Shown here: positions 1-64,000 of the stretch, in pieces
Layout: every line of letters begins with the position of its first letter
How positions within the stretch are numbered: position 1 is the first letter of the stretch
Assembly (NCBI GenBank): GCA_021817605.1
Contig: JAKAUN010000012.1
Coordinates: forward strand, 71,507-135,506
DNA from: Thermoplasmata archaeon
GTDB taxonomy: Archaea > Thermoplasmatota > Thermoplasmata > Lutacidiplasmatales > UBA184
Direction: 5' to 3'
DNA length: 64,000 nt
Notes under the pieces: model-generated
The model's input: the letters and a program-made list of their open reading frames with translations, nothing else
Told to the model about the DNA's origin: nothing
Databases searched by the model: none
Translations under genes and position numbers: made by a program

Positions 1-1
1 T

Positions 2-259
2 CTCGTCGAGATGCTGCTCGAGGACCACCGGCGGATCGAAGGGGCCCTGGTCGCGATCCAGGCGACGCTCGATCAAGGAGCGACGTCCACCGAGGGACCC
101 GAGGTCGAGCTTCTCAACCTCCTCGGCGAGCACAACGCGCGGGAGGAGGGGTTTGCCTATCCCTGGCTGGACGAGCACCTCCCGGCGGCCGATCTCCTCG
201 AGGTCCGCCACGACCTCGAGGAGCCGCTCCCGCCCTCCGACGCGGCCACGAGCCGCTGA
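2..259 (+). CDS. Hemerythrin HHE-like protein, 5' truncated by window edge
   Basis: The frame is open to the window edge. An ATG at 11 is preceded by in-frame coding-like codons (Leu-Val-Glu), so the true start probably lies outside the window. The visible part reads like the C-terminal half of an HHE cation-binding domain: an Asp-His pair near the start (LLEDHRRIEGAL), then LLGEHNAREEGFAYPWLD, in which the spaced His and Glu residues resemble the metal ligands of hemerythrin-like helices. Such proteins bind a di-iron centre and are linked to oxygen or NO handling. The assignment rests on this short motif pattern only. Confidence 0.55.
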   Translation, partial: LVEMLLEDHRRIEGALVAIQATLDQGATSTEGPEVELLNLLGEHNAREEGFAYPWLDEHLPAADLLEVRHDLEEPLPPSDAATSR

Positions 260-422
260 GCCGCTCTCGGCGGGGCTCGCGGGGATCCGCATCCCCTCTC
301 GGCCGTGGCGTGAGGTCCGGTCCACCGCTACGCCCTCTCCTCCGTGGGCCCCCCGCCATCGGAAGGTTGCGACGGGGACGCGATCCCTCGCGACATCCAG
401 GCACGCCACGAGCGACGGACCG

Positions 423-686
423 ATGTTCCACGAGACGACCCGGAGGATCGTGCCCGACGCGACGGAGCATCTCCCCGACCTGGCGAAGAAGCCGCACGCC
501 AGGATCGTAGGCTGCTGGACCGTCGTGCCCGAGCACGCCGACTACGGGATCTTCGACGCGCCGACCGACGCGGAGCCCCAGGAGCTCACCATCGAGCCGA
601 CGAGCGCCAAGCCCGAGAGATGCTCGAGCGTAGGGAGGGAGGAGCCGGTCGAGACGTTCGGGGAGAGCCTCAAGCACGGCCGTTAG
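423..686 (+). CDS. Small hypothetical protein (87 aa)
   Basis: An ATG at 423 opens an 87-residue frame. Its middle (GCWTVVPEHADYGIFDAPTD) has the strand-rich look of small dimeric alpha/beta-barrel proteins that take the place of YCII or DUF3303-type domains. No catalytic residue can be named. The longer frame starting further upstream has Arg/Ser-rich, shadow-like sequence and was not used. Upstream is the hemerythrin-like fragment and downstream the nuclease-like gene. Function is unknown. Confidence 0.4.
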   Translation: MFHETTRRIVPDATEHLPDLAKKPHARIVGCWTVVPEHADYGIFDAPTDAEPQELTIEPTSAKPERCSSVGREEPVETFGESLKHGR

Positions 687-844
687 GGCCGCAGCCGGCG
701 GGCCGCCGGGGGCGGGTGCGCCAGTCCCCAGGAGCCTCGGATTCCCGGGCCGCTCTCCGAGAGCGATCCCCCCGGAGTTCAAGAGCGGGCGACGCTCTGG
801 GGGAGCGTCCGCGCGGGAACGAGCGAAGCGCGGCCTCTCCTCCG

Positions 845-1576
845 ATGACCTCCGTACGGCTCCTTCCGGCGCACGAGGTCGTCCGCCGTGCCTATCCCCG
901 TCCTGAACCCACGGAGCGGGAGATCGCCGCGATGGCGGTAGGCAAGGCGATCGACGGCGCACTCTCACGGTTCGGCTACGAGTTGAGATCGGGACGACGG
1001 CCGACCGTGACCTCCCTGATGGCCCATGCCGCCTCGCTCTTGGACGAGGCCCTGGAGGAGGGGGCCGTCGTCCTTCCCGGGCCCGAGCGGGAGAGGCTCC
1101 TCGGCCAGGTGCGGGGCTTGCTGCAGGTCTACCGACGCAGCGAGCTCGTGGGACTCGCGCGGCCGAGGACGCGCGTCATCCTCATCGACAACCGCGTCGG
1201 GGTCTACGCGCAGCCCGACTACTGGGACGGCAAGGGGCGCTTCTTCGAGATGAAGAGCTACCGGGCGATCCCGCCGCCGCCGGACATCACGTTGCAGGTG
1301 AGGCTCTTTCAGCTCGCCTTTCCCGGCTTTAAGGCGGTCCTGGTCTGCCTGAACCGCCACGCCGACCCCGTGGAACTCCTCTCGGCGACGATCCCGCCCC
1401 TCACCCCGGAAGAGGCCGAGGCGACGCTCAGGCTTGCCTACGACCTCGGGCAGCGGTTCGGACAGGAGAAGGTGCTCGAGTACGTCGAGGGACCGTTCGT
1501 CCACTACCCGCTCCCGACAGCGGCCCCGGCCGTCCCGTCTCCCGACCCGCCCGAGGGGGCCGGAGAGGGGGCTTAA
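845..1576 (+). CDS. PD-(D/E)XK-like protein (243 aa)
   Basis: The likely start is ATG at 845; a longer upstream frame has non-coding composition. Around residues 115-150 a segment reads VYAQPDYWDGKGRFFEMKSY, which fits the restriction-endonuclease-like core: Pro-Asp, a short turn, then Glu-X-Lys on the next strand. The following hydrophobic strand (KAVLVCLNRH) also fits this fold. The C-terminus is Pro-rich. This suggests a metal-dependent nuclease or a degenerate member of the fold, perhaps RecB-nuclease-like. No partner gene is adjacent. The function is inferred from fold pattern only. Confidence 0.5.
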   Translation: MTSVRLLPAHEVVRRAYPRPEPTEREIAAMAVGKAIDGALSRFGYELRSGRRPTVTSLMAHAASLLDEALEEGAVVLPGPERERLLGQVRGLLQVYRRSELVGLARPRTRVILIDNRVGVYAQPDYWDGKGRFFEMKSYRAIPPPPDITLQVRLFQLAFPGFKAVLVCLNRHADPVELLSATIPPLTPEEAEATLRLAYDLGQRFGQEKVLEYVEGPFVHYPLPTAAPAVPSPDPPEGAGEGA

Positions 1577-1606
1577 CCGTCCCCGCCCTCCCGGCAGTAC
1601 GGACCG

Positions 1607-2476
1607 ATGCCGACCGTCACGGCCGGGGCAGCGCTGTCGGCCGCAGAGGGGGAGGGGACCCTCGGGCTGCGAACGCTCGCAGCAGCCGACCTCTCCGACG
1701 CGCTCGCTCCGTTCCTCCCGCACTTCGTTAAGGAGACGCTCCGCTGCGGCGGCGCCGCGCACCTCGTCCGGGAGGGTCCCCGGTGGATCGGCCTCCTTCT
1801 GGTCGACCCCCTCGAGAACGTCGTCTCCGTGTTCACCCGCTCCGCCGCCCTGGTCGAGCGGACGATCCACGATCCGTCGGGTCGGTCGGTCTACGCCGAG
1901 GTCGACCTCGACCTTCCCCGCGAGGTCTTTGCCATCTACGCGGCGGAACTCGCCCGGGAGCCGACCCATCGGTTCCGGCATCCGGTCGAACTGCTGGGCG
2001 ACGAGGAGGATCGGTCGGTCCGCTCGCTGGTCGAGGAGACCCACGGCCAGCTCCGGCGGCCCTGGGCGCTCCCGCCCGCCGGCGGGGCCGAGAGCCGTTT
2101 CGGCGTCCGCCTGGGAGGGGAACTGGTCGGCGTCGCGTGGCTCGCCCTGGCGGGTCGCTCGGCACGGCTCCACACCCTCGGGGTGCGCGCCGGCTACCGC
2201 CGTCTCGGGATCGGGACCGACCTGCTCTTCGGCCGCATGCTCTGGGCCTGGCAGGCGGGGGCTCGTCGGGTGGTCTCCGAGATCTCGGCGGGGAATGTCG
2301 CCTCCCGCGCGGTCGCCGAGAAGGGAGGGTTGCGGCAGGTCGGCCAGGGGTTCTTCTACCGCGGCGCCCCGCAAGTCCGCCCGTCGAGCGACCCCGACCC
2401 GCGCTTCGACTACGTCCGGCTCGCCCCGCAGAACGGGCAGGTCGCCGCCGTCGAGTCGATGAGCGAGCCGCAGTAG
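1607..2476 (+). CDS. GNAT-family N-acetyltransferase (289 aa)
   Basis: The C-terminal half carries the GNAT core: a substrate strand (GVAWLALAG), then LHTLGVRAGYRRLGIGTDLL, where the V..RRLGIG stretch is the acetyl-CoA pyrophosphate-binding loop, and later VSEISAGNVASRAVAEKGGL, the usual fourth motif with Asn-X-X-Ser-X-X-X-X-Glu. The N-terminal 150 residues are a divergent domain without a clear match, perhaps a second degenerate GNAT half. The substrate is unknown. Its 3' end overlaps the convergent membrane protein gene by 67 bp. Confidence 0.75.
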   Translation: MPTVTAGAALSAAEGEGTLGLRTLAAADLSDALAPFLPHFVKETLRCGGAAHLVREGPRWIGLLLVDPLENVVSVFTRSAALVERTIHDPSGRSVYAEVDLDLPREVFAIYAAELAREPTHRFRHPVELLGDEEDRSVRSLVEETHGQLRRPWALPPAGGAESRFGVRLGGELVGVAWLALAGRSARLHTLGVRAGYRRLGIGTDLLFGRMLWAWQAGARRVVSEISAGNVASRAVAEKGGLRQVGQGFFYRGAPQVRPSSDPDPRFDYVRLAPQNGQVAAVESMSEPQ

Positions 2477-3438
2477 CGGCAGTTCACCTTGACCGTCTCC
2501 TTCACGACGATCTGCTGGACGGCGGGCTGGTCGCCGGGGAGGAGGGAGATCGGAGGAGGGGCCGGTCCCGGTGGCGGGACCGAGTAGCTCGGTGTGCCGT
2601 GCGTCGGATGCTTCGGAAGCCGTCGCCGCCGCGCGCGGAGCACGACGAGGAGGACGATCACCACGACCACGACGAGGGCGACCGTGACCCCGGCCACGAG
2701 CAGCCAGGGGAACGCCTGGCCGGAAGGAGGCGCAGCGGCGGCGGTCAGAGGATAGGTGGTGCTGGTGACTCGAAGCGTGTCGGTGAGCGTGAAGCCGTCG
2801 TGGCTCGCGTTCGAGTCGTGCTCGACGTAGTCGTAGCCGACAACGTAGCCCGTTGCCGGGTCGAAGTAGGAGCTCCAGGTATAGGTCGCGCTCAACGAGC
2901 CGTAGGAGTCGTTGCGCAGGTAGGAGCCCGTCGCCTGGGCCTCGAGCGTCGCGACGTAGTGGCCGGCGGCGGTGTTGAGGAGGAAGGGAAACGACGTTGC
3001 CTGGACGGAGAAGTGGCTGTTGAGCAGGTAGAAGGAGGCTCCGACGGGCAGCGAGTTGTTCATGTAGAACCAGACGAACGGATGGGAATAGCCGGTCTGG
3101 TTGTCGGTGCCCTGGACGTACTGGAACGTCACCGCGGAGAAGGTGAACGTGCCGGAGGAGGACCCGTGCTGGTCCGCCCCGGTGCTGTTGACGTAGTGCA
3201 CCGTGTTCGCGTAGGCCGCCGACTCGATCCCGCTGCTCTGGACGGACGTGACCGTGATCGAGCCGTTGACGAAGCTGGTCTCGGTGTAGCCGAGATAGTC
3301 GCCGTAGCCCTGATCGACCGAGATCGTCTCGGTGTAGCGAAAGCCGTCGTTGGCCTGGGGGAGGTAGTGCGTCGTAACCAGAGGGCTCGCCGCCGCAAGG
3401 AGAAGGAGCGGCAGGAGCACCAGGGCGCTCGGGTTCAT
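2410..3438 (-). CDS. Membrane-anchored extracellular protein with C-terminal zinc ribbon (342 aa)
   Basis: The start is ATG at 3438, in a 4-base ATGA overlap with the upstream gene. Residues 1-20 are a signal peptide or anchor (ALVLLPLLLLAAASPL). About 230 Ser/Thr/Tyr/Asn-rich residues of beta type follow, probably outside the cell. A strong transmembrane helix rich in Val, Ile and Leu is followed by an Arg cluster and a Pro-rich cytoplasmic linker. The C-terminus is a zinc ribbon (CRYCG...CPFCG). This layout suggests surface sensing or anchoring linked to a cytoplasmic zinc ribbon. No family was recognised. Confidence 0.75.
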   Translation of the reverse strand: MNPSALVLLPLLLLAAASPLVTTHYLPQANDGFRYTETISVDQGYGDYLGYTETSFVNGSITVTSVQSSGIESAAYANTVHYVNSTGADQHGSSSGTFTFSAVTFQYVQGTDNQTGYSHPFVWFYMNNSLPVGASFYLLNSHFSVQATSFPFLLNTAAGHYVATLEAQATGSYLRNDSYGSLSATYTWSSYFDPATGYVVGYDYVEHDSNASHDGFTLTDTLRVTSTTYPLTAAAAPPSGQAFPWLLVAGVTVALVVVVVIVLLVVLRARRRRLPKHPTHGTPSYSVPPPGPAPPPISLLPGDQPAVQQIVVKETVKVNCRYCGSLIDSTAATCPFCGASRT

Positions 3439-4964
3439 CCAAACCCGCCCCCGCCGACGCCCCCGAAGCCGTGGACGTGGCCGGGGTGGGCCCCTCCTAT
3501 CCCCCCGAACGTGGCGTAGCTGCCGTAGTGCGCCACGACGATAGGAAGGAAGAACGCCCGCGGCGTCGGGGCCACCGGAGGCGCCGCCGCCGGCCGCGCG
3601 GCGGTGGGGTCGAGGGCGCCGACCAGCTCGTTGCGGATTCCCTCGACCAGACGGACGGCGAGGGTGACGATCTCGGCCTGCGACATGCCCGAGACCCGTC
3701 GGCCCACGACGCCGTAGGCCTGCTCGAGCAGGTTGAGCGTCTCGTTCGCTTCGAGGGTGGAGACGGAGGCCAGGACGGCCGCGGCGACCAGCGGATACTC
3801 GAGGTACGTCGTCAGGCCGCGGGCGACGATGGCGAGCTTGGCCGCGAGCCCTTCGACGGAGACCTCCGACGAGGTGAGGTAGGCGGCGGCAAGCTCGGTG
3901 TCCTCGCTGGGGGTGTAGCCCCAGGAGCCGAAGAGCGCGCGTGCCGAAGAGAACTTCGTCGCGAGCTCGGCCTCGGGGCGGTTGATGATCGCGAGCAGGG
4001 CCGCCGACTCGTACGACCGGGTCTCTCGCAGGTACCCGACGAGGCGGTCCGTCGCGAAGGAGCCGTCCGCCCTCTGACCGTAGAGGAGGATCGCCCCCAC
4101 GCCAAGCGCGGACTCCTTCGGGACCCCGGCGTGATGGCTGTCGTGGACGAGCTCTCCGAGCGCCGGCAGGCTCGCCGCGATGGGGCGATTGACCGCGAAG
4201 AGGATCTCGCTGGCCATCAGGCGGTTCTCGGTGTTGTGGCCGAGCGGTCCTAGGGAGTTCCACGACTCGAAGAAGCGGGGAGCTCCCTCGAGGACGTTCG
4301 GCTGGACCTTCGCGAGCCCGAGGGAGACGGCCCAGAGGTAGGAGCGGTCCACCTCGGCAAGGGAGGGGGAGACCTGGCCGAAGTAGCTCGCCCCCTCGGC
4401 CGAGAGCGTCTCGAGACGCTGGGAGATGCGGCTCGCCTCGGCCACGTACGCCTCGAACGGCGCATCCCCTAGCCGGTAGAGCCGCAGGCCGAGGTTGCGC
4501 AGTTGGACCGCTCCGCCGGTGGTGAGCGCGACGTAGCCGTCGGCACAACGGGTGAGGCCGGCCACGAGCGTGCGCGTGGCGACCAGCTCGTTGAACGCCT
4601 GCTGGCGCGCTGCGAGGTCGCGGTCGACCGAGGCAAGATCGGAACGGGCCTTGGCCTCGGCGGCGAGCTCGGAGCTCTGCTTGTCTTTCCCGTGCAAATG
4701 GAAGAGCACCGACTGGGTGTGGGTCTCCTCGCGTCGTAGTTCCTCGGCGAGGCCAGCCCGACTCGTGGACTCCTCGGCGAGCGCCTGATGAGCCGAGGCC
4801 ATCGTGTCGAGTTGGGCGACCAGGGCACGATAGCCGTCGGCAGTGACCAGGCGAACAAGCCCTGCGTCCGAGAGGCGCTGAAGATCGGGGAGAGGGAGAG
4901 GCGTCGTGACCGCCCGCCCCGCCACCTGGCTGAGGAACCCGTGGACATCGCGACAGCTCGTCAC
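3435..4964 (-). CDS. Hypothetical protein with Gly/His-rich tail (509 aa)
   Basis: The start is GTG at 4964, one base after the stop of the kinase-like gene. The end overlaps the membrane zinc-ribbon gene by ATGA, so the three genes are surely co-transcribed. The N-terminal third is charged and helical, with Ala/Glu/Arg-rich coiled-coil-like stretches at about residues 60-125. The middle is an all-helical domain with repeated Ala/Leu helices. The last 40 residues are Pro/Ala-rich and end in a Gly/His/Phe tail. No known domain is recognised and no function is assigned. Confidence 0.75.
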   Translation of the reverse strand: MTSCRDVHGFLSQVAGRAVTTPLPLPDLQRLSDAGLVRLVTADGYRALVAQLDTMASAHQALAEESTSRAGLAEELRREETHTQSVLFHLHGKDKQSSELAAEAKARSDLASVDRDLAARQQAFNELVATRTLVAGLTRCADGYVALTTGGAVQLRNLGLRLYRLGDAPFEAYVAEASRISQRLETLSAEGASYFGQVSPSLAEVDRSYLWAVSLGLAKVQPNVLEGAPRFFESWNSLGPLGHNTENRLMASEILFAVNRPIAASLPALGELVHDSHHAGVPKESALGVGAILLYGQRADGSFATDRLVGYLRETRSYESAALLAIINRPEAELATKFSSARALFGSWGYTPSEDTELAAAYLTSSEVSVEGLAAKLAIVARGLTTYLEYPLVAAAVLASVSTLEANETLNLLEQAYGVVGRRVSGMSQAEIVTLAVRLVEGIRNELVGALDPTAARPAAAPPVAPTPRAFFLPIVVAHYGSYATFGGIGGAHPGHVHGFGGVGGGGFG

Positions 4965-4965
4965 G

Positions 4966-5979
4966 TTAGAGGTCCACCAACGCGAAACGCTGGTTTAACC
5001 CTTCGTCACCGAGAAGGTTGCGGATGAGGAGAACGAGGCCGCCGGGTTCCTCCTGCGCCCGGAGGAAGGGGTCGCCTTCGACCGCCTCCCGGACGAGCGA
5101 GGCGAAGTACTCCTTGCGCCCACCGACCTCCCCGAACCGGCGCGAACGCTCCCTTTCGATCTGCTCGTAGGCGAACATGAGCTCGTAGAGCGAGCGGTAG
5201 ATCTGGTCCTCGATCCGCTCGCCGACCTCCTCGCGGTCTGCCCGCACCGGCTCGATGCCCTCGAGGTCGACGAAGTAGACCGTCCCGTCCGGGGCGACCA
5301 CGGCGTCCTTGTCGAGCCAGACGTCGTGGAAGTCCAGCCCCAGGTAGCGGCCCGAGACCGGCTCCTTCGCCAGGGTTCGGGCGAAGAGGGTGAGCACCGC
5401 GAGACCGCTGCGGAGGAAGTTGCGCTCGAAGCGGAACGCCGCCGTCGGCGTGTCGAGACCGAATTTGTCGAAGAGCGGGCCGATGCTGTGGCCCACGGTG
5501 GTCCGGGCGTGGAAGTACACCCGCACGTTCGACGGGAGGAGACGGAGCTCCTGGGCCATGCGTCCGGGGAACCTTCGGTACCAGTGGATCGACCTCAGCC
5601 GCTCCTCGAGGGCCGGGGGCAGGAGCGCGACCTTGACCACCGGCGCGATGCGAAAGCCGTGGAGGTCGGTGAGCTCGGCCCTTTCCGATACGGCGAGAGC
5701 GGTGCGGGCGTGAGCGAGACCCTGGCCTCCATACGGGGAGCCGCGGAGCCAGAGCTCTCCGGTGATCACGCCGCCCGAGGATGACCGGCCCGTGCCCGCG
5801 TCGAGCCGGCTGCGCACCTCGGGCGTGTCGGTGACCTCGGCGGCGCGGGCCCGGTCCAGGGGTCGTTCGGCGAAAGGCTCGGTGGAGGACCCCACCCCCT
5901 TCACCGAGAGGTAGAAAGGCAATCCGTCGAGCGTGGCAACCGGCCGGGGGAGGATCGCGCTCCGATGGTCGTCCTCCAC
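4966..5979 (-). CDS. Protein-kinase-like-fold hypothetical protein (337 aa or longer)
   Basis: The segment LGLDFHDVWLDKDAVVAPDG followed by VYFVDLEGIE resembles the catalytic loop and the DFG-type metal-binding strand of kinase-like and phosphotransferase-like folds. This suggests an ATP-dependent phosphotransferase of unknown substrate. The only canonical start in frame is GTG at 5979, yet coding-like sequence (for example FLRFDLAGWDRLYLPGPVAS) continues in the same frame up to about 6150 without ATG, GTG or TTG. The N-terminus may therefore use an unusual start, or be damaged. It is the first gene of a three-gene unit with the 509-aa and zinc-ribbon membrane genes. Confidence 0.6.
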   Translation of the reverse strand: MEDDHRSAILPRPVATLDGLPFYLSVKGVGSSTEPFAERPLDRARAAEVTDTPEVRSRLDAGTGRSSSGGVITGELWLRGSPYGGQGLAHARTALAVSERAELTDLHGFRIAPVVKVALLPPALEERLRSIHWYRRFPGRMAQELRLLPSNVRVYFHARTTVGHSIGPLFDKFGLDTPTAAFRFERNFLRSGLAVLTLFARTLAKEPVSGRYLGLDFHDVWLDKDAVVAPDGTVYFVDLEGIEPVRADREEVGERIEDQIYRSLYELMFAYEQIERERSRRFGEVGGRKEYFASLVREAVEGDPFLRAQEEPGGLVLLIRNLLGDEGLNQRFALVDL

Positions 5980-6422
5980 GAACCCGATGGCGCCGAGCGG
6001 CTCTCCGTCCGCCAGCGAAGCGACCGGCCCGGGGAGGTAGAGGCGGTCCCACCCGGCGAGGTCGAAACGCAGGAACCTAGAGTTGGTGATCGTCTCGGCC
6101 CGAAACGCGAGGAGCTCGAGGGGTAGGCCGTCGATCCTCTCCTGGGGCTCCGTGGCCCGGGAAGCGGGTTGCCCGGGAAGGGGAAGGCTGTGGACCGCCG
6201 GTTCCGAGCGCGTAGGTCGACCTCCCTCGGCGGACCTGAGCCGTGCAGCCCCCTTCCGCTGATACGGTTTCCTGCGCGGACGCGGCTCCTCGGCCGGTCC
6301 TTCGGCCCGGGCGAGGTCGCGGCGGGTTCTGCCGGCCCCCGAGGGTGCGAGCCGTTGGCGAGAGGCTCCCGCGCGGGGCGAGACCCGTCCAACGGTTTAG
6401 GAGGCTCGCCCTGGGTCGTTCC
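5980..6422. other. Intergenic region with coding-like left part and promoter for aldehyde dehydrogenase
   Basis: Positions 5980 to about 6150 look like an N-terminal extension of the leftward kinase-like gene but lack a standard start codon. From about 6200 to 6400 no gene is convincing in any frame. A TATA-like GGTTTAGG at about 6395-6402 lies some 25 bases before the aldehyde dehydrogenase ATG at 6423. That spacing would give a leaderless or nearly leaderless transcript, which is common in archaea. Confidence 0.45.
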
Positions 6423-7913
6423 ATGTCGACCCCCCTCGCCCACGGTCCTTTCCTCGACAACGCCTACGTTCCCTTGGAGGGACGCGCCGTCGACGACGTG
6501 ACGGACCCCTCGGACGGCTCGGTCGTCGGCCGGGTGGGGCGCGCCACGCCGGACGACGCCCGCGCCGCGATCGATTCGGCCGCACGGGCCCAGTCGGGCT
6601 GGGAGGCGATCGGAGCCGCTGCCCGGGCGAAGATCCTTCTCCGCGCGGCCGACCTCCTCAGGGCCCGCGCGGACGAACTGGCCCGCCTAGTGACCCGGGA
6701 GATGGGCAAAGTCCTCTACGAGAGCAGGGCAGAGGTCGAAGGGGCGGCGGAGAACTTCGAGTACTACGCTGCGTTCGCCCGGACCCTCACCGGGGAAGAG
6801 GTCGCCGGCCTTCCGCGTGGCCAGACGATGCGCCTCATCTGGGTCCCTCGAGGAGTGGTCGTCGGCATCACCCCGTGGAACTTCCCGGCGGCCACCGTGA
6901 CGCGGAAGATCGCGCCGGCCCTCCTGGGAGGCAACACGATGGTTCTCAAGCCTTCCAGCAACACGCCGCTCAGCGCCTACCTCATCGCCGAGGTGCTGCG
7001 CGAGGCCGGGCTCCCCCCCGGGGTGCTCAACGTTCTGGCGGGTCCCGGCGGGAAGCTTGGCCCGGCGCTTCTTCAGCATCCGAAGTGCAGCACGGTCACC
7101 CTCACCGGGTCGACCGCGAGCGGGGTCGAGGTGCTCAAGGCCGCCGCCCCCGGGGTGGTGAAGTGCCTCCTCGAGCTCGGCGGAAAGGCTCCGGTGCTCG
7201 TCCATCGGGATGCCGACCTCGACTGGGCCGCTCGCGCGACGGTCTGGGCACGGTTCTGGAACGCCGGGCAGGCGTGCATCGCGGCCGAGCGCTGCTACGT
7301 CGACGGGACGGTCGCCTCTGCGTTCCAGGAGAAGCTCGTCAGCCTCGTCCGGAGGCTGCGTGTCGGCCCGGGCCTCGCCCCGGGAGTCGACCTCGGCCCT
7401 CTCTACTCGAGGCGGGCAAGGGATGCCGTGGCAGAGGACGTCGGCAAGGCGGTTCGTGACGGGGCCAGCGTGGCGGTCGGGGGGAAGGCGCCGAGCGGAC
7501 CGAGCTTCGAGCACGGGGCCTTCTACCTGCCGACCGTCCTCGGCGACGTCACGGACGACAACCCTGTCGCCCGCGAGGAGGTCTTTGGCCCGGTCCTTCC
7601 GCTGCTCACCTACCGCGACTGGGACGAGGCGATCGCCCGGGCCAACGAGAGCCGCTACGGGCTCTCGAGCTACGTCTTCACCCGTGACCTGTCGCTCGCC
7701 GAGAAGGCGATCCGCGAGATCCGCTTCGGCGAGACCTACGTGAACCGCGTCGGTCCGGAGAGCCCCCAGGGCTACCATGCCGGCTTCCGCCAGAGCGGGC
7801 TCGGTGGGGAGGGAACGGTCTGGGGGGTCCGCGACTACCTTCAGCTCAAGACCGTCTACGTCGACTGGTCCGAGCCGCACGCCGCCGACTACTTCCTCCC
7901 GTACCCCGGCTGA
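6423..7913 (+). CDS. NAD(P)-dependent aldehyde dehydrogenase (496 aa)
   Basis: This is a full-length ALDH-superfamily enzyme that oxidises an aldehyde to the acid with NAD(P). Visible motifs are ITPWNFPAA (cofactor-binding loop), GGNTMVLKPSS with the conserved Lys, LTGSTASG (Rossmann turn), LELGGKAPVLV with the catalytic-base Glu, WNAGQACIAAER with the nucleophilic Cys, and EEVFGPVLPL. The sequence resembles the succinate-semialdehyde/glyceraldehyde dehydrogenase branch. The next gene, convergent, is glycerate 2-kinase. Together they could turn glyceraldehyde into 2-phosphoglycerate, as in the non-phosphorylative Entner-Doudoroff route of Thermoplasma relatives. The substrate is inferred from that context. 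Confidence 0.9.
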   Translation: MSTPLAHGPFLDNAYVPLEGRAVDDVTDPSDGSVVGRVGRATPDDARAAIDSAARAQSGWEAIGAAARAKILLRAADLLRARADELARLVTREMGKVLYESRAEVEGAAENFEYYAAFARTLTGEEVAGLPRGQTMRLIWVPRGVVVGITPWNFPAATVTRKIAPALLGGNTMVLKPSSNTPLSAYLIAEVLREAGLPPGVLNVLAGPGGKLGPALLQHPKCSTVTLTGSTASGVEVLKAAAPGVVKCLLELGGKAPVLVHRDADLDWAARATVWARFWNAGQACIAAERCYVDGTVASAFQEKLVSLVRRLRVGPGLAPGVDLGPLYSRRARDAVAEDVGKAVRDGASVAVGGKAPSGPSFEHGAFYLPTVLGDVTDDNPVAREEVFGPVLPLLTYRDWDEAIARANESRYGLSSYVFTRDLSLAEKAIREIRFGETYVNRVGPESPQGYHAGFRQSGLGGEGTVWGVRDYLQLKTVYVDWSEPHAADYFLPYPG

Positions 7914-9243
7914 CGCGGCCGACGCCGGCCCCGACCGCGAGGCCGACGTGGACGTCCGTGACGTTCGTCCCGGTGGGACCGGTCCGTAGCAGCGAGCCGA
8001 GGCGCTCGAGCACCTCGTAGGTCGCGTGGGAGGCAAGGGCCCCCGGCAGGTCGAGCCCGAGACGCGTCGCGCGGCCCCAGCTCGCACCGTCGACCCAGCC
8101 GCCGGCCGAGTCGGTGGGTCCGTCTACTCCGTCGGTGCCGGCCGATAGGACGAGAGCCTCTCGGCCATGCAAGAGGCGGGCGGAGGCGACGGCGAACTCT
8201 CCGTTTCGTCCGCCCTTTCCCGGCCTCGGGCCGAGCGTCACCGTGGTCTCCCCGCCGGCGAGGAGGGCGACCCGGGTCGGCGGGAGCACGCCCGAGGAGG
8301 CGGAGAGGAGCGCACGAGCGAACCGCCGGGCGACCGGCTGGGTCTCTCCGACCATCGGCTCGGGAACGAGCCGGACGCGATAGTGGCGTCGCGCCGCTTC
8401 CCGGGCGGCCGCCCGCACCGCCCTCCGGTTGGAGGCGCCGAGGACGAACCGCACGGGGGTGAGCCGCGGGTCTCCCGGCTTGGGAGTCTCACCGACCTCT
8501 CCCCGAGCCCCCGCCCTCAGGCGCTCCAGCGCGCGTCGGGGCAGCGGGGCGCCGAGCGGGTGGCGACGGAGGACCTGTAGGGCGTCGCGGAACGTTGTCG
8601 GGTCGGCTACGGTGGGCCCCGAGGCGATCTCCTCCGGTGCGTCGTCCGCGACATCGCTGATCGCCACGGTTGCGAAGCGGTCGGCCCCGAGCGGCGCGGC
8701 GAGCTGGCCTCCCTTGAGGAGGGAGAGATGCCTGCGGACGGCGTTCATCGCTCCGATCGGAGCTCCGCAAGCGAGCAGGAGCTCGGTCGTGCGTGCGAGG
8801 TCGGCCGGGCGCACGGGCGGGGCCGGCACCTCCACGGTCGCCGAGCCTCCGCCGGAGAGGAGGAAGAGGACGACGTCCTCATCCCGCAGCTGGCGCACGT
8901 GCTCGAGCAGCCGTCGCCCGGCCGCAAAGCTCGCTGGGCCGGGGACCGGATGGTCTCCGAAGACCACGGGCCCTCCGGATCTCGGACCCGGATACCCGCG
9001 GGGCGTGAAGGCGATCCCTCGCGCGCCGGAGCCGCCCAGGTCGACCGCGGCGTCGAGCATCGCTCCCGCCGCCTTCCCTAGGGCGATGAACTCCAGCTTT
9101 GCTCCGGGCGGCAGCGCCAGGGTCCAACGGCCCACGCGCACTTCCCGCGCGGACCGGCGAAGCACGCGTCGGACCGCGCCCGCCGGGTCCGCCGACCGGA
9201 TCGCGGCCCTCGCGATCCTCCACGCGTCCGAAGCGAGGTTCAC
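7846..9243 (-). CDS. Glycerate 2-kinase, MOFRL/GckA type (465 aa)
   Basis: This enzyme phosphorylates D-glycerate to 2-phosphoglycerate with ATP. Key stretches are FIALGKAAGAM, VLFLLSGGGSATVEVPAP, GAMNAVRRHLSLLKGGQLA, VAISDVADDAPEEIASGPT, and the C-terminal MOFRL part VALLAGGETTVTLG...GGRNGEFAVASA and LSAGTDGVDGPTDSAGGWVDG. A GTG at 9243 is the best start; sequence further upstream is Arg-rich and unlike the family. The 3' end overlaps the convergent aldehyde dehydrogenase by 68 bp, and the two probably act in one sugar-acid pathway. Confidence 0.9.
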   Translation of the reverse strand: MNLASDAWRIARAAIRSADPAGAVRRVLRRSAREVRVGRWTLALPPGAKLEFIALGKAAGAMLDAAVDLGGSGARGIAFTPRGYPGPRSGGPVVFGDHPVPGPASFAAGRRLLEHVRQLRDEDVVLFLLSGGGSATVEVPAPPVRPADLARTTELLLACGAPIGAMNAVRRHLSLLKGGQLAAPLGADRFATVAISDVADDAPEEIASGPTVADPTTFRDALQVLRRHPLGAPLPRRALERLRAGARGEVGETPKPGDPRLTPVRFVLGASNRRAVRAAAREAARRHYRVRLVPEPMVGETQPVARRFARALLSASSGVLPPTRVALLAGGETTVTLGPRPGKGGRNGEFAVASARLLHGREALVLSAGTDGVDGPTDSAGGWVDGASWGRATRLGLDLPGALASHATYEVLERLGSLLRTGPTGTNVTDVHVGLAVGAGVGRVSRGTGGSSRRRAARTSRRRRS

Positions 9244-9401
9244 CGCGGGCTCGATGCGCGTGGCTGGGATAACGCAACGGCCCCGCCTTCTACGGGTCCT
9301 CCCCCCTCTGATGTGGAAAGACCGTTGGCCCCCTCTGCCGATATGCGGGTCTCGTGCATGCGCCCGTTCCGCAGGGAGCGCTCGGTCCTGCGATACAAAC
9401 C

Positions 9402-10256
9402 ATGGGCCAAGGCCTTGGATCCGACGAGAAGGACCCACGACTCCTCCGCCAGCTAGACCTCGAGAGGCCGGAGCTGCGTGCGCTCCTCGCCAGGGTACCG
9501 CCGCAGAAGACCCCGCAGCTCTCGCCAGAGTGGCTTCGCTGCGAGATGCTCGAAAGGGTCCAGATCCTCCGCGGGGCGCACGTCCGGCCCGGGGCGAGGG
9601 TCCTCGAAGTGGGGGCAGGACCGCAGGCGATCGGCACCGTTCCCCTCGCTCATTTTGTGGGGGGACGTGGCGCGGTGGTCGCGGCCGAGCGGGAGCGTTG
9701 GAGCCGCCTTTGCGAGATCGTGGACCTCGCCGGCGTGGCGGGGGTCGTCCGTCCGATCGCGTGCGACGCGCGATGGTTGCCTCTTAGCTCGGATTCCCTG
9801 GACGCGGCGTATGTCCTACACGCGATCCGATCCCTCGGTTCGGAGGAGGAGATCGGCGCCGTGTTCCGCGAGATGCTCCGTGTCGCTCCCTCGATCTGGG
9901 TCGCCGAGTCGCTTCCCGAAGGGCGGACCGAGGCCCAGAGGGCTCACCTCGCCATGTACCGCGTTCGAAGCCGGTTCTTCGCGGCGGCCGACGGCCGGCC
10001 CGACGACCGTCCCTACCTTCCCCTCGAGGGCTTGGTCGCGCTCGTTGAAGCCTCGGGAGGGCGGGTGCTCGAGGCGAGCACGGTCGAGATCGACCTGCCG
10101 CACGCGCTCGCGTACTTTCCGCGGGAAAACCTCCTGCGGGTCCGCGACCCCGGGCTGCGGGCGGACCTCGAACGCCAGTGGGACGACGCGTGCCGCTTGA
10201 TCGCGGCACACGGTGCCGACCATCCGCCGGTCGGGGTGGTCTCGGCGACCCGTTAG
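9402..10256 (+). CDS. Class I SAM-dependent methyltransferase (284 aa)
   Basis: The Rossmann-type SAM-binding motif is VLEVGAGPQAIGTVPLAH at about residues 67-85, followed by an acidic residue on the second strand (VAAERERW) and DARWLPLSSDSLDAAYVLHAI, the usual motif II/III region with the aspartates that contact adenine and methionine. The start at ATG 9402 gives a compact N-terminus; an earlier start at 9354 is possible. The substrate is unknown. The gene stands alone, divergent from glycerate kinase. Confidence 0.75.
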   Translation: MGQGLGSDEKDPRLLRQLDLERPELRALLARVPPQKTPQLSPEWLRCEMLERVQILRGAHVRPGARVLEVGAGPQAIGTVPLAHFVGGRGAVVAAERERWSRLCEIVDLAGVAGVVRPIACDARWLPLSSDSLDAAYVLHAIRSLGSEEEIGAVFREMLRVAPSIWVAESLPEGRTEAQRAHLAMYRVRSRFFAAADGRPDDRPYLPLEGLVALVEASGGRVLEASTVEIDLPHALAYFPRENLLRVRDPGLRADLERQWDDACRLIAAHGADHPPVGVVSATR

Positions 10257-10471
10257 GCGCGAGCCCGGCCGGACCGGGGCCTCTCCCAAGCAACCCGCTC
10301 CTCCCCGCCCTGCCGCCCTCCGGCGCGGACGCGGGTCGTCCTCGCAGGAGAACGACCAGGCTTCGGGCTTCCCGGGGAAGGACGCAGGTCGAAGGACGGC
10401 AACCCTCCCGTCTCCCCTGCGACGCCTGCGAGCACCTAGAGGTATAGCCTCGTGGCTGCCCTAACGGGTCG

Positions 10472-10738
10472 ATGAGCGAGAACGGTCCGAGGGAAGGCAC
10501 TCGGGACCTTCCCAAACGGGACCGGGAGGCAGGGTTTCGAGCCGTCGACCCGGCTACTCCTGCCGGAGTCGCCTATGCCGCCCTGGGCCGGGCCGCTCGT
10601 CGTCGACGCGAGAAGCTGCTCGACCTCGTCCGCCAGGGGCTCCCCGTAGAACGGGTCATCGAGCTCTACGAGGGCGAGCACCCGCTCGAGCCGCGGGTCA
10701 CGGCCGACGAGCTCCGAGCCTTGGCCCGGCGCGCTTAG
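10472..10738 (+). CDS. Small hypothetical helical protein (88 aa)
   Basis: The ATG at 10472 opens a charged frame. After a polar N-terminus, residues 30-85 form two or three helices (AYAALGRAARRRREKLLDLV, then VERVIELYEGEH and TADELRALARRA). The arrangement could be a small DNA- or RNA-binding protein. No family is recognised. It has coding-like codon use and no close operon partner. Confidence 0.5.
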   Translation: MSENGPREGTRDLPKRDREAGFRAVDPATPAGVAYAALGRAARRRREKLLDLVRQGLPVERVIELYEGEHPLEPRVTADELRALARRA

Positions 10739-11318
10739 AGCGGCAGGGCTGAGGAGATCGCGCGGGGGGCTTGGGGGTGTGCGTCGGCCGGCGGGCACGC
10801 CAGCCGGAGACTGCGATCCCGAATCCGGGCGAGCTCTCCCGACAGGGAGTTCGGTTCCCCTCGGCCGGTCCGGCCCAGCTCGTGTCAGGGTCGTGCCGAT
10901 ACTTCTCGACGGTGCTCCTTCCGGGGACCCGGTAGAGGATGGCCGAGAGCCGGGCTGCCGAGGTGACGGTCGGCTCCTGGCTCCCTCCCTCGCCGGCGGA
11001 CGCGCACTCGGAGGCCCTTGGACCGAGGGGACCGGGAGCAAGCCGATACATTCCGGGATCCGGCTTTGAGGCCCTCTCGGCCGAGGAGAAGACGAACGCG
11101 TCGATCGTCGTCCCGTACGGACCTGTTGTCCAAAGCCGGGGGGTCTCCCGGTTGGCCTTGCTCGCGGCGGCGAGCTTGGGACCGGCCGCCCAGTCCTCCG
11201 CAGATCGACCCGGCTCGGTTCCTGGGACGGCGGCCATCTCGTAGAGAGGGACCACGCGTGACTCCCTCGTGCCGGCCGTGACGAGCGTGACCAAGAGGTC
11301 GATGAGCGCCCCCCCCAA
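10698..11318 (-). CDS. Possible hypothetical protein on minus strand (206 aa), uncertain
   Basis: The stretch between 10739 and 11442 has no secure gene. The best candidate is this minus-strand frame starting at TTG 11318. It begins with a hydrophobic segment (ALIDLLVTLVTAG) and continues with coding-like text such as TTGPYGTTIDAFVFSSAERA. A competing plus-strand frame at 10939-11244 has similar composition, so the call is weak. The tail past about 10750 overlaps the preceding small gene and is unlike protein. No function is proposed. Confidence 0.3.
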   Translation of the reverse strand: MGGALIDLLVTLVTAGTRESRVVPLYEMAAVPGTEPGRSAEDWAAGPKLAAASKANRETPRLWTTGPYGTTIDAFVFSSAERASKPDPGMYRLAPGPLGPRASECASAGEGGSQEPTVTSAARLSAILYRVPGRSTVEKYRHDPDTSWAGPAEGNRTPCRESSPGFGIAVSGWRARRPTHTPKPPARSPQPCRSKRAGPRLGARRP

Positions 11319-11442
11319 AGCGCCGGCACCCGCGCTGTCCCCGCACCCGGGGCGAGGCGAGCTACGTAACGAGACCTCAGCGAGCCCTCAGCCTCTGGAG
11401 GGCCACGGGAAGGCCGGGGCCGGGCAGGGCTACGTTTGGGAG

Positions 11443-11515
11443 AGCCGAGGGAGGGAATCGAACCCCCAGGAAACGGATCTGCAGTCCGTCGCATTAACCA
11501 TTCTGCCACCTCGGC
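11443..11515 (-). tRNA. tRNA-Cys(GCA)
   Basis: Read on the minus strand, a 7-bp acceptor stem GCCGAGG/CCTCGGC encloses a D arm, an anticodon arm with loop CTGCAGA (anticodon GCA), and a T arm with GGTTCGATTCC. The discriminator base is T, as expected for cysteine tRNAs. The 3' CCA is not encoded and no intron is seen. Confidence 0.93.
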
Positions 11516-11621
11516 GCGGCCGGCGCGAACGGAGCCGGGGTTAAAGAGCTCCGTTCTCCCGTGGCGGCCGGACAGCCAAGGCGCGTCCGTCTCGGCGGCG
11601 CGTCCGGGCAGGGACCCGCCC

Positions 11622-12299
11622 TCAGACCGAACGAAGCCCCCGGCGCAGCCGGTCGAGCGCGGCCTGGGCGCCCCAGCGTAGCCATTCCAGCCGCCCCAGG
11701 GACGACCCTTCTCCAACGACCTTGCCCTGCCGGAGGGCCTCGAGGAGGTCGTCGACCGTGCGGGTCCCGTCCGGGAAGATCGTCACGGCCCGGCCGAGCT
11801 CGCGGGCGACGTGGGCGTCGCTCCCTCCGGTCGTGGGCAGCGAGCGAGCGCGGGCAAGCTCGGCACCCCGGGCGTTCACAGTGGCAGAGCTGTGGCCGTT
11901 GACAGCTTCCACGGCCCGTAGCCGGACGTCGGGCGCGAGGTGGCGACCGGCCCCGTGCGGCCGGCGAAAGGGATGGGCAACGACCGCCTCTCCTCCGTGG
12001 GCTATCGCCCACTCCACGGTCTCCGCGAGAGGACGGCCGGGCGGAGCGGGCTGGTCGACGCCGTAGACGAGGAGGTGGCCGTCGCGGGTGGAGACCTCCA
12101 CGCCCGGAAGAACGAGGCGGCCGGGCTGCTCGCTTCCCAGGCGACGGAGGGCCGCGTGGCCGGAGGTGGAGTTGTGGTCGGTGAGAGCAAAACCGGCGAG
12201 GCCCTTGGCGGAGAGACCGGCCGCGAGCTCGGCGACGCTCGAACGACCGTCGGGAGAGTGGGTGGAATGCACGTGGAGGTCGATCCGGACGGGGGTCAT
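11622..12299 (-). CDS. PHP-domain metal-dependent phosphoesterase (225 aa)
   Basis: All the metal-binding PHP motifs are present in order: DLHVHSTHSPDG, ALTDHNS, LPGVEVST, VVAHPFRRPH and GGSDAHVARELG. The family hydrolyses phosphodiester or phosphomonoester bonds, for example nucleoside 3',5'-bisphosphates or oligoribonucleotides; the substrate here is unknown. The start at ATG 12299 overlaps the MetRS stop by ATGA, so it is translated with MetRS from one transcript. The same frame is open far upstream, but only as a shadow of metG. Confidence 0.88.
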   Translation of the reverse strand: MTPVRIDLHVHSTHSPDGRSSVAELAAGLSAKGLAGFALTDHNSTSGHAALRRLGSEQPGRLVLPGVEVSTRDGHLLVYGVDQPAPPGRPLAETVEWAIAHGGEAVVAHPFRRPHGAGRHLAPDVRLRAVEAVNGHSSATVNARGAELARARSLPTTGGSDAHVARELGRAVTIFPDGTRTVDDLLEALRQGKVVGEGSSLGRLEWLRWGAQAALDRLRRGLRSV

Positions 12300-14575
12300 C
12301 GGATCCGGGCGCCGGGCTCGATCGGCTCGGAGGGGACGACCAGCCCGTCCTCCCCGAAGCGAAGGAACTCTCCCTCGTCGGGATGATCGGCGTGGGAGCG
12401 CACCACCCCCACGGTTCCGATGGGCCAGCGGCCCGGGACACGGACCGAGCGGCCGCCCACGTCGACGCGGCTCGTGCCTCCTTCCTCCGGCCCTACGATC
12501 CTTCCTACCGTGAGCGGCACCGAGGAGAACTCCTCGTGGGAAATCGTCCGGTCCGTCGGAGAAGCTCCCACGAGGTAGCTCCCCGGTGGGGTGGAGGGGG
12601 GGGGACGCAGCAGCACGGGCCGGTCGTCCTGCTCCGCGGCAAGCACCATCCCCTGCGAGGTCATCTTGCGGATCGTTCGAGGGGCGAGGTTGGCGAGGAC
12701 GACCACCTCCCGTCCCCGAAGCGCCTCCTCCGAATAGGCCGCCCGAAGGCCGGCCACGACGGTGCGGCGCTCGCCGCTCCCAAGATCGAGCTCGAGCACG
12801 TAGAGCCGGTCGGCGCTCGGATGCGGCGTCACGGAGAGGACCCGGGCCGCCCGTATCGAGAGGGAAAACCCGGAAGGCGGAGGGGAGGGAGGTCCGGGAG
12901 GTGCCGCCGTCTCCCGTTCGGTCGGGGCCCCGGAGCGCGGCTCGGCCTTGCGTGGGAAGAGCGGACGGACCTCTCCCAGCGACTGGCCGGCGGGGACCGG
13001 TTCGAGCGCGCGGTCCCAGTCGCCCGGGGAGGGAGGGTCGGAGAACCCGAGCATGCGGAAGACCTCCGCGCTCGAGAACGGCAGGACCGGAGCGAGCCAG
13101 GTCGCGAACGCCCTGAGGCTCCAGAGGGTCTCGTAGAGGACCCGCGAGCGTTGGGGTTCCTCCGCCCGCCACGGCTGGGCCTCGTGGAACCTGCGGTTCG
13201 CCTCCCGGACCTCCTCGAGGGTGCGGTCGAGGGCTTCCTTCAGGTGGACCTTCTCGAGTTCGTCGGTGATCTCGGCGTGGGCGCGCTCGAGGCGGGGACC
13301 GACACCGTCCGCCGCGTCGCTCGCCCAGCCGGAAGGGGGTGACGGGACGCGTCCGCCGTAGCGGTCGCGGGCGAAGACGAGGGCCCGCTGCACCAGGTTG
13401 CCGTACTGGTTGGCGAGCACCTCTTCGTAGAGCGTGTCGAACTCCGACCAGTCGAGCTCGGTGTCGTGGTGCTGGGGGGCGAGCAGCGCCGCGTAGAACC
13501 GTATCGCGTCCGGCGCGTGGTTCTCGAGCAGCGAGAGGATGAACGGTTGCTCCTCCTGGGTGCGCGACTTGGAGACCTTCTTCCCCTCGATGAGCAGCCA
13601 CTCGTTCGCCGGGACGTCGAACGGCAGCTTGAGGCCGCCCACGCCGAGGAGGATCGCCGGAAGCATGATCGCGTGGTGGAACTTGTTGTCCTTGCCGACG
13701 AAGTAGTAGGAGCGCACCGGCTCGCGCTCGTCCCAGAACCGGTGCCATGCCTCGGGACGGTCGGCTCGGATCGCCCACTCGCGCGAGGCGGAGAGATACC
13801 CCAAGAGCGCCTCGAACCAGACGTAGAAGCGCTTCCCGGGGTAGCCCGCGACCGGGAGCGGCACCCCCCAGTCGAGGTCGCGGGTGATCGGGGTGGGATG
13901 CAGCCCCTCGGCGAGGAAGTTCTCCGCCACGCGGAGCGTGCCGGGGCGCCAGTGCTGCTGCGAGCTGAGATACTCGGAGAGCCGGGGCGCGAGGCGGTCG
14001 AGCTCGAGGTAGAAGTGCTCGGTCGCCCGCAGCTCGGCCCGGGTCCCGCAGATCGAGCAGGCGGCGTTGCCGAGGCTGCGGGCCTCGAGAGGGCGTCCGC
14101 AGCGGTCGCACTCGTCGCCCCGGGCCTGCTCGAAGCCGCAGTTCGGGCAGGTGCCGATAAGGTAGCGGTCGGGGAGGAAGCGGGCGTGCTTCGGACAGTA
14201 GGGTGCCTGGTCGGTCCGCCGGCGGATGTGCCCCTTCTCGAGGAGCACGAGGAACAGCTCCTGGACGGTCCGCTCGTGCACGACGGTGTGGGTCTGGGTG
14301 AACAGATCGAAGGAGAACCCCAGCCGCTCGAACGCCTCGCGGTTGATCGCGTGGTAGCGCTCCGCGATCGCCTGCGGGTCGGTCCCCTCCTTCTCCGCCG
14401 TCACGAGGATGGGCGTGCCGTGCATGTCCGAGCCCGAGACCATCAGCACCTCGTCTCCCCGGAGGCGGTGGTAGCGGGCGAAGATGTCCCCCGGCAGGTA
14501 GGCCCCGGCGAGGTGGCCCAGGTGGAACGGCCCGTTGGCGTACGGCCACGCGACCGCCACCAGGATCCTCGCCAC
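12296..14575 (-). CDS. metG: Methionyl-tRNA synthetase with C-terminal tRNA-binding domain (759 aa)
   Basis: This enzyme charges tRNA-Met. The class I HIGH motif appears as GPFHLGHLAGAY near residue 15-26 and the KMSKS motif as KKVSKSRTQ near 335. A zinc knuckle (CPNCG...CDRCG) sits in the connective domain. After a Pro-rich linker at about residue 565, the last 190 residues contain an EMAPII/Arc1p-like OB fold (VLSVTPHPSADRLYVLELDLG) and a second beta domain. Fusion of this OB fold to MetRS is common in bacteria and some archaea. The gene is divergent from thyX and followed by the PHP gene. Confidence 0.95.
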   Translation of the reverse strand: MARILVAVAWPYANGPFHLGHLAGAYLPGDIFARYHRLRGDEVLMVSGSDMHGTPILVTAEKEGTDPQAIAERYHAINREAFERLGFSFDLFTQTHTVVHERTVQELFLVLLEKGHIRRRTDQAPYCPKHARFLPDRYLIGTCPNCGFEQARGDECDRCGRPLEARSLGNAACSICGTRAELRATEHFYLELDRLAPRLSEYLSSQQHWRPGTLRVAENFLAEGLHPTPITRDLDWGVPLPVAGYPGKRFYVWFEALLGYLSASREWAIRADRPEAWHRFWDEREPVRSYYFVGKDNKFHHAIMLPAILLGVGGLKLPFDVPANEWLLIEGKKVSKSRTQEEQPFILSLLENHAPDAIRFYAALLAPQHHDTELDWSEFDTLYEEVLANQYGNLVQRALVFARDRYGGRVPSPPSGWASDAADGVGPRLERAHAEITDELEKVHLKEALDRTLEEVREANRRFHEAQPWRAEEPQRSRVLYETLWSLRAFATWLAPVLPFSSAEVFRMLGFSDPPSPGDWDRALEPVPAGQSLGEVRPLFPRKAEPRSGAPTERETAAPPGPPSPPPSGFSLSIRAARVLSVTPHPSADRLYVLELDLGSGERRTVVAGLRAAYSEEALRGREVVVLANLAPRTIRKMTSQGMVLAAEQDDRPVLLRPPPSTPPGSYLVGASPTDRTISHEEFSSVPLTVGRIVGPEEGGTSRVDVGGRSVRVPGRWPIGTVGVVRSHADHPDEGEFLRFGEDGLVVPSEPIEPGARIR

Positions 14576-14687
14576 GGCTCCTCCGAGGGCGGTCGAAGCG
14601 GGCTCCGACCTAAGCGTTTCGTCACCTCACGTCGCCTTTAACGGTCGGCCGGCATCTCGCCGCCTCGTGGCCGAGGGCGAGGCACCG

Positions 14688-15584
14688 ATGGTCCGGCCGT
14701 CCGTCCCCGAGGCGGACGCCGAGATCGGCGTGCAGCACCCGGTCCTGAGCCACGGGTTCGTCGCGCTGGTCGATTACATGGGCAACGACGCGGCGATCGT
14801 CCAGGCGGCTCGCGTCTCCTACGGGCGCGGGACCCGCTCGGTACGGGACGATCGTGGGCTCATCCGCTACCTGATCCGACACCGCCACACCACGCCGTTC
14901 GAGATGGTCGAGATGAAGTTCCTCGTGCGGCTGCCGATCTACGTCGCCCGACAGTGGATCCGGCACCGCACGGCCTCCGTCAACGAGTACTCCGCCCGCT
15001 ACTCGATCGTGCCGGACGAGTACGACCTGCCTCCTCCCGAGGAGGTCCGGCGCCAGGCGACCCGCAACCGCCAGGGTCGCGGCGAGGCGCTCGCCGCCGA
15101 GCCGGTCGAGCGGTTCCGCGACGACCTGCGTCGTGTCTCCGAGGAGGCGTATGCGGCCTACGCTCGGGCGCTGGAGGCCGGCGTCGCACGGGAGACGGCC
15201 CGCCTTCTCCTTCCGGTTGCCTACTACACGCAGTGGTACTGGAAGACCAACCTGTGGAACCTCTTCCACTTCCTCTCGCTTCGCCTCGACCCCCACGCGC
15301 AGGAGGAGATCCGCCTCTACGCTAGGGAGCTCGCGGGGATCGGGCGGAAGGTCTGCCCGACCGCCTTCGAGGCGTTCGAGGAGTTCGAGCTCGGAGCGAT
15401 GCATCTCGGCCGCAAGGAGCAGCTCGCCCTTCGCCGCCTCCTCGCCGGGGCGACCCCCGAGGAGGCGTGCCACGAGGCCGGGCTGCCGCTCCTCCGCGAG
15501 GACGGGCGTCCGATGACGAGCGGGGAAGGCGTCGAGTTCCTCGAGAAGCTGGGCCGCCTCCGCTCCGGTGACGCGGCCCCGTAG
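14688..15584 (+). CDS. thyX: Flavin-dependent thymidylate synthase
   Basis: ThyX makes dTMP from dUMP using methylene-tetrahydrofolate, FAD and NADPH. The diagnostic motif RHRTASVNEYSARY is present at about residue 91, preceded by RHRHTTPFEMVEMKF. Two ThyX-type segments follow, including ARLLLPVAYYTQWYWKTNLWNLFHFL, which carries substrate-contacting residues. An in-frame GTG at 14667 is an alternative start. The C-terminal 60 residues are an extension. The gene is divergent from metG. Confidence 0.95.
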   Translation: MVRPSVPEADAEIGVQHPVLSHGFVALVDYMGNDAAIVQAARVSYGRGTRSVRDDRGLIRYLIRHRHTTPFEMVEMKFLVRLPIYVARQWIRHRTASVNEYSARYSIVPDEYDLPPPEEVRRQATRNRQGRGEALAAEPVERFRDDLRRVSEEAYAAYARALEAGVARETARLLLPVAYYTQWYWKTNLWNLFHFLSLRLDPHAQEEIRLYARELAGIGRKVCPTAFEAFEEFELGAMHLGRKEQLALRRLLAGATPEEACHEAGLPLLREDGRPMTSGEGVEFLEKLGRLRSGDAAP

Positions 15585-15634
15585 CACCGACCCCGGCCCG
15601 TCCCCTCGCGGGGAGAACCCCCCGACCCAAGGTG

Positions 15635-16825
15635 CTAGTACCGGGGCTCGTCCCCTGCCTCGAGGGTGAATCCCGGTTTCGGCGGGAACGCCGGGTACGG
15701 CCGAGAGAACCTTCCCGGGAGCGTCGGACCGAGCAGGTCGGCCTCGCGCTCGGGCTCGCCGATCGCTTGGGCGAGCCTTGCGGCGGCTCCCCCGGCGCGC
15801 ATCACGCCGAAGCCGTTGAAGCCGGTGAGCGCGCAAAGCCCTGGAGCACCCGGGACCGGTCCGATGAGGGGGTGGCGATCCGGTGTGGCGACGCAGACCC
15901 CCGCCCAGGCCCGGAGCATCTCGGCATCCTTCCAGCCCGGCAGGCGCGAGGCGAAGCTCTCGGCGAGGTGGGTGACGAACCGCTCGTCGCCGCCGGTCAC
16001 GAACGACGTCGGGTCGGCCTCGACCGCGTCGGTCCCGTCTCCCACGAGCACCCGGCCGGCCTCCTCGGGCCGAGCGTAGACGTCGAGGTCGATGTCGTGG
16101 AAGGAGGGGAACTCGGGGACCGCGGGACCGCCCGGCCGAAGGAGGGCGGCCTGCGTGCGGTAGGGCGTCAGGGGGATGGGGGCCCCTGCCGACGCGAGGA
16201 GCCGTTTGGACCAGGCTCCGGCCGCCACGACGACGCACGGCGCTCGCCAGCTTCTCTGCCCGGCGGTGACCTGCCAGCGGCCCTGCGAGCCTTCGAGCCG
16301 CACCTCGGAGAGCCCGAGCTCGAACTCGACGCCGAGCGAGCGCGCCTCGCGCAGGTAGAGCTCGGCGAGGCGGGTCGGGGCGACGATCGCGTCGCCGGGA
16401 GCAAAGCTCGCCCCGAGAAGGTCGTCGCACCGTGCCCACGGAAGGCGTCGGGCGACCTCGGCGGCGGAGAGCTCCTCGACTTCGACCCCCCAGTCGTGGA
16501 GGCGCTCGGTCGCCGCCGCGAGGAGCGGGACGACGTCGGCGCGGCTTGTCCAGCGCAAAAAGCCGTTGACGCGGCAGGCGCTCGGGTCGTGCCGGACGGC
16601 AAGGCGGGCATACTCCTCCCGCGACTCGCGGACGGTCGCGACATCCCAGCGGTCCCAGAGCTGCTCGGTGACGATCCCCGCCGCCCTCCCGGTCGCCCCG
16701 GCGGCTGGGGTCGCCGGGTCGAGGACGACCACGCGACCGAACTTTCCGCGCGCCAGGTGGTAGGCGAGGGCGCATCCTGCGATCCCCGCCCCCAGGACGA
16801 GCGCGTCCGCCCCCTCGGTCGCCAT
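15635..16825 (-). CDS. FAD-dependent oxidoreductase, DAO/glycine oxidase family (396 aa)
   Basis: The N-terminus is a dinucleotide-binding fold (DALVLGAGIAGCALAYHLA), and GATGRAAGIVTEQ follows as in D-amino-acid oxidase-like enzymes. The C-terminus has the second FAD contact and substrate loop (GVCVATPDRHPLIGPVPGAPGLCALTGFNGFG-type layout). Members oxidise secondary or primary amines such as sarcosine, glycine, proline or 2-hydroxyacids. The substrate cannot be chosen from sequence. It lies 23 bases downstream of xerA on the same strand and may share its transcript. Confidence 0.85.
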   Translation of the reverse strand: MATEGADALVLGAGIAGCALAYHLARGKFGRVVVLDPATPAAGATGRAAGIVTEQLWDRWDVATVRESREEYARLAVRHDPSACRVNGFLRWTSRADVVPLLAAATERLHDWGVEVEELSAAEVARRLPWARCDDLLGASFAPGDAIVAPTRLAELYLREARSLGVEFELGLSEVRLEGSQGRWQVTAGQRSWRAPCVVVAAGAWSKRLLASAGAPIPLTPYRTQAALLRPGGPAVPEFPSFHDIDLDVYARPEEAGRVLVGDGTDAVEADPTSFVTGGDERFVTHLAESFASRLPGWKDAEMLRAWAGVCVATPDRHPLIGPVPGAPGLCALTGFNGFGVMRAGGAAARLAQAIGEPEREADLLGPTLPGRFSRPYPAFPPKPGFTLEAGDEPRY

Positions 16826-16847
16826 CGCCTTCGGGACGGTTCCGGGG

Positions 16848-17762
16848 TTAATAGTGCGGCTTGGCCCGCGCGTAGGCGTCGCGCAGCGCCTGCGTGTCGA
16901 CGTGCGTGTAGATCTGGGTGGTCGCCACCGAGGCGTGTCCCAGGAGCTTCTGGATGTAGCGGATGTCGCAGCCTCGGGAGAGCAGCGCCGTCGCGAGGGT
17001 GTGGCGCAGCATGTGCGGCGTGACCCGGCGGGGGATCCCCGCCGTGCGCGCGGCGTTGCGCACGATCCTTTCGACGGTCACCGGCCCGACAGGGAACAGG
17101 CGCTCGCTGCCGGCGCCGTGGGCCGCGCGCTCGGAGAGGTAGCGGTCGATCGCCGCCCGGCTGCGGTCCTCGAGGACGACCTCCCGGTCCTTGTCGCCCT
17201 TGCCGCTGCGCACGTGCAGGATGTTGCGCTCGAACTCCACGTCCTCGAGCTTGAGGCGACAGAGCTCCCCGACACGCAGCCCTCCGAAGGCGAGGACGTG
17301 GACGATGGCACTGTCCCGGGCCGACTCCTTGACGCGCTCGAGCAGGCGATGGACCTCCTCCTCGTTGAGGTAGCGGGGAAGGCGGTCCGGCCGCCGGGGG
17401 GGCTCGAGCTCCTCCGCCGTGGTAAGGCCGTAGCTGCGGAACAGGCAGGTGAGCCCCCGTATGGTCGTGTAGAGCGAGTTCTTCGAGTAGTGACGCTGCA
17501 GGACGAGATACTCCCGGAACGCCTCGAGGTCCTTGACCGTCACCTCATCGAGGGGCTTCTGAGCGAAGGAGAGGAAGGTCCTCGCGATGTGCCCGTACTG
17601 CTTGACGGTGCACGGGCTCCGCTCCTGGGCCTGCAGGAGCCTCTGGAACCTCTCGACCAGGTCCGTGACACTGAAGCCGGTCGGGGCGCTCGTGCCGAGA
17701 CGGAACGGGCGTCCTCGACGGACGAACCCGCCCGAACGGGCGACGGAGGCCGAGGTCACCAT
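16848..17762 (-). CDS. xerA: Tyrosine recombinase XerA-like (304 aa)
   Basis: An N-terminal SAM-like core-binding domain (residues 35-120) is followed by the catalytic domain with the full active-site set: Arg in GGLRVGELCRL, Lys in RSGKGDKDREVV, His-X-X-Arg in TPHMLRHTLAT, His in LLGHASVATT and Tyr in TQIYTHVDTQ. This is the pattern of archaeal XerA, which resolves chromosome dimers. Nothing nearby marks it as a phage or plasmid integrase. The divergent promoter region with the tRNA thiolase is short. Confidence 0.88.
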   Translation of the reverse strand: MVTSASVARSGGFVRRGRPFRLGTSAPTGFSVTDLVERFQRLLQAQERSPCTVKQYGHIARTFLSFAQKPLDEVTVKDLEAFREYLVLQRHYSKNSLYTTIRGLTCLFRSYGLTTAEELEPPRRPDRLPRYLNEEEVHRLLERVKESARDSAIVHVLAFGGLRVGELCRLKLEDVEFERNILHVRSGKGDKDREVVLEDRSRAAIDRYLSERAAHGAGSERLFPVGPVTVERIVRNAARTAGIPRRVTPHMLRHTLATALLSRGCDIRYIQKLLGHASVATTQIYTHVDTQALRDAYARAKPHY

Positions 17763-17797
17763 CGCCGCTCGCTCTCCGGGATACAGGTATTAATCGT

Positions 17798-18796
17798 ATG
17801 CACGCACAGGAACCCGGGGGTGCGCTCGGCGCTCAAATAGAGGGCTCGGCTCGCCATCCCGTGCGCTGCTCGGAGTGCTCCCGGGAGGCGGTCGTCGACC
17901 AGCCGTACCGAGGGCGCCACGTCTGCGAAGGTCACCTCGTCGCTTCCGTGGAGGAGCGCTTCCGACGCGAGCTTCACCGCCAGCTCCCCGGCTTCAAGGG
18001 TGGGACGGTCGCGGTCGCCCTCTCCGGAGGCAAGGACTCGACCCTCGCCCTCGCCCTGAGCCGATCGTACTTCGCGCGTCGGCCGAACACGCAGCTCCTC
18101 GCCCTGAGCGTGGACGAGGGGATCGCCGGCTACCGCTCCGCGACCCTCGACGCCGCCTCCCGTTCCGCCCGCGCCCTCGGGGTGGAGCACCGCATCGTCC
18201 ACGCCTCCGAGGAGCTCGGGACGACCACCGACGAGCTCGCCGGCAAGCTCGGCGGGACTCCTCCCTGCTCGTTCTGCGGGGTCTGGCGCAGGAAGCTGCT
18301 CAACCGCGCCGCGAGGGACGCCGGGGCCGAGGTCCTGGTCCTCGGTTTCAACTTAGACGACCTTGCCCAGACCGTCCTGATGAACCTCGTCCACGGGGAC
18401 ATCGACCGTCTCGTCCGCATGGCGCCGCACCGGATACGCCAGCCCGGGCTCGTGCCCCGCGTCGCACCGCTCGCCCAGGTGCCGGAACGGGAGGTCTACC
18501 TCGTCGCGCGAGCGAAGGGGCTGGCGTTCGGGCACGAGGAGTGCCCCTACGCGCACGCCGCGCTGCGCAACCGGTTCCGCGAGCTCGTCTGGCAGCTTGA
18601 GGAAGCCCAGCCGGGGAGCCGCCAGTCGCTGCTGCGCACGCACGAGCGTCTGGTCGACCTCTACCTGCGCTCGCAGGAGGTCGGGGTTCCCGGGCGCTGC
18701 CGCCGCTGCGGCGAACCCTCCGCCTACGAGGTCTGCCGGCCCTGCGAGTACCTCTCGCTCGCGCAGGAGCTGCCCGTCGCCGGAGCGCGGACATGA
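17798..18796 (+). CDS. tRNA 2-thiolation enzyme, TtuA/Ncs6-like (332 aa)
   Basis: This is a PP-loop ATPase that adenylates U54 (TtuA) or wobble U34 (Ncs6) of tRNA for sulfur insertion. The PP-loop is VALSGGKDSTLALAL at about residue 73. The N-terminus carries a zinc finger (CSEC...CEGH), the middle has the catalytic pair of cysteines region PPCSFCGVWRR and a further conserved Cys in HEECPYAHA, and the C-terminus a second zinc finger (CRRCG...CRPC). An ATT-rich stretch (TATTAATC) lies just before the start. It overlaps the next gene by ATGA. Confidence 0.9.
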   Translation: MHAQEPGGALGAQIEGSARHPVRCSECSREAVVDQPYRGRHVCEGHLVASVEERFRRELHRQLPGFKGGTVAVALSGGKDSTLALALSRSYFARRPNTQLLALSVDEGIAGYRSATLDAASRSARALGVEHRIVHASEELGTTTDELAGKLGGTPPCSFCGVWRRKLLNRAARDAGAEVLVLGFNLDDLAQTVLMNLVHGDIDRLVRMAPHRIRQPGLVPRVAPLAQVPEREVYLVARAKGLAFGHEECPYAHAALRNRFRELVWQLEEAQPGSRQSLLRTHERLVDLYLRSQEVGVPGRCRRCGEPSAYEVCRPCEYLSLAQELPVAGART

Positions 18797-19701
18797 CCGC
18801 CTCCTCCGCGACGACCGAGCCGCCGCTGGGCCCGGTGACGCGGGTGCTCGTCGTCGGCGCGGGGATCATGGGAAGCGGCATCGCCGCGCAGTGTGCCCAC
18901 GCCGGCTTTTCCGTGGTCTTAGAGGACGTTTCCGAGGAGCTCGCCCGCAAAGGCCTCGCCAACGCGACCCGGGCGCTCGAGCGGCTCGCGGAGAGGGAAG
19001 CGCGCCCGGTGGCCCTCGCAAGGGAGGCGGCCGCGCGGATCGCGCCGGTAGCGGGGCTTGGCGCAGCGGCTGCCGATGTGGACCTCGCCATCGAGGCGGC
19101 GCCGGAGCAGCTCGCGATCAAGCGGAGGCTCTTCGCCGAGCTCGAGAGGCTCGTCCCGTCGCGGACCGTCCTCGCGTCGAACACCTCCTCGCTCCCCATC
19201 ACGTCGATCGCGCAGGAGCTCGCCGACCCCGGCCGCGTGGTCGGCCTCCACTTCTTCAACCCCGTCCTTCAGATGCCGCTCGTAGAGCTCATCGCCGGAG
19301 CCCACACGCGGCCCGAGGTCACCGAGCTGGCACGCTCCTTCGCGGCGCGCCTAGGCAAGACGGTCGTCACCAGCCAGGACAGCCCCGGCTTCGTCACCAC
19401 GAGGGCTCTGGCGGTCCTGGTCAACGAGGCGGCCTGGATGCTCTTTGAGCACGTGGCGAGCCGCGACGACATCGACGCGGCCTACCGCCTCGGCTTCCAC
19501 CACCCGATGGGCCCGCTCGAGCTGGTCGACCTGGTGGGGATCGACACCGCCGTCGCCATCCTAGATGTCCTTTGGGACGGCTTCCGCGACAGCCGCTACA
19601 GGACCTGCCCGTTGCTGCGGACGATGGTCGCGGCGGGGAAGCTCGGCCGCAAGACCGGCGAGGGGTTCTACACCTACCCGGCGAAGGGCGGGCGGGCATG
19701 A
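18793..19701 (+). CDS. 3-hydroxyacyl-CoA dehydrogenase (302 aa)
   Basis: This enzyme interconverts L-3-hydroxyacyl-CoA and 3-oxoacyl-CoA with NAD. The NAD fold is VLVVGAGIMGSGIAAQCAHAG, then EAAPEQLAIKRRLFAELE, the loop SNTSSLPITSIA with the conserved Ser, GLHFFNPVLQMPLVELI with the catalytic His, and DSPGFVTTRALAVLVNEA. The C-terminal helical domain has the family GFHHPMGPLELVDLVGID motif. Length fits the monofunctional HbdA type. It is translationally coupled to the thiolase upstream and the PrsW-like gene downstream. Confidence 0.93.
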   Translation: MTASSATTEPPLGPVTRVLVVGAGIMGSGIAAQCAHAGFSVVLEDVSEELARKGLANATRALERLAEREARPVALAREAAARIAPVAGLGAAAADVDLAIEAAPEQLAIKRRLFAELERLVPSRTVLASNTSSLPITSIAQELADPGRVVGLHFFNPVLQMPLVELIAGAHTRPEVTELARSFAARLGKTVVTSQDSPGFVTTRALAVLVNEAAWMLFEHVASRDDIDAAYRLGFHHPMGPLELVDLVGIDTAVAILDVLWDGFRDSRYRTCPLLRTMVAAGKLGRKTGEGFYTYPAKGGRA

Positions 19702-20522
19702 CCACAGCCGCCGCCGCAGGCAACCTGCTCGTCCTGGTCCTGGTCGCCCTCACGCCGGCGCTCGCCTACCTCGCCTGGGTTCGCAAGGGGGAGCGGTACC
19801 GGGCCGAGGGATGGGGACCCCTCCTGAGCGGCTTTGCCTACGGGGCGATCTTCGCGACCCTGGCCGCAGGCTTCCTCGAGATCGTGGTCCTCGCCGCAGG
19901 CTCGTCGCTCGCCCAGCGGTTCCCCGGACCGGAGTTCCTCTTCCTCAAGAAAGGGTCGACGGCGGCGGCGTTCTTCCTCGTCCTCGTCCTCGCGCCGTTC
20001 ATCGAGGAGGCGCTCAAGGCCTCCGGGGTCGTGGGACGCCGCGCCTCCCTCCGCCAGCTCGCGGACGGACCGGTCCTCGGCGCCGCGGTCGGCCTGGGGT
20101 TCGGCTTCTTCGAGACGTTCCTCTACGGGCTCGGGGCGTTCCTCACCGGGGGACTCGTCGCCGGTCTCGCGCTCATCCTCATCCGCAGCGTCTCGAGCGT
20201 CCTGTTGCACGGCAGCTCGACCGGGATGTTCGGCTACGGCTACGCCCGCTCCCGCTTCCGCCTCCCCGGCGCGGGAAGCGGCTCCTACTACCTGCTCGCC
20301 GTCGCCATGCACGCGTCGTTCAACGCCCTCGCCTCCCTGCCGATCCTCCTCGCCCTCTTCGGCTTCGGCGGGGTCGAGACGCTGGTCGGTTCGTTCGTGG
20401 GGCTTCTGGCGGCGATCGCCTTTGCCATCGGAGCGATCGAGCACGTCCGCACGGTCGTGCAGACCGCGAGCTATCCGGCGCTGCTGCGGGGTGGCCCCGG
20501 TCGCGCGCCGCCTCCGCGGTAG
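19698..20522 (+). CDS. PrsW-family intramembrane protease-like protein (274 aa)
   Basis: This is a polytopic membrane protein with about eight hydrophobic segments. The PrsW/CPBP-type motifs are visible: APFIEEALKA (Glu-Glu-X-X-X-Lys-like), GFGFFETFLYG (Phe-X-X-X-Glu), SVLLHGSSTG with a His, and VAMHASFNALA with the last His and Asn. PrsW cleaves anti-sigma factors in bacteria; the archaeal substrates are unknown. The start ATG overlaps the dehydrogenase stop. A second, distant PrsW homologue lies near 62 kb in the accessory region. Confidence 0.85.
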   Translation: MTTAAAAGNLLVLVLVALTPALAYLAWVRKGERYRAEGWGPLLSGFAYGAIFATLAAGFLEIVVLAAGSSLAQRFPGPEFLFLKKGSTAAAFFLVLVLAPFIEEALKASGVVGRRASLRQLADGPVLGAAVGLGFGFFETFLYGLGAFLTGGLVAGLALILIRSVSSVLLHGSSTGMFGYGYARSRFRLPGAGSGSYYLLAVAMHASFNALASLPILLALFGFGGVETLVGSFVGLLAAIAFAIGAIEHVRTVVQTASYPALLRGGPGRAPPPR

Positions 20523-20543
20523 CGGATCGGGTCTCGCGAGCCG

Positions 20544-20942
20544 CTAGCTCTGGGGGGAGCCCGATCCTCCCGATCGCTTCCAGTCGGACTCGCCGATGGA
20601 GCGGTAGACCGAGCCGGCGTCCTCCGTCGGAGGCGCCTCTCCGCTGCGTCCCACCTCGCGGATGCGGGACTTCTTGAGGAGCCAGTAGTGGATCCTCCAG
20701 GTCTTCCCCCGCGAGACGGTGGCGTCCTCCTCCTCGCTCGTGAGCAGGCCCTCCTCCTCGAGCTGGTAGAAACGGTCGCGGTCGTCGCTCGAGAGCTTGT
20801 TGTCCAGCACCGAATCGTCGGCGCCGAAGTAGCCGAGGACCATGCGGGCCGTGGGATGTGCCTCCCCGGGAGGCATCTTGCCTCGGGCGACCAGGGTTCT
20901 TTCGAGGGCGCGGGTGAGCTCCGCTTCCGTGATCGCAGCCAT
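20544..20942 (-). CDS. DUF6015-like small protein (132 aa)
   Basis: The sequence pattern (EEELTRAL-like start, MVLGYFGADDSVLDNKLSSD, DRDRFYQLEEEGLL, then TWRIHYWLLKKSRI) matches what I recall of the DUF6015 family found mainly in Thermoplasmata-related archaea. It looks like a winged-helix or helical regulator of unknown role. It is convergent with the PrsW gene and divergent from the Pus10 gene. It is one of the better taxonomic hints in the window. Confidence 0.7.
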   Translation of the reverse strand: MAAITEAELTRALERTLVARGKMPPGEAHPTARMVLGYFGADDSVLDNKLSSDDRDRFYQLEEEGLLTSEEEDATVSRGKTWRIHYWLLKKSRIREVGRSGEAPPTEDAGSVYRSIGESDWKRSGGSGSPQS

Positions 20943-21034
20943 CGCTCCTCGGACGGGGAGAGGGTTCCTTGGTAAATCCTCGCCGGTCCGGCGGCAACGC
21001 GACGCCCTTTTGAGGGGGTCGGGGTCCCTCGGCC

Positions 21035-22270
21035 GTGGCGGAGGCCGTTTCCTTCCCCCTCGAGGAGCCGCAGCTCCGGGTCGCCAAGCGGGCGATCCCG
21101 CGGGGGCTCTGTCCCGAGTGCTTCGGTCGGCTCTTCGGCCGTCTCGGCCACGGTCTCTCCAACCCGGAGCGTGCCGAGCGCCTCCAGAAGGCCCTCGGCG
21201 CTGCCCTCCCGGGCGCGCCCGAAGGCTGCCCGGTCTGCGGCGGGCTCTTCGACCGCCTCGAGGTCTGGGTCGAGCGCGCGCGTCGTGTGGCGGAGGGCTA
21301 CGAGTGGCACCGCTTCACCTGCGGCTCCCGCTGGGAGCCCGAGAGGCTCGCCGCCGAGGAGGCGCTCTGGACCGAGGTCGGAAGCGCCTGGGGGGAGAGC
21401 GCTCGCGCGGCGTTCAACCGCGAGCTCGGCAAGCGCATCGAGCTCGTCACCGGGGCGAAGGGAGGGAGCGGACCGGCCGATGTCGTCCTCCTCGCCGATC
21501 TCGAGGTCGGACGGGTCGAGCTCACGGTGATGCCGCTCTACGTTCGGGGCCGCTACCGCAAGTTCGACCGGTCCCTCCCCCAGACCCGCTGGCCGTGCCG
21601 GCGCTGCCGCGGCCGCGGCTGCGTCGCCTGCGGGATGAGCGGAAAGACCTACCCGACGAGCGTCGAGGAGCTCCTCGCCGCCCCGTTCCTCCGGGCGAGC
21701 GGAGCGGAGGGGACGCGCTTCCACGGGATGGGACGCGAGGACATCGACGCGAGAATGCTCGGGAAGGGACGACCGTTCGTCCTCGAGCTGCTCCGCCCTC
21801 GTGTGCGGACGCTTTCGGTGCGCGCCCTCGCCGAGGAGCTCGGCCCGGAGGCCGAAGGGCGGGTCGAGGTCCTGGAAGCGACGGAGGCGGACGCCGCGGA
21901 GGTCGTGCGCGTGAAGGAGGCGACCCCCGAGAAGAGCTACCGCGTCGGCGTCAAGGGGGCGGTGGACCTCGGAAAGGTTAATGAGGCACTGGCCCTCGCG
22001 GTCGGGCGCACGATTGCCCAACGCACGCCGCGACGCGTGGCGCATCGGCGGTCCGACCGCGTTCGGATGCGGCGGATCGTCGGCGCCCGCGCCGAGGCGA
22101 TTGCCGAAGGGCGGTTCGCGATCGAACTGAGGACCGAGGCCGGTACCTACGTCAAGGAATGGGTAGAGGGAGATGACGGGCGCACCAATCCGAGCCTCTC
22201 CTCGCTCCTCGGGGTCCCGCTCGAGGTCGAGTATCTGGACGTTTTAGAGGTCCACGATCAGGGAGATTGA
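21035..22270 (+). CDS. pus10: tRNA pseudouridine synthase Pus10 (411 aa)
   Basis: Pus10 makes pseudouridine 54 and 55 in archaeal tRNA. Zinc-binding pairs (CPECF, CPVCG, and CRRCRGRGCVACG) flank a THUMP-like domain. The catalytic segment is FHGMGREDIDARMLGKGRPFVLE with the nucleophilic Asp. The C-terminal RTEAGTYVKEWVEGDDGRTNPSL stretch is the other family signature. The start is GTG at 21035. It heads the cluster rpl21e-rpoF-DUF655-rsmA, a common archaeal gene order. Confidence 0.95.
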   Translation: MAEAVSFPLEEPQLRVAKRAIPRGLCPECFGRLFGRLGHGLSNPERAERLQKALGAALPGAPEGCPVCGGLFDRLEVWVERARRVAEGYEWHRFTCGSRWEPERLAAEEALWTEVGSAWGESARAAFNRELGKRIELVTGAKGGSGPADVVLLADLEVGRVELTVMPLYVRGRYRKFDRSLPQTRWPCRRCRGRGCVACGMSGKTYPTSVEELLAAPFLRASGAEGTRFHGMGREDIDARMLGKGRPFVLELLRPRVRTLSVRALAEELGPEAEGRVEVLEATEADAAEVVRVKEATPEKSYRVGVKGAVDLGKVNEALALAVGRTIAQRTPRRVAHRRSDRVRMRRIVGARAEAIAEGRFAIELRTEAGTYVKEWVEGDDGRTNPSLSSLLGVPLEVEYLDVLEVHDQGD

Positions 22271-22271
22271 G

Positions 22272-22580
22272 ATGGTCAAGAGCTCGAAGGGGTTCCGGTC
22301 GCGCTCGCGAGGCACGTTCACCAAGGAGGTCCGCGAGAAGGGCCTGCCGCCGGTGACCCGCTATCTCCGCGCCTTTGAGGTCGGGGAGAAGGTCGTGGTC
22401 CGCATCGAGCCGTCCGACCCGCACGGCCAGCCCCACCCCCGCTACCAGGGACGGACGTGCACCGTGCTCGGCCGCTCCGGCAAGGCCTATCGCATCGAGT
22501 TCCTGGACGGCGGTAAGCGCAAGGAGCTGGTCGCCAATCCGATCCATCTTGCTCCCGCCTCCCCGAGGTCCGATGGCTGA
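22272..22580 (+). CDS. rpl21e: 50S ribosomal protein L21e (102 aa)
   Basis: This archaeal/eukaryotic large-subunit protein is recognised by the basic N-terminus (SKGFRSRSRGTFTKEVREKG), the VGEKVVVRIEPSDPHGQPHPRYQG segment and the SH3-like core GRTCTVLGRSGKAYRIEF. It begins one base after the Pus10 stop and overlaps rpoF by 8 bp, so the genes share a transcript. Length is typical. Confidence 0.96.
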   Translation: MVKSSKGFRSRSRGTFTKEVREKGLPPVTRYLRAFEVGEKVVVRIEPSDPHGQPHPRYQGRTCTVLGRSGKAYRIEFLDGGKRKELVANPIHLAPASPRSDG

Positions 22581-22887
22581 TCCGATCCCGCTCGCGCGGG
22601 TAAAGCAGCTGCTCACCGACGAGGCCGGCCGCCGCACCCTACCGCGGGAGGCGTCGCTCGCCCTCCAGCACGCGGAAGGGTTCGCCCGCCTCTCCGACGA
22701 GGCGACCTCCAAGCTCCTCGAGGAGCTGCGGTCGCTGCCGTTCGTCGACGCCACCCTCGCCGTCAAGCTCGCCGACGTCCTCCCGCAGTACCCGGAGGAG
22801 ATCCGCCTCCTCTTCTCCAAGGAACGGGTCGCGCTGGACGAGGCCCAGGTCGCCCGTCTCCTCGAGATCGTGGCGCAGCACCGATGA
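22573..22887 (+). CDS. rpoF: DNA-directed RNA polymerase subunit F (Rpo4, 104 aa)
   Basis: This is the archaeal RPB4-like subunit that forms the stalk with Rpo7. The sequence is all-helical with the HRDC-like layout (RTLPREASLALQHAEGFARL, SDEATSKLLEELRSL, LAVKLADVLPQYPEEIRLLF, EAQVARLLEIV). Position between L21e and DUF655 is the usual archaeal arrangement, which supports the call for this fast-evolving subunit. Confidence 0.93.
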   Translation: MADPIPLARVKQLLTDEAGRRTLPREASLALQHAEGFARLSDEATSKLLEELRSLPFVDATLAVKLADVLPQYPEEIRLLFSKERVALDEAQVARLLEIVAQHR

Positions 22888-22900
22888 ATCGGGAGGGAGC

Positions 22901-23446
22901 GTGGAGAACTTCGCGTATGTGCTCGACTACCTGCCGACCGGCCGGCAGACCGAGCGCGGCTTCCACCGTGAGCCGCTCGCCCTCGCCCTCGGGGAGGACG
23001 AGCTCAAGCTCTTCGAGCTCGTCCCTCGGACAGGGACCGCGCTAGCTGCCGGCGAGCGCATCGCGCTGGTACCCCGCGAGGGGGCAGCCCCTCCGATCGA
23101 TCACGTGCGTCGCCGCCTGGGGTTCGACGAGCTCACCGTCGCCGCCCGCACCGAGCTGCCCGTTGTCCTCGAGACGATCGTCCGCCAGAACAGCGCACGC
23201 TACCTGAGGTTCTTCAACGAGGCGCCGGCCGTCTCGCGGAGGTTCCACCTTCTCGAGCTGCTCCCGGGAATCGGCAAGAAGACCATGCAGCTCATCGTCG
23301 ACGAGCGCAAGAGCTCCCCGTTCCAGAGCTTCGCCGACTTCGAGGAGCGCGTGCACCTCAAAGGCCCCGAGCGGCTCGTCGCCTCCCGCATCGAGCAGGA
23401 GCTAAGCGGTGTCCAGGACAAGTACCGGCTCTTCGTCGCGCCGTGA
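22901..23446 (+). CDS. DUF655 RNA-binding protein (181 aa)
   Basis: DUF655 proteins are small archaeal proteins with an S1/OB-like N-terminus and a C-terminal helix-hairpin-helix. Here the N-terminal half has ENFAYVLDYLPTGR, and the C-terminal HhH is LLPGIGKKTMQLIVDERKSS followed by FADFEERVHLKGPERLVASRI. A role in rRNA or DNA binding is likely. The start is GTG at 22901, and the end overlaps rsmA by 38 bp. Confidence 0.92.
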   Translation: MENFAYVLDYLPTGRQTERGFHREPLALALGEDELKLFELVPRTGTALAAGERIALVPREGAAPPIDHVRRRLGFDELTVAARTELPVVLETIVRQNSARYLRFFNEAPAVSRRFHLLELLPGIGKKTMQLIVDERKSSPFQSFADFEERVHLKGPERLVASRIEQELSGVQDKYRLFVAP

Positions 23447-24392
23447 CGGGTCGAGCGACCTCCCCGACGTCCCCGCGCGTCCGGACGAGATCGAGGAGGC
23501 GCTCGGCCGGCTCGGCGTGCGTCCCTCCCGGGGCCTCGGCCAGTCGTTCCTGACCGACCCGTTCGTCGCCGACGCGCTCGCCGCGCTGGCGGTGCCGGCC
23601 GGCGAGGAGCCGGTCTTCGAGGTCGGTGGAGGCCTCGGGATCGTCACCCGAGCCCTGCTCCGACGAGGCCTGCGGCGCCTCACGGTCGTCGAGCGCGACC
23701 CCCGGCTCGTCCGCCACCTCGCCCGGACCTTCGAGGGGCGCCTGGTCGTGGTCCACGCGGACGCGTTGCGGTTCCCGTTCCCTGCGGAGGCGGTGGCGGT
23801 CGGAAGCCTCCCGTACGCGATCGCGACCCCGCTGCTCCTTTCCCGGATGCGGGCCGGCCAGGCACGTATCGCGGTCCTCGTCCAGAACGAGGTCGCCGAG
23901 CGGTTCGCCGCCGCGCCGGGTTCCCGCGAGTACGGTCGCCCCACGATCCTCGCTCGCCTCTTCGGCGACACGGAGCTCTTCCAGGAGGTCCCCGCCGAGG
24001 CGTTCCATCCCCGTCCGAAGGTCGCCGGCCGGCTGCTCGTCTATCGCTCCCGACGCGGTCCCCTGCCGGTCCCTTCGGTGGAGGGGCTCGAGCGGGTCGT
24101 GCGCCTCCTGTTCTCCTCCCGCCGCAAGCAGCTCGGCAACCTCGTCTCCCGCCTCACCGGCAGCGCCGGGGACTCCTTCGCCCTCGCGGCGGCCGCGCGC
24201 TGGCCCCCGGGTTGGGAGAGGCTCCGCCCCGAGGAGCTCGAGCCGGCAGCCTACTTCCGCCTCGCGGCTCTCCTCGGGCCGACGCCCACGAGCGGAGCGA
24301 AGGCGGACCGGACCTCTCGGACCGGGACGGAGACTCCCGCCACGGACCAGCACCGCGACCAGGGCGCCGTAGGGCCGCGAACAAGAGCATAA
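23409..24392 (+). CDS. rsmA: 16S rRNA dimethyladenosine transferase (327 aa)
   Basis: RsmA/KsgA dimethylates two adjacent adenines near the 3' end of 16S rRNA. Motifs are LGQSFLTDP (N-terminal substrate loop), VFEVGGGLGIVTRALL (SAM motif I), VVERDPRL, VHADALRFPF and VGSLPYAIATPLL, where the family's NLPY reads SLPY. The C-terminal domain has RPKVAGRLLVY and SSRRKQLGNLVS. The first 40 and last 40 residues are low-complexity extensions, so a later start is possible. Confidence 0.92.
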   Translation: MSRTSTGSSSRRDGSSDLPDVPARPDEIEEALGRLGVRPSRGLGQSFLTDPFVADALAALAVPAGEEPVFEVGGGLGIVTRALLRRGLRRLTVVERDPRLVRHLARTFEGRLVVVHADALRFPFPAEAVAVGSLPYAIATPLLLSRMRAGQARIAVLVQNEVAERFAAAPGSREYGRPTILARLFGDTELFQEVPAEAFHPRPKVAGRLLVYRSRRGPLPVPSVEGLERVVRLLFSSRRKQLGNLVSRLTGSAGDSFALAAAARWPPGWERLRPEELEPAAYFRLAALLGPTPTSGAKADRTSRTGTETPATDQHRDQGAVGPRTRA

Positions 24393-24448
24393 GAGCGGGG
24401 GGGCCTTCCCTTGCTCTCCGAGCCGCAGGGCTCCGTGAGCCCACGTCC

Positions 24449-24955
24449 ATGGAAACGGACTCCCCTCCTCGCGACGACAGCGGGCGCGCCCCGCCCGGCC
24501 CCCCGCGTCGCGGAGCGCTGGAGGAGCGATTCGAAGGGTTCGGCGACCGCACCGCCCGGTTCGTCCGCTCCCTCGTCACCCTCGCCGAGTTCAAGGGCGA
24601 CCTGGGGAGCTACGCGGCCGAGCCGAACCTGAGGATCGTCCGGACCGCCTTCGGCAAGTGGGTCCCGGACCTGTTGATCGTGCTGGCCCCACGGCGCCGC
24701 ACGAGCTTTGGAGAGCTGCGCCGCCTCCTCCCCGGAATCAGCGCCCGGGTGCTCTCGGGAAAGCTTCGACGGCTCGAGGCGTCGGGACTCATCAACCGCA
24801 CGGTGGTTCCGTCGCGTCCGCCGCGACCGGAGTACTCGCTGACGCTGCGGGCCCAGGCGCTGGTCCGGGTCTCGGGCCAGGTCCTCGCCTACGTGCAGGC
24901 AACCCAAACCGTCTCGGGTGCGGCGCGCGCGGGTGAGAAGGGCACGGCCGAGTAG
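24449..24955 (+). CDS. HxlR-type winged-helix transcriptional regulator (168 aa)
   Basis: Residues 65-135 form a HxlR-like winged helix: FGKWVPDLLIVLAPRRRTSFGELRRLLPGIS, then ARVLSGKLRRLEASGLINRTVVP and the wing PPRPEYSLTLRA. Such regulators sense redox or electrophiles or control nearby genes. The N-terminal 30 residues are disordered. No clear target operon is adjacent. Start ATG 24449 is chosen over upstream frames that are Arg/Pro-rich. Confidence 0.8.
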   Translation: METDSPPRDDSGRAPPGPPRRGALEERFEGFGDRTARFVRSLVTLAEFKGDLGSYAAEPNLRIVRTAFGKWVPDLLIVLAPRRRTSFGELRRLLPGISARVLSGKLRRLEASGLINRTVVPSRPPRPEYSLTLRAQALVRVSGQVLAYVQATQTVSGAARAGEKGTAE

Positions 24956-25077
24956 CGGCGAGGAACGCCGACACGGTGTCGTCCCTCCTCTCGGACGAGG
25001 CGGCACGAGCCCGGCCGGCTCGGAGCGGCCGGCCCATCCTGCGCGGCCCACTTCCCCCAAGGGTCGCGCCTCCGCGC

Positions 25078-25407
25078 TCACCCCAGGTGCCGGAGGACCT
25101 TGACATCCTCGACGGTGATCAATCCGCCCTTCACCATCTTGCTGAGCTCGGGGACGAGCGGAAGGATCTTGGCCTCCGCCTCCACCGTCTCGATCACCAG
25201 CGGGAGGTCTTCGCTGAGGCGCAGTGCGGAGGCGGTGTGGAGCAGGCTCCGCTTGCCGAACCCGTAGATCCCGCGAGTGACCGTCGCGCCCCAGAGACCC
25301 CGCTTGCGCATCAGCTCGATGACGGCCTGGTACGCCGGTCGCCCCTCGTAGCGATCGGACTCGCCGAGGTAGATCTTCAACCTCACGGCCTTCTGATCGA
25401 GCTCCAT
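25078..25407 (-). CDS. DUF190 protein, fluoride-channel companion (109 aa)
   Basis: DUF190 proteins are small PII-like ferredoxin-fold proteins often encoded beside crcB. Diagnostic text is LKIYLGESDRYEGRPAYQAVIELMRKRGLWGATVTRGIYGFG-type sequence, then LSEDLPLVIETVEAE and a final VEDVKVLRH. The gene starts one base after the crcB stop and must be co-transcribed, so it falls under the fluoride riboswitch found upstream of crcB. Confidence 0.93.
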   Translation of the reverse strand: MELDQKAVRLKIYLGESDRYEGRPAYQAVIELMRKRGLWGATVTRGIYGFGKRSLLHTASALRLSEDLPLVIETVEAEAKILPLVPELSKMVKGGLITVEDVKVLRHLG

Positions 25408-25408
25408 C

Positions 25409-25798
25409 CTAGCCCCCTCCCAGCATCGTGCCGAGGGTCGCTCCGGCCACCGCCCCGAGGAGGCAGAGGCCCCCGTTAAGCGAGACGTTCACGCCGGCTA
25501 GCCAGTACTGTCCGCTCCGAAGGAAGTGGACGGTCTCCAGGCCGAAGGTGGAGAGCGTCGTGTAGCCGCCGAAGACGCCCACGAACAGGAACGTCCGAAG
25601 CTCCGGGTCGAGGTAGCCCCTTCCCAGGAAGAGGAAGAACAAGAAGGCCAGGAAGAACGTCCCCGAAAGGTTCACCGCGAAGGTTCCCCACGGGAAGTCG
25701 CCCCGTGTGAGCAGCCCGGTCAGGCCGTAACGGGCGACCGTGCCGATCGCGCCCCCGGCCGCCACGAGGCCGATCAGCCTCAGTTCGTTCGCGTCCAT
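25409..25798 (-). CDS. crcB: Fluoride ion exporter CrcB/Fluc (129 aa)
   Basis: CrcB forms dual-topology dimers that let fluoride leave the cell. Four transmembrane helices are visible. The family motifs are GTVARYGL, GTFAVNLSGTFFLAFL (with the conserved Asn) and GGYTTLSTFGLE (central Na+ site and polar track). Length is typical. It is followed by the DUF190 gene and preceded by a fluoride riboswitch, which fits induction by fluoride. Confidence 0.95.
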   Translation of the reverse strand: MDANELRLIGLVAAGGAIGTVARYGLTGLLTRGDFPWGTFAVNLSGTFFLAFLFFLFLGRGYLDPELRTFLFVGVFGGYTTLSTFGLETVHFLRSGQYWLAGVNVSLNGGLCLLGAVAGATLGTMLGGG

Positions 25799-25849
25799 CT
25801 CCGCCGTCCGTGGGGACCGACGGGCGCCCCCGCGCCCGCCCGGATGTGG

Positions 25850-25898
25850 GTAGAAGTCATCAGCCCCGGGCTGGCGGTTCTAGGCGGACTTCATCGCC
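25850..25898 (-). promoter_or_regulatory. Fluoride riboswitch (crcB motif)
   Basis: Read on the minus strand, the sequence begins GGCGATGAAGTCCGCC, continues AGAACCGCC and ends GGGGCTGATGACTTCTAC. This matches the conserved blocks of the fluoride aptamer: GG-GAUG, the UCC-CC segment, AACCGCC, then GCUGAUG...CUAC, with the right pairing partners. About 50 bases separate it from the crcB start, and this spacer holds a GC-rich hairpin (GGGCG/CGCCC) that could be the expression platform. The call is based on motif recognition, with no covariance search. Confidence 0.88.
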
Positions 25899-26229
25899 GG
25901 AGCGCGTGGGAGCATCGCCCGTCTTGACCGTTGCGGGTCGACCGGGGAGCAGGGAACCACGAATCCGGCCGCGGAGCGGGCGACAGAGGTCGGGCCCCGC
26001 ACCCTCGTGCGAAGCGCGATCGCACGCGACGGGCAATTGCTCTCCTCGCTCCTGTGACCCAGGAGGTCGGGAAGGGGAACTAATTCCTGCACACGACAGG
26101 AGCGCCCGACAGGGCGGTTCTGCCCCTATCCGTCCGGCCCCGCCCCCTCCGAGGCGGGCGCATCATTTGGGCGGATGGTCAGGGGGAATCGACTTCATCG
26201 GCTCGAACGTTATGGAGTCGGTGAGGTCC
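25899..26229. other. Gene-free spacer between fluoride operon and Cys-rich gene
   Basis: No frame here looks coding. It should contain the promoter of the leftward crcB transcript near its left end and the promoter of the rightward Cys-rich gene near its right end. A short GC-rich inverted repeat (CCGCC...GGCGG) near 26140-26160 might be a terminator or structured leader. Otherwise nothing is seen. Confidence 0.4.
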
Positions 26230-26352
26230 ATGCCACGGTTTTCCTGTGCATGCTGCGACTGCGTGGATGGCTGCTGCAAGTGTTGCGCCTGCTGCTCCGT
26301 GGGTCAAGGGTGCTGCCCGACCTGTCCGGTTAACCCGACCCCTGAGCTGTGA
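26230..26352 (+). CDS. Metallothionein-like Cys-rich mini-protein (40 aa, 13 Cys)
   Basis: A 40-residue frame starting at ATG 26230 contains 13 cysteines, arranged as C-A-CC-D-C, then CC-K-CC-A-CC, then CC-P-T-C, and ends in a Pro-rich tail. A purine-rich GGTGAGG sits just before the start. An upstream in-frame ATG at 26212 would add six residues. Such Cys density is the hallmark of metallothioneins and small metal chelators (Zn, Cu, Cd), though no family is recognised. It is too short for random-GC codons to give this pattern easily. It stands between the fluoride and kinase genes. Confidence 0.6.
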   Translation: MPRFSCACCDCVDGCCKCCACCSVGQGCCPTCPVNPTPEL

Positions 26353-26634
26353 GGCTCACCCGGATCCCCATCCGATCCGAGCCCGCCACCGGAACCCGCC
26401 AAGCTCGGGGAGCCCCGCCGCCTCCCCAGGAGCTGTTCCGAGCGAAAGGTGGGTCCGAACCAGGTTGTCGGGCGTTCGGAGCCCCTCCTTGAGGGGCGTG
26501 ATGCGAAACTCCTTCGGTCCTCGGGTCACCGCCCGGGTCGAACTCGCCCCTGCCAGTGAGCTGTTGGGGCGCAGCCAAGGCGGTACGGGGGGGTCTTACC
26601 TACGTGGCCCGTTCGAGGGAAGGAACTCGGGGCG

Positions 26635-27189
26635 ATGCCACCGGTGAAGGGGAGGGTTCTCGTCACAGGTCCCTCGGGCGCCGGCAAGAGTACGCTCGCC
26701 TCGTACTTTCGCGCGCATGGGGTGAACGCCGTCGATGGGGACGAGGTCTCAGGACTCGGTTCGGCTGTGGACTTGAAAGGGCAACGGCTTCGCCGTATCA
26801 CGAAGGAGCGCTGGCGCCGCATCGAGGACTGGCAGTTCCACTGGCACCAGCCGACGTTGGAACGTTTCTTGGCGCGTAACCCCGACGTGGTCCTGCTCGG
26901 CGCTGCCGACAACTTGTTCGACCTCAACCTGGCCTCGCTCTTCGACCGTCGCATCTACCTGAGTACCACATGGTCGGTGATTCGCTCACGGCTGAACGAC
27001 CCCGCCCGGGACAACGATTGGGGCAGGGACTCTCAACCCGCTCAGAGGGAGTGGATCAGGCGGGCCGTGCGCGAGTGGCCGGTTAGGGCGAGAGCGCGCG
27101 GGTTCGAGATGGTCGACGCGACGCTGTCGCCAGCGAAGATCCTGGCTCGGATCCGTGCGCAGGCCCCCCGCCCTGCCAGCAAGGCGTAG
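26635..27189 (+). CDS. P-loop kinase-like protein (184 aa)
   Basis: The N-terminus is a Walker A motif (VLVTGPSGAGKSTLASYF), followed by VNAVDGDEVSGLGSAVD, where the Asp-Gly-Asp resembles substrate-binding loops of adenylate- and shikimate-type kinases. A Walker B-like strand (PDVVLLGAADN) and a late Arg-rich lid region follow. It probably phosphorylates a small molecule or nucleotide. No operon partner helps choose the substrate. Confidence 0.7.
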   Translation: MPPVKGRVLVTGPSGAGKSTLASYFRAHGVNAVDGDEVSGLGSAVDLKGQRLRRITKERWRRIEDWQFHWHQPTLERFLARNPDVVLLGAADNLFDLNLASLFDRRIYLSTTWSVIRSRLNDPARDNDWGRDSQPAQREWIRRAVREWPVRARARGFEMVDATLSPAKILARIRAQAPRPASKA

Positions 27190-27330
27190 TGCTCCCGATT
27201 GCTCGGCCTCGGGAGGGGGTAACCGAAAACAGTCTGCGGGGGGGGGGGGCATTCTATCGCGAGCTGGCTGATCTTTTCGTGGCTGTCCGGCACGGGGAGA
27301 TACATCCCCACAGCCCTCGAGGAGCGTGCG

Positions 27331-27340
27331 CTTATATAGA
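27331..27340 (+). promoter_or_regulatory. TATA box of thermosome gene
   Basis: The sequence CTTATATAGA is a strong archaeal box A. It lies about 30 bases before the likely ATG at 27370 and would place the transcription start close to the GGTGA motif just before that ATG. Directly upstream, 27238-27249 is a run of 12 G. Confidence 0.75.
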
Positions 27341-27369
27341 AGGGCAATTTGCCTAATGCTGGTGAAAGT

Positions 27370-28992
27370 ATGCTTCAGGGGACCCCAATCCTCGTCCTGA
27401 AGGAAGGCACGGAGCGCGAGCGCGGCAAGGGTGCGACGGCGAACAACATCGCGGCGGCGCGAGCCGTCGCGGATGCGGTGCGCACGACCCTCGGACCGCG
27501 CGGCATGGACAAGATGCTCGTCGACTCGATGGGCGACATCACGATCACGAACGACGGCGTCACGATCCTCAAGGAGGTCGACGTCGAGCACCCGGCCGCC
27601 AAGATGCTGGTCGAGGTCGCCAAGACGCAGGACCAACAGTGCGGGGACGGCACGACCACCGCCGTCGTGCTCGCCGGAGAACTGCTCAAGCGCTCGGAGT
27701 ACCTGCTTGAGCAGAACGTTCATCCGACCGTCATCACCCGCGGATTCCAGCTCGCCCTTCAGGAGGCGAAGCGGATCCTCGAGTCGGAGATCGGCACCGC
27801 CGTCAAGCCCGAGGACGAGGCCGTCCTGATCGACTGCGCGGTCACCGCCATGGGCTCGAAGGGCGTCGCCGGAGCCCGAGAGGGGCTCGCGACGACCGTC
27901 GTCAAGGCGGTCCGCAGGATCACCGAGGAACGCGGCGGGAAGACCGTCTGCGACGTCGACCAGATCAAGGTCGAGAAGCGCCACGGCGGCCAGGTCTCCG
28001 ACACCGAGTTCATCGAGGGGATCGTCCTCGACAAGGAACGCGGCCACCCCCGCATGCCTGTCGAGGTCGCAAACGCGAAGATCGCGCTCCTCAACTCCGC
28101 GCTCGAGATCAAGAAGACCGAGATCGAGAGCAAGATCAACATCAAGAACCCGTCGCAGATCCAGAGCTTCCTCGACGAGGAAGACAAGACGTTCCACAAG
28201 ATGGTCGACGCGATCAAGGCGTCGGGCGCGAACGTCGTGATATGCCAGAAGGGCATCGACGATGTCGTCCTCCACTACCTCGCCAAGGAGGGGATCTACG
28301 CCGTCAAGCAGGTCAAGGAGTCCGACCTCCAGAAGCTCGCCCGGGCGACCGGCGGGCACATCGTGACCGGCATCAAGGAACTCTCCGGCACCGATCTCGG
28401 CAAGGCCGCGAAGGTCGAGCAGCGCAAGATCGGCGAGGACCACATGACCTTCGTCACGGGCTGCTCGAACCCCCGGTCGGTATCCATCCTCGTCCGCGGC
28501 GGCACCGAGCACGTCACCCAGGAGGTCGAGCGCTCCCTCCAGGACGCCCTCAAGGTCGTCGCGAGCGTCCTCGAGGACGGCGTCGTCTGCCCCGGCGGCG
28601 GAGCGACCGAGGTCGAGCTCTCGGTCAAGCTGCGCAAGTGGGCCGCGAGCGTCGGTGGCCGCGAGCAGCTCGCGGTCGAGGCGTTCGCCCAGTCGCTCGA
28701 GGCCGTCCCCTGGGCCCTCGCCGAGAACGGCGGCTACGACTCGATCAACACCCTCATCGAGCTGCGGAGCGCCCACAACGGCCCGGCGGCGAACCGCAAC
28801 ATCGGGGTCAACCTCGCCGACGGCAAGGCCGCCGACATGTGGAAGCTCCGGGTGCTCGAGCCGGCCCGCGTCAAGCGCCAGGCGATCAGTTCGGCGGTCG
28901 AGGTCGCGTCGATGATCCTTAGGATCGACGACATCATCGCGTCGAGGAAGTCGGCGCCCGCCCCCGGCGGTCCCGGGGGCCACGACCACTAA
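27370..28992 (+). CDS. thsA: Thermosome subunit, group II chaperonin (540 aa)
   Basis: This is the archaeal CCT-like chaperonin that folds proteins with ATP in a closed double ring. Family motifs are [21 protein letters not shown]-type sequence, [43 protein letters not shown] and [13 protein letters not shown], plus a GGP-rich C-terminal tail. A TTG at 27349 is possible, but ATG 27370 ([13 protein letters not shown]) fits the family start and the TATA box position. It is the only chaperonin gene in the window. Confidence 0.97.
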
Positions 28993-29065
28993 GCCCCGTG
29001 CGAACCCCGCACGTCGTGACGAGGCAGCCGAAGGCTTCTTAGCGGAGGCCAGGTAGGGGCCCGCG

Positions 29066-29467
29066 ATGCGCACTAAGCCCGCCGAAGGGGTCCTTCGTGT
29101 CGACGTGGTCGCCCTCGATCCCCGACCGGTCGTCTACCTCGCCTACGACGGGCTCGCCGGCGTGACCCAGCGTCCGATCGTCCGGGACCTGCTCGAGGAG
29201 CTCCAACGCAAGGGGCCCGAGGAGTCCGCCAAGTTCCTGGACGCGCTGCGTCGCCACCGCTCGGGCCAGGTCCACGTCTACTTCTCCGACTACGTGAGCT
29301 ACGGAATCGGCGGGGGAGACGCGACGGCCGAGTTCTTTCTCGGGACCTACCTCATCCTGCACGAGCCGGCCCGCCCTGCGGGCAAGGAGCCCGCGGTCCC
29401 GGAACATCTGGCCCTCTACCGCGCCGCCGGCGTGGAGCGGCTCTCGCTCGAGGCCCCCGCGTCGTAG
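29066..29467 (+). CDS. Hypothetical protein (133 aa)
   Basis: Coding-like frame from ATG 29066 with an alpha/beta look (VDVVALDPRPVVYLAYDGLAG, then RDLLEELQRKGPEESAKFLDAL and HVYFSDYVSYGIGGGDATAEFFLGTYLILHEP in shorter parts). No known motif. It sits 53 bases before lysS on the same strand and is probably co-transcribed with it. Function unknown. Confidence 0.7.
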   Translation: MRTKPAEGVLRVDVVALDPRPVVYLAYDGLAGVTQRPIVRDLLEELQRKGPEESAKFLDALRRHRSGQVHVYFSDYVSYGIGGGDATAEFFLGTYLILHEPARPAGKEPAVPEHLALYRAAGVERLSLEAPAS

Positions 29468-29520
29468 ATTCCCGCCGCGCGCTCCTCTTTTCTACCCTGG
29501 GCCTCCTCGGAGACCCGACG

Positions 29521-31038
29521 ATGGAGGAGTCGAACCGCCTCGAGGAGGAGCGCCGGGCCAAGGTTACCCGCCTGCGGGCGGAGGGGCTCGAGCCTTACCC
29601 ATGGGAGTTCCCGGGCCGTGTCGGCTCCGACCGCATCCGAGAGAGCTGCGCGCGTATCCCTCCCGGAGAGGCAGACCGTAGCGGGTCGGTCCGCGTCGCC
29701 GGACGGTTACGGGCCGTCCGTGTCCACGGCAAGACGACCTTCGCGGACCTGGAGGACGGCTACGGGACCGTCCAGCTCCTGCTGCGAGCCGATGCTCTCG
29801 GTGAGGCACCGTATGGCCGCTGGCTCTCCTTTCTCGACCCGGGCGATATCGTCGGGGCCGAGGGTTTCGCGGCCGTCTCACGCCGGGGCGAGCCGTCGGT
29901 GGAGGTCGGAGGGCTCACGCTTCTCGCGAAGGCGATCGCCCCCCCGCCGGAGAAGTACCACGGCCTCCAGGACCCCGAGGAGAAGCTCCGCCGCCGCTAC
30001 CTCGACCTCCTTGCCTCCCCCGAGAGCCGGGAGCGATTCCGACTGAGGACCCACCTCCTCCAGGAGATCCGCGCGGTCCTCGACGCGAGCGGCTTCCTCG
30101 AGGTCGAGACCCCCGTGCTCGGCCCGGTCGCGAGCGGGGCGGCGGCGGCGCCGTTCGTGACGCGCTCGAACTACCTCGACCAGGAGGTCCGTCTCCGCAT
30201 CGCCACCGAACTGTCGCTCAAGCGGCTCGTGGTCGGTGGCCTCGAGAAGGTCTACGAGCTCGGGAAGGTCTTCCGCAACGAGGACCTCGACACCACGCAC
30301 TCCCCCGAGTTCACCGAGCTCGAGGTGTACTGGGCCTACGCCGACTACCACGACATGCGACGTCTGGTGGAGAGCCTCTTCGAGCGGCTCGCCGACCGAA
30401 CGGTCGAGCTCTCCGGGGGCTCGGAGGAGGCACGACGGCGCGCCGCGGCCTTCCGGCCGCCGTTCGCCACGGTCGATTTCGTCGACGAGCTCGAGCGCCG
30501 CAGCGGGCTTGTCGGTGTCGCCGAGAAGGGCCGCGAGGAGCTCGCGTCGCTCGCCCGGGGGATCGGCTCGACGGTCCCGGCGGAGTCGACCCGCGGCACC
30601 TTCCTCGACAAGCTCTTCGAGCACTACGTCGAGCCGACCTTCGACCGGCTCACGTTCGTCGTCGACCATCCGGCCGCCACGACCCCGCTCGCCAAGCGCC
30701 ACCGCTCCAAACCGGGGCGCGTCGAGCGCTTCGAGATCTTCGTCCCGCCCGGCTACGAGCTCGGCAACGCCTACACCGAGCTCAACGACCCGGACGAGCA
30801 GGAACGCCGGTTCCGCGAGCAGCTCGCCGAGAAGGGCGCCGAGCACTACGCCTACGACGAGGAGTACGTCCGCGCGCTGCGCCACGGCCTTCCGCCGACC
30901 ACCGGGGTCGGTCTCGGGGTCGACCGGATCGTCATGGCGCTCACCGGCGCGGCGTCGATCAAGGAGGTGCTGCTCTTCCCGCTCGTGCGTCCCCGCCCCC
31001 TTCCCTCCGACCGCGGACCGGCCGCCCCCCCAGGGTAG
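29521..31038 (+). CDS. lysS: Lysyl-tRNA synthetase, class II (505 aa)
   Basis: This enzyme charges tRNA-Lys. It has an N-terminal OB fold (VRVAGRLRAVRVHGKTTFADL), motif 1 near residues 170-200, motif 2 as FRNEDLDTTHSPEFTELEVY, the Lys-type signature ATTPLAKRHRS and GNAYTELNDPDEQERRF, and motif 3 GVGLGVDRIVMALTG. This is the class II form; many archaea use the unrelated class I LysRS, so bacterial ancestry is likely. tRNA-Lys(CTT), its substrate, is at 40.5 kb. Confidence 0.94.
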   Translation: MEESNRLEEERRAKVTRLRAEGLEPYPWEFPGRVGSDRIRESCARIPPGEADRSGSVRVAGRLRAVRVHGKTTFADLEDGYGTVQLLLRADALGEAPYGRWLSFLDPGDIVGAEGFAAVSRRGEPSVEVGGLTLLAKAIAPPPEKYHGLQDPEEKLRRRYLDLLASPESRERFRLRTHLLQEIRAVLDASGFLEVETPVLGPVASGAAAAPFVTRSNYLDQEVRLRIATELSLKRLVVGGLEKVYELGKVFRNEDLDTTHSPEFTELEVYWAYADYHDMRRLVESLFERLADRTVELSGGSEEARRRAAAFRPPFATVDFVDELERRSGLVGVAEKGREELASLARGIGSTVPAESTRGTFLDKLFEHYVEPTFDRLTFVVDHPAATTPLAKRHRSKPGRVERFEIFVPPGYELGNAYTELNDPDEQERRFREQLAEKGAEHYAYDEEYVRALRHGLPPTTGVGLGVDRIVMALTGAASIKEVLLFPLVRPRPLPSDRGPAAPPG

Positions 31039-31044
31039 GGCGTC

Positions 31045-31845
31045 ATGCACCCGGCGGCCCCCGCCACTCCCGAGCTGCCGCTCGTCCTGGACGGGGTCAC
31101 GATCGACTACGGCGAGCGGAGGGCGGTCGACCGCCTCTCCCTCACGGTCCGCCCCGGGGAGATCTACGGCCTCCTGGGGTCGAACGGCGCCGGAAAGTCG
31201 AGCACGATCAAGGCCGTGGTCGGGATCGTCCGCCCCCGGGCCGGTTCCATACGGGTCTTCGGCGAGGAGACGACCGCCAACCCGATCGGGGTCAAGGAGC
31301 GCATCGGCTACGTCCCGGAGACCTCCCTTCTCTACGAGGGGCTCACGCCGCGGGAGTTCCTCGAGTTCGTCGCCGGTGTGCGCCGGCTGGACGGAGCGAC
31401 GGCGGCGGCGAGGATGCGGGCCTACGCGAGCGCCTTTCGCCTCGGCTCCGAGCTCGAGGAGCCGATCGCGACCCTCTCGCTGGGGACCCGGCAGAAGATC
31501 CTCCTCATCGCCGCGTTCCTCCACCAGCCGAGGCTCCTCGTCCTGGACGAGCCGCTCAACGGCCTCGACCCCCGCACCGTCCGCCTGGTGAAGGAGCTCC
31601 TCGGGCGCTACGTCGCGCAGGACGGCCGCGGAGTCCTGTTCTCGACGCACACGATGGAGGTCGCCCAGGAGCTCTGCCGTCGCATCGGCATCCTCGACCG
31701 CGGCGTGCTCCAGGGCGAAGGGACCCTCCCCGAGCTGCGGAGCCGCATCGCCCAGGGCGACGCCACGCTCGAGGAGATCTACCTGCGTCTCACCCGGGAG
31801 GACGAGGGCCTCGCCGAGACCCTCCGCTCGCTCGAGGGCCCCTAG
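31045..31845 (+). CDS. ABC transporter ATP-binding protein (266 aa)
   Basis: This is the nucleotide-binding subunit of an ABC-2-type exporter. It has Walker A LLGSNGAGKSSTIKAV, Q-loop region IGYVPETSLLYEGLTPREFL, a variant signature ATLSLGTRQKI in place of LSGGQ, Walker B LLVLDEPLNGLDP and the H-loop FSTHTMEVA. The variant signature is common in ABC-2 ATPases. It lies six bases after lysS and one base before the permease gene. Confidence 0.93.
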   Translation: MHPAAPATPELPLVLDGVTIDYGERRAVDRLSLTVRPGEIYGLLGSNGAGKSSTIKAVVGIVRPRAGSIRVFGEETTANPIGVKERIGYVPETSLLYEGLTPREFLEFVAGVRRLDGATAAARMRAYASAFRLGSELEEPIATLSLGTRQKILLIAAFLHQPRLLVLDEPLNGLDPRTVRLVKELLGRYVAQDGRGVLFSTHTMEVAQELCRRIGILDRGVLQGEGTLPELRSRIAQGDATLEEIYLRLTREDEGLAETLRSLEGP

Positions 31846-31846
31846 C

Positions 31847-33493
31847 ATGGGCTGGCGGGAGGCCTCGCGTCTCGCCGAAGTGGCGTTCCTCGAGGTTTCC
31901 GTCCAGGCGATCTACGCCTTCCGCCAGGGAACACCGGTCCCGCCCACCGAGAGCCATCTTCTCGTGCGACGGTCGCGTCGGAGGGTGGCACAGAGCAAGG
32001 CGATCATCGGTGCCCTGCTCTGTTTCCTCGCCTTCGGCTCGGCGCTGTTGCTGCGCGCGAGCGACGCCCAGCGGGCGCTCTTCGTTCCGCCGGCCCTACC
32101 CGTCGGCCTGTTCGACGCCGCGGTCCTCACCGCCCTCGTGAGCCTCGTGGTCGCCCTCCTCTGGTGGACCGGGCTCCAGGCGCTCCCGACGCTCCTTACC
32201 TCCGGCGTGCTCGACGTCCTCGCCCCACTCCCCCTCGACGCGGCAGACCTCCGCCGCGTGGCCGCGATCGTCTACTTTCGGCTGTTCGACGTACCGATCG
32301 CCGTCGTCCTCCTCTCCGTCCCTCTCGCGGTGGGCTGGGCTCTCGGCCTCTGGGCGGGGCTCGCCATCCTCCCGGCGACGCTGAGCGCGGTCGCCTTCGC
32401 CCTTGCCCTCTCCTTGCTCACCGGCCGGTTCTTCGTCCGCCGGATCCAAGGCTCCCGCGGGGGCGGCGGCAGGACGATCGTCCGGTGGGCCTACCTCGTC
32501 CTCTGGCTCGTCCCCGCCTTCGGCATGCTCGGTTTCCTCACGCTCGCCCCGGCGTTCTTCGGCCTGCTCGAGCACCTCGCCACGGCCACGCTCTCGCCGG
32601 CGAGCTACCTGGTGATGATCGCCTACCCGTTCTCGATGGCCGTCCTCCCCGTCCTCGCGGCCGGGGGACGCGGGGCGATGGACCTCGGGGCGTTCCCGCT
32701 GAGTTGGGTCGCCACCGCCGACGCGCTCTACGGGGTCCTCGCGGGCGTGGCGGGGATCTGGCTCTGCGGGTCCGTGGGGAACGTGGGGCTCCTTCCCGCG
32801 AGCGTGCCGAAGGGCCCCCCCGAACCGGTCGGCACGCTCGACCTCCAGCGTCCCGCCCTCGCCGTCCTCACCAAGGACCTCCGCATCGCGAGCCGAACCC
32901 CGGGATTCGCCTTCCTCATCCTCCTCCCCCTCCTGGACGCGCTCGCGCTCGGTCTCGTGAGCGTCCTAGGGACCCCATCGCCCCCGGCGGCCCGGGGGCT
33001 CGCCTTCGGGGCGGTGAGCGCGGCGGCGCTTCTCGCAACCTTCTTCGGCCCGGCGTTCTTCGCGCTCGAAGTGCTGGCACACTCCTACGCGCGGACGCTC
33101 CCGCTCTCGCAGCGATCGGTCGTCCTCGGCAAGACCTTGCTCGTGGTCGGGATCTACCTCGCCGCGAGCCTCCTGGTGCTCGGCATCACGCTCACGAGGG
33201 TCCCTGCGGGCGCGCTCTTCTCGGCGTTCGTCGCCGCGGAGCTGCCTGCGGTCGCCGCGGGGGCCCTCCTGGAGCTCGGCATCCTCTACCGGTGGGGCCG
33301 TCTTCGCGGGCCGCCGGTGACGAACCTCTACGCGGGGACGTTCAACATCCTCCTTGTCTCCCTCCCGGGACTCATCGTCGTCGGGCTGCCCCTCCTCGCC
33401 TACGGCGTGGTCGGCCTCGGCGAGATGGCCCTCCTCGGCCTGGCCGAGCTTGCAGCGTGCGCACCGTTCGCGCTCGGGAGGGGAAGATCCTGA
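31847..33493 (+). CDS. ABC transporter permease (548 aa)
   Basis: A long membrane protein with roughly 12 hydrophobic segments in two halves, linked by a hydrophilic stretch around residues 320-350. The first 45 residues are cytoplasmic and basic. It is the membrane partner of the ATPase just upstream and likely exports a hydrophobic or peptide-like substrate, which cannot be named. Its stop codon overlaps the probable valS start (CTGA). Confidence 0.85.
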   Translation: MGWREASRLAEVAFLEVSVQAIYAFRQGTPVPPTESHLLVRRSRRRVAQSKAIIGALLCFLAFGSALLLRASDAQRALFVPPALPVGLFDAAVLTALVSLVVALLWWTGLQALPTLLTSGVLDVLAPLPLDAADLRRVAAIVYFRLFDVPIAVVLLSVPLAVGWALGLWAGLAILPATLSAVAFALALSLLTGRFFVRRIQGSRGGGGRTIVRWAYLVLWLVPAFGMLGFLTLAPAFFGLLEHLATATLSPASYLVMIAYPFSMAVLPVLAAGGRGAMDLGAFPLSWVATADALYGVLAGVAGIWLCGSVGNVGLLPASVPKGPPEPVGTLDLQRPALAVLTKDLRIASRTPGFAFLILLPLLDALALGLVSVLGTPSPPAARGLAFGAVSAAALLATFFGPAFFALEVLAHSYARTLPLSQRSVVLGKTLLVVGIYLAASLLVLGITLTRVPAGALFSAFVAAELPAVAAGALLELGILYRWGRLRGPPVTNLYAGTFNILLVSLPGLIVVGLPLLAYGVVGLGEMALLGLAELAACAPFALGRGRS

Positions 33494-36162
33494 GCCCGGG
33501 GGCGCTCGCGCCGAGGTTCGAGCCCGGACCGATCGAGGCGCGCTGGCAGGCCGAGTGGGAGCGGCTAGGGGCGTTCCGGGCCCCGCCGACGCCGACCGCG
33601 CAGGGGTTCTCGATCGTCCTTCCCCCGCCGAACGTCACGGGGGTGCTCACCCTCGGCCACATGCTCGGCAACACGGTGATGGACATCCTCGTCCGACGGC
33701 AGCGGATGCGGGGGATCCCGACCCTGTGGGCCCCCGGGGTCGACCACGCCGGCCTCGCCACCCAGGTCGAGGTCCGTCGCCGCCTTGCCCGGCAGGGGGT
33801 CCGCCTCGAGGAGCTCCCCCGGGATCGGGCGCTCCGGGAGATCGAGTCCTGGAAGGACGAGCACGAGAAGAGGATCCGCGAGCAGCTGTTCGCCGGTGGG
33901 TTCTCGGTCGACTGGAGCCGGTTCCGCTACACGATGGACCCGCAGAGCGTGCGGGCGACCCGGGAGGTCTTCGTCGCCCTCTGGCGCGCCGGGCTCGTCT
34001 ACCGCGGCGAGCGGATGGTCAACTGGGACCCCCAGCTGCGCACCGCGATCTCCGACCTCGAGGTCGTCCGGACCGAGGAGGACACCGAGTTCCTCACCCT
34101 CCTCTACCGCTGGGCGGACGGTAGCCCGGGGGGCCTCGAGGTCGCCACCGTACGCCCCGAGACCGTCTTCGGCGACGTCGCGGTGGCGGTGCATCCGGCC
34201 GACGAGCGCCACACGGCGGCGGTCGGCCGCCCCGTCGTCGTCCCCCTGGTCGGCCGTCACGTCCCGGTGGTCGTGGACGCGGGCGTCGACCCCGAGTTCG
34301 GGACCGGCGCGCTCAAGGTGACGCCGCGGCACGACCTCCTCGACCGGGAGATCTACCTGCGGCATCCGGGCCTCACCGAGCCGGTCGAGATCTTCGACGA
34401 GAGCGCCCACCTCGTCGGCGCCTGGGTCCCACCGGAGCTTCACGGGCTCGACCGCGACGCCGCGCGCCGCCGCACGACCGAGATGCTCGAGGCCGAGGGA
34501 ACCCTCGTGCGCAGGACGGTTCGCAAGACCGCGATCGCCCGCTCGGAGCGCTCGGAAGCGGTCATCGAGCCGAGGCTCTCGACGCAGTGGTTCGTCCGGA
34601 TGGGCCCCCTCGCGGGGCCGGTGGTCGAGGCGGTCCGACGCGGCGAGATCAAGATCCGCCCGGAACGCTGGGAGCGCACGTTCTTCCGGTGGATGGAAGG
34701 GATCGAGGACTGGTGCATCTCCCGTCAGGTCCTCTGGGGCGTGCCGGTGCCGGTGGCGTACTGCCGCTCCTGCGGCCACGAGATGGCGTTCGTCGAGCCG
34801 CTTGCGGCCTGCCCCGAGTGCCACGCGCGGGACCTTCGGGACGACCCGGATGTCCTCGACACCTGGTTCACCTCCTGGCTCTGGCCGTTCTCCGCCCTCG
34901 GCTGGCCCGAGCGCACCTCCGAGCTCGCCCACTACTACCCGACCAGCGTCCTCGTCACGGGCCGCGACATCATGTTCTTCTGGGTCGCCCGGATGATGAT
35001 GGCGGGCTACCGGTTCACGGCGAGCCGCCCGTTCTCGGAGGTCTACTTCACGGGCATGATGCGCGACGAGCAGGGACGCCGCATGTCCAAGCATCTCGGC
35101 AACTCCCCCGACCCGCTCGTGGTCGTCCGAGAGCGCGGGGCGGATGCGCTGCGCTTCGGTCTCGTGTTCCCGAACCCGACCGACGAGGACGGCGCCTTCG
35201 GAACCGCGAGCCTCGAGGGCGGCAGGAACTTCCTCACGAAGCTCTGGAACCTCGTCAGGTTCACCCTTCTCCACGTCCCCGAGGGGACGCCGCCGCCCTC
35301 CGAGCCCCCCGAGACCCATCCCCATCGCTCGCGCGAGGACCGCTGGGTCCTCGAGCGCTACCGCCGCTGCCTCGTGGAGGTCGACGAGGCGCTCTCCGAG
35401 CTCGCTCCGTCCCGCGCGGCAGGCGCTCTCTACGGCTTCCTCTGGCACGACCTCGCCGACCGCTACGTCGAGATCGCCAAGGAGGCGCTCAACGGCCGCC
35501 GGGGCGAGCCGGCGCGTCGGGAGGCTCGCGCGACGCTCCTCTTCGTGGTCGAGCGCACCGTCCGCCTGCTCCACCCGTTCGTCCCCCACGTGACCGAGGA
35601 GCTCTGGCACGCCCTTCCCCACGGCGGCGAACTGCTCGCCACGGCACCCTGGCCGGCGGTCGGGGAGATCCCACCCGACCCCGCAGCGGTGCTGGAGATG
35701 GAGCCGGTGCTCGAGGCGATCCGGCTCCTGCGCAACCTCCGCGCCGAGGAGAAGGTCGCCGCCGCCGCGACGCCCCGTGCCTGGGTTCGCCCCGCCACGC
35801 CGGAGGTCGCTCGTATCCTCCTGGCCGAGCGCGCGACCGTCCTCCGCCAGGCCCAGCTCGGGGCCCTCGAGCTGGTCGACGCCGCTCCCCCCGAGGGGGT
35901 GGAGGTCGCCAGCCGCGTCGCGGCGATCGGGGAGTGCCATCTCGAGCGGCCGACCGAGACGCCGGCCGGCTCCGAGGCGCTCGAGCGCGAGCGAGCGAAG
36001 CTCACCGTCCTCCTCGCGAAGACCCGGGAGCGCCTTGCCGACCCCGGCTTCCTAGCCCGGGCCCCTCCCAAGGTCGTTGAGGAGCATCGCACCAAGGCGC
36101 GGGAGCTCGAGGAGCGCCTCGGCCGGATCGACCACCACTTGAAGGAGGCCCACTCCGGATGA
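33490..36162 (+). CDS. valS: Valyl-tRNA synthetase (about 890 aa)
   Basis: Class I synthetase for valine. HIGH appears as LTLGHMLGN after PPPNVTGV, the editing domain spans about residues 200-340 (ATVRPETVFGDVAVAVHP), and KMSKS appears as RRMSKHLGNSPDP. A zinc site (CRSCG...CPEC) precedes WFTSWLWPFSALGWP. The C-terminus ends in the coiled-coil arm typical of ValRS (KARELEERLGRIDHHL). The start is unclear: a CTG at 33490 sits six bases after a GGAGGGG ribosome-binding site and overlaps the permease stop, while GTG 33457 is a canonical alternative adding 11 residues. The next gene overlaps by ATGA. Confidence 0.93.
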   Translation: MSPGALAPRFEPGPIEARWQAEWERLGAFRAPPTPTAQGFSIVLPPPNVTGVLTLGHMLGNTVMDILVRRQRMRGIPTLWAPGVDHAGLATQVEVRRRLARQGVRLEELPRDRALREIESWKDEHEKRIREQLFAGGFSVDWSRFRYTMDPQSVRATREVFVALWRAGLVYRGERMVNWDPQLRTAISDLEVVRTEEDTEFLTLLYRWADGSPGGLEVATVRPETVFGDVAVAVHPADERHTAAVGRPVVVPLVGRHVPVVVDAGVDPEFGTGALKVTPRHDLLDREIYLRHPGLTEPVEIFDESAHLVGAWVPPELHGLDRDAARRRTTEMLEAEGTLVRRTVRKTAIARSERSEAVIEPRLSTQWFVRMGPLAGPVVEAVRRGEIKIRPERWERTFFRWMEGIEDWCISRQVLWGVPVPVAYCRSCGHEMAFVEPLAACPECHARDLRDDPDVLDTWFTSWLWPFSALGWPERTSELAHYYPTSVLVTGRDIMFFWVARMMMAGYRFTASRPFSEVYFTGMMRDEQGRRMSKHLGNSPDPLVVVRERGADALRFGLVFPNPTDEDGAFGTASLEGGRNFLTKLWNLVRFTLLHVPEGTPPPSEPPETHPHRSREDRWVLERYRRCLVEVDEALSELAPSRAAGALYGFLWHDLADRYVEIAKEALNGRRGEPARREARATLLFVVERTVRLLHPFVPHVTEELWHALPHGGELLATAPWPAVGEIPPDPAAVLEMEPVLEAIRLLRNLRAEEKVAAAATPRAWVRPATPEVARILLAERATVLRQAQLGALELVDAAPPEGVEVASRVAAIGECHLERPTETPAGSEALERERAKLTVLLAKTRERLADPGFLARAPPKVVEEHRTKARELEERLGRIDHHLKEAHSG

Positions 36163-37157
36163 GCCGACCGGCACGGTCGCGTTCGGGCCGACGGCCCGCG
36201 ACAAAGGCCTCGCCCTCGGCCGCGGTGCCGGCGCCCCACGGGGATTGGCCGATTCCCGGGACCGAGAGGCGCCACCCGGGCCTCGGGCTCGGGCTCTGGG
36301 CCCTCGGCCGGTGGACCTCGGAGGACGAGGCACGGACCAAGGCGACCGCCGCCCGCGCCCTGGAGCTCGGCGTCCGCTGGTTCGACACCGCGGAGGTCTA
36401 CGGCGCCGGCCGGTCCGAGAGGCTCCTCGGCGACCTTCTCGCCCGCGGCGCCTCGGGTGGCTCGGAGGCGTTCGTCGTCACCAAGGTCTCCTGGGAGCAT
36501 CTTCGCCCGACGCAGATCCGCGCCGCGCTCATCAACAGCCTCGAACGGCTGGGACGCCGGTCGGTCGACCTTTACCTGGTCCACGCGCCCGACCCGAAGG
36601 TCCCGCTCCAGGAAACGATGCCCGTCCTCGAGTCGCTCTGGAAGGAGGGGCGGATCGGGGCGATCGGGGTCTCCAACTTCTCCGTCGAGCAGCTCGAGGA
36701 GGCGGAACGGCACCTTTCCGAGGCGCGTCTCGCCGCGCACCAGGTCAGGATGAACCTCCTCGACTCGGAGGAGGCGGAGTCCGTTCTCCCGTTCTGCCGT
36801 CAGCGCAAGATCGTGATCGAGGCCTACACGCCCTTAGCACTCGGGATCCTCGCCGGTCGCTACCTGGACGGGCGGCGGAGCTCCGTGGAGCTCCGCCGCT
36901 ACGCGGTCGACTCCTTCGGCGAGTCCCGTGTTCCCGAGCTCCTCGCCCGCGCCCGCCGCCTGCGCGAGCTCGCCGTCGAGGAGAAGGTCCCTCTCGCGTC
37001 GCTCGCGCTCCGTTGGCTTGAGTCGAAGGGAGCCGCGCCGCTCTTCGGGGCGAGCCGGCCGCCGCAGGTCGAGGAGATCCTGCGCGCCTGGGCTTTTCGG
37101 GTGCCGGCGGCGGCCCTGCGACGCGCGGAGGAGATCGGGCGGGGCGACCGTGCTTAG
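36159..37157 (+). CDS. Aldo/keto reductase (332 aa)
   Basis: A TIM-barrel NADPH-dependent oxidoreductase. The catalytic tetrad is visible: Asp and Tyr in WFDTAEVYGAGRSE, Lys in FVVTKVSW, His in DLYLVHAPD. The cofactor end has IGAIGVSNFSVEQLEEA and a late PLFGASRPPQVEE. The first 25 residues are Arg/Ser-rich, so a later start may be used. It is coupled by ATGA to valS and by overlap to the SerB-like gene. Confidence 0.9.
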   Translation: MSRPARSRSGRRPATKASPSAAVPAPHGDWPIPGTERRHPGLGLGLWALGRWTSEDEARTKATAARALELGVRWFDTAEVYGAGRSERLLGDLLARGASGGSEAFVVTKVSWEHLRPTQIRAALINSLERLGRRSVDLYLVHAPDPKVPLQETMPVLESLWKEGRIGAIGVSNFSVEQLEEAERHLSEARLAAHQVRMNLLDSEEAESVLPFCRQRKIVIEAYTPLALGILAGRYLDGRRSSVELRRYAVDSFGESRVPELLARARRLRELAVEEKVPLASLALRWLESKGAAPLFGASRPPQVEEILRAWAFRVPAAALRRAEEIGRGDRA

Positions 37158-37803
37158 GCTCGTCGCCCTCGACATGGACGGGACGCTGGTCGACGTCCAA
37201 AGCTCCTGGGCCGCCGTCCACGCCCACTTCGGCGCGGACAACTTCGAAGGACTTCGGAGATTCCTCGCCAACGAGATCGACGACGAGGAGTTCATTCGCA
37301 GCGACATCGCGATCTGGAAGCGCCACGCCCCGGGGCTCGACCTCTTCGCGATCGAGGCGATCCTCGCCAAGGTGCCCCTGATGCCGGGGGCCGCAACGCT
37401 GCTCTCGGGGCTGCACGCGCGGGGGATCCGCACCGCGATCGTGAGCGGGGGGATCGACCTGCTCGCTCGACGCGTCGCCCGCGAGCTCGGCATCGACATC
37501 GCCCTGGCCAACGGCTTTCGTGTGACGGCCGACGGGCGGCTCACCGGCACGGGGATCGTCCGCGTCCCCATCCACGGCAAGGAGCAGGTCCTCGCCCACC
37601 TTCAGGAGCAGCTCGGGATAGGGCCCGAAGAGACCGCCTCGGTCGGCAACTCGGAGATCGATCTCGGCCTGTTCCGACGCAGCCGTGTCGGGATCGCCTT
37701 CCTTCCCGAGGACGACGCGATCCGTGGCGGCGCCCACACGGTCGTGCTCGAGCGCGACCTCGGCCGGGTCCTCGAGGCGCTCGAGCGGTTCCCCCCCGAG
37801 TAG
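37150..37803 (+). CDS. HAD phosphatase, SerB-like (217 aa)
   Basis: HAD-superfamily phosphatase with the phosphoserine phosphatase pattern: motif I VALDMDGTLVDVQSSW, motif II IRTAIVSGGIDLLA, Lys in VPIHGKEQVLAHL, and motif IV SVGNSEIDLGLFRRS. The cap is the short helical SerB type. The likely reaction is hydrolysis of phosphoserine or a related phosphomonoester. The start is GTG 37150, overlapping the reductase by 8 bp. Confidence 0.85.
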   Translation: MLRLVALDMDGTLVDVQSSWAAVHAHFGADNFEGLRRFLANEIDDEEFIRSDIAIWKRHAPGLDLFAIEAILAKVPLMPGAATLLSGLHARGIRTAIVSGGIDLLARRVARELGIDIALANGFRVTADGRLTGTGIVRVPIHGKEQVLAHLQEQLGIGPEETASVGNSEIDLGLFRRSRVGIAFLPEDDAIRGGAHTVVLERDLGRVLEALERFPPE

Positions 37804-37849
37804 CCCGAAGGAACCGTTATCCGCGGAGCCCCGCTCCCAGGCCTCGTCC

Positions 37850-38467
37850 ATGGAACCGTACTCCGTGCTCCTCGAGCGCGCCCGGGCGAAGCTGCCGCCG
37901 GTCCTCGCGGGGGGCGAGCGCTTCCAGGTGCCCGAGCCGGACGTCATGACCGACGGGCGCTCCACCGTGATCCGCAACCTCCAGGAGATCGCCACGACCC
38001 TTAGACGCGAGCCGGCGCACCTCATCGGCTACCTGGCCCGGGACTTCGGCTGCCCCGGGGTGCTCGACCTGCCGCGCGCCGTGCTCAAGTCACGGCTCGC
38101 CAAGGAGGCGATCGCGCAGAAGATCCGGGACTACACGGCGAAGTTCGTCATCTGCTCGGAGTGCAAGCGGCCGGACACGCACCTCCACAAGGAGGGTCGC
38201 CTCATGCTGCTCGTCTGCGAGGCCTGCGGGGCGCAGCGCCCGGTCACCGTTCGGCGCACTGTCGAGCCCGAGAAGCCAAAGACCCCGATCGTCGTCGGCG
38301 AGGTCTATCGGCTGACGATCGAGGACATCGGCCGCCGCGGCGACGGGGTCGCCAAGAAGGAGGGCTTCGTCATCTTCGTCACGGGAGCGAACCAGCGCGG
38401 CACCACGGTGAACGCCAAAGTGACCAAGGTCCTCGGCAACAACGCCTACGCCATCGTGCAGCCCTAG
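37850..38467 (+). CDS. Translation initiation factor aIF2-beta with C-terminal TRAM domain (205 aa)
   Basis: The first 135 residues are aIF2-beta: ERFQVPEPDVMTDGRSTVIRNL-type core split by its helices, then the zinc ribbon CSECKRPDTHL...LVCEACGAQ. aIF2-beta joins the heterotrimer that brings initiator tRNA to the ribosome. After a linker (EPEKPKTPIVVG) the last 60 residues are a TRAM domain (RLTIEDIGRRGDGVAKKEGF, then VTGANQRGTTVNAKVTKV), an RNA-binding barrel. Such a fusion is known from some archaea. Confidence 0.93.
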   Translation: MEPYSVLLERARAKLPPVLAGGERFQVPEPDVMTDGRSTVIRNLQEIATTLRREPAHLIGYLARDFGCPGVLDLPRAVLKSRLAKEAIAQKIRDYTAKFVICSECKRPDTHLHKEGRLMLLVCEACGAQRPVTVRRTVEPEKPKTPIVVGEVYRLTIEDIGRRGDGVAKKEGFVIFVTGANQRGTTVNAKVTKVLGNNAYAIVQP

Positions 38468-38471
38468 GTCG

Positions 38472-39440
38472 ATGCGCGTCGGCCGCTGGCTCGGTCTCCC
38501 GGCGATGTATGTCGCCGCCCAGCTCGTCGGGCTCGCGCTCGCGAACCCGTTCCGCTCCGAGGGGCTCGCGACGAGCGGCAACCCCCAGAACCCCGCCGGC
38601 CCTCTCGTGCTCGTCCTCGTGGTCGTCCTCGCCCCGCTCGTCATCCTGCTTTTTACGCGACGCCAGGGAGGTCTCGTTGGCCTCCGCCACATCCTGCTCC
38701 TCGGCATCGTCGCCTCCCTCTACGTCACGCTCTACGCGACCTTCGCCCTGGTCCCGCCGGGGCTGCTGCTGCTGAGCCCGTATGCCGCGGGCGTCGCGCT
38801 CGAGCCCGCCCTCCCTTTCGCGGCGATCGCGAGCGCGGGGATCTACCTCGCGCTGCTCATCGAGCCGCAGTGGTACGTGGTCGACCTCGCCGGCCTCGCC
38901 GCGGGCGGCTCCCTCATCGCCATCCTCGGGATCTCCTTTGGCCCCCTGCCGGCGTTCGTGCTGCTCGGCGCGCTGATGGTCTACGACGCGATCGCCGTCT
39001 ACCGCACCAAGCACATGGTCACGCTCGCCGACGCGGTCACCGAGATGAAGCTCCCGATGCTGCTGGTAATGCCGGAGTCGGCGGGGTTCGACTACCCGAG
39101 CGCCCCTCCCCTCCGCACCCAGCGAAAGGCCCCTGTCGGCGAGCGGGCGGCGATGTTCATGGGGCTCGGGGACATCGTCATCCCCGGGACCCTGGTCGTC
39201 TCGGCGTTCGCCTGGCTCCCCGTTTCCCCGGTCCACCTCGGTCTCGGCGCGAACCTGTGGATGGCCCTCGGCACGATGCTGGGCTCGCTGGTCGGCTACG
39301 GGTTTCTCATGCGTCGCGTGGCGACCGGGCAGCCCCAGGCCGGGCTCCCGTTCCTCAACGGCGGAGCGCTGGTCGGCTACGCCCTCGCCTACCTCGTCCT
39401 GTTCCGCTCCTTCACCCTCGGGCTCACCGGGGGGCTTTAA
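38472..39440 (+). CDS. Presenilin-like A22 intramembrane aspartyl protease (322 aa)
   Basis: Nine hydrophobic segments. The two catalytic aspartates lie in the family motifs: ALMVYDAIAVY (Tyr-Asp) and FMGLGDIVIPG (Gly-Leu-Gly-Asp). The third motif, PAL, appears to read LPF in GLPFLNGGAL. This is the archaeal presenilin/signal-peptide-peptidase homologue type (PSH), which cleaves membrane-spanning peptides. It starts a few bases after the aIF2-beta stop. Confidence 0.9.
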   Translation: MRVGRWLGLPAMYVAAQLVGLALANPFRSEGLATSGNPQNPAGPLVLVLVVVLAPLVILLFTRRQGGLVGLRHILLLGIVASLYVTLYATFALVPPGLLLLSPYAAGVALEPALPFAAIASAGIYLALLIEPQWYVVDLAGLAAGGSLIAILGISFGPLPAFVLLGALMVYDAIAVYRTKHMVTLADAVTEMKLPMLLVMPESAGFDYPSAPPLRTQRKAPVGERAAMFMGLGDIVIPGTLVVSAFAWLPVSPVHLGLGANLWMALGTMLGSLVGYGFLMRRVATGQPQAGLPFLNGGALVGYALAYLVLFRSFTLGLTGGL

Positions 39441-39462
39441 CCCCGGACGGCTCGTCGGGGCC

Positions 39463-40404
39463 GTGCCGAGAAGGGTCGAGGACGTCCGGATCGACGACAG
39501 ACCGTCGCTCGACACGCTGGTCGACCGGCTGAAGGCCGGCGGCGGCTTCAGCGCGAAGGACCTCGCAGTAGGGGTCGACGTGCTCGCCTCGATGCTCGCC
39601 GACCCCGAGATGACCGTCTTCCTCTCCTTCCCCGCAGACCTGGTGGCGACCGGCACGCGCGGGGTGCTCGCTACCCTCGTGCGGGAAGGGCTCGTCGACG
39701 CGATCCTGACGACCTGCGGGACGCTCGACCACGACCTCGCCCGGGCGTTCCGTCCGTACTACCACGGCGACTGGGATCTCGACGACGCCGACCTCCATCG
39801 CCGGAACCTCTACCGTCTGGGCAACCTGGTCATCCCCCAGCGCAACTACGGCGCCATCGTCGAGGAGAAGATGCAGGCGCTGCTCTCCCGGCTCTGGAAG
39901 GGAGGCTCTCGGGCGATCTCGAGCCGCGAGCTCGCCCGCGCCATCGGGGGGGTGATCCCCCGCTCGGCTCGCTCGAGCATCCTCCGGGCGGCCTACGAGA
40001 AGGAGGTTCCCGTCTTCGTCCCCGGGATCACCGACGGGGCGGTCGGCTCGCAGCTCTGGCTCTTCTGGCAGGACCATCGGGCACTGTCGATCGATCTTCT
40101 CTCGGACGAGCAGGCGCTCTCGGACCTCGTCTACGGCGCGAAGCGGACCGGGGCGATCATCCTCGGCGGAGGCATCTCCAAGCACCACACGATCTGGTGG
40201 AACCAGTTCCGCGACGGGCTGGACGCGGCGCTCTACCTCACGACGGCGGTCGAGTGGGACGGCAGCCTCTCGGGCGCGCGGCCTCGCGAGGCGGTCTCCT
40301 GGGGGAAGATCAAGCCGAAGGCACGGCACGCGGCGGTCGAGGGGGACGCGACGCTCCTCTTCCCGCTCATGGTAGGGGCGGCGCTCGAGCGCCTTCACCG
40401 CTGA
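39463..40404 (+). CDS. dys: Deoxyhypusine synthase (313 aa)
   Basis: This NAD-dependent enzyme moves an aminobutyl group from spermidine to a Lys of aIF5A. Motifs are FLSFPADLVATGTRGVLATLV, TTCGTLDHDLAR, VPVFVPGITDGAVGSQLW, and the active-site GGGISKHHTIWWNQFRDGLD, where the Lys forms the imine intermediate. The C-terminal AVEWDGSLSGARPREAVSWGK is also diagnostic. The start is GTG at 39463. It ends 78 bases before tRNA-Lys. Confidence 0.95.
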   Translation: MPRRVEDVRIDDRPSLDTLVDRLKAGGGFSAKDLAVGVDVLASMLADPEMTVFLSFPADLVATGTRGVLATLVREGLVDAILTTCGTLDHDLARAFRPYYHGDWDLDDADLHRRNLYRLGNLVIPQRNYGAIVEEKMQALLSRLWKGGSRAISSRELARAIGGVIPRSARSSILRAAYEKEVPVFVPGITDGAVGSQLWLFWQDHRALSIDLLSDEQALSDLVYGAKRTGAIILGGGISKHHTIWWNQFRDGLDAALYLTTAVEWDGSLSGARPREAVSWGKIKPKARHAAVEGDATLLFPLMVGAALERLHR

Positions 40405-40481
40405 GAGGCTACGGACGCGGCAGAGGAGAACGCGCTCCCTCGGCGAGGCTTTATGCGGACTCTCCGCTCGGCGGCGGCTGC

Positions 40482-40555
40482 GGGCCCGTAGCTCAGCTCG
40501 GTAGAGCAGGCGGCTCTTAACCGCAAGGTCAGGGGTTCGAATCCCCTCGGGCCCG
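40482..40555 (+). tRNA. tRNA-Lys(CTT)
   Basis: The acceptor stem GGGCCCG/CGGGCCC, a D arm GCTC...GAGC, anticodon loop CTCTTAA (anticodon CTT) and T arm AGGGGTTCGAATCCCCT are all present, with discriminator G. CCA is not encoded. A TATA-like CTTTATGC at about 40449-40456 precedes it by some 27 bases. The accessory region begins right after this gene, so its 3' end is a candidate integration site, though no second copy of that end was seen in the window. Confidence 0.95.
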
Positions 40556-40675
40556 TAACTCTTTCCTTATAGAACCCATACGACAACTGAGCCCGGGAGG
40601 ACACCATCAACGGGCTGCCGGATGCGACTCCAGTCCCATCCCTCGCCCAAATGAAACGCTTCCGGGGGTGGCGCC

Positions 40676-40894
40676 GTGACCGAGGGCTTCGCCGAGATCG
40701 TCTTCGAGGTCGAACCGACGCCGCCCCCTTCACGGGATCCCCCGGTGCCAGGGTGGGTGTGTGGCCGGTGTTTCTCCCTCATCCGGCATAACCCGGTCCG
40801 CCACCTTTCGTTCTGCCCGATCCACGGGTTCGCGTTCGAGCTTCGATCGATTCGCCCGACCGGGTACGCGCGCGCACACGGACTCTCCCGCTGA
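40676..40894 (+). CDS. Small zinc-finger-like protein (72 aa)
   Basis: The start is GTG at 40676. A likely metal site is GWVCGRCFSLIRHN followed by LSFCPIHGFAF, giving a C-X2-C and C-X2-H arrangement. Small proteins of this type are common in archaeal viruses and plasmids as DNA-binding factors. It is the first gene after tRNA-Lys and probably opens the element operon. Confidence 0.5.
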   Translation: MTEGFAEIVFEVEPTPPPSRDPPVPGWVCGRCFSLIRHNPVRHLSFCPIHGFAFELRSIRPTGYARAHGLSR

Positions 40895-40900
40895 GGTCCT

Positions 40901-41584
40901 ATGTACGAGCGAAGGGTTCCGTCAGAGAGTGGGTTTCCCGGACCCGTTTCCGGGCCCCCGGACCCCTCCCCCGGCCCCGAGTTTCACCCGACAAACCCAC
41001 CCCCTTTCACCCTACAAACCCCCACCGTTTCACCCGTCAAACCTCCCCGCCGCCGGCGCAACCTCCGGGAGATCTACCTCTCTGACCACAACTGGGCCGA
41101 GTTCCAGCGCATCCGTCAGGTTGTCGGGAAACGAGGACTCGTCGGCTCCGCCGGTCGGGGAGAACCGAAGGGACGCGCCGGGGGGCGTCCACCGCTCTCG
41201 GACGCCGCCTTCGATGAGCTCCTGGAAGCCTACCGCTGGAAGCAGCGCGTGTGTGCGCGCGCCGCGGCGCCGCGCAAGGTCGACGAGGCCGCCGTGCGCG
41301 CCCTCCGCGTCTTCTACGCCCCTCACCCGTTCGGCTGGCTCGCCCCGTTTCCTGCGCTCGACCGGTTGGTCGTCCAGACGTTCCCGAGCTATCGACCGCC
41401 GCGGCGGCTCCACGCCATCGCCGGGTTCTGCGAGACTGGCCTGCTTCGTCCGGCGTGGCGAACGGGAGACGAGTGGATCATCGAGGACTCAGCACCGTCG
41501 CCCACGCGGATCCCCGACTTCCATTACCTCCGGGGAAACCTCGGGTATCGTCCCCTCGACCAGGAGGCGACGCTCGCCGCATGA
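40901..41584 (+). CDS. Hypothetical element protein, possibly DNA-binding (227 aa)
   Basis: The N-terminal 50 residues are Pro-rich and overlie three 23-bp-spaced DNA repeats, so the codons there may be shaped by DNA-level function. A basic patch (RRRR) and a helical region follow (LREIYLSDHNWAEFQRIRQVVG, GGRPPLSDAAFDELLEAYRW). The C-terminal half may be a winged helix (FCETGLLRPAWRTGDEWIIE). No family is recognised; replication or partition roles are possible for an element gene with iterons. It overlaps the next gene by ATGA. Confidence 0.6.
   Translation: MYERRVPSESGFPGPVSGPPDPSPGPEFHPTNPPPFTLQTPTVSPVKPPRRRRNLREIYLSDHNWAEFQRIRQVVGKRGLVGSAGRGEPKGRAGGRPPLSDAAFDELLEAYRWKQRVCARAAAPRKVDEAAVRALRVFYAPHPFGWLAPFPALDRLVVQTFPSYRPPRRLHAIAGFCETGLLRPAWRTGDEWIIEDSAPSPTRIPDFHYLRGNLGYRPLDQEATLAA
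40981..41044 (+). repeat. Three direct repeats, 23-bp period (iteron-like)
   Basis: The 18-bp unit is GTTTCACCCGACAAACCC at 40981, CTTTCACCCTACAAACCC at 41004 and GTTTCACCCGTCAAACCT at 41027. Starts are exactly 23 bases apart. The period is not a multiple of three, so the encoded peptides differ while the DNA is conserved. This points to a DNA-level role such as an iteron origin or operator, inside the start of the 227-aa gene. Confidence 0.75.
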
Positions 41585-41850
41585 GCGACGTGGTTCCCCT
41601 TCGTCTCCTCAGCCGCCGCGAGCTCGAGAGCGTCGTCCTCCTGCTCCAGAGCTACGCCTCTCGCCTCAACGCCACGGTCGAGGAGTTCACGAAGCCGGAA
41701 TGGCGCGTCCGCCGGGAACTCGACCAGGTTCGGGCGGAGTTCGGTCCCCGCGTCCAGTTCATTCGAGAGATCGGGGACGAACACCACCGTAGCGAGAGGA
41801 GAACGGCCCGGAACGAACGCTTCTGGCGGGACTTGGAGGGGACGGCATGA
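41581..41850 (+). CDS. Small hypothetical helical protein (89 aa)
   Basis: A coding-like frame with ATGA overlaps at both ends, between the 227-aa gene and the methyltransferase. The sequence is helical and charged (SRRELESVVLLLQSYASRL, then EEFTKPEWRVRRELDQVRAEF). Tight coupling to the methyltransferase suggests a helper role in the element, but no function can be given. Confidence 0.65.
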   Translation: MSDVVPLRLLSRRELESVVLLLQSYASRLNATVEEFTKPEWRVRRELDQVRAEFGPRVQFIREIGDEHHRSERRTARNERFWRDLEGTA

Positions 41851-42494
41851 TCCTTCGCGGGGTCGTCCCCTCGGTCCTCGAGGGAGAGGTGCGGGAGGTC
41901 CTTCGCCAACTTCCCGAAGAGTCGATCCACTGTGTCGTCACCTCTCCGCCATACTGGGGACTCCGGGACTACGGGATCCCGCCCGTGCTCTGGGGAGGGG
42001 ACGAGGCGTGCATCCACGACTGGGCGCCCGTTCCGCCACGGAGAGAGCTCTCTCATGAGGACGTGCAGAACCCCGCGTCGATTCAAGCTGGTCATCGCGG
42101 AGCCAACATCGAGCTCCCGACGACGCGATCGTGTTCCAAGTGCGGAGGCTGGCTCGGCCAGCTGGGCCTCGAACCGGATCCCGACCTCTTCGTCGACCAC
42201 CTCGCCTCTGTCTTCGACGAGGTCCGCCGGGTCCTCCGCTCGGATGGGACGCTTTGGCTCAACCTCGGCGACACGTACCATACCGACAGCCCCGTGCGGG
42301 GATCCTCCCGTGAGGTCTTCTCCCGTGAGTGGGATCCTTCCCTTACCCGGAGCCGAGGAGGGAACCGCCGCCCTGCGAGCCGGTACGGGGACCTCAAGCC
42401 GAAGGACCTCACCGGGATCCCCTGGCGGGTTGCCTTCGAACTGCGTCGGCGGGGATGGTGGCTCCGTTCGGACTGCATCTGGGCAAAGCGCAAC
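41847..42494 (+). pseudogene. DNA methyltransferase, 5' part (216 codons), interrupted by mobile element
   Basis: This is the N-terminal half of a DNA N4-cytosine/N6-adenine methyltransferase of the beta class: motif IV is CVVTSPPYWGLRDYG at residues 29-43. A Cys pair (CSKCGGW) and FDEVRRVLRSDGTLWLNLGDTYH follow. The frame stays in register to Asn in IWAKRN at 42492-42494, then switches to unrelated sequence. The rest of the gene resumes at 44953. Joining the halves gives a continuous 459-residue enzyme (IWAKRN/PMPEPV), so the gene was whole before insertion. It overlaps the 89-aa gene by ATGA. Confidence 0.92.
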
Positions 42495-42514
42495 GAGATT
42501 GCTCCGTCGCACCC
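42475..42514 (+). other. attL of the serine-recombinase element
   Basis: The left junction has methyltransferase codons up to AAC at 42492-42494, then element sequence. The element-side arm ATTGCTCCGTCGCACCC at 42498-42514 is the reverse complement of the arm at the right end with two mismatches. The shared crossover bases with attR are AAC, with AA (42492-42493) at the exact centre of the inferred attP palindrome. Confidence 0.85.
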
Positions 42515-42560
42515 ATTTCCCTGTCCGCCGCCTTCTCCACGAGTGTGCCTCCTTGGTGTC

Positions 42561-44630
42561 TCACACCATCCGCCACCGCTGCCCCTTGAGCCGACGGACC
42601 TCCGCCCCGGGAATCATCCACCTCGCGCACGGGTAGGCCTGGCGAGCCTGAAGCTTCCCTCTCGATATGGCTCCTCGCAACGTCTCGACATCCGTGTCCA
42701 ACACCCTGGCGGCCTCGGTGATGGTCATCGTCGAACCTCGGGCCCGCGCCTTGATCCATCGCCGCTCCAGGCGGATCGCCTTGACTCGTCGTGCGGTCCA
42801 CTTCGGCCCGGGAACGGGGGTCCTGCCCGCCCTCGCGAGGATGCCCGCGATCTCCCCATCGCTGTAGTCGGCCGACATCTTTCGGATGATCTCCAGATCC
42901 GCGTCACGGATTCGCCGGACGTGCTGGCCACGGGAGAGCAGCTTCACCCGATCCCGCGAGACCTGTCCAGTGCTCCAGTGCACCGCGAAGTGCAAGCGGC
43001 CCGCATCGCGGTCCGCATTCGCTTCCACGTGGTGAATGAGCAGGCGGACGATCTCCTTGCGATCTTGCGGGCGCATCGCCCCGGAACTCCAGAGGTCGGT
43101 GAGGTGACTCACCGCGCGTCGAAGCTCCCTCTTCTCTTCCCCGGTCAGGGGCGGAGCCAGGCTCGCGACCCGCTTCTCGTAGCTGCTCTTCGCTTCCTCG
43201 AGGGACTTCAGCTCCTGCTCCCATTGGACCTCGAGCGCGCGGGCCACGAGGCGATTCCCGGGCTCCACCTCGTTGTACTTCCTTCGAGAACGGGCTTCGG
43301 CCTGCACCGCCCGCTCGACCTCCAGATGCCATCGTTGGAGCTGGCGAGCTCGCTCGTCTTCGAGCTCGGCTTCCGCGATCAGGGCCGCCTCGAAGCTCTC
43401 CGGCTCCAGCACCGAGAGGAGCATCTGCTCCACGCGCTCCTCGAGCAGACGTCCGCCGAAGGCCTGGCAGGGAATGCGCTGGTCGTCCGGGTCCTTCCTC
43501 CGACACGTGAACCGGGAGCAGTCGTTGCGAACTCCCGTGTAGTAGACCCCCATCGCCCTCCCGCACTTCCCACACCGCACCCGCCCCGCCAGGATCGAGC
43601 GACCCGGGCCCACCGGCCCCGGGGAAAGGAATCCCCGTCGGTTCTCCGCCAACCGTCGCTGGTTCGCCTCGAACTCGTCCCAGGTGATGAAAGCGGCGTG
43701 ATGGTCGGGAAGGAAGACCGGCCACTCACCGACCTGGTGGCGTCGGGCCTGCCGTTTGTGAATGGAACCGTCGGGGGTCACCGCGGTCTGGCCGAACGTT
43801 CGCCCATAGGCGTACGCCCCCGCGTACATCGGGTTCTTCAGGATGCCCTTGACCGACTCGAACTTCGGGGTCTGCCAGGCGACCCCCTTCTGGCCGTGGT
43901 GGTCCTTCCTCTTCGGGAGCAGGATGCCCTGGTCGGTCAGCGCCATCGAAACGCCACGAATACTCCCGAGCCGCCGGAACTCTTCGAAGACTCGGCGGAG
44001 GGCACTCCGGACCGACTCGTCCGGGACCATCTCGATCTTCTCGTCCTCGGTGTACCGATACCCCACGGGAAGCCCGTAGACGAGCTCGCCCCGGCGAGCC
44101 TTGTTCTCGGCGCCGGCCAGCATCCGCTCCCGGAGCGTGTGCAGTTCGAACTCGCTCAGGGTTCCCTTCAGCCCGAGGAGCATCCGATCGTTGTGGATCC
44201 GCAACGAGTAGACCCCTTCGTTGTCGGCGATCAGGGTGTCGACGACCATGCAGAGGTTCAGCAGGTGCTGCCAGTCCTCGTTGTTCCGAGCGAGGCGAGA
44301 CGTCTCCAGACCGATGATGATGCCGACCTTCCCGAGAGCGACCTCGGCGAGCAGCCGCTGGAATCCCAGCCGAGTCCGGCTCTCGGCGCCGGACCGTCCC
44401 TGGTCATCATCGATGACCTCGATCTGGTCGGTCCTCCAACCCAACGCCACGAGCCGATCCTGGAGACCGTACTGACGGCGCTGGCTCTCGAGGTTCCCTC
44501 GCACCTGAGCCAATGTGGACTGGCGAACGTAGAGGAGGGCCCGCCGACGCACGTGCTCGGAGTGGACCTTGGAGTTGCCGGCGAGCTCCGCGGAAACTGA
44601 AGTGACGCGGCGTTCAATGATGGAGCTCAT
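42561..44630 (-). CDS. Large serine recombinase with C-terminal helix-turn-helix (689 aa)
   Basis: An N-terminal resolvase domain carries the nucleophilic Ser in ALLYVRQSTLAQV (Ser38), with ETSRLARN further on. A recombinase domain follows (GSIRGVSMALTDQGILLPKR, KGILKNPMYAGAYAYGRT), then a zinc ribbon (RCGKCGRAMG...CRRKD) and a long coiled-coil region at about residues 410-500. The last 60 residues (TITEAARVLDTDVETLRGAI) look like an excisionase/MerR-type helix-turn-helix. It integrates and perhaps excises the element it lies in. It is preceded by an overlapping small frame. Confidence 0.93.
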   Translation of the reverse strand: MSSIIERRVTSVSAELAGNSKVHSEHVRRRALLYVRQSTLAQVRGNLESQRRQYGLQDRLVALGWRTDQIEVIDDDQGRSGAESRTRLGFQRLLAEVALGKVGIIIGLETSRLARNNEDWQHLLNLCMVVDTLIADNEGVYSLRIHNDRMLLGLKGTLSEFELHTLRERMLAGAENKARRGELVYGLPVGYRYTEDEKIEMVPDESVRSALRRVFEEFRRLGSIRGVSMALTDQGILLPKRKDHHGQKGVAWQTPKFESVKGILKNPMYAGAYAYGRTFGQTAVTPDGSIHKRQARRHQVGEWPVFLPDHHAAFITWDEFEANQRRLAENRRGFLSPGPVGPGRSILAGRVRCGKCGRAMGVYYTGVRNDCSRFTCRRKDPDDQRIPCQAFGGRLLEERVEQMLLSVLEPESFEAALIAEAELEDERARQLQRWHLEVERAVQAEARSRRKYNEVEPGNRLVARALEVQWEQELKSLEEAKSSYEKRVASLAPPLTGEEKRELRRAVSHLTDLWSSGAMRPQDRKEIVRLLIHHVEANADRDAGRLHFAVHWSTGQVSRDRVKLLSRGQHVRRIRDADLEIIRKMSADYSDGEIAGILARAGRTPVPGPKWTARRVKAIRLERRWIKARARGSTMTITEAARVLDTDVETLRGAISRGKLQARQAYPCARWMIPGAEVRRLKGQRWRMV

Positions 44631-44784
44631 CGCTGTTCCTTTCGGCTTCCTCGCGAGCGGGCTGCCCGCGGACCCAGCGCACGGCGGCTCGGGCGATCCG
44701 CTTCAACACCTCTCGGCGAACCGCCTCGGGAAGTTCGGTCAGGCGTGGCCGTGTCGGGTCTCTCCAGATCCTCTGCTGGCCCAT
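44614..44784 (-). CDS. Small frame overlapping the recombinase start (56 aa)
   Basis: Starting at ATG 44784, this frame has protein-like sequence (RLTELPEAVRREVLKRIARAA, then VRWVRGQPAREEAERN) and overlaps the recombinase start by 17 bp, so it would be translationally coupled. A different frame further upstream (complement of about 44800-44900) contains LADPQLLRRLLAHLKNRPW, also protein-like. The two could be halves of one gene broken by a frameshift. It could be an accessory factor for recombination direction; this is inference. Confidence 0.45.
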   Translation of the reverse strand: MGQQRIWRDPTRPRLTELPEAVRREVLKRIARAAVRWVRGQPAREEAERNSDELHH

Positions 44785-44928
44785 GCGGCAGAGAGGGAGG
44801 AGAGGGAGAATCCTCCCATGGCCGGTTCTTCAGGTGCGCGAGGAGCCGGCGGAGCAGTTGGGGATCGGCCAGCACCCTTCCTGTGGGAAGGGTCGCCCCG
44901 AACGGCTCAGTCTCCGGCTGTCGAGTAT

Positions 44929-44965
44929 GGGTGTGACGGGGCAATCGCCAACCCAATGCCGGAGC
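44929..44965 (+). other. attR of the serine-recombinase element
   Basis: The element-side arm GGGTGTGACGGGGCAAT at 44929-44945 is followed by CGCC and the crossover AAC at 44950-44952, after which methyltransferase codons resume (CCA ATG CCG GAG). The arm mirrors the one in attL with two mismatches, and the symmetry axis falls between the two A of the core. Confidence 0.85.
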
Positions 44966-45684
44966 CCGTCCGGGACCGTCCGACCCGGTCGCACGAATAC
45001 GTCTTCCTCCTCTCGAAGTCGCGGCACTATTTCTACGACGCCGAGGCGGTCCGGGAGCCGCTGCGGGAGAGCTCGTTGCGACGGCTGAAGCATCATCTGC
45101 CCAACCCGGCGGACAACCCTGAGTATCGGTCCAAGCACCCGAAGGGGGACTTCCGCCGCTTCCCGATGCTCGCCAACACGGACCCGACGGGACGGAACCT
45201 CCGGTCGGTGTGGCAGATCGCGACCCATCCGTATCCGGGCGCCCACTTCGCGACCTTCCCCGAAGCGTTGCCGGAGATCTGCATCCGAGCCGGAACGTCC
45301 GAGAAAGGAGCGTGTGCCAGCTGCGGGGCGCCCTACGCGCACGTCGTTCGTGCCGAGGGAGGAGGCATTGGTCATGACTGGCACCCGGTCAAGTCGCTGG
45401 CGATGGGTCGGGGCCAGGGAATCGCCGCTCCCGGCATCCACGACGGAACCTACCGGAGGGTCGACCTCGGTTTCCGCAAGGTCTGCTCGTGCGAGACCCG
45501 GCGGGTCGTTCCGTGCCTCGTGCTCGACCCGTTCATGGGAAGCGGGACAGTGCTCGCCGTGGCACGTCGGCTGAGACGCCGGTCGTTGGGCATCGACCTC
45601 AATCCCGAGTACGGAGTACTCGCCCGAGAACGCATCGGATCGGTAGCGGTCACGGCTAGCGAGATTGGGGAGGCGGTGGCATGA
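44951..45684 (+). pseudogene. DNA methyltransferase, 3' part (244 codons)
   Basis: The sequence resumes with PMPEPVRDRPTRSHEYVFLL, the usual segment after the first half in this methyltransferase family, and ends with the SAM-binding motif CLVLDPFMGSGTVLAVARRL and SLGIDLNPEYGVLARERI. Two Cys pairs (CASCG, CSCE) suggest a zinc knuckle. As it stands there is no proper start, so no complete enzyme is made. The end overlaps the short serine recombinase gene by ATGA, showing that both belonged to one operon. Confidence 0.92.
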
Positions 45685-46352
45685 CCCGGATGGCGATCTA
45701 TGCACGGGTCTCCACCAAGGACCAGTCGACGGAGGGACAGGTCGCCCAGCTCACGGCATACTGCCAGGCTCGAGGCTGGACCGATGTCGCGGTCTTCCGC
45801 GACGACGGCATCTCGGGAGTTCGGGACAACCGACCCGAGCTCGACAAGCTTCGCGAGAGAATGCTACATGGAGAGTTCTCCGCGGTCGTGGTCTCGAAGA
45901 TGGACCGTTTGGGTCGCTCGCTCGGGATGATCCTGCGATTCTGGGACGAGGCAGACTCTGCCGGGGTCCGAGTGATCATCGTCGACCAGGGCATCGACAC
46001 GTCGACGCCGGCTGGTCGACTCCAGAGGAATATGCTCGCCGCGCTGGCGGAGTTCGAGCGTGAGCTGATCCTGGAACGGACGCGGGCGGGGATCGCCCGA
46101 GCCCGTGCGCTGGGGAAGAAATTCGGAGCGCCGCGGAAGATTCCGGAGTCGGTGGCCCGGGAGGTCCGAGCTCGTCGGGAGCGTGGGGAGAGCCTCCGGA
46201 TGATCTCCCAGCGGATGAACCTCAAGCTCGGTGGCGTCCGCTCGGTCCTGAAGCGCGACCGGGGGTCGACACCCGGAAGTCGGGCAAGTCCCGTATCCCA
46301 GGACAACTCAGAGGATCGCCCATCAAGGGCGGAAGCGATCACCTCCACGTGA
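45681..46352 (+). CDS. Short serine recombinase, resolvase/invertase type (223 aa)
   Basis: The catalytic Ser is in MAIYARVSTKDQSTEGQ. The resolvase domain continues with VSKMDRLGRSLGMIL and AALAEFERELILERTRAGIARA, and ends with a small helix-turn-helix (GESLRMISQRMNLKLGGVRSVL). Size and layout match Hin/Gin invertases and Tn3 resolvases rather than large integrases. It is coupled by ATGA to the split methyltransferase and may act on site inversion or multimer resolution of the element. Confidence 0.92.
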   Translation: MTRMAIYARVSTKDQSTEGQVAQLTAYCQARGWTDVAVFRDDGISGVRDNRPELDKLRERMLHGEFSAVVVSKMDRLGRSLGMILRFWDEADSAGVRVIIVDQGIDTSTPAGRLQRNMLAALAEFERELILERTRAGIARARALGKKFGAPRKIPESVAREVRARRERGESLRMISQRMNLKLGGVRSVLKRDRGSTPGSRASPVSQDNSEDRPSRAEAITST

Positions 46353-46391
46353 AGGGGGCGAACCTTCCGATTCCCGGACCCCGACACGCCC

Positions 46392-47936
46392 TCAACGGAC
46401 GGCGGGGAGCGCGCGGGAGCGGGAGGACCCTTCCTCGACAGTCGCCCTTTCGAGACCCTTCCACTTCACCTGGAACCCGAGGTCCGGGAGGACGGTCGGA
46501 GAGAGGTCCCACTCCCGGAGCGCGCGTTCCACGCGTTCGAGGTCGGGCAGTGCGGAACGGACTCGCCCGAGAACCTCGGGGAGGAGTTCGCGACGCAAGG
46601 CAAAGCCTCCCGCACAGAGGAATCCCCGGGCCTCTAGGAGCTCCGCCGCCTGAGCTGTCGGCACGCGATTGTCCCGGGCGACGTCCGCGACGACCAGGGA
46701 GGCGCGGTCCGGCACGGCCAGCAGGTCGGGGGCAAGGTCACGACGCGGAAGCTCCTCGACGGCTCCCGATCCTGGCAGAAAAGGCCGGAGCTCTCCGAGC
46801 GGCAGTCCCTTCGACTTCACGATCCGTAACCGCGCGTGCCGGGTCCCCTCCCCAACCGCGAGGCCCTTCGGCGCCACCACGAGATAGGGTCCCGGCGCCC
46901 TCTCCGTCCGCTCGAGCTTCCGTTCGACCCACGCAGGAGACCAGTAGCCCACGGACTCCACATACACCGTCGTTCCATCTCGCGAGAGCGCGAGGTCGGG
47001 GTACTCGAGGCCGCCGCCCACCGCGAGCGGAGGCGGGAGACGGTCCACGGCGAAGCCGTCGCGTTCCGCCGCGGCGGCGAGAACCTCCAGGACCGGAGGG
47101 AAGGCGGGTTCGCCGGGGTCTTCGACCGGGAGGTCGAGATACTCGGCCATCGCCTCGTCCAGGTGGAAGTCGAGGTGGCGCTTCCGCCCCGCGGAGTCCC
47201 GGTAGAGCACCTTCGCCACGAGCTTCCAACCCGGCAACGAGAGGAGGTCGGGGAGGAGACGGGCGAGACGCGTTCCGTACCGCTCCGTGGAGCGGAGAAA
47301 AGCGACGACACCCTCGACTCGGAGGGTCGGGTTCTCCCCGTCTTTGGGCGCCTCCGCGGTGAACATCAGTCCTTGACGCTTGACGCGTCGGGCGGCGACC
47401 CGATACGCCTCGGAGGTCCCGAAGGTGAGGGACAGCTGGTCTGCTTTGAAGAGCAACGTCTGGCACTGCCCGAGATTGAACCGTCGGAGCAGGTCGCGGG
47501 GGTCGAGCTCGGGAACCGAGCGCAGAACCTCCTCCTCCTCGAGATCGCTCCACAGATGGTCGGCGAGCCGCTCGGGCGGAAGACCGAACTCCGGAGCCAG
47601 CCGCGCCAGGACCGCGTCGCGCTCCTCGGGGGTGACGGCGGCGCCCTTCGTCTCGTCGAACAGCCGTTCCCTCAGGCCGGACGGAGGCGGCCCCTCCCGG
47701 GGCGAGAAGGCGCAACGGCGCTCGACCAGCAGCGCGAGCCCGCGGACGACCTTGTACTTGTCGACCTTCGCCTCGAGGTCGCGGACCCGGGTTACCAGTT
47801 CGCGCCTCGTGCCGCCGACGCTGTCGCGGTAGATCCGCAGGACCGCCTCGGCCTGTGGCTGCATGGGTTCGCCGAGGAAGACCGGGCGTACGCCGTCCTT
47901 GTACGCCCGAGCGATGAGGAGCGCGCTCGGGAACAC
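46392..47936 (-). CDS. Bax1 nuclease, DUF790 family (514 aa)
   Basis: DUF790 proteins (Bax1) bind the XPB helicase in archaea and act as a structure-specific nuclease. The N-terminus has SALLIARAYKDGVRPVFLG. Near the C-terminal third is a nuclease-like core GLEYPDLALSRDGTTVYVESVGYWSPAWVE read in two parts, with Asp and Glu in PD-(D/E)XK-like spacing. It starts (GTG) two bases after the XPB stop, the usual paired order, and is convergent with the serine recombinase. Confidence 0.85.
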   Translation of the reverse strand: MFPSALLIARAYKDGVRPVFLGEPMQPQAEAVLRIYRDSVGGTRRELVTRVRDLEAKVDKYKVVRGLALLVERRCAFSPREGPPPSGLRERLFDETKGAAVTPEERDAVLARLAPEFGLPPERLADHLWSDLEEEEVLRSVPELDPRDLLRRFNLGQCQTLLFKADQLSLTFGTSEAYRVAARRVKRQGLMFTAEAPKDGENPTLRVEGVVAFLRSTERYGTRLARLLPDLLSLPGWKLVAKVLYRDSAGRKRHLDFHLDEAMAEYLDLPVEDPGEPAFPPVLEVLAAAAERDGFAVDRLPPPLAVGGGLEYPDLALSRDGTTVYVESVGYWSPAWVERKLERTERAPGPYLVVAPKGLAVGEGTRHARLRIVKSKGLPLGELRPFLPGSGAVEELPRRDLAPDLLAVPDRASLVVADVARDNRVPTAQAAELLEARGFLCAGGFALRRELLPEVLGRVRSALPDLERVERALREWDLSPTVLPDLGFQVKWKGLERATVEEGSSRSRALPAVR

Positions 47937-47938
47937 GG

Positions 47939-49390
47939 CTACCCCGGAGCGGTGGCTCCACGGGGACGGCCCCGCGGCGCACGTCGCGTCCGGGTCGGCA
48001 CCGCCGGAGCGGCGCCCTCGTTCTCCCGTCCGCTATTCCCCATCCCGCGCTTCCTCCGAGCCGCCGTCCCCATCTCGCTCGTGTCCCGCGACAGCACCTC
48101 GTAGAGGACCGCCTGCTTCCCCTCTCGGGGACGGAGGATCCGCCCGAGCCGCTGGCGGAACTGCCGGGGACTCCCCGACCCCGACAGCACGATCGCCACC
48201 GACGCCTCGGGGACGTCCACGCCCTCGTCGAGCACCCGGGAGGTCGCGAGGACCGTGTTCCTCCCCTCCTTGAAGCGGGCGAGGATCCCCTTGCGTTCCT
48301 CGTCGGGGGTCTTGTACGTGAGGCACGGAACGAGCAGCGCCCGCCCGAGGTCGTAGACCTGGTCGGTCTGTTCTGCGAAGATCAGGGTCCGCGCCCCACG
48401 GTGGCGGGAGAGCAGGGTCCGCACCGCCTCGAGCTTCGCCCGCGGGTTGAAGGCGAGCTCCCGCGAGCGCCGCCACGCCAGCAATGCCTCGCGTCCCTCC
48501 GGGTTCCAGGAGCGGCGGATGAACTTCTCGAAGTCCCACGGACCCCGAAGGACCATCCGCCGGGAACGAAGGTAGCGCACGAAGGTTTCGTGCGTCGTCT
48601 CGTACTCCTCCTGTTCCTCGGGCGAGAGCTCCACCTTGACCTTCACGAGCGTGAAGTCGGCGAGGTAGTCGGTGAGCTCCTCGTAGCCGCGTTCGAACAG
48701 CTTGCCGCCCATGAGCGTCTCGAGCTCGAGATGGAGAAGATCGGCCCGCTCGTACGTCGCCGTGAGGCCGAGGCGGGCGGGAGCGCAGTACATCTCGGCG
48801 ATGTGGCGGTACTGGGGCGAGGGGAGGTGGTGGACCTCGTCCACGACCAGGAGACGAAACCGGTTCCCCAGGCTCTCGGCCCGGATCAACGCCGAATCGT
48901 AGGTCGATACCATGATCGGCTTGACGTCCGCGACGCCTCCGCCGAGGCGCCCCACGTCCACGCCGAAGACATCGGCGAGCTTCGCCATCCACTGGTCGAT
49001 GAGATCGATGGTCGGGACGACCACGAGGGTCGATCCTCCCACTTCGCGGATCGCCTCCAGTGCGACGTGGGTCTTCCCTGCGGCGGTGGGCAGGACGATG
49101 ACCCCCCGGCGGCCTCCCTCCTTCCACGCCGCCACCGCCTCCTTCTGGTACGGGCGCAGGCGCTCCGCATGTTCGAGCGTGGGTGCCGGGAGAGGGTCGA
49201 GAGCTCGGTCCTCGAAACCGCCCGGGAGCGTTGCCCCCCACGCCGCGAGGTCGGCGTACGCCATCGCAAGGGCACGATACGCCCCCACGCGCTCGTCCCA
49301 CAGGCCCGTGGGGGGCCGGGCGCCCTTGACCAGCAACGTCCCCTTGTCAAACGACAGCGTCGGGAGGGCCGTAGGGTTGGCGCCGGGCAT
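47939..49390 (-). CDS. xpb: XPB-type DNA helicase (483 aa)
   Basis: Superfamily 2 helicase related to eukaryotic XPB, used in DNA repair. Walker A is VIVLPTAAGKTHVALEAI, the DEAD-box version is VVDEVHHLPS, motif III LTATYERAD, and the second RecA domain has FAEQTDQ and RQFRQRLGRILRPREGKQAV (motif VI). A thumb-like insertion lies at about 240-300. The RED motif of XPB, expected in the LTAT-X-X-RED context, reads RAD here. Its partner nuclease Bax1 follows. Confidence 0.92.
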   Translation of the reverse strand: MPGANPTALPTLSFDKGTLLVKGARPPTGLWDERVGAYRALAMAYADLAAWGATLPGGFEDRALDPLPAPTLEHAERLRPYQKEAVAAWKEGGRRGVIVLPTAAGKTHVALEAIREVGGSTLVVVPTIDLIDQWMAKLADVFGVDVGRLGGGVADVKPIMVSTYDSALIRAESLGNRFRLLVVDEVHHLPSPQYRHIAEMYCAPARLGLTATYERADLLHLELETLMGGKLFERGYEELTDYLADFTLVKVKVELSPEEQEEYETTHETFVRYLRSRRMVLRGPWDFEKFIRRSWNPEGREALLAWRRSRELAFNPRAKLEAVRTLLSRHRGARTLIFAEQTDQVYDLGRALLVPCLTYKTPDEERKGILARFKEGRNTVLATSRVLDEGVDVPEASVAIVLSGSGSPRQFRQRLGRILRPREGKQAVLYEVLSRDTSEMGTAARRKRGMGNSGRENEGAAPAVPTRTRRAPRGRPRGATAPG

Positions 49391-49506
49391 TGCGAGGGCG
49401 ATGCCGGTCCTGCCGAAAAAGGTGAGGTGACCCTCCCGCTCGTCCTACACGGCAGGCACACGATCGCGGGAAGGGTAGCGGATCTTGCTCGATCCGGCGG
49501 CACCGA

Positions 49507-50175
49507 TCACGCTCGTCGTCGCGAGCGCAGGAACTCGTCCACCTCCCGTTCCGCATCCCATCGGATCGGACGTACGTCCTCGTCGTCCAGGCCGAAACCT
49601 CCTCGCTCGAGCGCCTTCTCATACGAGGTGTAGCGATGCCGCAGATGCGCTCGGACCGCCCATCGGGCCTTCTCCTCGAGGGAAAGACGCGAGGTCCGCC
49701 CCACCCGACCGCTTTGCTTCACCGTGGCGTGGAGCGACGTTTCGCGAGCGATCGTCCGCGCACTCGCGAGGAACCGGGGAGCGAAGTCCAGGTATCGGAG
49801 GCAGGCGGCCTCAAACGATTGCCGGTACCGCTCCTCGACTCGGCGTCGCTGAACCTCGGCCCGCTCACGGGCCTTCGCGCGGGCCGCCCGGGTTTCTTCC
49901 TCTCTCCGCTCCCCTTCGCTCAGGGCCGTTCCAGGACAGAGGATCCCCAGGGTCTCGGTGTACTTCCGGCGCCTCTTGAGCAACACCCAGTAGGCGCCCT
50001 GCCGCTTGACCTCGCGCGCAAGAAATGCGTTGCCGGGAGGAACGAAGACCCAGCCCGACGGCAGCGGGAGGTTCCCGAGATCCGGATTCCAGTACCCTTC
50101 CCCCTCCCTGGCGTGCCAGACCTTCAGTTCCCGGGTCGCCGCGGGATCGATTGGTGCGTGTTCCGGAGTCGGCAT
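49507..50175 (-). CDS. DUF2293-domain protein (222 aa)
   Basis: The C-terminal third matches the DUF2293 pattern: SGRVGRTSRLSLEEKARWAV, then AHLRHRYTSYEKALERGG and a final charged helix. The N-terminal part (LPLPSGWVFVPPGNAFLAREV, then KRQGAYWVLLKRRRK) is the conserved region that often precedes it. A long basic coiled-coil stretch joins them. The function of DUF2293 is unknown. The start ATG 50175 is chosen; an earlier start at 50292 has low-complexity codons. It lies between XPB and the CARF regulator. Confidence 0.75.
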   Translation of the reverse strand: MPTPEHAPIDPAATRELKVWHAREGEGYWNPDLGNLPLPSGWVFVPPGNAFLAREVKRQGAYWVLLKRRRKYTETLGILCPGTALSEGERREEETRAARAKARERAEVQRRRVEERYRQSFEAACLRYLDFAPRFLASARTIARETSLHATVKQSGRVGRTSRLSLEEKARWAVRAHLRHRYTSYEKALERGGFGLDDEDVRPIRWDAEREVDEFLRSRRRA

Positions 50176-50367
50176 GGTGAAGTCCGGTCCCGAGTTCCGC
50201 AGGGGCCGATTCGATTTCCGCTTGCTGGATGTCCGTCTGGGGACGGTGGTGGGTTCAGCCACCCGGGTCCCGCTCCGTGAGCGAAGTTCCACCCCCAGAA
50301 CAGGGGGCAGGGTTTCGGCGGGGTCCGCTGGGGTGTGACTGATGGGCTGACTTTGTTCTCGGTGGTC

Positions 50368-51138
50368 CTAGCCTAGGATGCCCAGCCTTGGCCGCTTGGT
50401 CAGTTGATGCTGAAACATCCTGTTACCCCAAACCCCGCGCTCCGAGGCGGATATTCGGAGCTGCTTTCCTCGGCCCTCGGAGGATATGAAGCCCCATGAG
50501 TCGAGGTGACCGAGGACGGTGTTCGCCTGGGCTTGAAGTGCCTGAGGGCTGGCGATCGTGCTTTGTCGAGGCCCGAGCAGACCCTGATCGCTGAGGTGCC
50601 GAATCAGGTCACGTTTGGAGACGGGCCCTCCTCGAGAGCAGAGGTACTGAAGAGCGGTCACGCTCGCCCGGTCGAGGAGTGGGATCTCGAAAGTGGGGAT
50701 AAACTGGGGCGGTCCGTGTACCGGGTAATCTTCCTCTCCGTGAACCGTCTTTCCGTCGTAGTCGACCGCGACATAGTAAGGCTTGACGTTCCAGAACATT
50801 CCGGCGATCGTTCCGGCGATGCATGCGGTCTTCGCCCCCGAGGAGACGTTGTAGAAGTACTCGTGTTGAGGGGCAGAAGTCACGATGGCACCCACCTCGT
50901 CGACTACCGCGCCGGCGTTCCAGATGTCGCAATTCACGACATGGGTCCGAATCTTGGGAGTCGACTCTTCGAGTAGCTGTTTGATCTTCCCCAATTCGTG
51001 ACGGAGTCGATCCGTGAGGCTGAAGGTGACGAGCAACACGACATCCGCCTGAAGGTCGCGGGCGGGCTCAACAACTCGCCGAATCTGCAAGCCTACTGCC
51101 GCAAAGTGAACCCTGAGCCGAACTGCGGGGTGGACCAT
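50368..51138 (-). CDS. CARF-winged-helix regulator, HFX_2341/DUF6293-like (256 aa)
   Basis: Residues 1-130 form a CARF-type Rossmann domain: VHFAAVGLQIRRVVEPARDL, a switch strand VVLLVTFS, and the ligand-binding loop YFYNVSSGAKTACIAGTIAG at residues 94-113. The C-terminal 110 residues are a winged helix (VSKRDLIRHLSDQGLL, then ANTVLGHLDSWGFISSEGRG). This is the layout of HFX_2341-family regulators, in which CARF domains bind cyclic or modified nucleotides. No CRISPR genes are in the window. The ATG at 51138 has a perfect GGAGGAGGT site; ATG 51171 is upstream. It is transcribed away from the Ubl operon. Confidence 0.85.
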   Translation of the reverse strand: MVHPAVRLRVHFAAVGLQIRRVVEPARDLQADVVLLVTFSLTDRLRHELGKIKQLLEESTPKIRTHVVNCDIWNAGAVVDEVGAIVTSAPQHEYFYNVSSGAKTACIAGTIAGMFWNVKPYYVAVDYDGKTVHGEEDYPVHGPPQFIPTFEIPLLDRASVTALQYLCSRGGPVSKRDLIRHLSDQGLLGPRQSTIASPQALQAQANTVLGHLDSWGFISSEGRGKQLRISASERGVWGNRMFQHQLTKRPRLGILG

Positions 51139-51178
51139 GTACCTCCTCCGATGTAGGACGTTGTACGGCATCCACCGT

Positions 51179-51222
51179 ACTTAAGCTTAGTAAGCTTGTT
51201 AAGTCACACATGCTTAATTAAT
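51179..51222. promoter_or_regulatory. AT-rich divergent promoter/operator with imperfect inverted repeat
   Basis: In a GC-rich genome this stretch is strikingly AT-rich. Positions 51179-51204 hold ACTTAAGCTTA and AAGCTTGTTAAGT, two half sites that are reverse complements apart from a two- to three-base shift. At 51214-51222, TTAATTAAT is a good TATA box for the rightward Ubl operon. The repeat lies between the CARF regulator gene and the operon, so it is a likely binding site of that regulator. Confidence 0.6.
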
Positions 51223-51276
51223 CTCGGGTCCGTACTCTGTTCGGGGGGATCGAGTACGGCGGAAGGCAACGAAATC

Positions 51277-51534
51277 GTGCGACCTGCGGAGCACCCGGGA
51301 CATCATGAGATTTTCGTGGGGGACATCCGCGAGGAGTGGAATCAGAACGAGGTCCTGGCATCGGACATCATGGGCAAGGCGGGGGTGGCCAACACGGCCG
51401 GGCTGGTCCTGGAGGCCCTGAACAAGAAAAACGGGAACGCGGTCGCGGAGTTCAAACCGACCGACAAGGTGAACCTCGACCTCCCAGAGCGCAAGTTCTT
51501 CAGAATCACCGCGGGCGGTGGGGGATTCAGCTGA
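51277..51534 (+). CDS. Ubiquitin-like protein (85 aa)
   Basis: The frame from GTG 51277 is a small beta-grasp-like protein: a first strand HEIFVGD, a helix-containing middle (SDIMGKAGVANTAGLVLEAL), and late strands VNLDLP and KFFRITA. It resembles single units of the prokaryotic multiubiquitin family. The C-terminus is A-GGGG-F-S: a Gly run followed by two extra residues, as in ubiquitin precursors that need trimming. The next genes encode E2-like and JAB-E1 proteins, which supports a modifier role. Assignment rests on context and tail as much as on sequence. Confidence 0.75.
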   Translation: MRPAEHPGHHEIFVGDIREEWNQNEVLASDIMGKAGVANTAGLVLEALNKKNGNAVAEFKPTDKVNLDLPERKFFRITAGGGGFS

Positions 51535-51535
51535 C

Positions 51536-51970
51536 GTGGCCGAGGATGGGCTTCCGGAACCCCTCCGCGCGGCACTCGCTCACCTTCGGGCCGACGGATT
51601 TCCCGAAGTCAAGGTCGACGCAGTCGCGGACAACTGGGCTTACGTTTGGCTTCCCCAGCTACATTTCGACCAGGCGAAGTACCCAGAGCCCGAGCGGCGC
51701 GGGGTTTGGATTCGCCTCCCAATCCAGTTTCCGTTCGCCAATCCTCACGGGATGGTCACCAAGGAACCGCTGAACCCGAAGGATGGTCACGCTGTGCCAG
51801 GCCACAACCCGAATCACGACATGTGCAGGCCAGTTGGATCTCTGGGGGGCGCCCATTACTACAGCTGGAGTTGGGGCGCCGGTCCACTCGGGGAAGCACC
51901 GTCCTTGTCAGCACCGACCGACATCACCAAGGTGGTCGCATGGTACGAACGTCGAATCCGGTTGGCGTAG
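51536..51970 (+). CDS. E2-like (UBC) conjugating protein (144 aa)
   Basis: The protein has an E2-like layout: hydrophobic strands WAYVWLPQLHF and GVWIRLPIQFPFANPHG, where the Pro-rich turn mirrors the E2 core, then NPNHDMCRPVG with the only cysteine of the protein (Cys97), placed where E2 enzymes carry the catalytic Cys. HYYSWSW and a C-terminal helix TKVVAWYERRIRL follow, as in prokaryotic E2 families that accompany multiubiquitin. It starts two bases after the Ubl stop (GTG 51536; GTG 51518 is possible) and overlaps the E1 gene by 31 bp. Confidence 0.75.
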   Translation: MAEDGLPEPLRAALAHLRADGFPEVKVDAVADNWAYVWLPQLHFDQAKYPEPERRGVWIRLPIQFPFANPHGMVTKEPLNPKDGHAVPGHNPNHDMCRPVGSLGGAHYYSWSWGAGPLGEAPSLSAPTDITKVVAWYERRIRLA

Positions 51971-53460
51971 AGGAGCTGGAATTCGCCCTCACCGGCGAGG
52001 CGCAGGCCCTCGCGATCCACACGCTCTTCTCGGAAGAGGGGCCCCGGACGCCCGAAAGGGGGTTTGTCGGGATTCTCGGTTCGGCCACAGGTCTCCGCCG
52101 GCGCCGTCTCTTTCTTCGACGGATTGTCCCGCAGGACCCCGGCTGGGTCTACTGGGATAGGAAAGGCCTCGGTTTCTCCCATCGCTACTTCAGCCGGGCA
52201 TTGGACCTGATTTCGACGGAACCCAGCGGGTCGGGGCTCCTAGTCGTCCACTCCCACCCAGGATCCCCTAGTGATGTCTGGACGTCGCCCCAGCCGAGTT
52301 CTCCAGATCTAGAGCATGAGCGGGAACTACTCTGGCACCAATCGAGGGCTCTGCCAGGGGCGGCTCCAGTCGCGGCGGGAATCGTCGGACCTTCTGGTGG
52401 CTGGCGGGTGCGCGAGTACTTTTGGAGACGGCCGAGGACTCCGGCGGAGGCCGCATCACGACGATTCGGGCCGAGAAGTGGGGTCCACCATGACGCGAGC
52501 GTCGTCAGCGTCGTCGGACCAGGTCACATCGATCTGCACTTCGCCGCCTCAGCAGGTCGATCCGCAAGCGCGGCGAAGGAGGTGGAAAGCAGTGTTCTAA
52601 TCTGGGGTCAGGAGGGACAAGAACGGCTCGGGCGACTTCGCGTCGGAATCGTTGGGCTTGGAGGCGTTGGGAGCATTCTTGCGGAGTTCGCACCCCGACT
52701 TGGCGTGGGAGAACTCGTCCTCGTGGACTACGACACAGTCAAACTCGAGAACCGGAATCGGGCAGTCGGCGCGTCGCGAAGAGACATGGGAAGGGCGAAA
52801 GTCCTGTACTGCGCACGCGTAGCGAAGTCCGCAGCGGTTGCCAGCCAGTTCAAGGTCCTGGCCGTCATCGGGAGCGTGCAGGAAGAGTCCGGCATCCGTC
52901 CGCTGCTGGACTGCGATGTAATTCTGAACGCTTGCGACGATCCTGCGGGAAGGCAGGTGCTCGATCATGTTGCATATGCCCACATGATTCCCGTCATTGA
53001 CGGAGGCACCACCCTCTTTGTCGACGACGGCAACGGTCGAGTCATCGGTAGGTCCCAGGTTTCCGGAGCGGCCCCCGGCGCCCCTTGCCTCGAATGCACA
53101 GGAGTCTACACCCGAGAGGAGGCCTCCATGGCGCGTGAACGGCCAGAGATGAGGGGGCCGAACGCGTATCTCCGACGCCTTGACAGAGGATTCGATTCCG
53201 ACCTCCCGCGCGCCCCGAGTGTAATTTCGAGTAACGGACTCGTAGCGTCCTTGATGCTAATGCGTCTCCAAAGAATTGTCCTCGGTTTCCCTCCCCGCGG
53301 GCGAGTCGCCCAACAGAGCTACTATGTCGAGCAGGGTGAACTCCTGTGGGGGCACGCGGCAGAGAGTTGCAAGCCCGATTGCTACAAACCCTCCTTGGTG
53401 GGACTTGGGGACGCGCATACGTTACCCACCGGTGTTGACTTGAACAGAAATCGGAGCTAG
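51940..53460 (+). CDS. JAB protease-E1 fusion (506 aa)
   Basis: Residues 1-170 are a JAB/MPN metalloprotease: a Glu in ERGFVGILGSA, then LLVVHSHPGSPSDVW with His104 and His106, and SSPD giving Ser120 and Asp123; the gap between the His pair and Ser-X-X-Asp is longer than in the classic JAMM motif. Residues 230-500 are a ThiF/MoeB-type E1: LRVGIVGLGGVGSILAEFA, LVDYDTVKLENRNRAVG with the Arg-rich adenylation loop, and two Cys pairs (C383/C386 and C477/C481) for zinc. One chain would thus both activate the Ubl and trim or remove it. Start ATG 51940 lies within the E2 gene. Confidence 0.88.
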   Translation: MVRTSNPVGVEELEFALTGEAQALAIHTLFSEEGPRTPERGFVGILGSATGLRRRRLFLRRIVPQDPGWVYWDRKGLGFSHRYFSRALDLISTEPSGSGLLVVHSHPGSPSDVWTSPQPSSPDLEHERELLWHQSRALPGAAPVAAGIVGPSGGWRVREYFWRRPRTPAEAASRRFGPRSGVHHDASVVSVVGPGHIDLHFAASAGRSASAAKEVESSVLIWGQEGQERLGRLRVGIVGLGGVGSILAEFAPRLGVGELVLVDYDTVKLENRNRAVGASRRDMGRAKVLYCARVAKSAAVASQFKVLAVIGSVQEESGIRPLLDCDVILNACDDPAGRQVLDHVAYAHMIPVIDGGTTLFVDDGNGRVIGRSQVSGAAPGAPCLECTGVYTREEASMARERPEMRGPNAYLRRLDRGFDSDLPRAPSVISSNGLVASLMLMRLQRIVLGFPPRGRVAQQSYYVEQGELLWGHAAESCKPDCYKPSLVGLGDAHTLPTGVDLNRNRS

Positions 53461-53531
53461 GGGCAAGGGCATGCAAGTGGGCGACGTCCGGTAGGGCACC
53501 GCAATCTAGGCAGGGAGCTCCGGCCGTGGGA

Positions 53532-53555
53532 TCGAAACGGCTCGAGCCGTTTCGA
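53532..53555. repeat. Perfect 24-bp palindrome
   Basis: The arm TCGAAACGGCTC is followed at once by its exact reverse complement, without a loop. It lies 72 bases after the E1 stop and 33 bases before the IS. It could be a dyad-symmetric protein-binding or recombination site, or a terminator hairpin, although a zero-base loop and the lack of a T-run speak against a simple terminator. Confidence 0.8.
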
Positions 53556-53588
53556 ACAGCGCTCCGTGTTCATTCGGGCCTTGCCTAG

Positions 53589-55327
53589 TTCTACTTTGAC
53601 AGTCGCTCCGGCCCCTCCGAGGTAGCCCGGCAGGGGGAGGGGGTTCTTCGGGTGGAACTCCCAGTTTCAAGATACCCTCCGAAGGCTTCCCGGGCATGGG
53701 AGCCGCACCCCTGCGCGCCAACGAGCCCCCCCGGACCATCGCCGACCTCAACCCCGAGACCCGGGAGCCGTGGTACCCGGCCTTCGACCGCTACTTCCGG
53801 ACCTACGCCCCCCTCTTCGACCTCGACGGGACCGGTCGCACGGCGGAGCAGGCCCGTCTCTACGCCTGGGGCCTCCTCGGCAACGAGGAGGTCAAGTCGA
53901 TGCAGCCCCTCGCCGAGCGCACCGCCACCCCCTACCACCGGACCCAGCACTTCATCACCGACTCCCCCTGGCCCCCCGAGCTCGTCCAGCTTGCCCACGC
54001 GAAGGAGATGGGGAGGCGTTTCGCCTCCCCGAACGGGGTCCTGGCCTTGGATGATGAGGGGGACCCGAAGAAGGGGAAGGACTCCGCGGGGGTGTACCGC
54101 CAGTACTGCGGGAACCGAGGGAAGGAGGAGAACTGCCAGGTGGGAGTCTGCCTCTCCTACGTCCGCCCCCACCCCGAGCGCTACGCCGACACGGAGAGCT
54201 TCGGGATGGGGATGCGGCTCTACCTCCCGAAGGAGAGGGCGGAGGATCTCGTCCATCGCCAGAAGACCCACGTCCCCGCGGAGATCGAGTACGAGCCGAA
54301 GTGGAAGATCGGCCTCGGCCTTATCGACCGGGTCCTCCCGTTGGGGATCCCGCACCGGGCGGTGGCGGCCGACGCGGACTACGGTCGGGCAGGGGACTTC
54401 CGTAAGGCCCTGCGGGACCGGAAGGAGGCGTATGTGCTGGGTGTGCCGCCGACCCGGACCCATGTGGCGGTGCTCGGGAAGGACGGACGTCCCGGGGAGT
54501 CGCGGAAGCTCTCGGAGGTGGCCAAGGGACTTCCCAAGAAGGCGTGGAAGAGGGTGACCTGGTCGCAGGGGACGAAGGGGAACCTGACGATGGAGGTGGC
54601 CCGGCTTCGGGCCAAGGTGTGCGCCGAGGGAGAGCCCATCGAGGAGGAGGAGGTCTGGGTCGTCTTCGAGCGGAGGACGAACGAGACGAAGGCCTACGTG
54701 ATCTGGGGTCTGGACGAGCTGGGGCTGCGGGCCCAGCTCCAGTTGATCCGGGCTCGTTGGGGGATCGAGCTATGGTTCGAACACGCGAAGAGCGAACTGG
54801 GGTTGGATCAATTCGAGGGACGCACGTGGCCGGGGTGGCACCACAACGTGACGATGGTGACGCTGGCCCACGGGTTCCTGATGGTGCAGAGGTCCCAAGG
54901 GAAGGGGAAGAAGGGGGAGCCGCTCCCGACGTTGCCGACGGTCAAGCTGGGGGTGCAGCACCGGGTGACGATCGAACTGGGTAAGCGGCTGATCGAGGAG
55001 GAGGACCGGGACCGGCGGGAGCGGTTGCTGATCACGATGTCGTATGCGATGGGAAGGCCCCCCAAGCTGACGGAGGACGGGCACATCTTCGTCTCGAGCG
55101 ACTGGCGGGACTACCTGGACGCACCGCGCTGGTGAGACGCGCTCCCGACGGGAGCGGCGGGCAATGATCTCGTCAGCGGGCCGCGAGGCCCGAGCCGCCG
55201 CAGCCGGAGAGAACGAACCGTTCCCCAGACGAGGGCTGCGAGGGAGATCCTCGCCTCCTCGGCCCTCGGAGGCGGTCCCCTTGTGAGGCTGCGCGATCGG
55301 GCACCCGCCGGGACTGTCAAAGTAGAA
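53589..55327 (+). mobile_element. IS701-family insertion sequence (1,739 bp)
   Basis: The ends carry perfect 16-bp inverted repeats TTCTACTTTGACAGTC, flanked by CTAG on both sides (53585-53588 and 55328-55331), a 4-bp target duplication of the YTAR type used by IS701 elements. The target was a near-palindrome: CCTTGC-CTAG-TCAAGG with the IS removed. One transposase gene fills the element. It sits between the convergent E1 and Rad50-like genes and breaks neither. Confidence 0.92.
53696..55135 (+). CDS. IS701-family DDE transposase (479 aa)
   Basis: The DDE triad is visible: first Asp in GVLALDDEGDPKKGKDSAGV, second Asp in HRAVAADADYGRAGDFRKAL, and Glu in GIELWFEHAKSELGLDQFEG. The linked text YRQYCGNRGKEENCQVGVCL is typical of IS701 transposases. 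The frame is full length and undamaged, so the element may still be active. ATG 53696 is the likely start. Confidence 0.93.
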   Translation: MGAAPLRANEPPRTIADLNPETREPWYPAFDRYFRTYAPLFDLDGTGRTAEQARLYAWGLLGNEEVKSMQPLAERTATPYHRTQHFITDSPWPPELVQLAHAKEMGRRFASPNGVLALDDEGDPKKGKDSAGVYRQYCGNRGKEENCQVGVCLSYVRPHPERYADTESFGMGMRLYLPKERAEDLVHRQKTHVPAEIEYEPKWKIGLGLIDRVLPLGIPHRAVAADADYGRAGDFRKALRDRKEAYVLGVPPTRTHVAVLGKDGRPGESRKLSEVAKGLPKKAWKRVTWSQGTKGNLTMEVARLRAKVCAEGEPIEEEEVWVVFERRTNETKAYVIWGLDELGLRAQLQLIRARWGIELWFEHAKSELGLDQFEGRTWPGWHHNVTMVTLAHGFLMVQRSQGKGKKGEPLPTLPTVKLGVQHRVTIELGKRLIEEEDRDRRERLLITMSYAMGRPPKLTEDGHIFVSSDWRDYLDAPRW

Positions 55328-55427
55328 CTAGTCAAGGCGGTCCCATCTCTGAGGGTGACGAACCGCAGAGGGAGACGCAGTCATCGCTCGCCTTCCAGTT
55401 CCATGAAGTCCGTGCCCAGATACATCC

Positions 55428-58124
55428 TCACTCGCTTCCGGTCTTTCCACCCTCCGGGACGCGTACGATCTCCGCGTTCAACCCCGCGTAGAGACCATCG
55501 TTGCAGGTCGTCATCAGGATCTGGCACTTCTCCCCCACGTCCTCCAGTATGCCTAGGAACCGGCCGGCTCTTACCGAGTCGGCGTTCACCAACCTGTCAT
55601 CCAGGACGACCACCTGCTTTTCGTCCCTGCTTGCGAGCACGCCCATGGCAAGCCGAACGAGGACGATGACCTGCTCATGAGTGCCGAAGCTGAGAAGGGA
55701 AAGCGGGATGGGGGTCCCATCGGTCATTCCAACCGAAGTCGGGAGTAGATCGCTATCGAGGTCGATGTTGTTGTACCTGCTGCTGGTTAGGCTCCGGAGC
55801 CAGGGTCCGACTAACTCTCGAACCGGTTGGGTGAGCGCCCTCGTCCGCGTCGCTTGGCAATCCAAGAGAACGGCGCGAAGGAGTTCGACAGCGGCGGCGC
55901 GCCGCTCGAGGATTGGGAGTCTACGCTGGAGGAACCCTAGCTCTCCCCCTGCGTCGCCCTCTGCGGAGTAAACACCCTGGCGAGTAATCTCTTCGACCCG
56001 GCTCTCGTGGCCGGCCAACTCGCGCCGGATCTCGGTGATGCGCGACTCGAGGGATTTGATCGCTCTTTCAGCCCGGGTGAGCCGCTCCTTCGGCTCGGTC
56101 ACCTTCTGGGCAATCTCCTCCTCAACTCCTTCGCGGGTCTTTCCGAGGCGGAGAACCTCGTCGACGGCGGCCGTCACCGCGCGGTCCAAAGCGGTGAGAG
56201 ATCCGTACTCCTGAACGACTTTCTCTAACTCCATCCGTTGCTGGTCCCTCTTGGCAAGCGCTTCCTTCAGCTGGATCTCGAGGTCTGCGGCCTCCCGCAG
56301 CAGTCCCTCCGCCCTCGTAGTCGAACCCCGTTCTTGCTTGTCGAGTTTGTCGATGGTCTGGATCATCTCCTTTTTGGTGCGCTTGAGTTCCCCGATGCGG
56401 GACCGGATTCGCTCACCACCCCAACTCTTGGCGTCGACCGGAATATTGCCGAGCTTGGCCGCTTCATCGTCGAGGCCCCGTCGAGAGTCCTTCAACTCCT
56501 TGGCCGCGGTAGGATTCTCGTTCTTGAGGTCCTTAACCTTCTTGCGAAGGGATTTCACGTCGCTTTCGAGCGCCTGCCGGGACGCGAACGCCTTGGCGAG
56601 AGCGTCCGCATCCATGACGCCAAAGTGACGAAGGGTTTCCGCGCTCTCCGCTCGCAGACGATCACACTCGGCGGATAGCTCTTCAAGTGAGGCGCCGACT
56701 CCGCGAACGTGAACACGGGCCACCCCATCGATATCGAACGTCGTGGGACGTGCGATTAGGTATTCCCCATTTTCGCGGTTCGGGACCGGATTCGCTGTGA
56801 CTCGCGATGTCTTCTTACGAAGTTCGATCCCCACTCGAATTGAACTGGCCTGCGCTTTCCCCTCGGCAACCTTGAGTTGCGTCGAGAGCTGCTGATACTC
56901 CCCCCACTCTGCGACGGTGGGGGAGTTCGATTGCTCGAGCTCTTTTTCCCTGCTCCCCAGCTCCTCCTCTGCCGCGTGCAGGCGACTGAGGTACTGCTCG
57001 AGACCCCGGATAGTCTTTTCCAAGGTATGGTGACGCTCGAGGCCGGTCAGGCTCTCCAGTTCTGCTTCGACGCGTTTCAGTTCGGGTTCCTTCTCCTCCT
57101 TACGTTGCCGGCGTAACCGCTCCACCACCTGCTGTTCGACCTTCGCTTCGGCCTCTCTGTCCCGCTGACTCCTTTCCTTCTCGGGCAAGCTCGCGGCGAG
57201 AGATTCTAATGCCTCCTTCCTGGCCGAAACGCCTGATCGTACTTTCTTCAAATTCTCCGATCGTTCTCTGGCCGACCGCAGCTCGGCCTCCATGCGGACC
57301 TTTTTCTCGAGGACCGCTCCCGAGGCTTCAACCGCCTCACTTGCCACACGGGCTTCGGTTTGCGCGCGAACGAGAAGGGTAGTCTTCTCCTCGACCTCTG
57401 TTTCGAGACGTTCCATTGCCTCTCTGGACTCGCGGATACGCTCCCGTGATTCTCGATGAGCCGTGACACGGGCCGCCAAGTGCTCGGTCTGTTCGCGCAC
57501 CAGCGTTAATTCGCTCCCGGCCTTGGTCCGCCCGGTGGGGGTAAAGACGTCGTTGTGCACTCGGGTGACACGGTCGATTACCTCCTCTTCGAGAGGTGTG
57601 CGGGCGGCAATCTGGACCACACCCCCCAGACCCCTTTGGACCCCTTCGTTCCAAGTCTTCTCCGGGACGGCGGCTTCCGTCTGCAAGTACCACAGCGCCT
57701 CCGCAAGACCCCGGTGTTTGGATTGGGTGAGTCCCTTCCCCGGGAAGGTTCCGCCGGCGATCTCCAGAACGTTCCTGTCCGCGTCGTCCCCGTCATCTCG
57801 GACTTGAAAAACCCCTCCCCGCTCCGTCGACAGTTCCGCACGGGGCTCCTTGAGGAATCTCTTCCAGATTCTGTAGCGTTGGCCGTTGACTCGGAAGATG
57901 ACTGTAATCTCAGGCGCAATCGTCGTCCCAAGAGGCTGAACGGCCTTGATTTCCTCCGAGGCTCCGCTGTGGCGGTCGAAGAGGGCCCGCTGCAGAGCCT
58001 CCAGGAGTACGCTCTTCCCGGCCTCGTTCGGCCCAACCAGGAGGTTGACCTTGTCGCCAAAGCGGAAGGTCCGTGGCTCGCGGTAACTCTTCCAGCCCTG
58101 AAGAGTGATCTCCTCGACGATCAT
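55428..58124 (-). CDS. Rad50/SbcC/YhaN-like SMC-type ATPase without zinc hook (898 aa)
   Basis: A split-head ATPase with long coiled coils. Walker A is LLVGPNEAGKSVLLEAL (residues 29-45); the C-terminal head has the signature LLSFGTHEQVIVLVRLA and Walker B VVVLDDRLVNAD. Coiled coils occupy about 200-420 and 500-720. At the apex, where Rad50 has a CXXC hook, there is a small domain (YLIARPTTFDIDGVARVHVRG) with no Cys pair, as in YhaN-type proteins. It overlaps the Mre11-like gene by ATGA, so both form one complex acting on DNA ends, in repair or defence. Confidence 0.88.
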   Translation of the reverse strand: MIVEEITLQGWKSYREPRTFRFGDKVNLLVGPNEAGKSVLLEALQRALFDRHSGASEEIKAVQPLGTTIAPEITVIFRVNGQRYRIWKRFLKEPRAELSTERGGVFQVRDDGDDADRNVLEIAGGTFPGKGLTQSKHRGLAEALWYLQTEAAVPEKTWNEGVQRGLGGVVQIAARTPLEEEVIDRVTRVHNDVFTPTGRTKAGSELTLVREQTEHLAARVTAHRESRERIRESREAMERLETEVEEKTTLLVRAQTEARVASEAVEASGAVLEKKVRMEAELRSARERSENLKKVRSGVSARKEALESLAASLPEKERSQRDREAEAKVEQQVVERLRRQRKEEKEPELKRVEAELESLTGLERHHTLEKTIRGLEQYLSRLHAAEEELGSREKELEQSNSPTVAEWGEYQQLSTQLKVAEGKAQASSIRVGIELRKKTSRVTANPVPNRENGEYLIARPTTFDIDGVARVHVRGVGASLEELSAECDRLRAESAETLRHFGVMDADALAKAFASRQALESDVKSLRKKVKDLKNENPTAAKELKDSRRGLDDEAAKLGNIPVDAKSWGGERIRSRIGELKRTKKEMIQTIDKLDKQERGSTTRAEGLLREAADLEIQLKEALAKRDQQRMELEKVVQEYGSLTALDRAVTAAVDEVLRLGKTREGVEEEIAQKVTEPKERLTRAERAIKSLESRITEIRRELAGHESRVEEITRQGVYSAEGDAGGELGFLQRRLPILERRAAAVELLRAVLLDCQATRTRALTQPVRELVGPWLRSLTSSRYNNIDLDSDLLPTSVGMTDGTPIPLSLLSFGTHEQVIVLVRLAMGVLASRDEKQVVVLDDRLVNADSVRAGRFLGILEDVGEKCQILMTTCNDGLYAGLNAEIVRVPEGGKTGSE

Positions 58125-59227
58125 CCTTGAGCCTCTCGAACGAACTGCCGGAGGATCGTCCTGGCCTCGGAGACTACCTCTGGGGACGGAGCGGCTGAAC
58201 TGCCGTCGTTCTTGCTTTCAAGGACGGCGTCCGCTTCGGCAATCAGGCCCAACGGCAGAGAGGTCTCCAGAACGGTTGGCGCCTGCAGACTCTCCTCGGG
58301 CCAGTCGAGGAAGAACGTGGTTTGTTCGAGCTCGAGGCGGAGGCCCGCCAAGGTCTCTTGGACATCTCGGGCGGCGGTGTTGAGCCGCGGGTGCAGCCGG
58401 AGGACCAGCGATGAAGATGGGCCGAGCGACTTGAGTCGGCGCTCCAGCGCGCCGACGTCGCTTTGGTCCGATACTTGCGGATCCTCCGCATGCCACTGAA
58501 GGATCCCTACACGTTCGGGCCGGACTGAGGGAGTTGCACTGGCCTCGGAGACTTCCGCGATCAGGACATTGCCTGGGTCGTGCTCGTCGAAAGCCGTCGG
58601 CTCCGGCGTTCCAGGGTAGAAGCAACGTCCCTGAATCCGCAGGCCGTGCCAATCACCCAACGCGAGGTAGTCCAGCCCTGAGAGCTCCGGGCGGTTCGCC
58701 GGGATTGGAAAGTTTACAGAGGTCCCTAGGACATCTAGGCCGCCGTGTGCAACGCCGATGCGGATGCGATTGTCATTTGGCACACGTGGTGGAATCCAGG
58801 CCGTGGGGTCTCGTGCGGTTCGTTTCTGGCGGAGCGGACACGGGTAGAGCGCGACTTCCTCGTTGACGCAGACCTCGTTCGGCCCGTCGAGGAGGCAGAC
58901 GTTCGCGCCGATGCGGGTTCGCCACGAGGCGCGGGCCCAGATGGAACCTGGTCCCATGGGATCGTGATTCCCCGGGAGAACATAGACTGGGATGGGGTCG
59001 ATTCCATTCAAGACGTCAGTCACGCGGCGGACGACAGCGTCGTCGGCATCCTGATCGTCAAACACGTCACCTGCCAATACGATGAAGTCGACACGTTGGC
59101 GGCGGGCGAGTTCCGAGATTTTCGAGATGGTATCGTAGCGGGTTTCGCGTACGGCTCGTGCTTTCGGCCCCATTTGGGCCGCCTTCATCCCCATCTGCCA
59201 GTCGGACGTGTGCAGAAATCGGACCAT
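58121..59227 (-). CDS. Mre11/SbcD-like metallophosphoesterase nuclease (368 aa)
   Basis: Calcineurin-like phosphoesterase with the DNA-repair nuclease motifs: FLHTSDWQMG (Asp9, with Gln where His is usual), VLAGDVFDD (Asp54), VLPGNHDP (Asn-His-Asp at 87-89), RIGVAHGGLD and LALGDWHG. The C-terminal 130 residues form a separate domain of the type that binds the ATPase. It is the first gene of the pair with the Rad50-like ATPase. Upstream is a long intergenic region shared with a divergent DoxX-like gene. Confidence 0.87.
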   Translation of the reverse strand: MVRFLHTSDWQMGMKAAQMGPKARAVRETRYDTISKISELARRQRVDFIVLAGDVFDDQDADDAVVRRVTDVLNGIDPIPVYVLPGNHDPMGPGSIWARASWRTRIGANVCLLDGPNEVCVNEEVALYPCPLRQKRTARDPTAWIPPRVPNDNRIRIGVAHGGLDVLGTSVNFPIPANRPELSGLDYLALGDWHGLRIQGRCFYPGTPEPTAFDEHDPGNVLIAEVSEASATPSVRPERVGILQWHAEDPQVSDQSDVGALERRLKSLGPSSSLVLRLHPRLNTAARDVQETLAGLRLELEQTTFFLDWPEESLQAPTVLETSLPLGLIAEADAVLESKNDGSSAAPSPEVVSEARTILRQFVREAQG

Positions 59228-59680
59228 TGTTTTCCCCGGTTTCTCTGATAGGGCGAGGGAGGGGAGACGGCCTCTTCTTCCTTTGCACCTGGGGAAGTTG
59301 GGTCAAAAGCGACTCATGTCCGTTCTCGAACCACGGCTGGCGCGCTCGAGCTAATTTACGTCGACCAGAGCTGGATCACAAGCATCCAGGTCTGAGACCG
59401 AATGTAGGAGATCGTACCCGCCCCTAGGGATCGTCTCCTGACGAGAAACGACCCCTCCTCCTGTGCGGCAACTCCTCATTTCGACAACGGAACACGGGGG
59501 GTGGGGAGAGGCCCGGCTCTTCTCTCGCGGCCGTACGATGGTGGAGGGACTCTGTTGCCTGGGTAGCCCTTCGCGAGTCCGATGTCGTCGCCTCGGTGGA
59601 CGGACGCAACTGAGACCCAGTTCGTCACGACCGACGGCAGGGTGTGTCCCACAGATATACCCCTCTTCTTTGGTAGGAGC
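59228..59680. other. Divergent intergenic region (453 bp)
   Basis: No frame here is convincing. At the right end, AGATATAC (about 59653-59660) is a good TATA box 21-28 bases before the ATG of the DoxX-like gene. Near 59350, CTAATTTACG is an AT-rich patch that could belong to the leftward Mre11-like promoter. The middle contains short GC-rich runs but no clear repeat. Confidence 0.5.
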
Positions 59681-60271
59681 ATGGCCGAGAATCGGATGGT
59701 CGATGCTCCCGCGTCCACTCCCGCGCGACCACCGGTACGGGGTTGGTACCGCCACCTGCGGGATCTGTGGCGATCGGACCCGAAGGGAATGTCCATCGAC
59801 CTGCTCCGAGTGGGAATCGGTCTCGTCTGGGTCCTCAACCTCATCTTCATCGTGGACCCGGGCAACGGATTCTTCTCCAGCTTCCAGGACGTCGCGCTCA
59901 GTTTCGCTCCCACGAGTCTAGGAGGGCCGGGCGTGGCAGACTTCGTCGCGGCGCACGCAGCGGCGTTCGCGTGGATCACCGCGGGACTCACCGCCTACTT
60001 GGCGATCGCTCTCGTCTTGGGCGTAACGACTCGGTTCGCCTGCATCGTCGGGGGTGTGTCGTCCGTCCTCTTTCTTCTGACGCAATGGGCGAGCACTTTT
60101 GCGATACCTGGGGGGACCGACGTTGGCCCTCACCCCCTCTACGTGCTGATCTACCTCATTCTTTTCGCGGGCGGCGCGGGGAAGTATGTGGCGGTCGACC
60201 ACTGGATCTGGCGGACAGGCCATGCACGGCTTCCTCGACTCTCCCGATGGCTGGCCGCTCCCCGTCAATAG
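59681..60271 (+). CDS. DoxX-like membrane protein (196 aa)
   Basis: Four hydrophobic segments: LLRVGIGLVWVLNLIFIV, AFAWITAGLTAYLAIALVLG, ACIVGGVSSVLFLLTQWAS and PLYVLIYLILFAGGAGKYV, with TRFA between the second and third, as in DoxX/DoxD-like proteins. The family takes part in thiosulfate:quinone chemistry or other redox tasks; the exact role is unknown. The ATG 59681 fits the TATA box position and has GGAG just before it. A related but broken gene lies downstream on the other strand. Confidence 0.7.
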   Translation: MAENRMVDAPASTPARPPVRGWYRHLRDLWRSDPKGMSIDLLRVGIGLVWVLNLIFIVDPGNGFFSSFQDVALSFAPTSLGGPGVADFVAAHAAAFAWITAGLTAYLAIALVLGVTTRFACIVGGVSSVLFLLTQWASTFAIPGGTDVGPHPLYVLIYLILFAGGAGKYVAVDHWIWRTGHARLPRLSRWLAAPRQ

Positions 60272-60713
60272 CGGCCAGCGGAAACCGGTCGGCGTTCGCG
60301 GGAGGCCTCCACCGGGAGCCCGCGAAACGACTCGCCACCGATCAGCCGCCACCTCGGCAATCGGCGCTCGAGGACGGCATCGCCAGCCGGGCCGGATACC
60401 GAATCCATCTGGAGAAGAAGCAGGAAGAGCACGGCGTAGAGCAGGCCGGCCCCGACGTCGGTGTTGGGGCGGCGTAGGGACCGCCGAACCCATTCGAGAT
60501 CGGTCAAAGCATGAGCCCGAAGAGGAATCCCACGACGTACGCCAGTCTGCGGACGACTCCGAGGATCAGGCAGGTGGCGAGGCACGCCGTCAGGATCCCA
60601 GTGCCATACCACCAGAATCCGGGGTCGCTCGCGATGACGCTGGCCCAATACGAGAACCACCCGGAGAGTGCAGGCTGTTCCTGACCGGCTCCGATCACGA
60701 GCAGGTAAGCCAC
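60265..60713 (-). pseudogene. DoxX-like pseudogene (truncated, nonsense and frameshift)
   Basis: From 60713 the frame reads SGWFSYWASVIASDPGFWWY and a transmembrane segment ILTACLATCLILGVVRRLAYVVGFLFGLML, typical of the second half of DoxX proteins. A TGA at 60504-60506 stops it, but the same frame goes on with NGFGGPY, the family motif. Then a one-base shift near 60475 moves coding sense to another frame (NTDVGAGLLYAVLFLLLLQ). The first transmembrane helix is also missing. Three lesions together show a dead gene. Confidence 0.75.
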
Positions 60714-60832
60714 CTATGGGGGGGCTCCGGGCAGGAACTGGACAGTTCGGTCACGGCCCGGAGGGTTCCGCCAAGGGCTGTCCTGAGGATCGAGCGGGGG
60801 ACTTTGGTCCCACGGTCTTCGATCGCGTGGAC

Positions 60833-61288
60833 CTACCCCTTCCGCCTCCTCTTGGGGTTGCGTGCGAGATGCGCCCGTACGCGTTCCCCTTCCACCTTGG
60901 TGTAGGCGCGGACTGCGTGGGTGCCTGGCTTCTGCCTGACGAGATCTCCCTCGTCCCCGTCCGCTTCGCCGGCTTCTTGGTCCTCCTCCCAAGCGGCTAC
61001 CACCTCGTCCACGGGGGTCTTCCCGGGCTTCCAGCCGTAGGGTGAGGCCGACCCGGCGTAGTCGACGAACTTGTCGAACTCGGCCAAGTTCTGCCGGAGA
61101 GACCGCCGGTCTCCCGCCTCTATCGACGCCGCCATGCGGTCCGCAGCCGAGGCGGCATCCGACAGCGAGGCCAGCTCGTGGGGCAGGTAGCCGTAGCCCT
61201 GAACCTGCCGCTTCCTCTCCCTGAGTAGCGACGCCTCGTTTCGGAGACGGAGAACCGCCCATGCACTGGGTCCCGTCGGCGTTTTCAC
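60833..61288 (-). CDS. Hypothetical element protein with basic RVRAH tail (151 aa)
   Basis: A helical protein (RLRNEASLLRERKRQVQGYG, ASAADRMAASIEAGDRRSL) followed by an acidic linker and a C-terminal motif YTKVEGERVRAHLARNPKRR. The tail is nearly the same as in the gene just upstream. Tails of this kind are common on small virus and plasmid proteins. It overlaps the upstream gene by ATGA. Function unknown. Confidence 0.7.
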   Translation of the reverse strand: MKTPTGPSAWAVLRLRNEASLLRERKRQVQGYGYLPHELASLSDAASAADRMAASIEAGDRRSLRQNLAEFDKFVDYAGSASPYGWKPGKTPVDEVVAAWEEDQEAGEADGDEGDLVRQKPGTHAVRAYTKVEGERVRAHLARNPKRRRKG

Positions 61289-61650
61289 CGTCGCCTCCTC
61301 GGATTCCTCGCGAGGTGGGCCCGGACGCGTTCCCCGTCATCCTTTCGGTACGCCTCGACCCGGTGGAACTCCCCGCGTTCCCTCCGCCGGTCCTCGTCCT
61401 CCCTCGTGTCCTTCTCCCACCGCTCGGTCCACTCGACATCCTCGCGCGCGACGCGGTGCAGGTGCTCGTTGTCCCGTCGGTTCGCCACGTTCGCGAGGAA
61501 GTTCAGCCGGCGGACGGCCGTTGCGTAGCCGTCGGCGCGCACGGTCCGTTCGATCGCCCGGTGCCGTTCCTCGGGAGGGCAACTCGCACACCAGCCGTGG
61601 AGTCCGCCCTCCTCCAGATGCCCCACGTGTTTCGACCACTGCTGCTCCAT
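61285..61650 (-). CDS. Hypothetical element protein with basic RVRAH tail (121 aa)
   Basis: The N-terminus has GLHGWCASCPPEERHRAIER, a possible metal-binding C-X2-C with nearby His residues. The middle is helical (AVRRLNFLANVANRRDNEHL), and the C-terminus is YRKDDGERVRAHLARNPRRR, shared with the 151-aa neighbour. It is coupled by ATGA to that neighbour and lies 18 bases after the PrsW-like gene stop, so all belong to one leftward operon. Confidence 0.7.
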   Translation of the reverse strand: MEQQWSKHVGHLEEGGLHGWCASCPPEERHRAIERTVRADGYATAVRRLNFLANVANRRDNEHLHRVAREDVEWTERWEKDTREDEDRRRERGEFHRVEAYRKDDGERVRAHLARNPRRRR

Positions 61651-61668
61651 CGCTTTACCTCCGGACCG

Positions 61669-62364
61669 TCATGTGATTCCCGCCACCCGCAGCGCCCCCG
61701 TCCACGGGTTCATCTGCCAGCGGTCGTCGAGCGTGTCCCGGACCTCGCGGTCGCGTCGTAGACGAACGAGGATCCCGACCACCACGACCGTTGCGACCCC
61801 GATGATGAGGAATCCAACGGCGGGGTCGACCAGCGTCTCCACGAGCGCTGCGGTGTTCCAGAGCATGTGCAGCGCAAGCCCGGAGGGGAGCCCCCAGCTC
61901 CGCCCGTGCCAGGTGAGGGTGGTCATGGTGGTGCTCGTGACGTGTAGGAGCGGGTCGGTCAGCGCCCGCACCGCGACGAACGTAGCCAGGAGGGCGGCCG
62001 GCTCGTTCCAGGAGGCGAGGAAGTAGAGCGCGTTCTCCGTGGCGGCGAAGCCGATGCCGGCCCCGGCAGCCGAGGCGAAATTGGCGCCTGTCGTCCCGGA
62101 AACGAGGAACTTCAGGAGTTCCTCAACCGGAGGCGCGACGAGCATCAGGACGACGGCCGAGGCGTACAGTGGACTGAGGGCGCCCTGAACGAGAACCTCG
62201 ACCAGGAGCGCCCCAACGGCGACGAGGGTGGCCCCGGCTGCGAGGCTGAGCAGACGGGGCCGGAGGAAGGCGACGAAGGGGGTCGCGAGGACGAAGGAGG
62301 CCAGAAAGGCCTCGCCGGCCGCGGCGGGGTCCATCAGACCCACCTCCTTCCTCGAACTACCCAC
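61669..62364 (-). CDS. PrsW-family membrane protease-like protein of the element (231 aa)
   Basis: Seven or eight hydrophobic segments. The motifs are LVAPPVEELLKFLVSG (Glu-Glu-X-X-Lys), GIGFAATENALYFLASW (Phe-Ala-X-X-Glu-Asn), RALTDPLLHVTST with His and ALHMLWNTAALVE with His and Asn. It is clearly PrsW-type but differs from the chromosomal copy at 19.7 kb. A role in cleaving a membrane regulator or a host protein is inference. Confidence 0.85.
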   Translation of the reverse strand: MGSSRKEVGLMDPAAAGEAFLASFVLATPFVAFLRPRLLSLAAGATLVAVGALLVEVLVQGALSPLYASAVVLMLVAPPVEELLKFLVSGTTGANFASAAGAGIGFAATENALYFLASWNEPAALLATFVAVRALTDPLLHVTSTTMTTLTWHGRSWGLPSGLALHMLWNTAALVETLVDPAVGFLIIGVATVVVVGILVRLRRDREVRDTLDDRWQMNPWTGALRVAGIT

Positions 62365-62430
62365 TGGTGATCGTGAGGAGTATTCTCTCTCCCCACGCGC
62401 GCGCGTGAGAGCTCGCGCGGCAGCATGGGC

Positions 62431-63549
62431 TTACCCCGTACCTCCTACCTGTGGCGTCGGGTGTGTGCGCCGCCTCGCGGCGTCGGCCCTCAGGCGTGCG
62501 AGGAGGGGGCCACCGATGTTCGTCTGGTACCGTTCCCGGATCTCTGCGTTGGTCGTTTGCGGGCGGTCCATGAACGCACGGACGATCTCCTCGTTCCGCC
62601 ACTCGAAGGCGTCATCCCTCCGGGCAACGGCCGCGTTACGGTTCGCCACGGAGGCTTCGTGGGCCCTGCGCGCTTCGGCGAAGGCCATCTCCGCCTCCAC
62701 TCGGCGCCGTTCGGCGAGGTCGTCCAGATACGCGAGCGTCTGCCGGGCCACCTCCTCGCGGCCCCCGTCGAGGTGCCGCTCCAGGTCGGCCATGTCCACG
62801 TCGAGGTCGAACCCCCGAAGCCCGAGTGTGAGGTACGGGAGCACGCTCTCCCGCACCCCCCACCACGCCGAGGTGTCCTCGACCCGTGCGAGCAGGTGTT
62901 CCCCGCCCAGCACCACGACGCGGAAGTAGCTCCCCCGGAGGTCGCCGACCCGGCGCAGGGGGAGCGGCACATGCTCGTAGACGTGGTAGGCAAGGAGCGG
63001 ACCGCGGACCCGGAAGTGCCGCTCCACGTAGAGGAACTTGGTCCAGGATTCGCTCCGGTCGGAAGCCCATTCGTGGCTCGTCGACGCCTGGTCCATCTCG
63101 TCGACGGCGACAGCGGGGATGCGCCCGGCGAGGATCGTGCTCGCGATGCCGCGAAGCAACTGGGAGAGGCTCTTGACCGGGTGAAGGCGAGGCGGGGCGG
63201 GGACTGCCCCGGCCAGCTGTCCATCCCAGGGGAACGGGATGTTCGTGTAGACGTCCCACCCCGGCCGGTGTTCGATGGCCTTCTGAATCAGGTAGGCCAG
63301 CGTGTTCGTCTTTCCGGCCCCTTGCCGGGCCACGAAGATGCTTGCCTGTCCGGTGTGGAAGCAGAGGTCCCCCGGCCACTTGCGGATCAGCGCCTCTTCT
63401 TCGCAGGTGGCCCGGTCGTGCTTCTCGGGTAGGGCGGACAACCACGATCGGTAACGCCGCGCCCTGCGCCCTGCGCCCTCGGGGCTCACTCCCCGATCGA
63501 CCCGGTCCTCGAGAATCTCCCGGGCGAGGGGCTCCGTCCAGTCCGGCAT
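62431..63549 (-). CDS. P-loop ATPase of integrated element, HerA/FtsK/Zot-like (372 aa)
   Basis: Walker A is SIFVARQGAGKTNTLAYLI (residues 70-88), Walker B is RIPAVAVDEMDQAS, and a following strand has SYFRVVVLGGEHLL. After the ATPase core comes a long charged helical region (ERRRVEAEMAFAEARRAHEA) and a C-terminal helix-turn-helix-like part. This fits DNA-pumping or virion-assembly ATPases of archaeal viruses and plasmids, although conjugation is also possible. ATG 63549 overlaps the upstream stop by ATGA. Confidence 0.75.
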   Translation of the reverse strand: MPDWTEPLAREILEDRVDRGVSPEGAGRRARRYRSWLSALPEKHDRATCEEEALIRKWPGDLCFHTGQASIFVARQGAGKTNTLAYLIQKAIEHRPGWDVYTNIPFPWDGQLAGAVPAPPRLHPVKSLSQLLRGIASTILAGRIPAVAVDEMDQASTSHEWASDRSESWTKFLYVERHFRVRGPLLAYHVYEHVPLPLRRVGDLRGSYFRVVVLGGEHLLARVEDTSAWWGVRESVLPYLTLGLRGFDLDVDMADLERHLDGGREEVARQTLAYLDDLAERRRVEAEMAFAEARRAHEASVANRNAAVARRDDAFEWRNEEIVRAFMDRPQTTNAEIRERYQTNIGGPLLARLRADAARRRTHPTPQVGGTG

Positions 63550-63971
63550 CACTCCCCCTCCCGTTCCCGGTCCGCGAGGTAGTAGCGGGGGGCCGTCTTC
63601 TCGGCCTCCCGGAGCCCGAGGAGCCCACTGTCGTGGAGGTAGTCGACGATCGCTTCCTCCCGCTCCTCCGCCTCCAGCGACGAAAGGTCCCAGCGCCGCG
63701 CCCGGGGTTCCCCGTACTTGGTGTCCAGCTCCGCCCACCGGTGCATCAGCTGACGGGCGGTGGGATCGTTCTCCGACTCCCGAAGCGTCGCCCGGGCTGC
63801 CGCGCGTGCGCGAAGCCAGACTTGGCTCAGGACCGGGTACGGGTGCTCGTCATCGTAGGTACTCCAGTTCAGGATCGCCTCGTCCTGCATCCGTTGGATG
63901 TCGTCGGTCAGGATCTTCCCGCTCGGGAGCGCCCTGAACCGCTCCTCGGAATCGGGCCCGGTCGCCGGCAT
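63549..63971 (-). CDS. Hypothetical element protein (140 aa)
   Basis: A charged helical protein with ATGA overlaps at both ends, between a gene that runs off the window and the ATPase. Segments are LTDDIQRMQDEAILNWSTYD, SQVWLRARAAARATLRESEN and LEAEEREEAIVDYLHDSGLL, the last like a small winged helix. No family is recognised. Coupling suggests it works with the ATPase. Confidence 0.7.
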   Translation of the reverse strand: MPATGPDSEERFRALPSGKILTDDIQRMQDEAILNWSTYDDEHPYPVLSQVWLRARAAARATLRESENDPTARQLMHRWAELDTKYGEPRARRWDLSSLEAEEREEAIVDYLHDSGLLGLREAEKTAPRYYLADREREGE

Positions 63972-64000
63972 CAGTCCTCCTCCAGCTCCCGTTCGAAACG
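63971..64000 (-). CDS. C-terminal end of another element gene (partial)
   Basis: The last 30 bases read RFERELEED then stop on the minus strand, overlapping the 140-aa gene start by ATGA. The gene continues past the window edge. Nothing can be said about its function except that it belongs to the same leftward operon. Confidence 0.5.
   Translation of the reverse strand, partial: RFERELEED

Follow-up and report, generated by a model that had tools for sequence, protein, structure and literature searches.

Head-to-head with a gene for a CARF winged-helix regulator on the minus strand (50368-51138), a plus-strand operon (51277-53460) encodes a ubiquitin-like (Ubl) protein, an E2-like protein, and a JAB-E1 fusion. 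Both lie in the 64,000-nucleotide stretch of Thermoplasmata archaeon DNA analyzed here (the window), with the following features:

42561-44630, serine recombinase
45681-46352, serine recombinase
50368-51138, minus strand, CARF winged-helix regulator gene of the HFX_2341/DUF6293 family (alternative upstream start at 51171)
51139-51276, divergent promoter region between the two start codons
51163-51180, candidate operator 1, inverted pair GTACGG-N6-CCGTAC, CARF side
51183-51197, perfect inverted repeat AAGCTTA-N-TAAGCTT, AT-rich, possible TATA region of the CARF gene
51213-51222, plus strand, CTTAATTAAT, possible TATA region of the Ubl operon
51230-51259, candidate operator 2, inverted pair CCGTACTC-N14-GAGTACGG, operon side
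51277-51534, plus strand, ubiquitin-like protein of multi-ubiquitin/BubA type, 85 amino acids, tail ...TAGGGGFS
51518 or 51536 (GTG start) to 51970, plus strand, E2-like protein with a Ser-x-x-Trp motif (S116-W119) and no conserved Cys
51940-53460, plus strand, JAB-E1 fusion, JAB at about residues 12-164 and E1/ThiF at about 221-454, with a putative Cys4 zinc-type site
53585-55331, plus strand, flanking IS bounded by perfect 20-bp terminal inverted repeats and encoding a DDE_5 transposase, outside the system

The three plus-strand reading frames are present where the preliminary description had placed three tightly packed genes, and neighboring genes overlap, so they are read as one operon. 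Its first product has no direct Pfam match, and profiles of the Ubl and E2-like proteins retrieve nothing significant among PDB sequences. An AF2 model of the Ubl built from a two-sequence alignment (pLDDT 73) displays the strand and helix order of a beta-grasp fold. The top PDB match of this model is the bacterial multi-ubiquitin protein 8u38 (probability 0.98, TM 0.57, but E 0.19), and BubA and a Methylobacterium multi-ubiquitin protein are also among the matches, with E-values of 0.2-0.7 overall. Direct profile comparison by hhalign aligned the protein with a bacterial Multi_ubiq set (P 1.2e-4). The model thus supports the earlier view of an 85-residue beta-grasp-like protein with a Gly-rich tail, and a multi-ubiquitin-type Ubl is encoded first, as in Bub (class 6e) operons. 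Since the tail, GGGGFS, extends beyond the glycines, trimming by the JAB domain would be expected.

The E2-like protein is assigned from family profiles, residue conservation, and an operon position identical to that of Prok-E2_E in relatives. Its model (pLDDT 67) retrieved Ube2W first and an RWD domain second in a fold search, neither with significance, and no profile match reached significance either; this counts against the explanation favored below. Ser116 and Trp119 are each conserved in 16 of 17 E2-like proteins, and no Cys column is common to more than four of them. The single Cys pointed out earlier does exist but occurs in no relative, and because it is not conserved it is not evidence for a classical E2.

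The third gene was correctly recognized as a JAB-ThiF fusion. Pfam detects ThiF (PF00899, E 3.8e-32) and misses the N-terminal JAB domain, which can nevertheless be aligned to Citrobacter BubCD, the best relative of the fusion among all PDB chains. A nine-member family profile matches BubCD with E 1.7e-38, with separate matches for JAB (9-142) and E1 (184-400), so that JAB is fused N-terminally to E1 as in Bub (class 6e) operons; similarity to BilD is weak (E 3e-4). The JAMM residues E39, H104, H106, S120, and D123 are all present; E39, H104, and D123 are invariant in the family, and H106 is replaced by Gln in four haloarchaeal copies. Near-invariant cysteines of the E1 domain are confined to C383, C386, C477, and C481, whose arrangement resembles that of MoeB/ThiF zinc sites and suggests a corresponding role, and C325 in a hydrophobic LLDCDVI stretch.

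The same order of Ubl, E2-like, and E1 genes, detected side by side with profiles built in this work, recurs in 18 haloarchaeal loci, mostly plasmid-borne (16 genome regions, L156-L171, plus L009 and L017), and the three-gene arrangement is therefore more than chance. The JAB-E1 protein is 33-38% identical to the aligned haloarchaeal copies. By translated search (tblastn), ten haloarchaeal plasmids match at least 80% of the fusion, with 32-36% identity, and two small "hypothetical" genes precede it in all seven haloarchaeal regions inspected. Scanning with a pattern from a four-row E1 alignment added a single haloarchaeal locus (L017), along with numerous distantly related bacterial E1s; a nine-row alignment was too diverse for this purpose. 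Partial or diverged versions occur in two genomes of the taxonomic class to which the window belongs, one with Ubl and E1 (L172) and one with E2-like and E1 (L173). In L206, a bacterial relative, the products of the two small genes belong to Multi_ubiq (PF14452) and Prok-E2_E (PF14462), and Prok-E2_E is matched as well by the L004/L173 E2-like protein. In a tree, the window JAB-E1 clusters with the haloarchaeal proteins, and the length of its branch leaves its exact place unsure, and the two same-class copies fall with actinobacterial ones.

Operons of polyUbl, inactive E2, and JAB-E1 were defined as class 6e by Iyer et al. in 2006 (PMC1779556), and the operon described here is of this polyUbl type. 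The kinship of its JAB-E1 with BubCD ties it to Bub, the name used in PMC13373217, and it represents an archaeal branch of this known bacterial kind. The fourth gene of class 6e, which encodes a metal-binding protein, is absent here, where the IS follows E1; as it is not an annotated neighbor of the haloarchaeal operons either, we treat it as optional.

Several features mark the locus as acquired. Full-length JAB-E1 is found in only one of 103 genomes of the family, that of the window itself; GC content is 61-63% at the locus against about 70% across the window's first 40 kb; and the IS and two serine recombinases flank it. The proposal of a transferred locus bounded by mobile elements is thereby upheld, and its description as AT-rich holds relative to the window and not in absolute terms. 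A tRNA-Lys gene at 40481 was considered as an integration site and rejected, as its T-arm sequence GGTTCGAATCC occurs only once in the window. The window also contains a thermosome gene (27349-28992) and XPB/Bax1 genes, which mark the host as an archaeon.

These data bear on whether the operon tags proteins at all. A sulfur-carrier or tRNA-thiolation system of the SAMP/Urm1 type would account for four near-invariant E1 cysteines of MoeB/ThiF zinc-site type and for the lack of another plausible catalytic Cys. Such a system would not be expected to carry a dedicated E2-like gene, a Ubl tail that continues past its glycines, or a JAB domain fused to an E1 whose nearest structure is BubCD, nor to reside in plasmid and mobile settings, and we consider it very improbable. 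Protein tagging is the reading followed below.

The regulator gene belongs to the HFX_2341/DUF6293 family by virtue of its CARF domain (PF19810 HFX_2341_N, E 3.9e-19) and winged helix (PF22665, DUF6293, E 1.1e-8), both above the Pfam cut-off, and PADLOC classifies the protein as CARF3 (E 4.6e-34). A Csa3 profile matches weakly (E 0.0015, below the family cut-off), and no PDB sequence matches significantly. The reading frame, its orientation away from the Ubl operon, and the NVSSGAKTA loop are all as first described. Translation more likely starts at ATG 51138 than at ATG 51171; because the SD sequence GGAGGAGGT precedes ATG 51138 on the minus strand, the protein probably has 256 residues and the intergenic region (51139-51276) 138 bp. 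The idea that the gene belongs to the lineage's resident core was rejected: among 106 genomes of the order, a single other genome holds a close relative, about 50% identical, and it has no Ubl operon. Relatives of neither the CARF protein nor JAB-E1 were found in viral contigs and phage records. In Haloferax mediterranei, HFX_2341 is a global regulator that represses many genes, including cas genes on overexpression, and homologues also occur in CRISPR-free species (PMC11434293).

By the preliminary description's own criterion, its reading would fail if related genomes did not keep the CARF gene next to the Ubl genes. An HMM built here for HFX_2341-type genes found none around 20 other archaeal Ubl operons (flanks of about 5-10 kb on each side for most operons, shorter at L172 and where contigs end). 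Conversely, 20 CARF loci of the phylum all lack Ubl and E2-like genes, and among the plasmid records listed as best matches, those with the E1 and those with the CARF gene do not overlap. The pairing is thus a single observation, and the expected conservation was not seen. A regulator-like gene divergent from the Ubl gene is, by itself, common in relatives. Actinobacterial relatives carry ImmA/IrrE or HTH genes in this position, with ImmA/IrrE fused to HTH in L207, and some haloarchaeal ones carry AAA-wHTH (L166/L013), weakly HTH-like (L165), or RHH (L164) genes. Among bacterial Bub operons, CapW or CapH+CapP accompany 219 of 544, and CapK+CapS 59 (PMC13373217). Because unrelated DNA-binding or ImmA/IrrE genes hold the same divergent position, the CARF protein could plausibly act as a local controller.

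The divergent promoter region offers candidate sites for such control. CCGTAC/GTACGG occurs there in four copies that form two inverted pairs, and four within 100 bp are found nowhere else in the window. If 51183-51197 and 51213-51222 are the TATA regions, each pair would lie at a transcription start. Of 20000 Markov-shuffled versions of the region, 3 contained such a double inverted pair, with the spacer limit widened post hoc to include operator 2. Double inverted pairs of some 6-mer are present at 20 of 2777 window positions, and CCGTAC pairs are absent elsewhere from 2.5 Mb of compared loci, CARF relatives included. The candidate operators therefore have no comparative support, and the double pair may be a product of chance.

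Whether the operon merely landed beside an unrelated CARF gene must be weighed on the same evidence. The CARF protein would then act elsewhere, with the operon constitutive or otherwise controlled, as might be expected from a pairing seen in neither the 20 other archaeal operons nor the 20 CARF loci, from the global role of HFX_2341 (PMC11434293), and from an island rich in mobile elements. Such chance proximity fits less well with the closeness of the head-to-head genes, separated by 138 bp, with inverted-pair sites at both predicted promoters, and with the presence of other kinds of regulators at the same position in relatives; the CARF gene, being rare in the order, may moreover have arrived with the operon. 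We regard chance proximity as quite possible, if somewhat doubtful. Local control draws on the repressor behavior of HFX_2341 (PMC11434293), the divergent regulators of relatives, and the CCGTAC pairs, against which stand the single occurrence of the pairing and the absence of the operator motif near CARF relatives. That the neighborhood is functional is, in our judgment, about evenly balanced, and only if it is does the CARF neighbor make a new operon variant.

The signal proposed earlier, a nucleotide second messenger, finds no source in this genome among the four families searched. Profiles for Cas1, the Cas10 palm2 domain, SMODS (CD-NTase), and DAC (DisA), all of which match in control genomes, match nothing in its 1.75 Mb (estimated completeness 100%). 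Neither the Cas10 cyclase that characterizes cyclic oligoadenylate (cOA)-type CARF signaling in type III CRISPR nor the CD-NTase of type II CBASS was thus found, and the proposed switch lacks support. That cyclic (oligo)nucleotides made on infection bind the CARF domain and turn on the operon as an antiviral defense would suit a CARF domain with an NVSSGAKTA loop, and cyclic oligoadenylate binding is reported for the remote relative Csa3 (PMC8844856). Besides the missing enzymes, PMC11434293 reports no ligand for HFX_2341, and, according to PMC13373217, phage protection by Bub operons is yet to be demonstrated; we consider this defense scenario unlikely. It is likewise improbable that the CARF protein directly gates an archaeal Ubl operon on a nucleotide-type signal, which would make it a new class of controller for Bub-like systems outside CRISPR. 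An antiviral role of the operon is one that we can only infer.

The reading that we favor, to which we assign an even chance, is that of a horizontally acquired Bub-like archaeal operon of the polyUbl class under local control of a divergent HFX_2341-family CARF regulator. The CARF protein, probably a dimer, would bind the two inverted CCGTAC pairs overlapping both divergent promoters and repress its own gene together with the Ubl operon until some signal relieved the repression. The JAB domain would then cut the Ubl tail back as far as the glycines, and may serve in tag removal as well; adenylation of the Ubl would fall to the E1 domain; and the E2-like protein would act either through its Ser116 motif, in a putative Ser-based transfer, or as a scaffold. 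The Ubl would finally be attached to presumed target molecules. As background that does not enter the argument, Bub conjugation proceeds through oxyester intermediates.

Should the CARF protein indeed control the operon, it would add a further, unrelated type of switch to those known at the regulator position, and would give HFX_2341-type proteins a defined local target with which to search for their ligand. A CARF-controlled Ubl operon without CRISPR was suggested to be new; the pairing was seen only here, and CRISPR-unlinked CARF-wHTH regulators were already known from HFX_2341. With these regulators the CARF protein shares both Pfam domains and the lack of linkage to cas genes (PMC11434293). 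The haloarchaeal HFX_2341 gene is chromosomal, vertically inherited, and global in its effects (PMC11434293), whereas the gene described here adjoins a Ubl operon. The CRISPR-associated Csa3 regulators likewise combine CARF with a winged helix and match weakly by profile, but the CARF protein falls below their family cut-off, and its genome has no Cas1 or Cas10 match. Bil operons and type II CBASS Cap2/Cap3 share Ubl-type E1 and JAB chemistry; the system differs from both in an E1 only weakly like BilD, a genome without a CD-NTase match, and the fusion of JAB to E1.

The closest known systems are the Bub/polyUbl operons of class 6e (PMC1779556), which have in common with the present one a Ubl, an E2/RWD-like protein without a conserved Cys, a JAB domain fused to E1, a mobile setting, and an adjacent regulator. 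The window operon differs in being archaeal, in its single short Ubl, in the retained Cys4 zinc-type site of its E1, and in low sequence identity. Published descriptions that we found of Bub/polyUbl operons concern bacteria only; the group described here is archaeal, resides mostly on haloarchaeal plasmids, and is marked by the Ser-x-x-Trp motif (16/17) and the lack of a conserved Cys in its E2-like protein. Where bacterial Bub operons carry CapW, CapH+CapP, or CapK+CapS, the window has a CARF regulator, and the place of the DNA-damage switches of bacterial relatives is taken by this CARF-type protein.

The ubiquitin-like (Ubl) operon lies among several further genes of the window, in the following order:

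41847-45684, DNA N6/N4 methylase gene, apparently split into two ORFs, with PF01555 profile matches
42561-44630, minus strand, large XisF-like serine recombinase gene, between the two methylase ORFs
46392-49629, XPB helicase and Bax1 nuclease genes
55428-59227, Rad50/SMC-like ATPase and SbcD/Mre11-like phosphoesterase gene pair, beside the Ubl locus

In a profile search with PF01555, the match of the left methylase ORF spanned profile positions 1-87, that of the right one 84-183. The methylase gene looks as though it was interrupted by an inserted element, the break falling in the motif ...CIWAK / NPMPE...; direct repeats longer than 8 bp were not seen for this putative insertion. The XPB and Bax1 genes share 94% DNA identity with those of the sister genome G245, but the flanks of the pair differ between the two genomes and are rearranged. 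XPB was detected in only three of 41 genomes of the genus. XPB and Bax1 may be a mobile pair in their own right in this genome. Beside the Ubl locus, the ATPase and phosphoesterase score well under the Rad50 and Mre11 family cut-offs, and the pair is possibly an accessory, defence-type relative of SbcCD.

Related Ubl operons occur in haloarchaea. On three plasmids (L009, L010, and L011), the operon is kept inside a gene block in which it is preceded by a phospholipase D/TDP-like gene and followed by genes for RNase H-like and DEAD/DEAH helicase proteins; L011 additionally carries a Piwi gene. In seven haloarchaeal operons (L012, L013, L015, L017, and L169-L171), the Ubl protein reaches ~190-220 aa, its Ubl domain being preceded by a long, charged N-terminal extension that is probably helical. 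HTQP replaces HTHP in the JAMM motif of four haloarchaeal copies (L017, L169, L170, and L171), a substitution that suggests a catalytically changed JAB domain in this subgroup.
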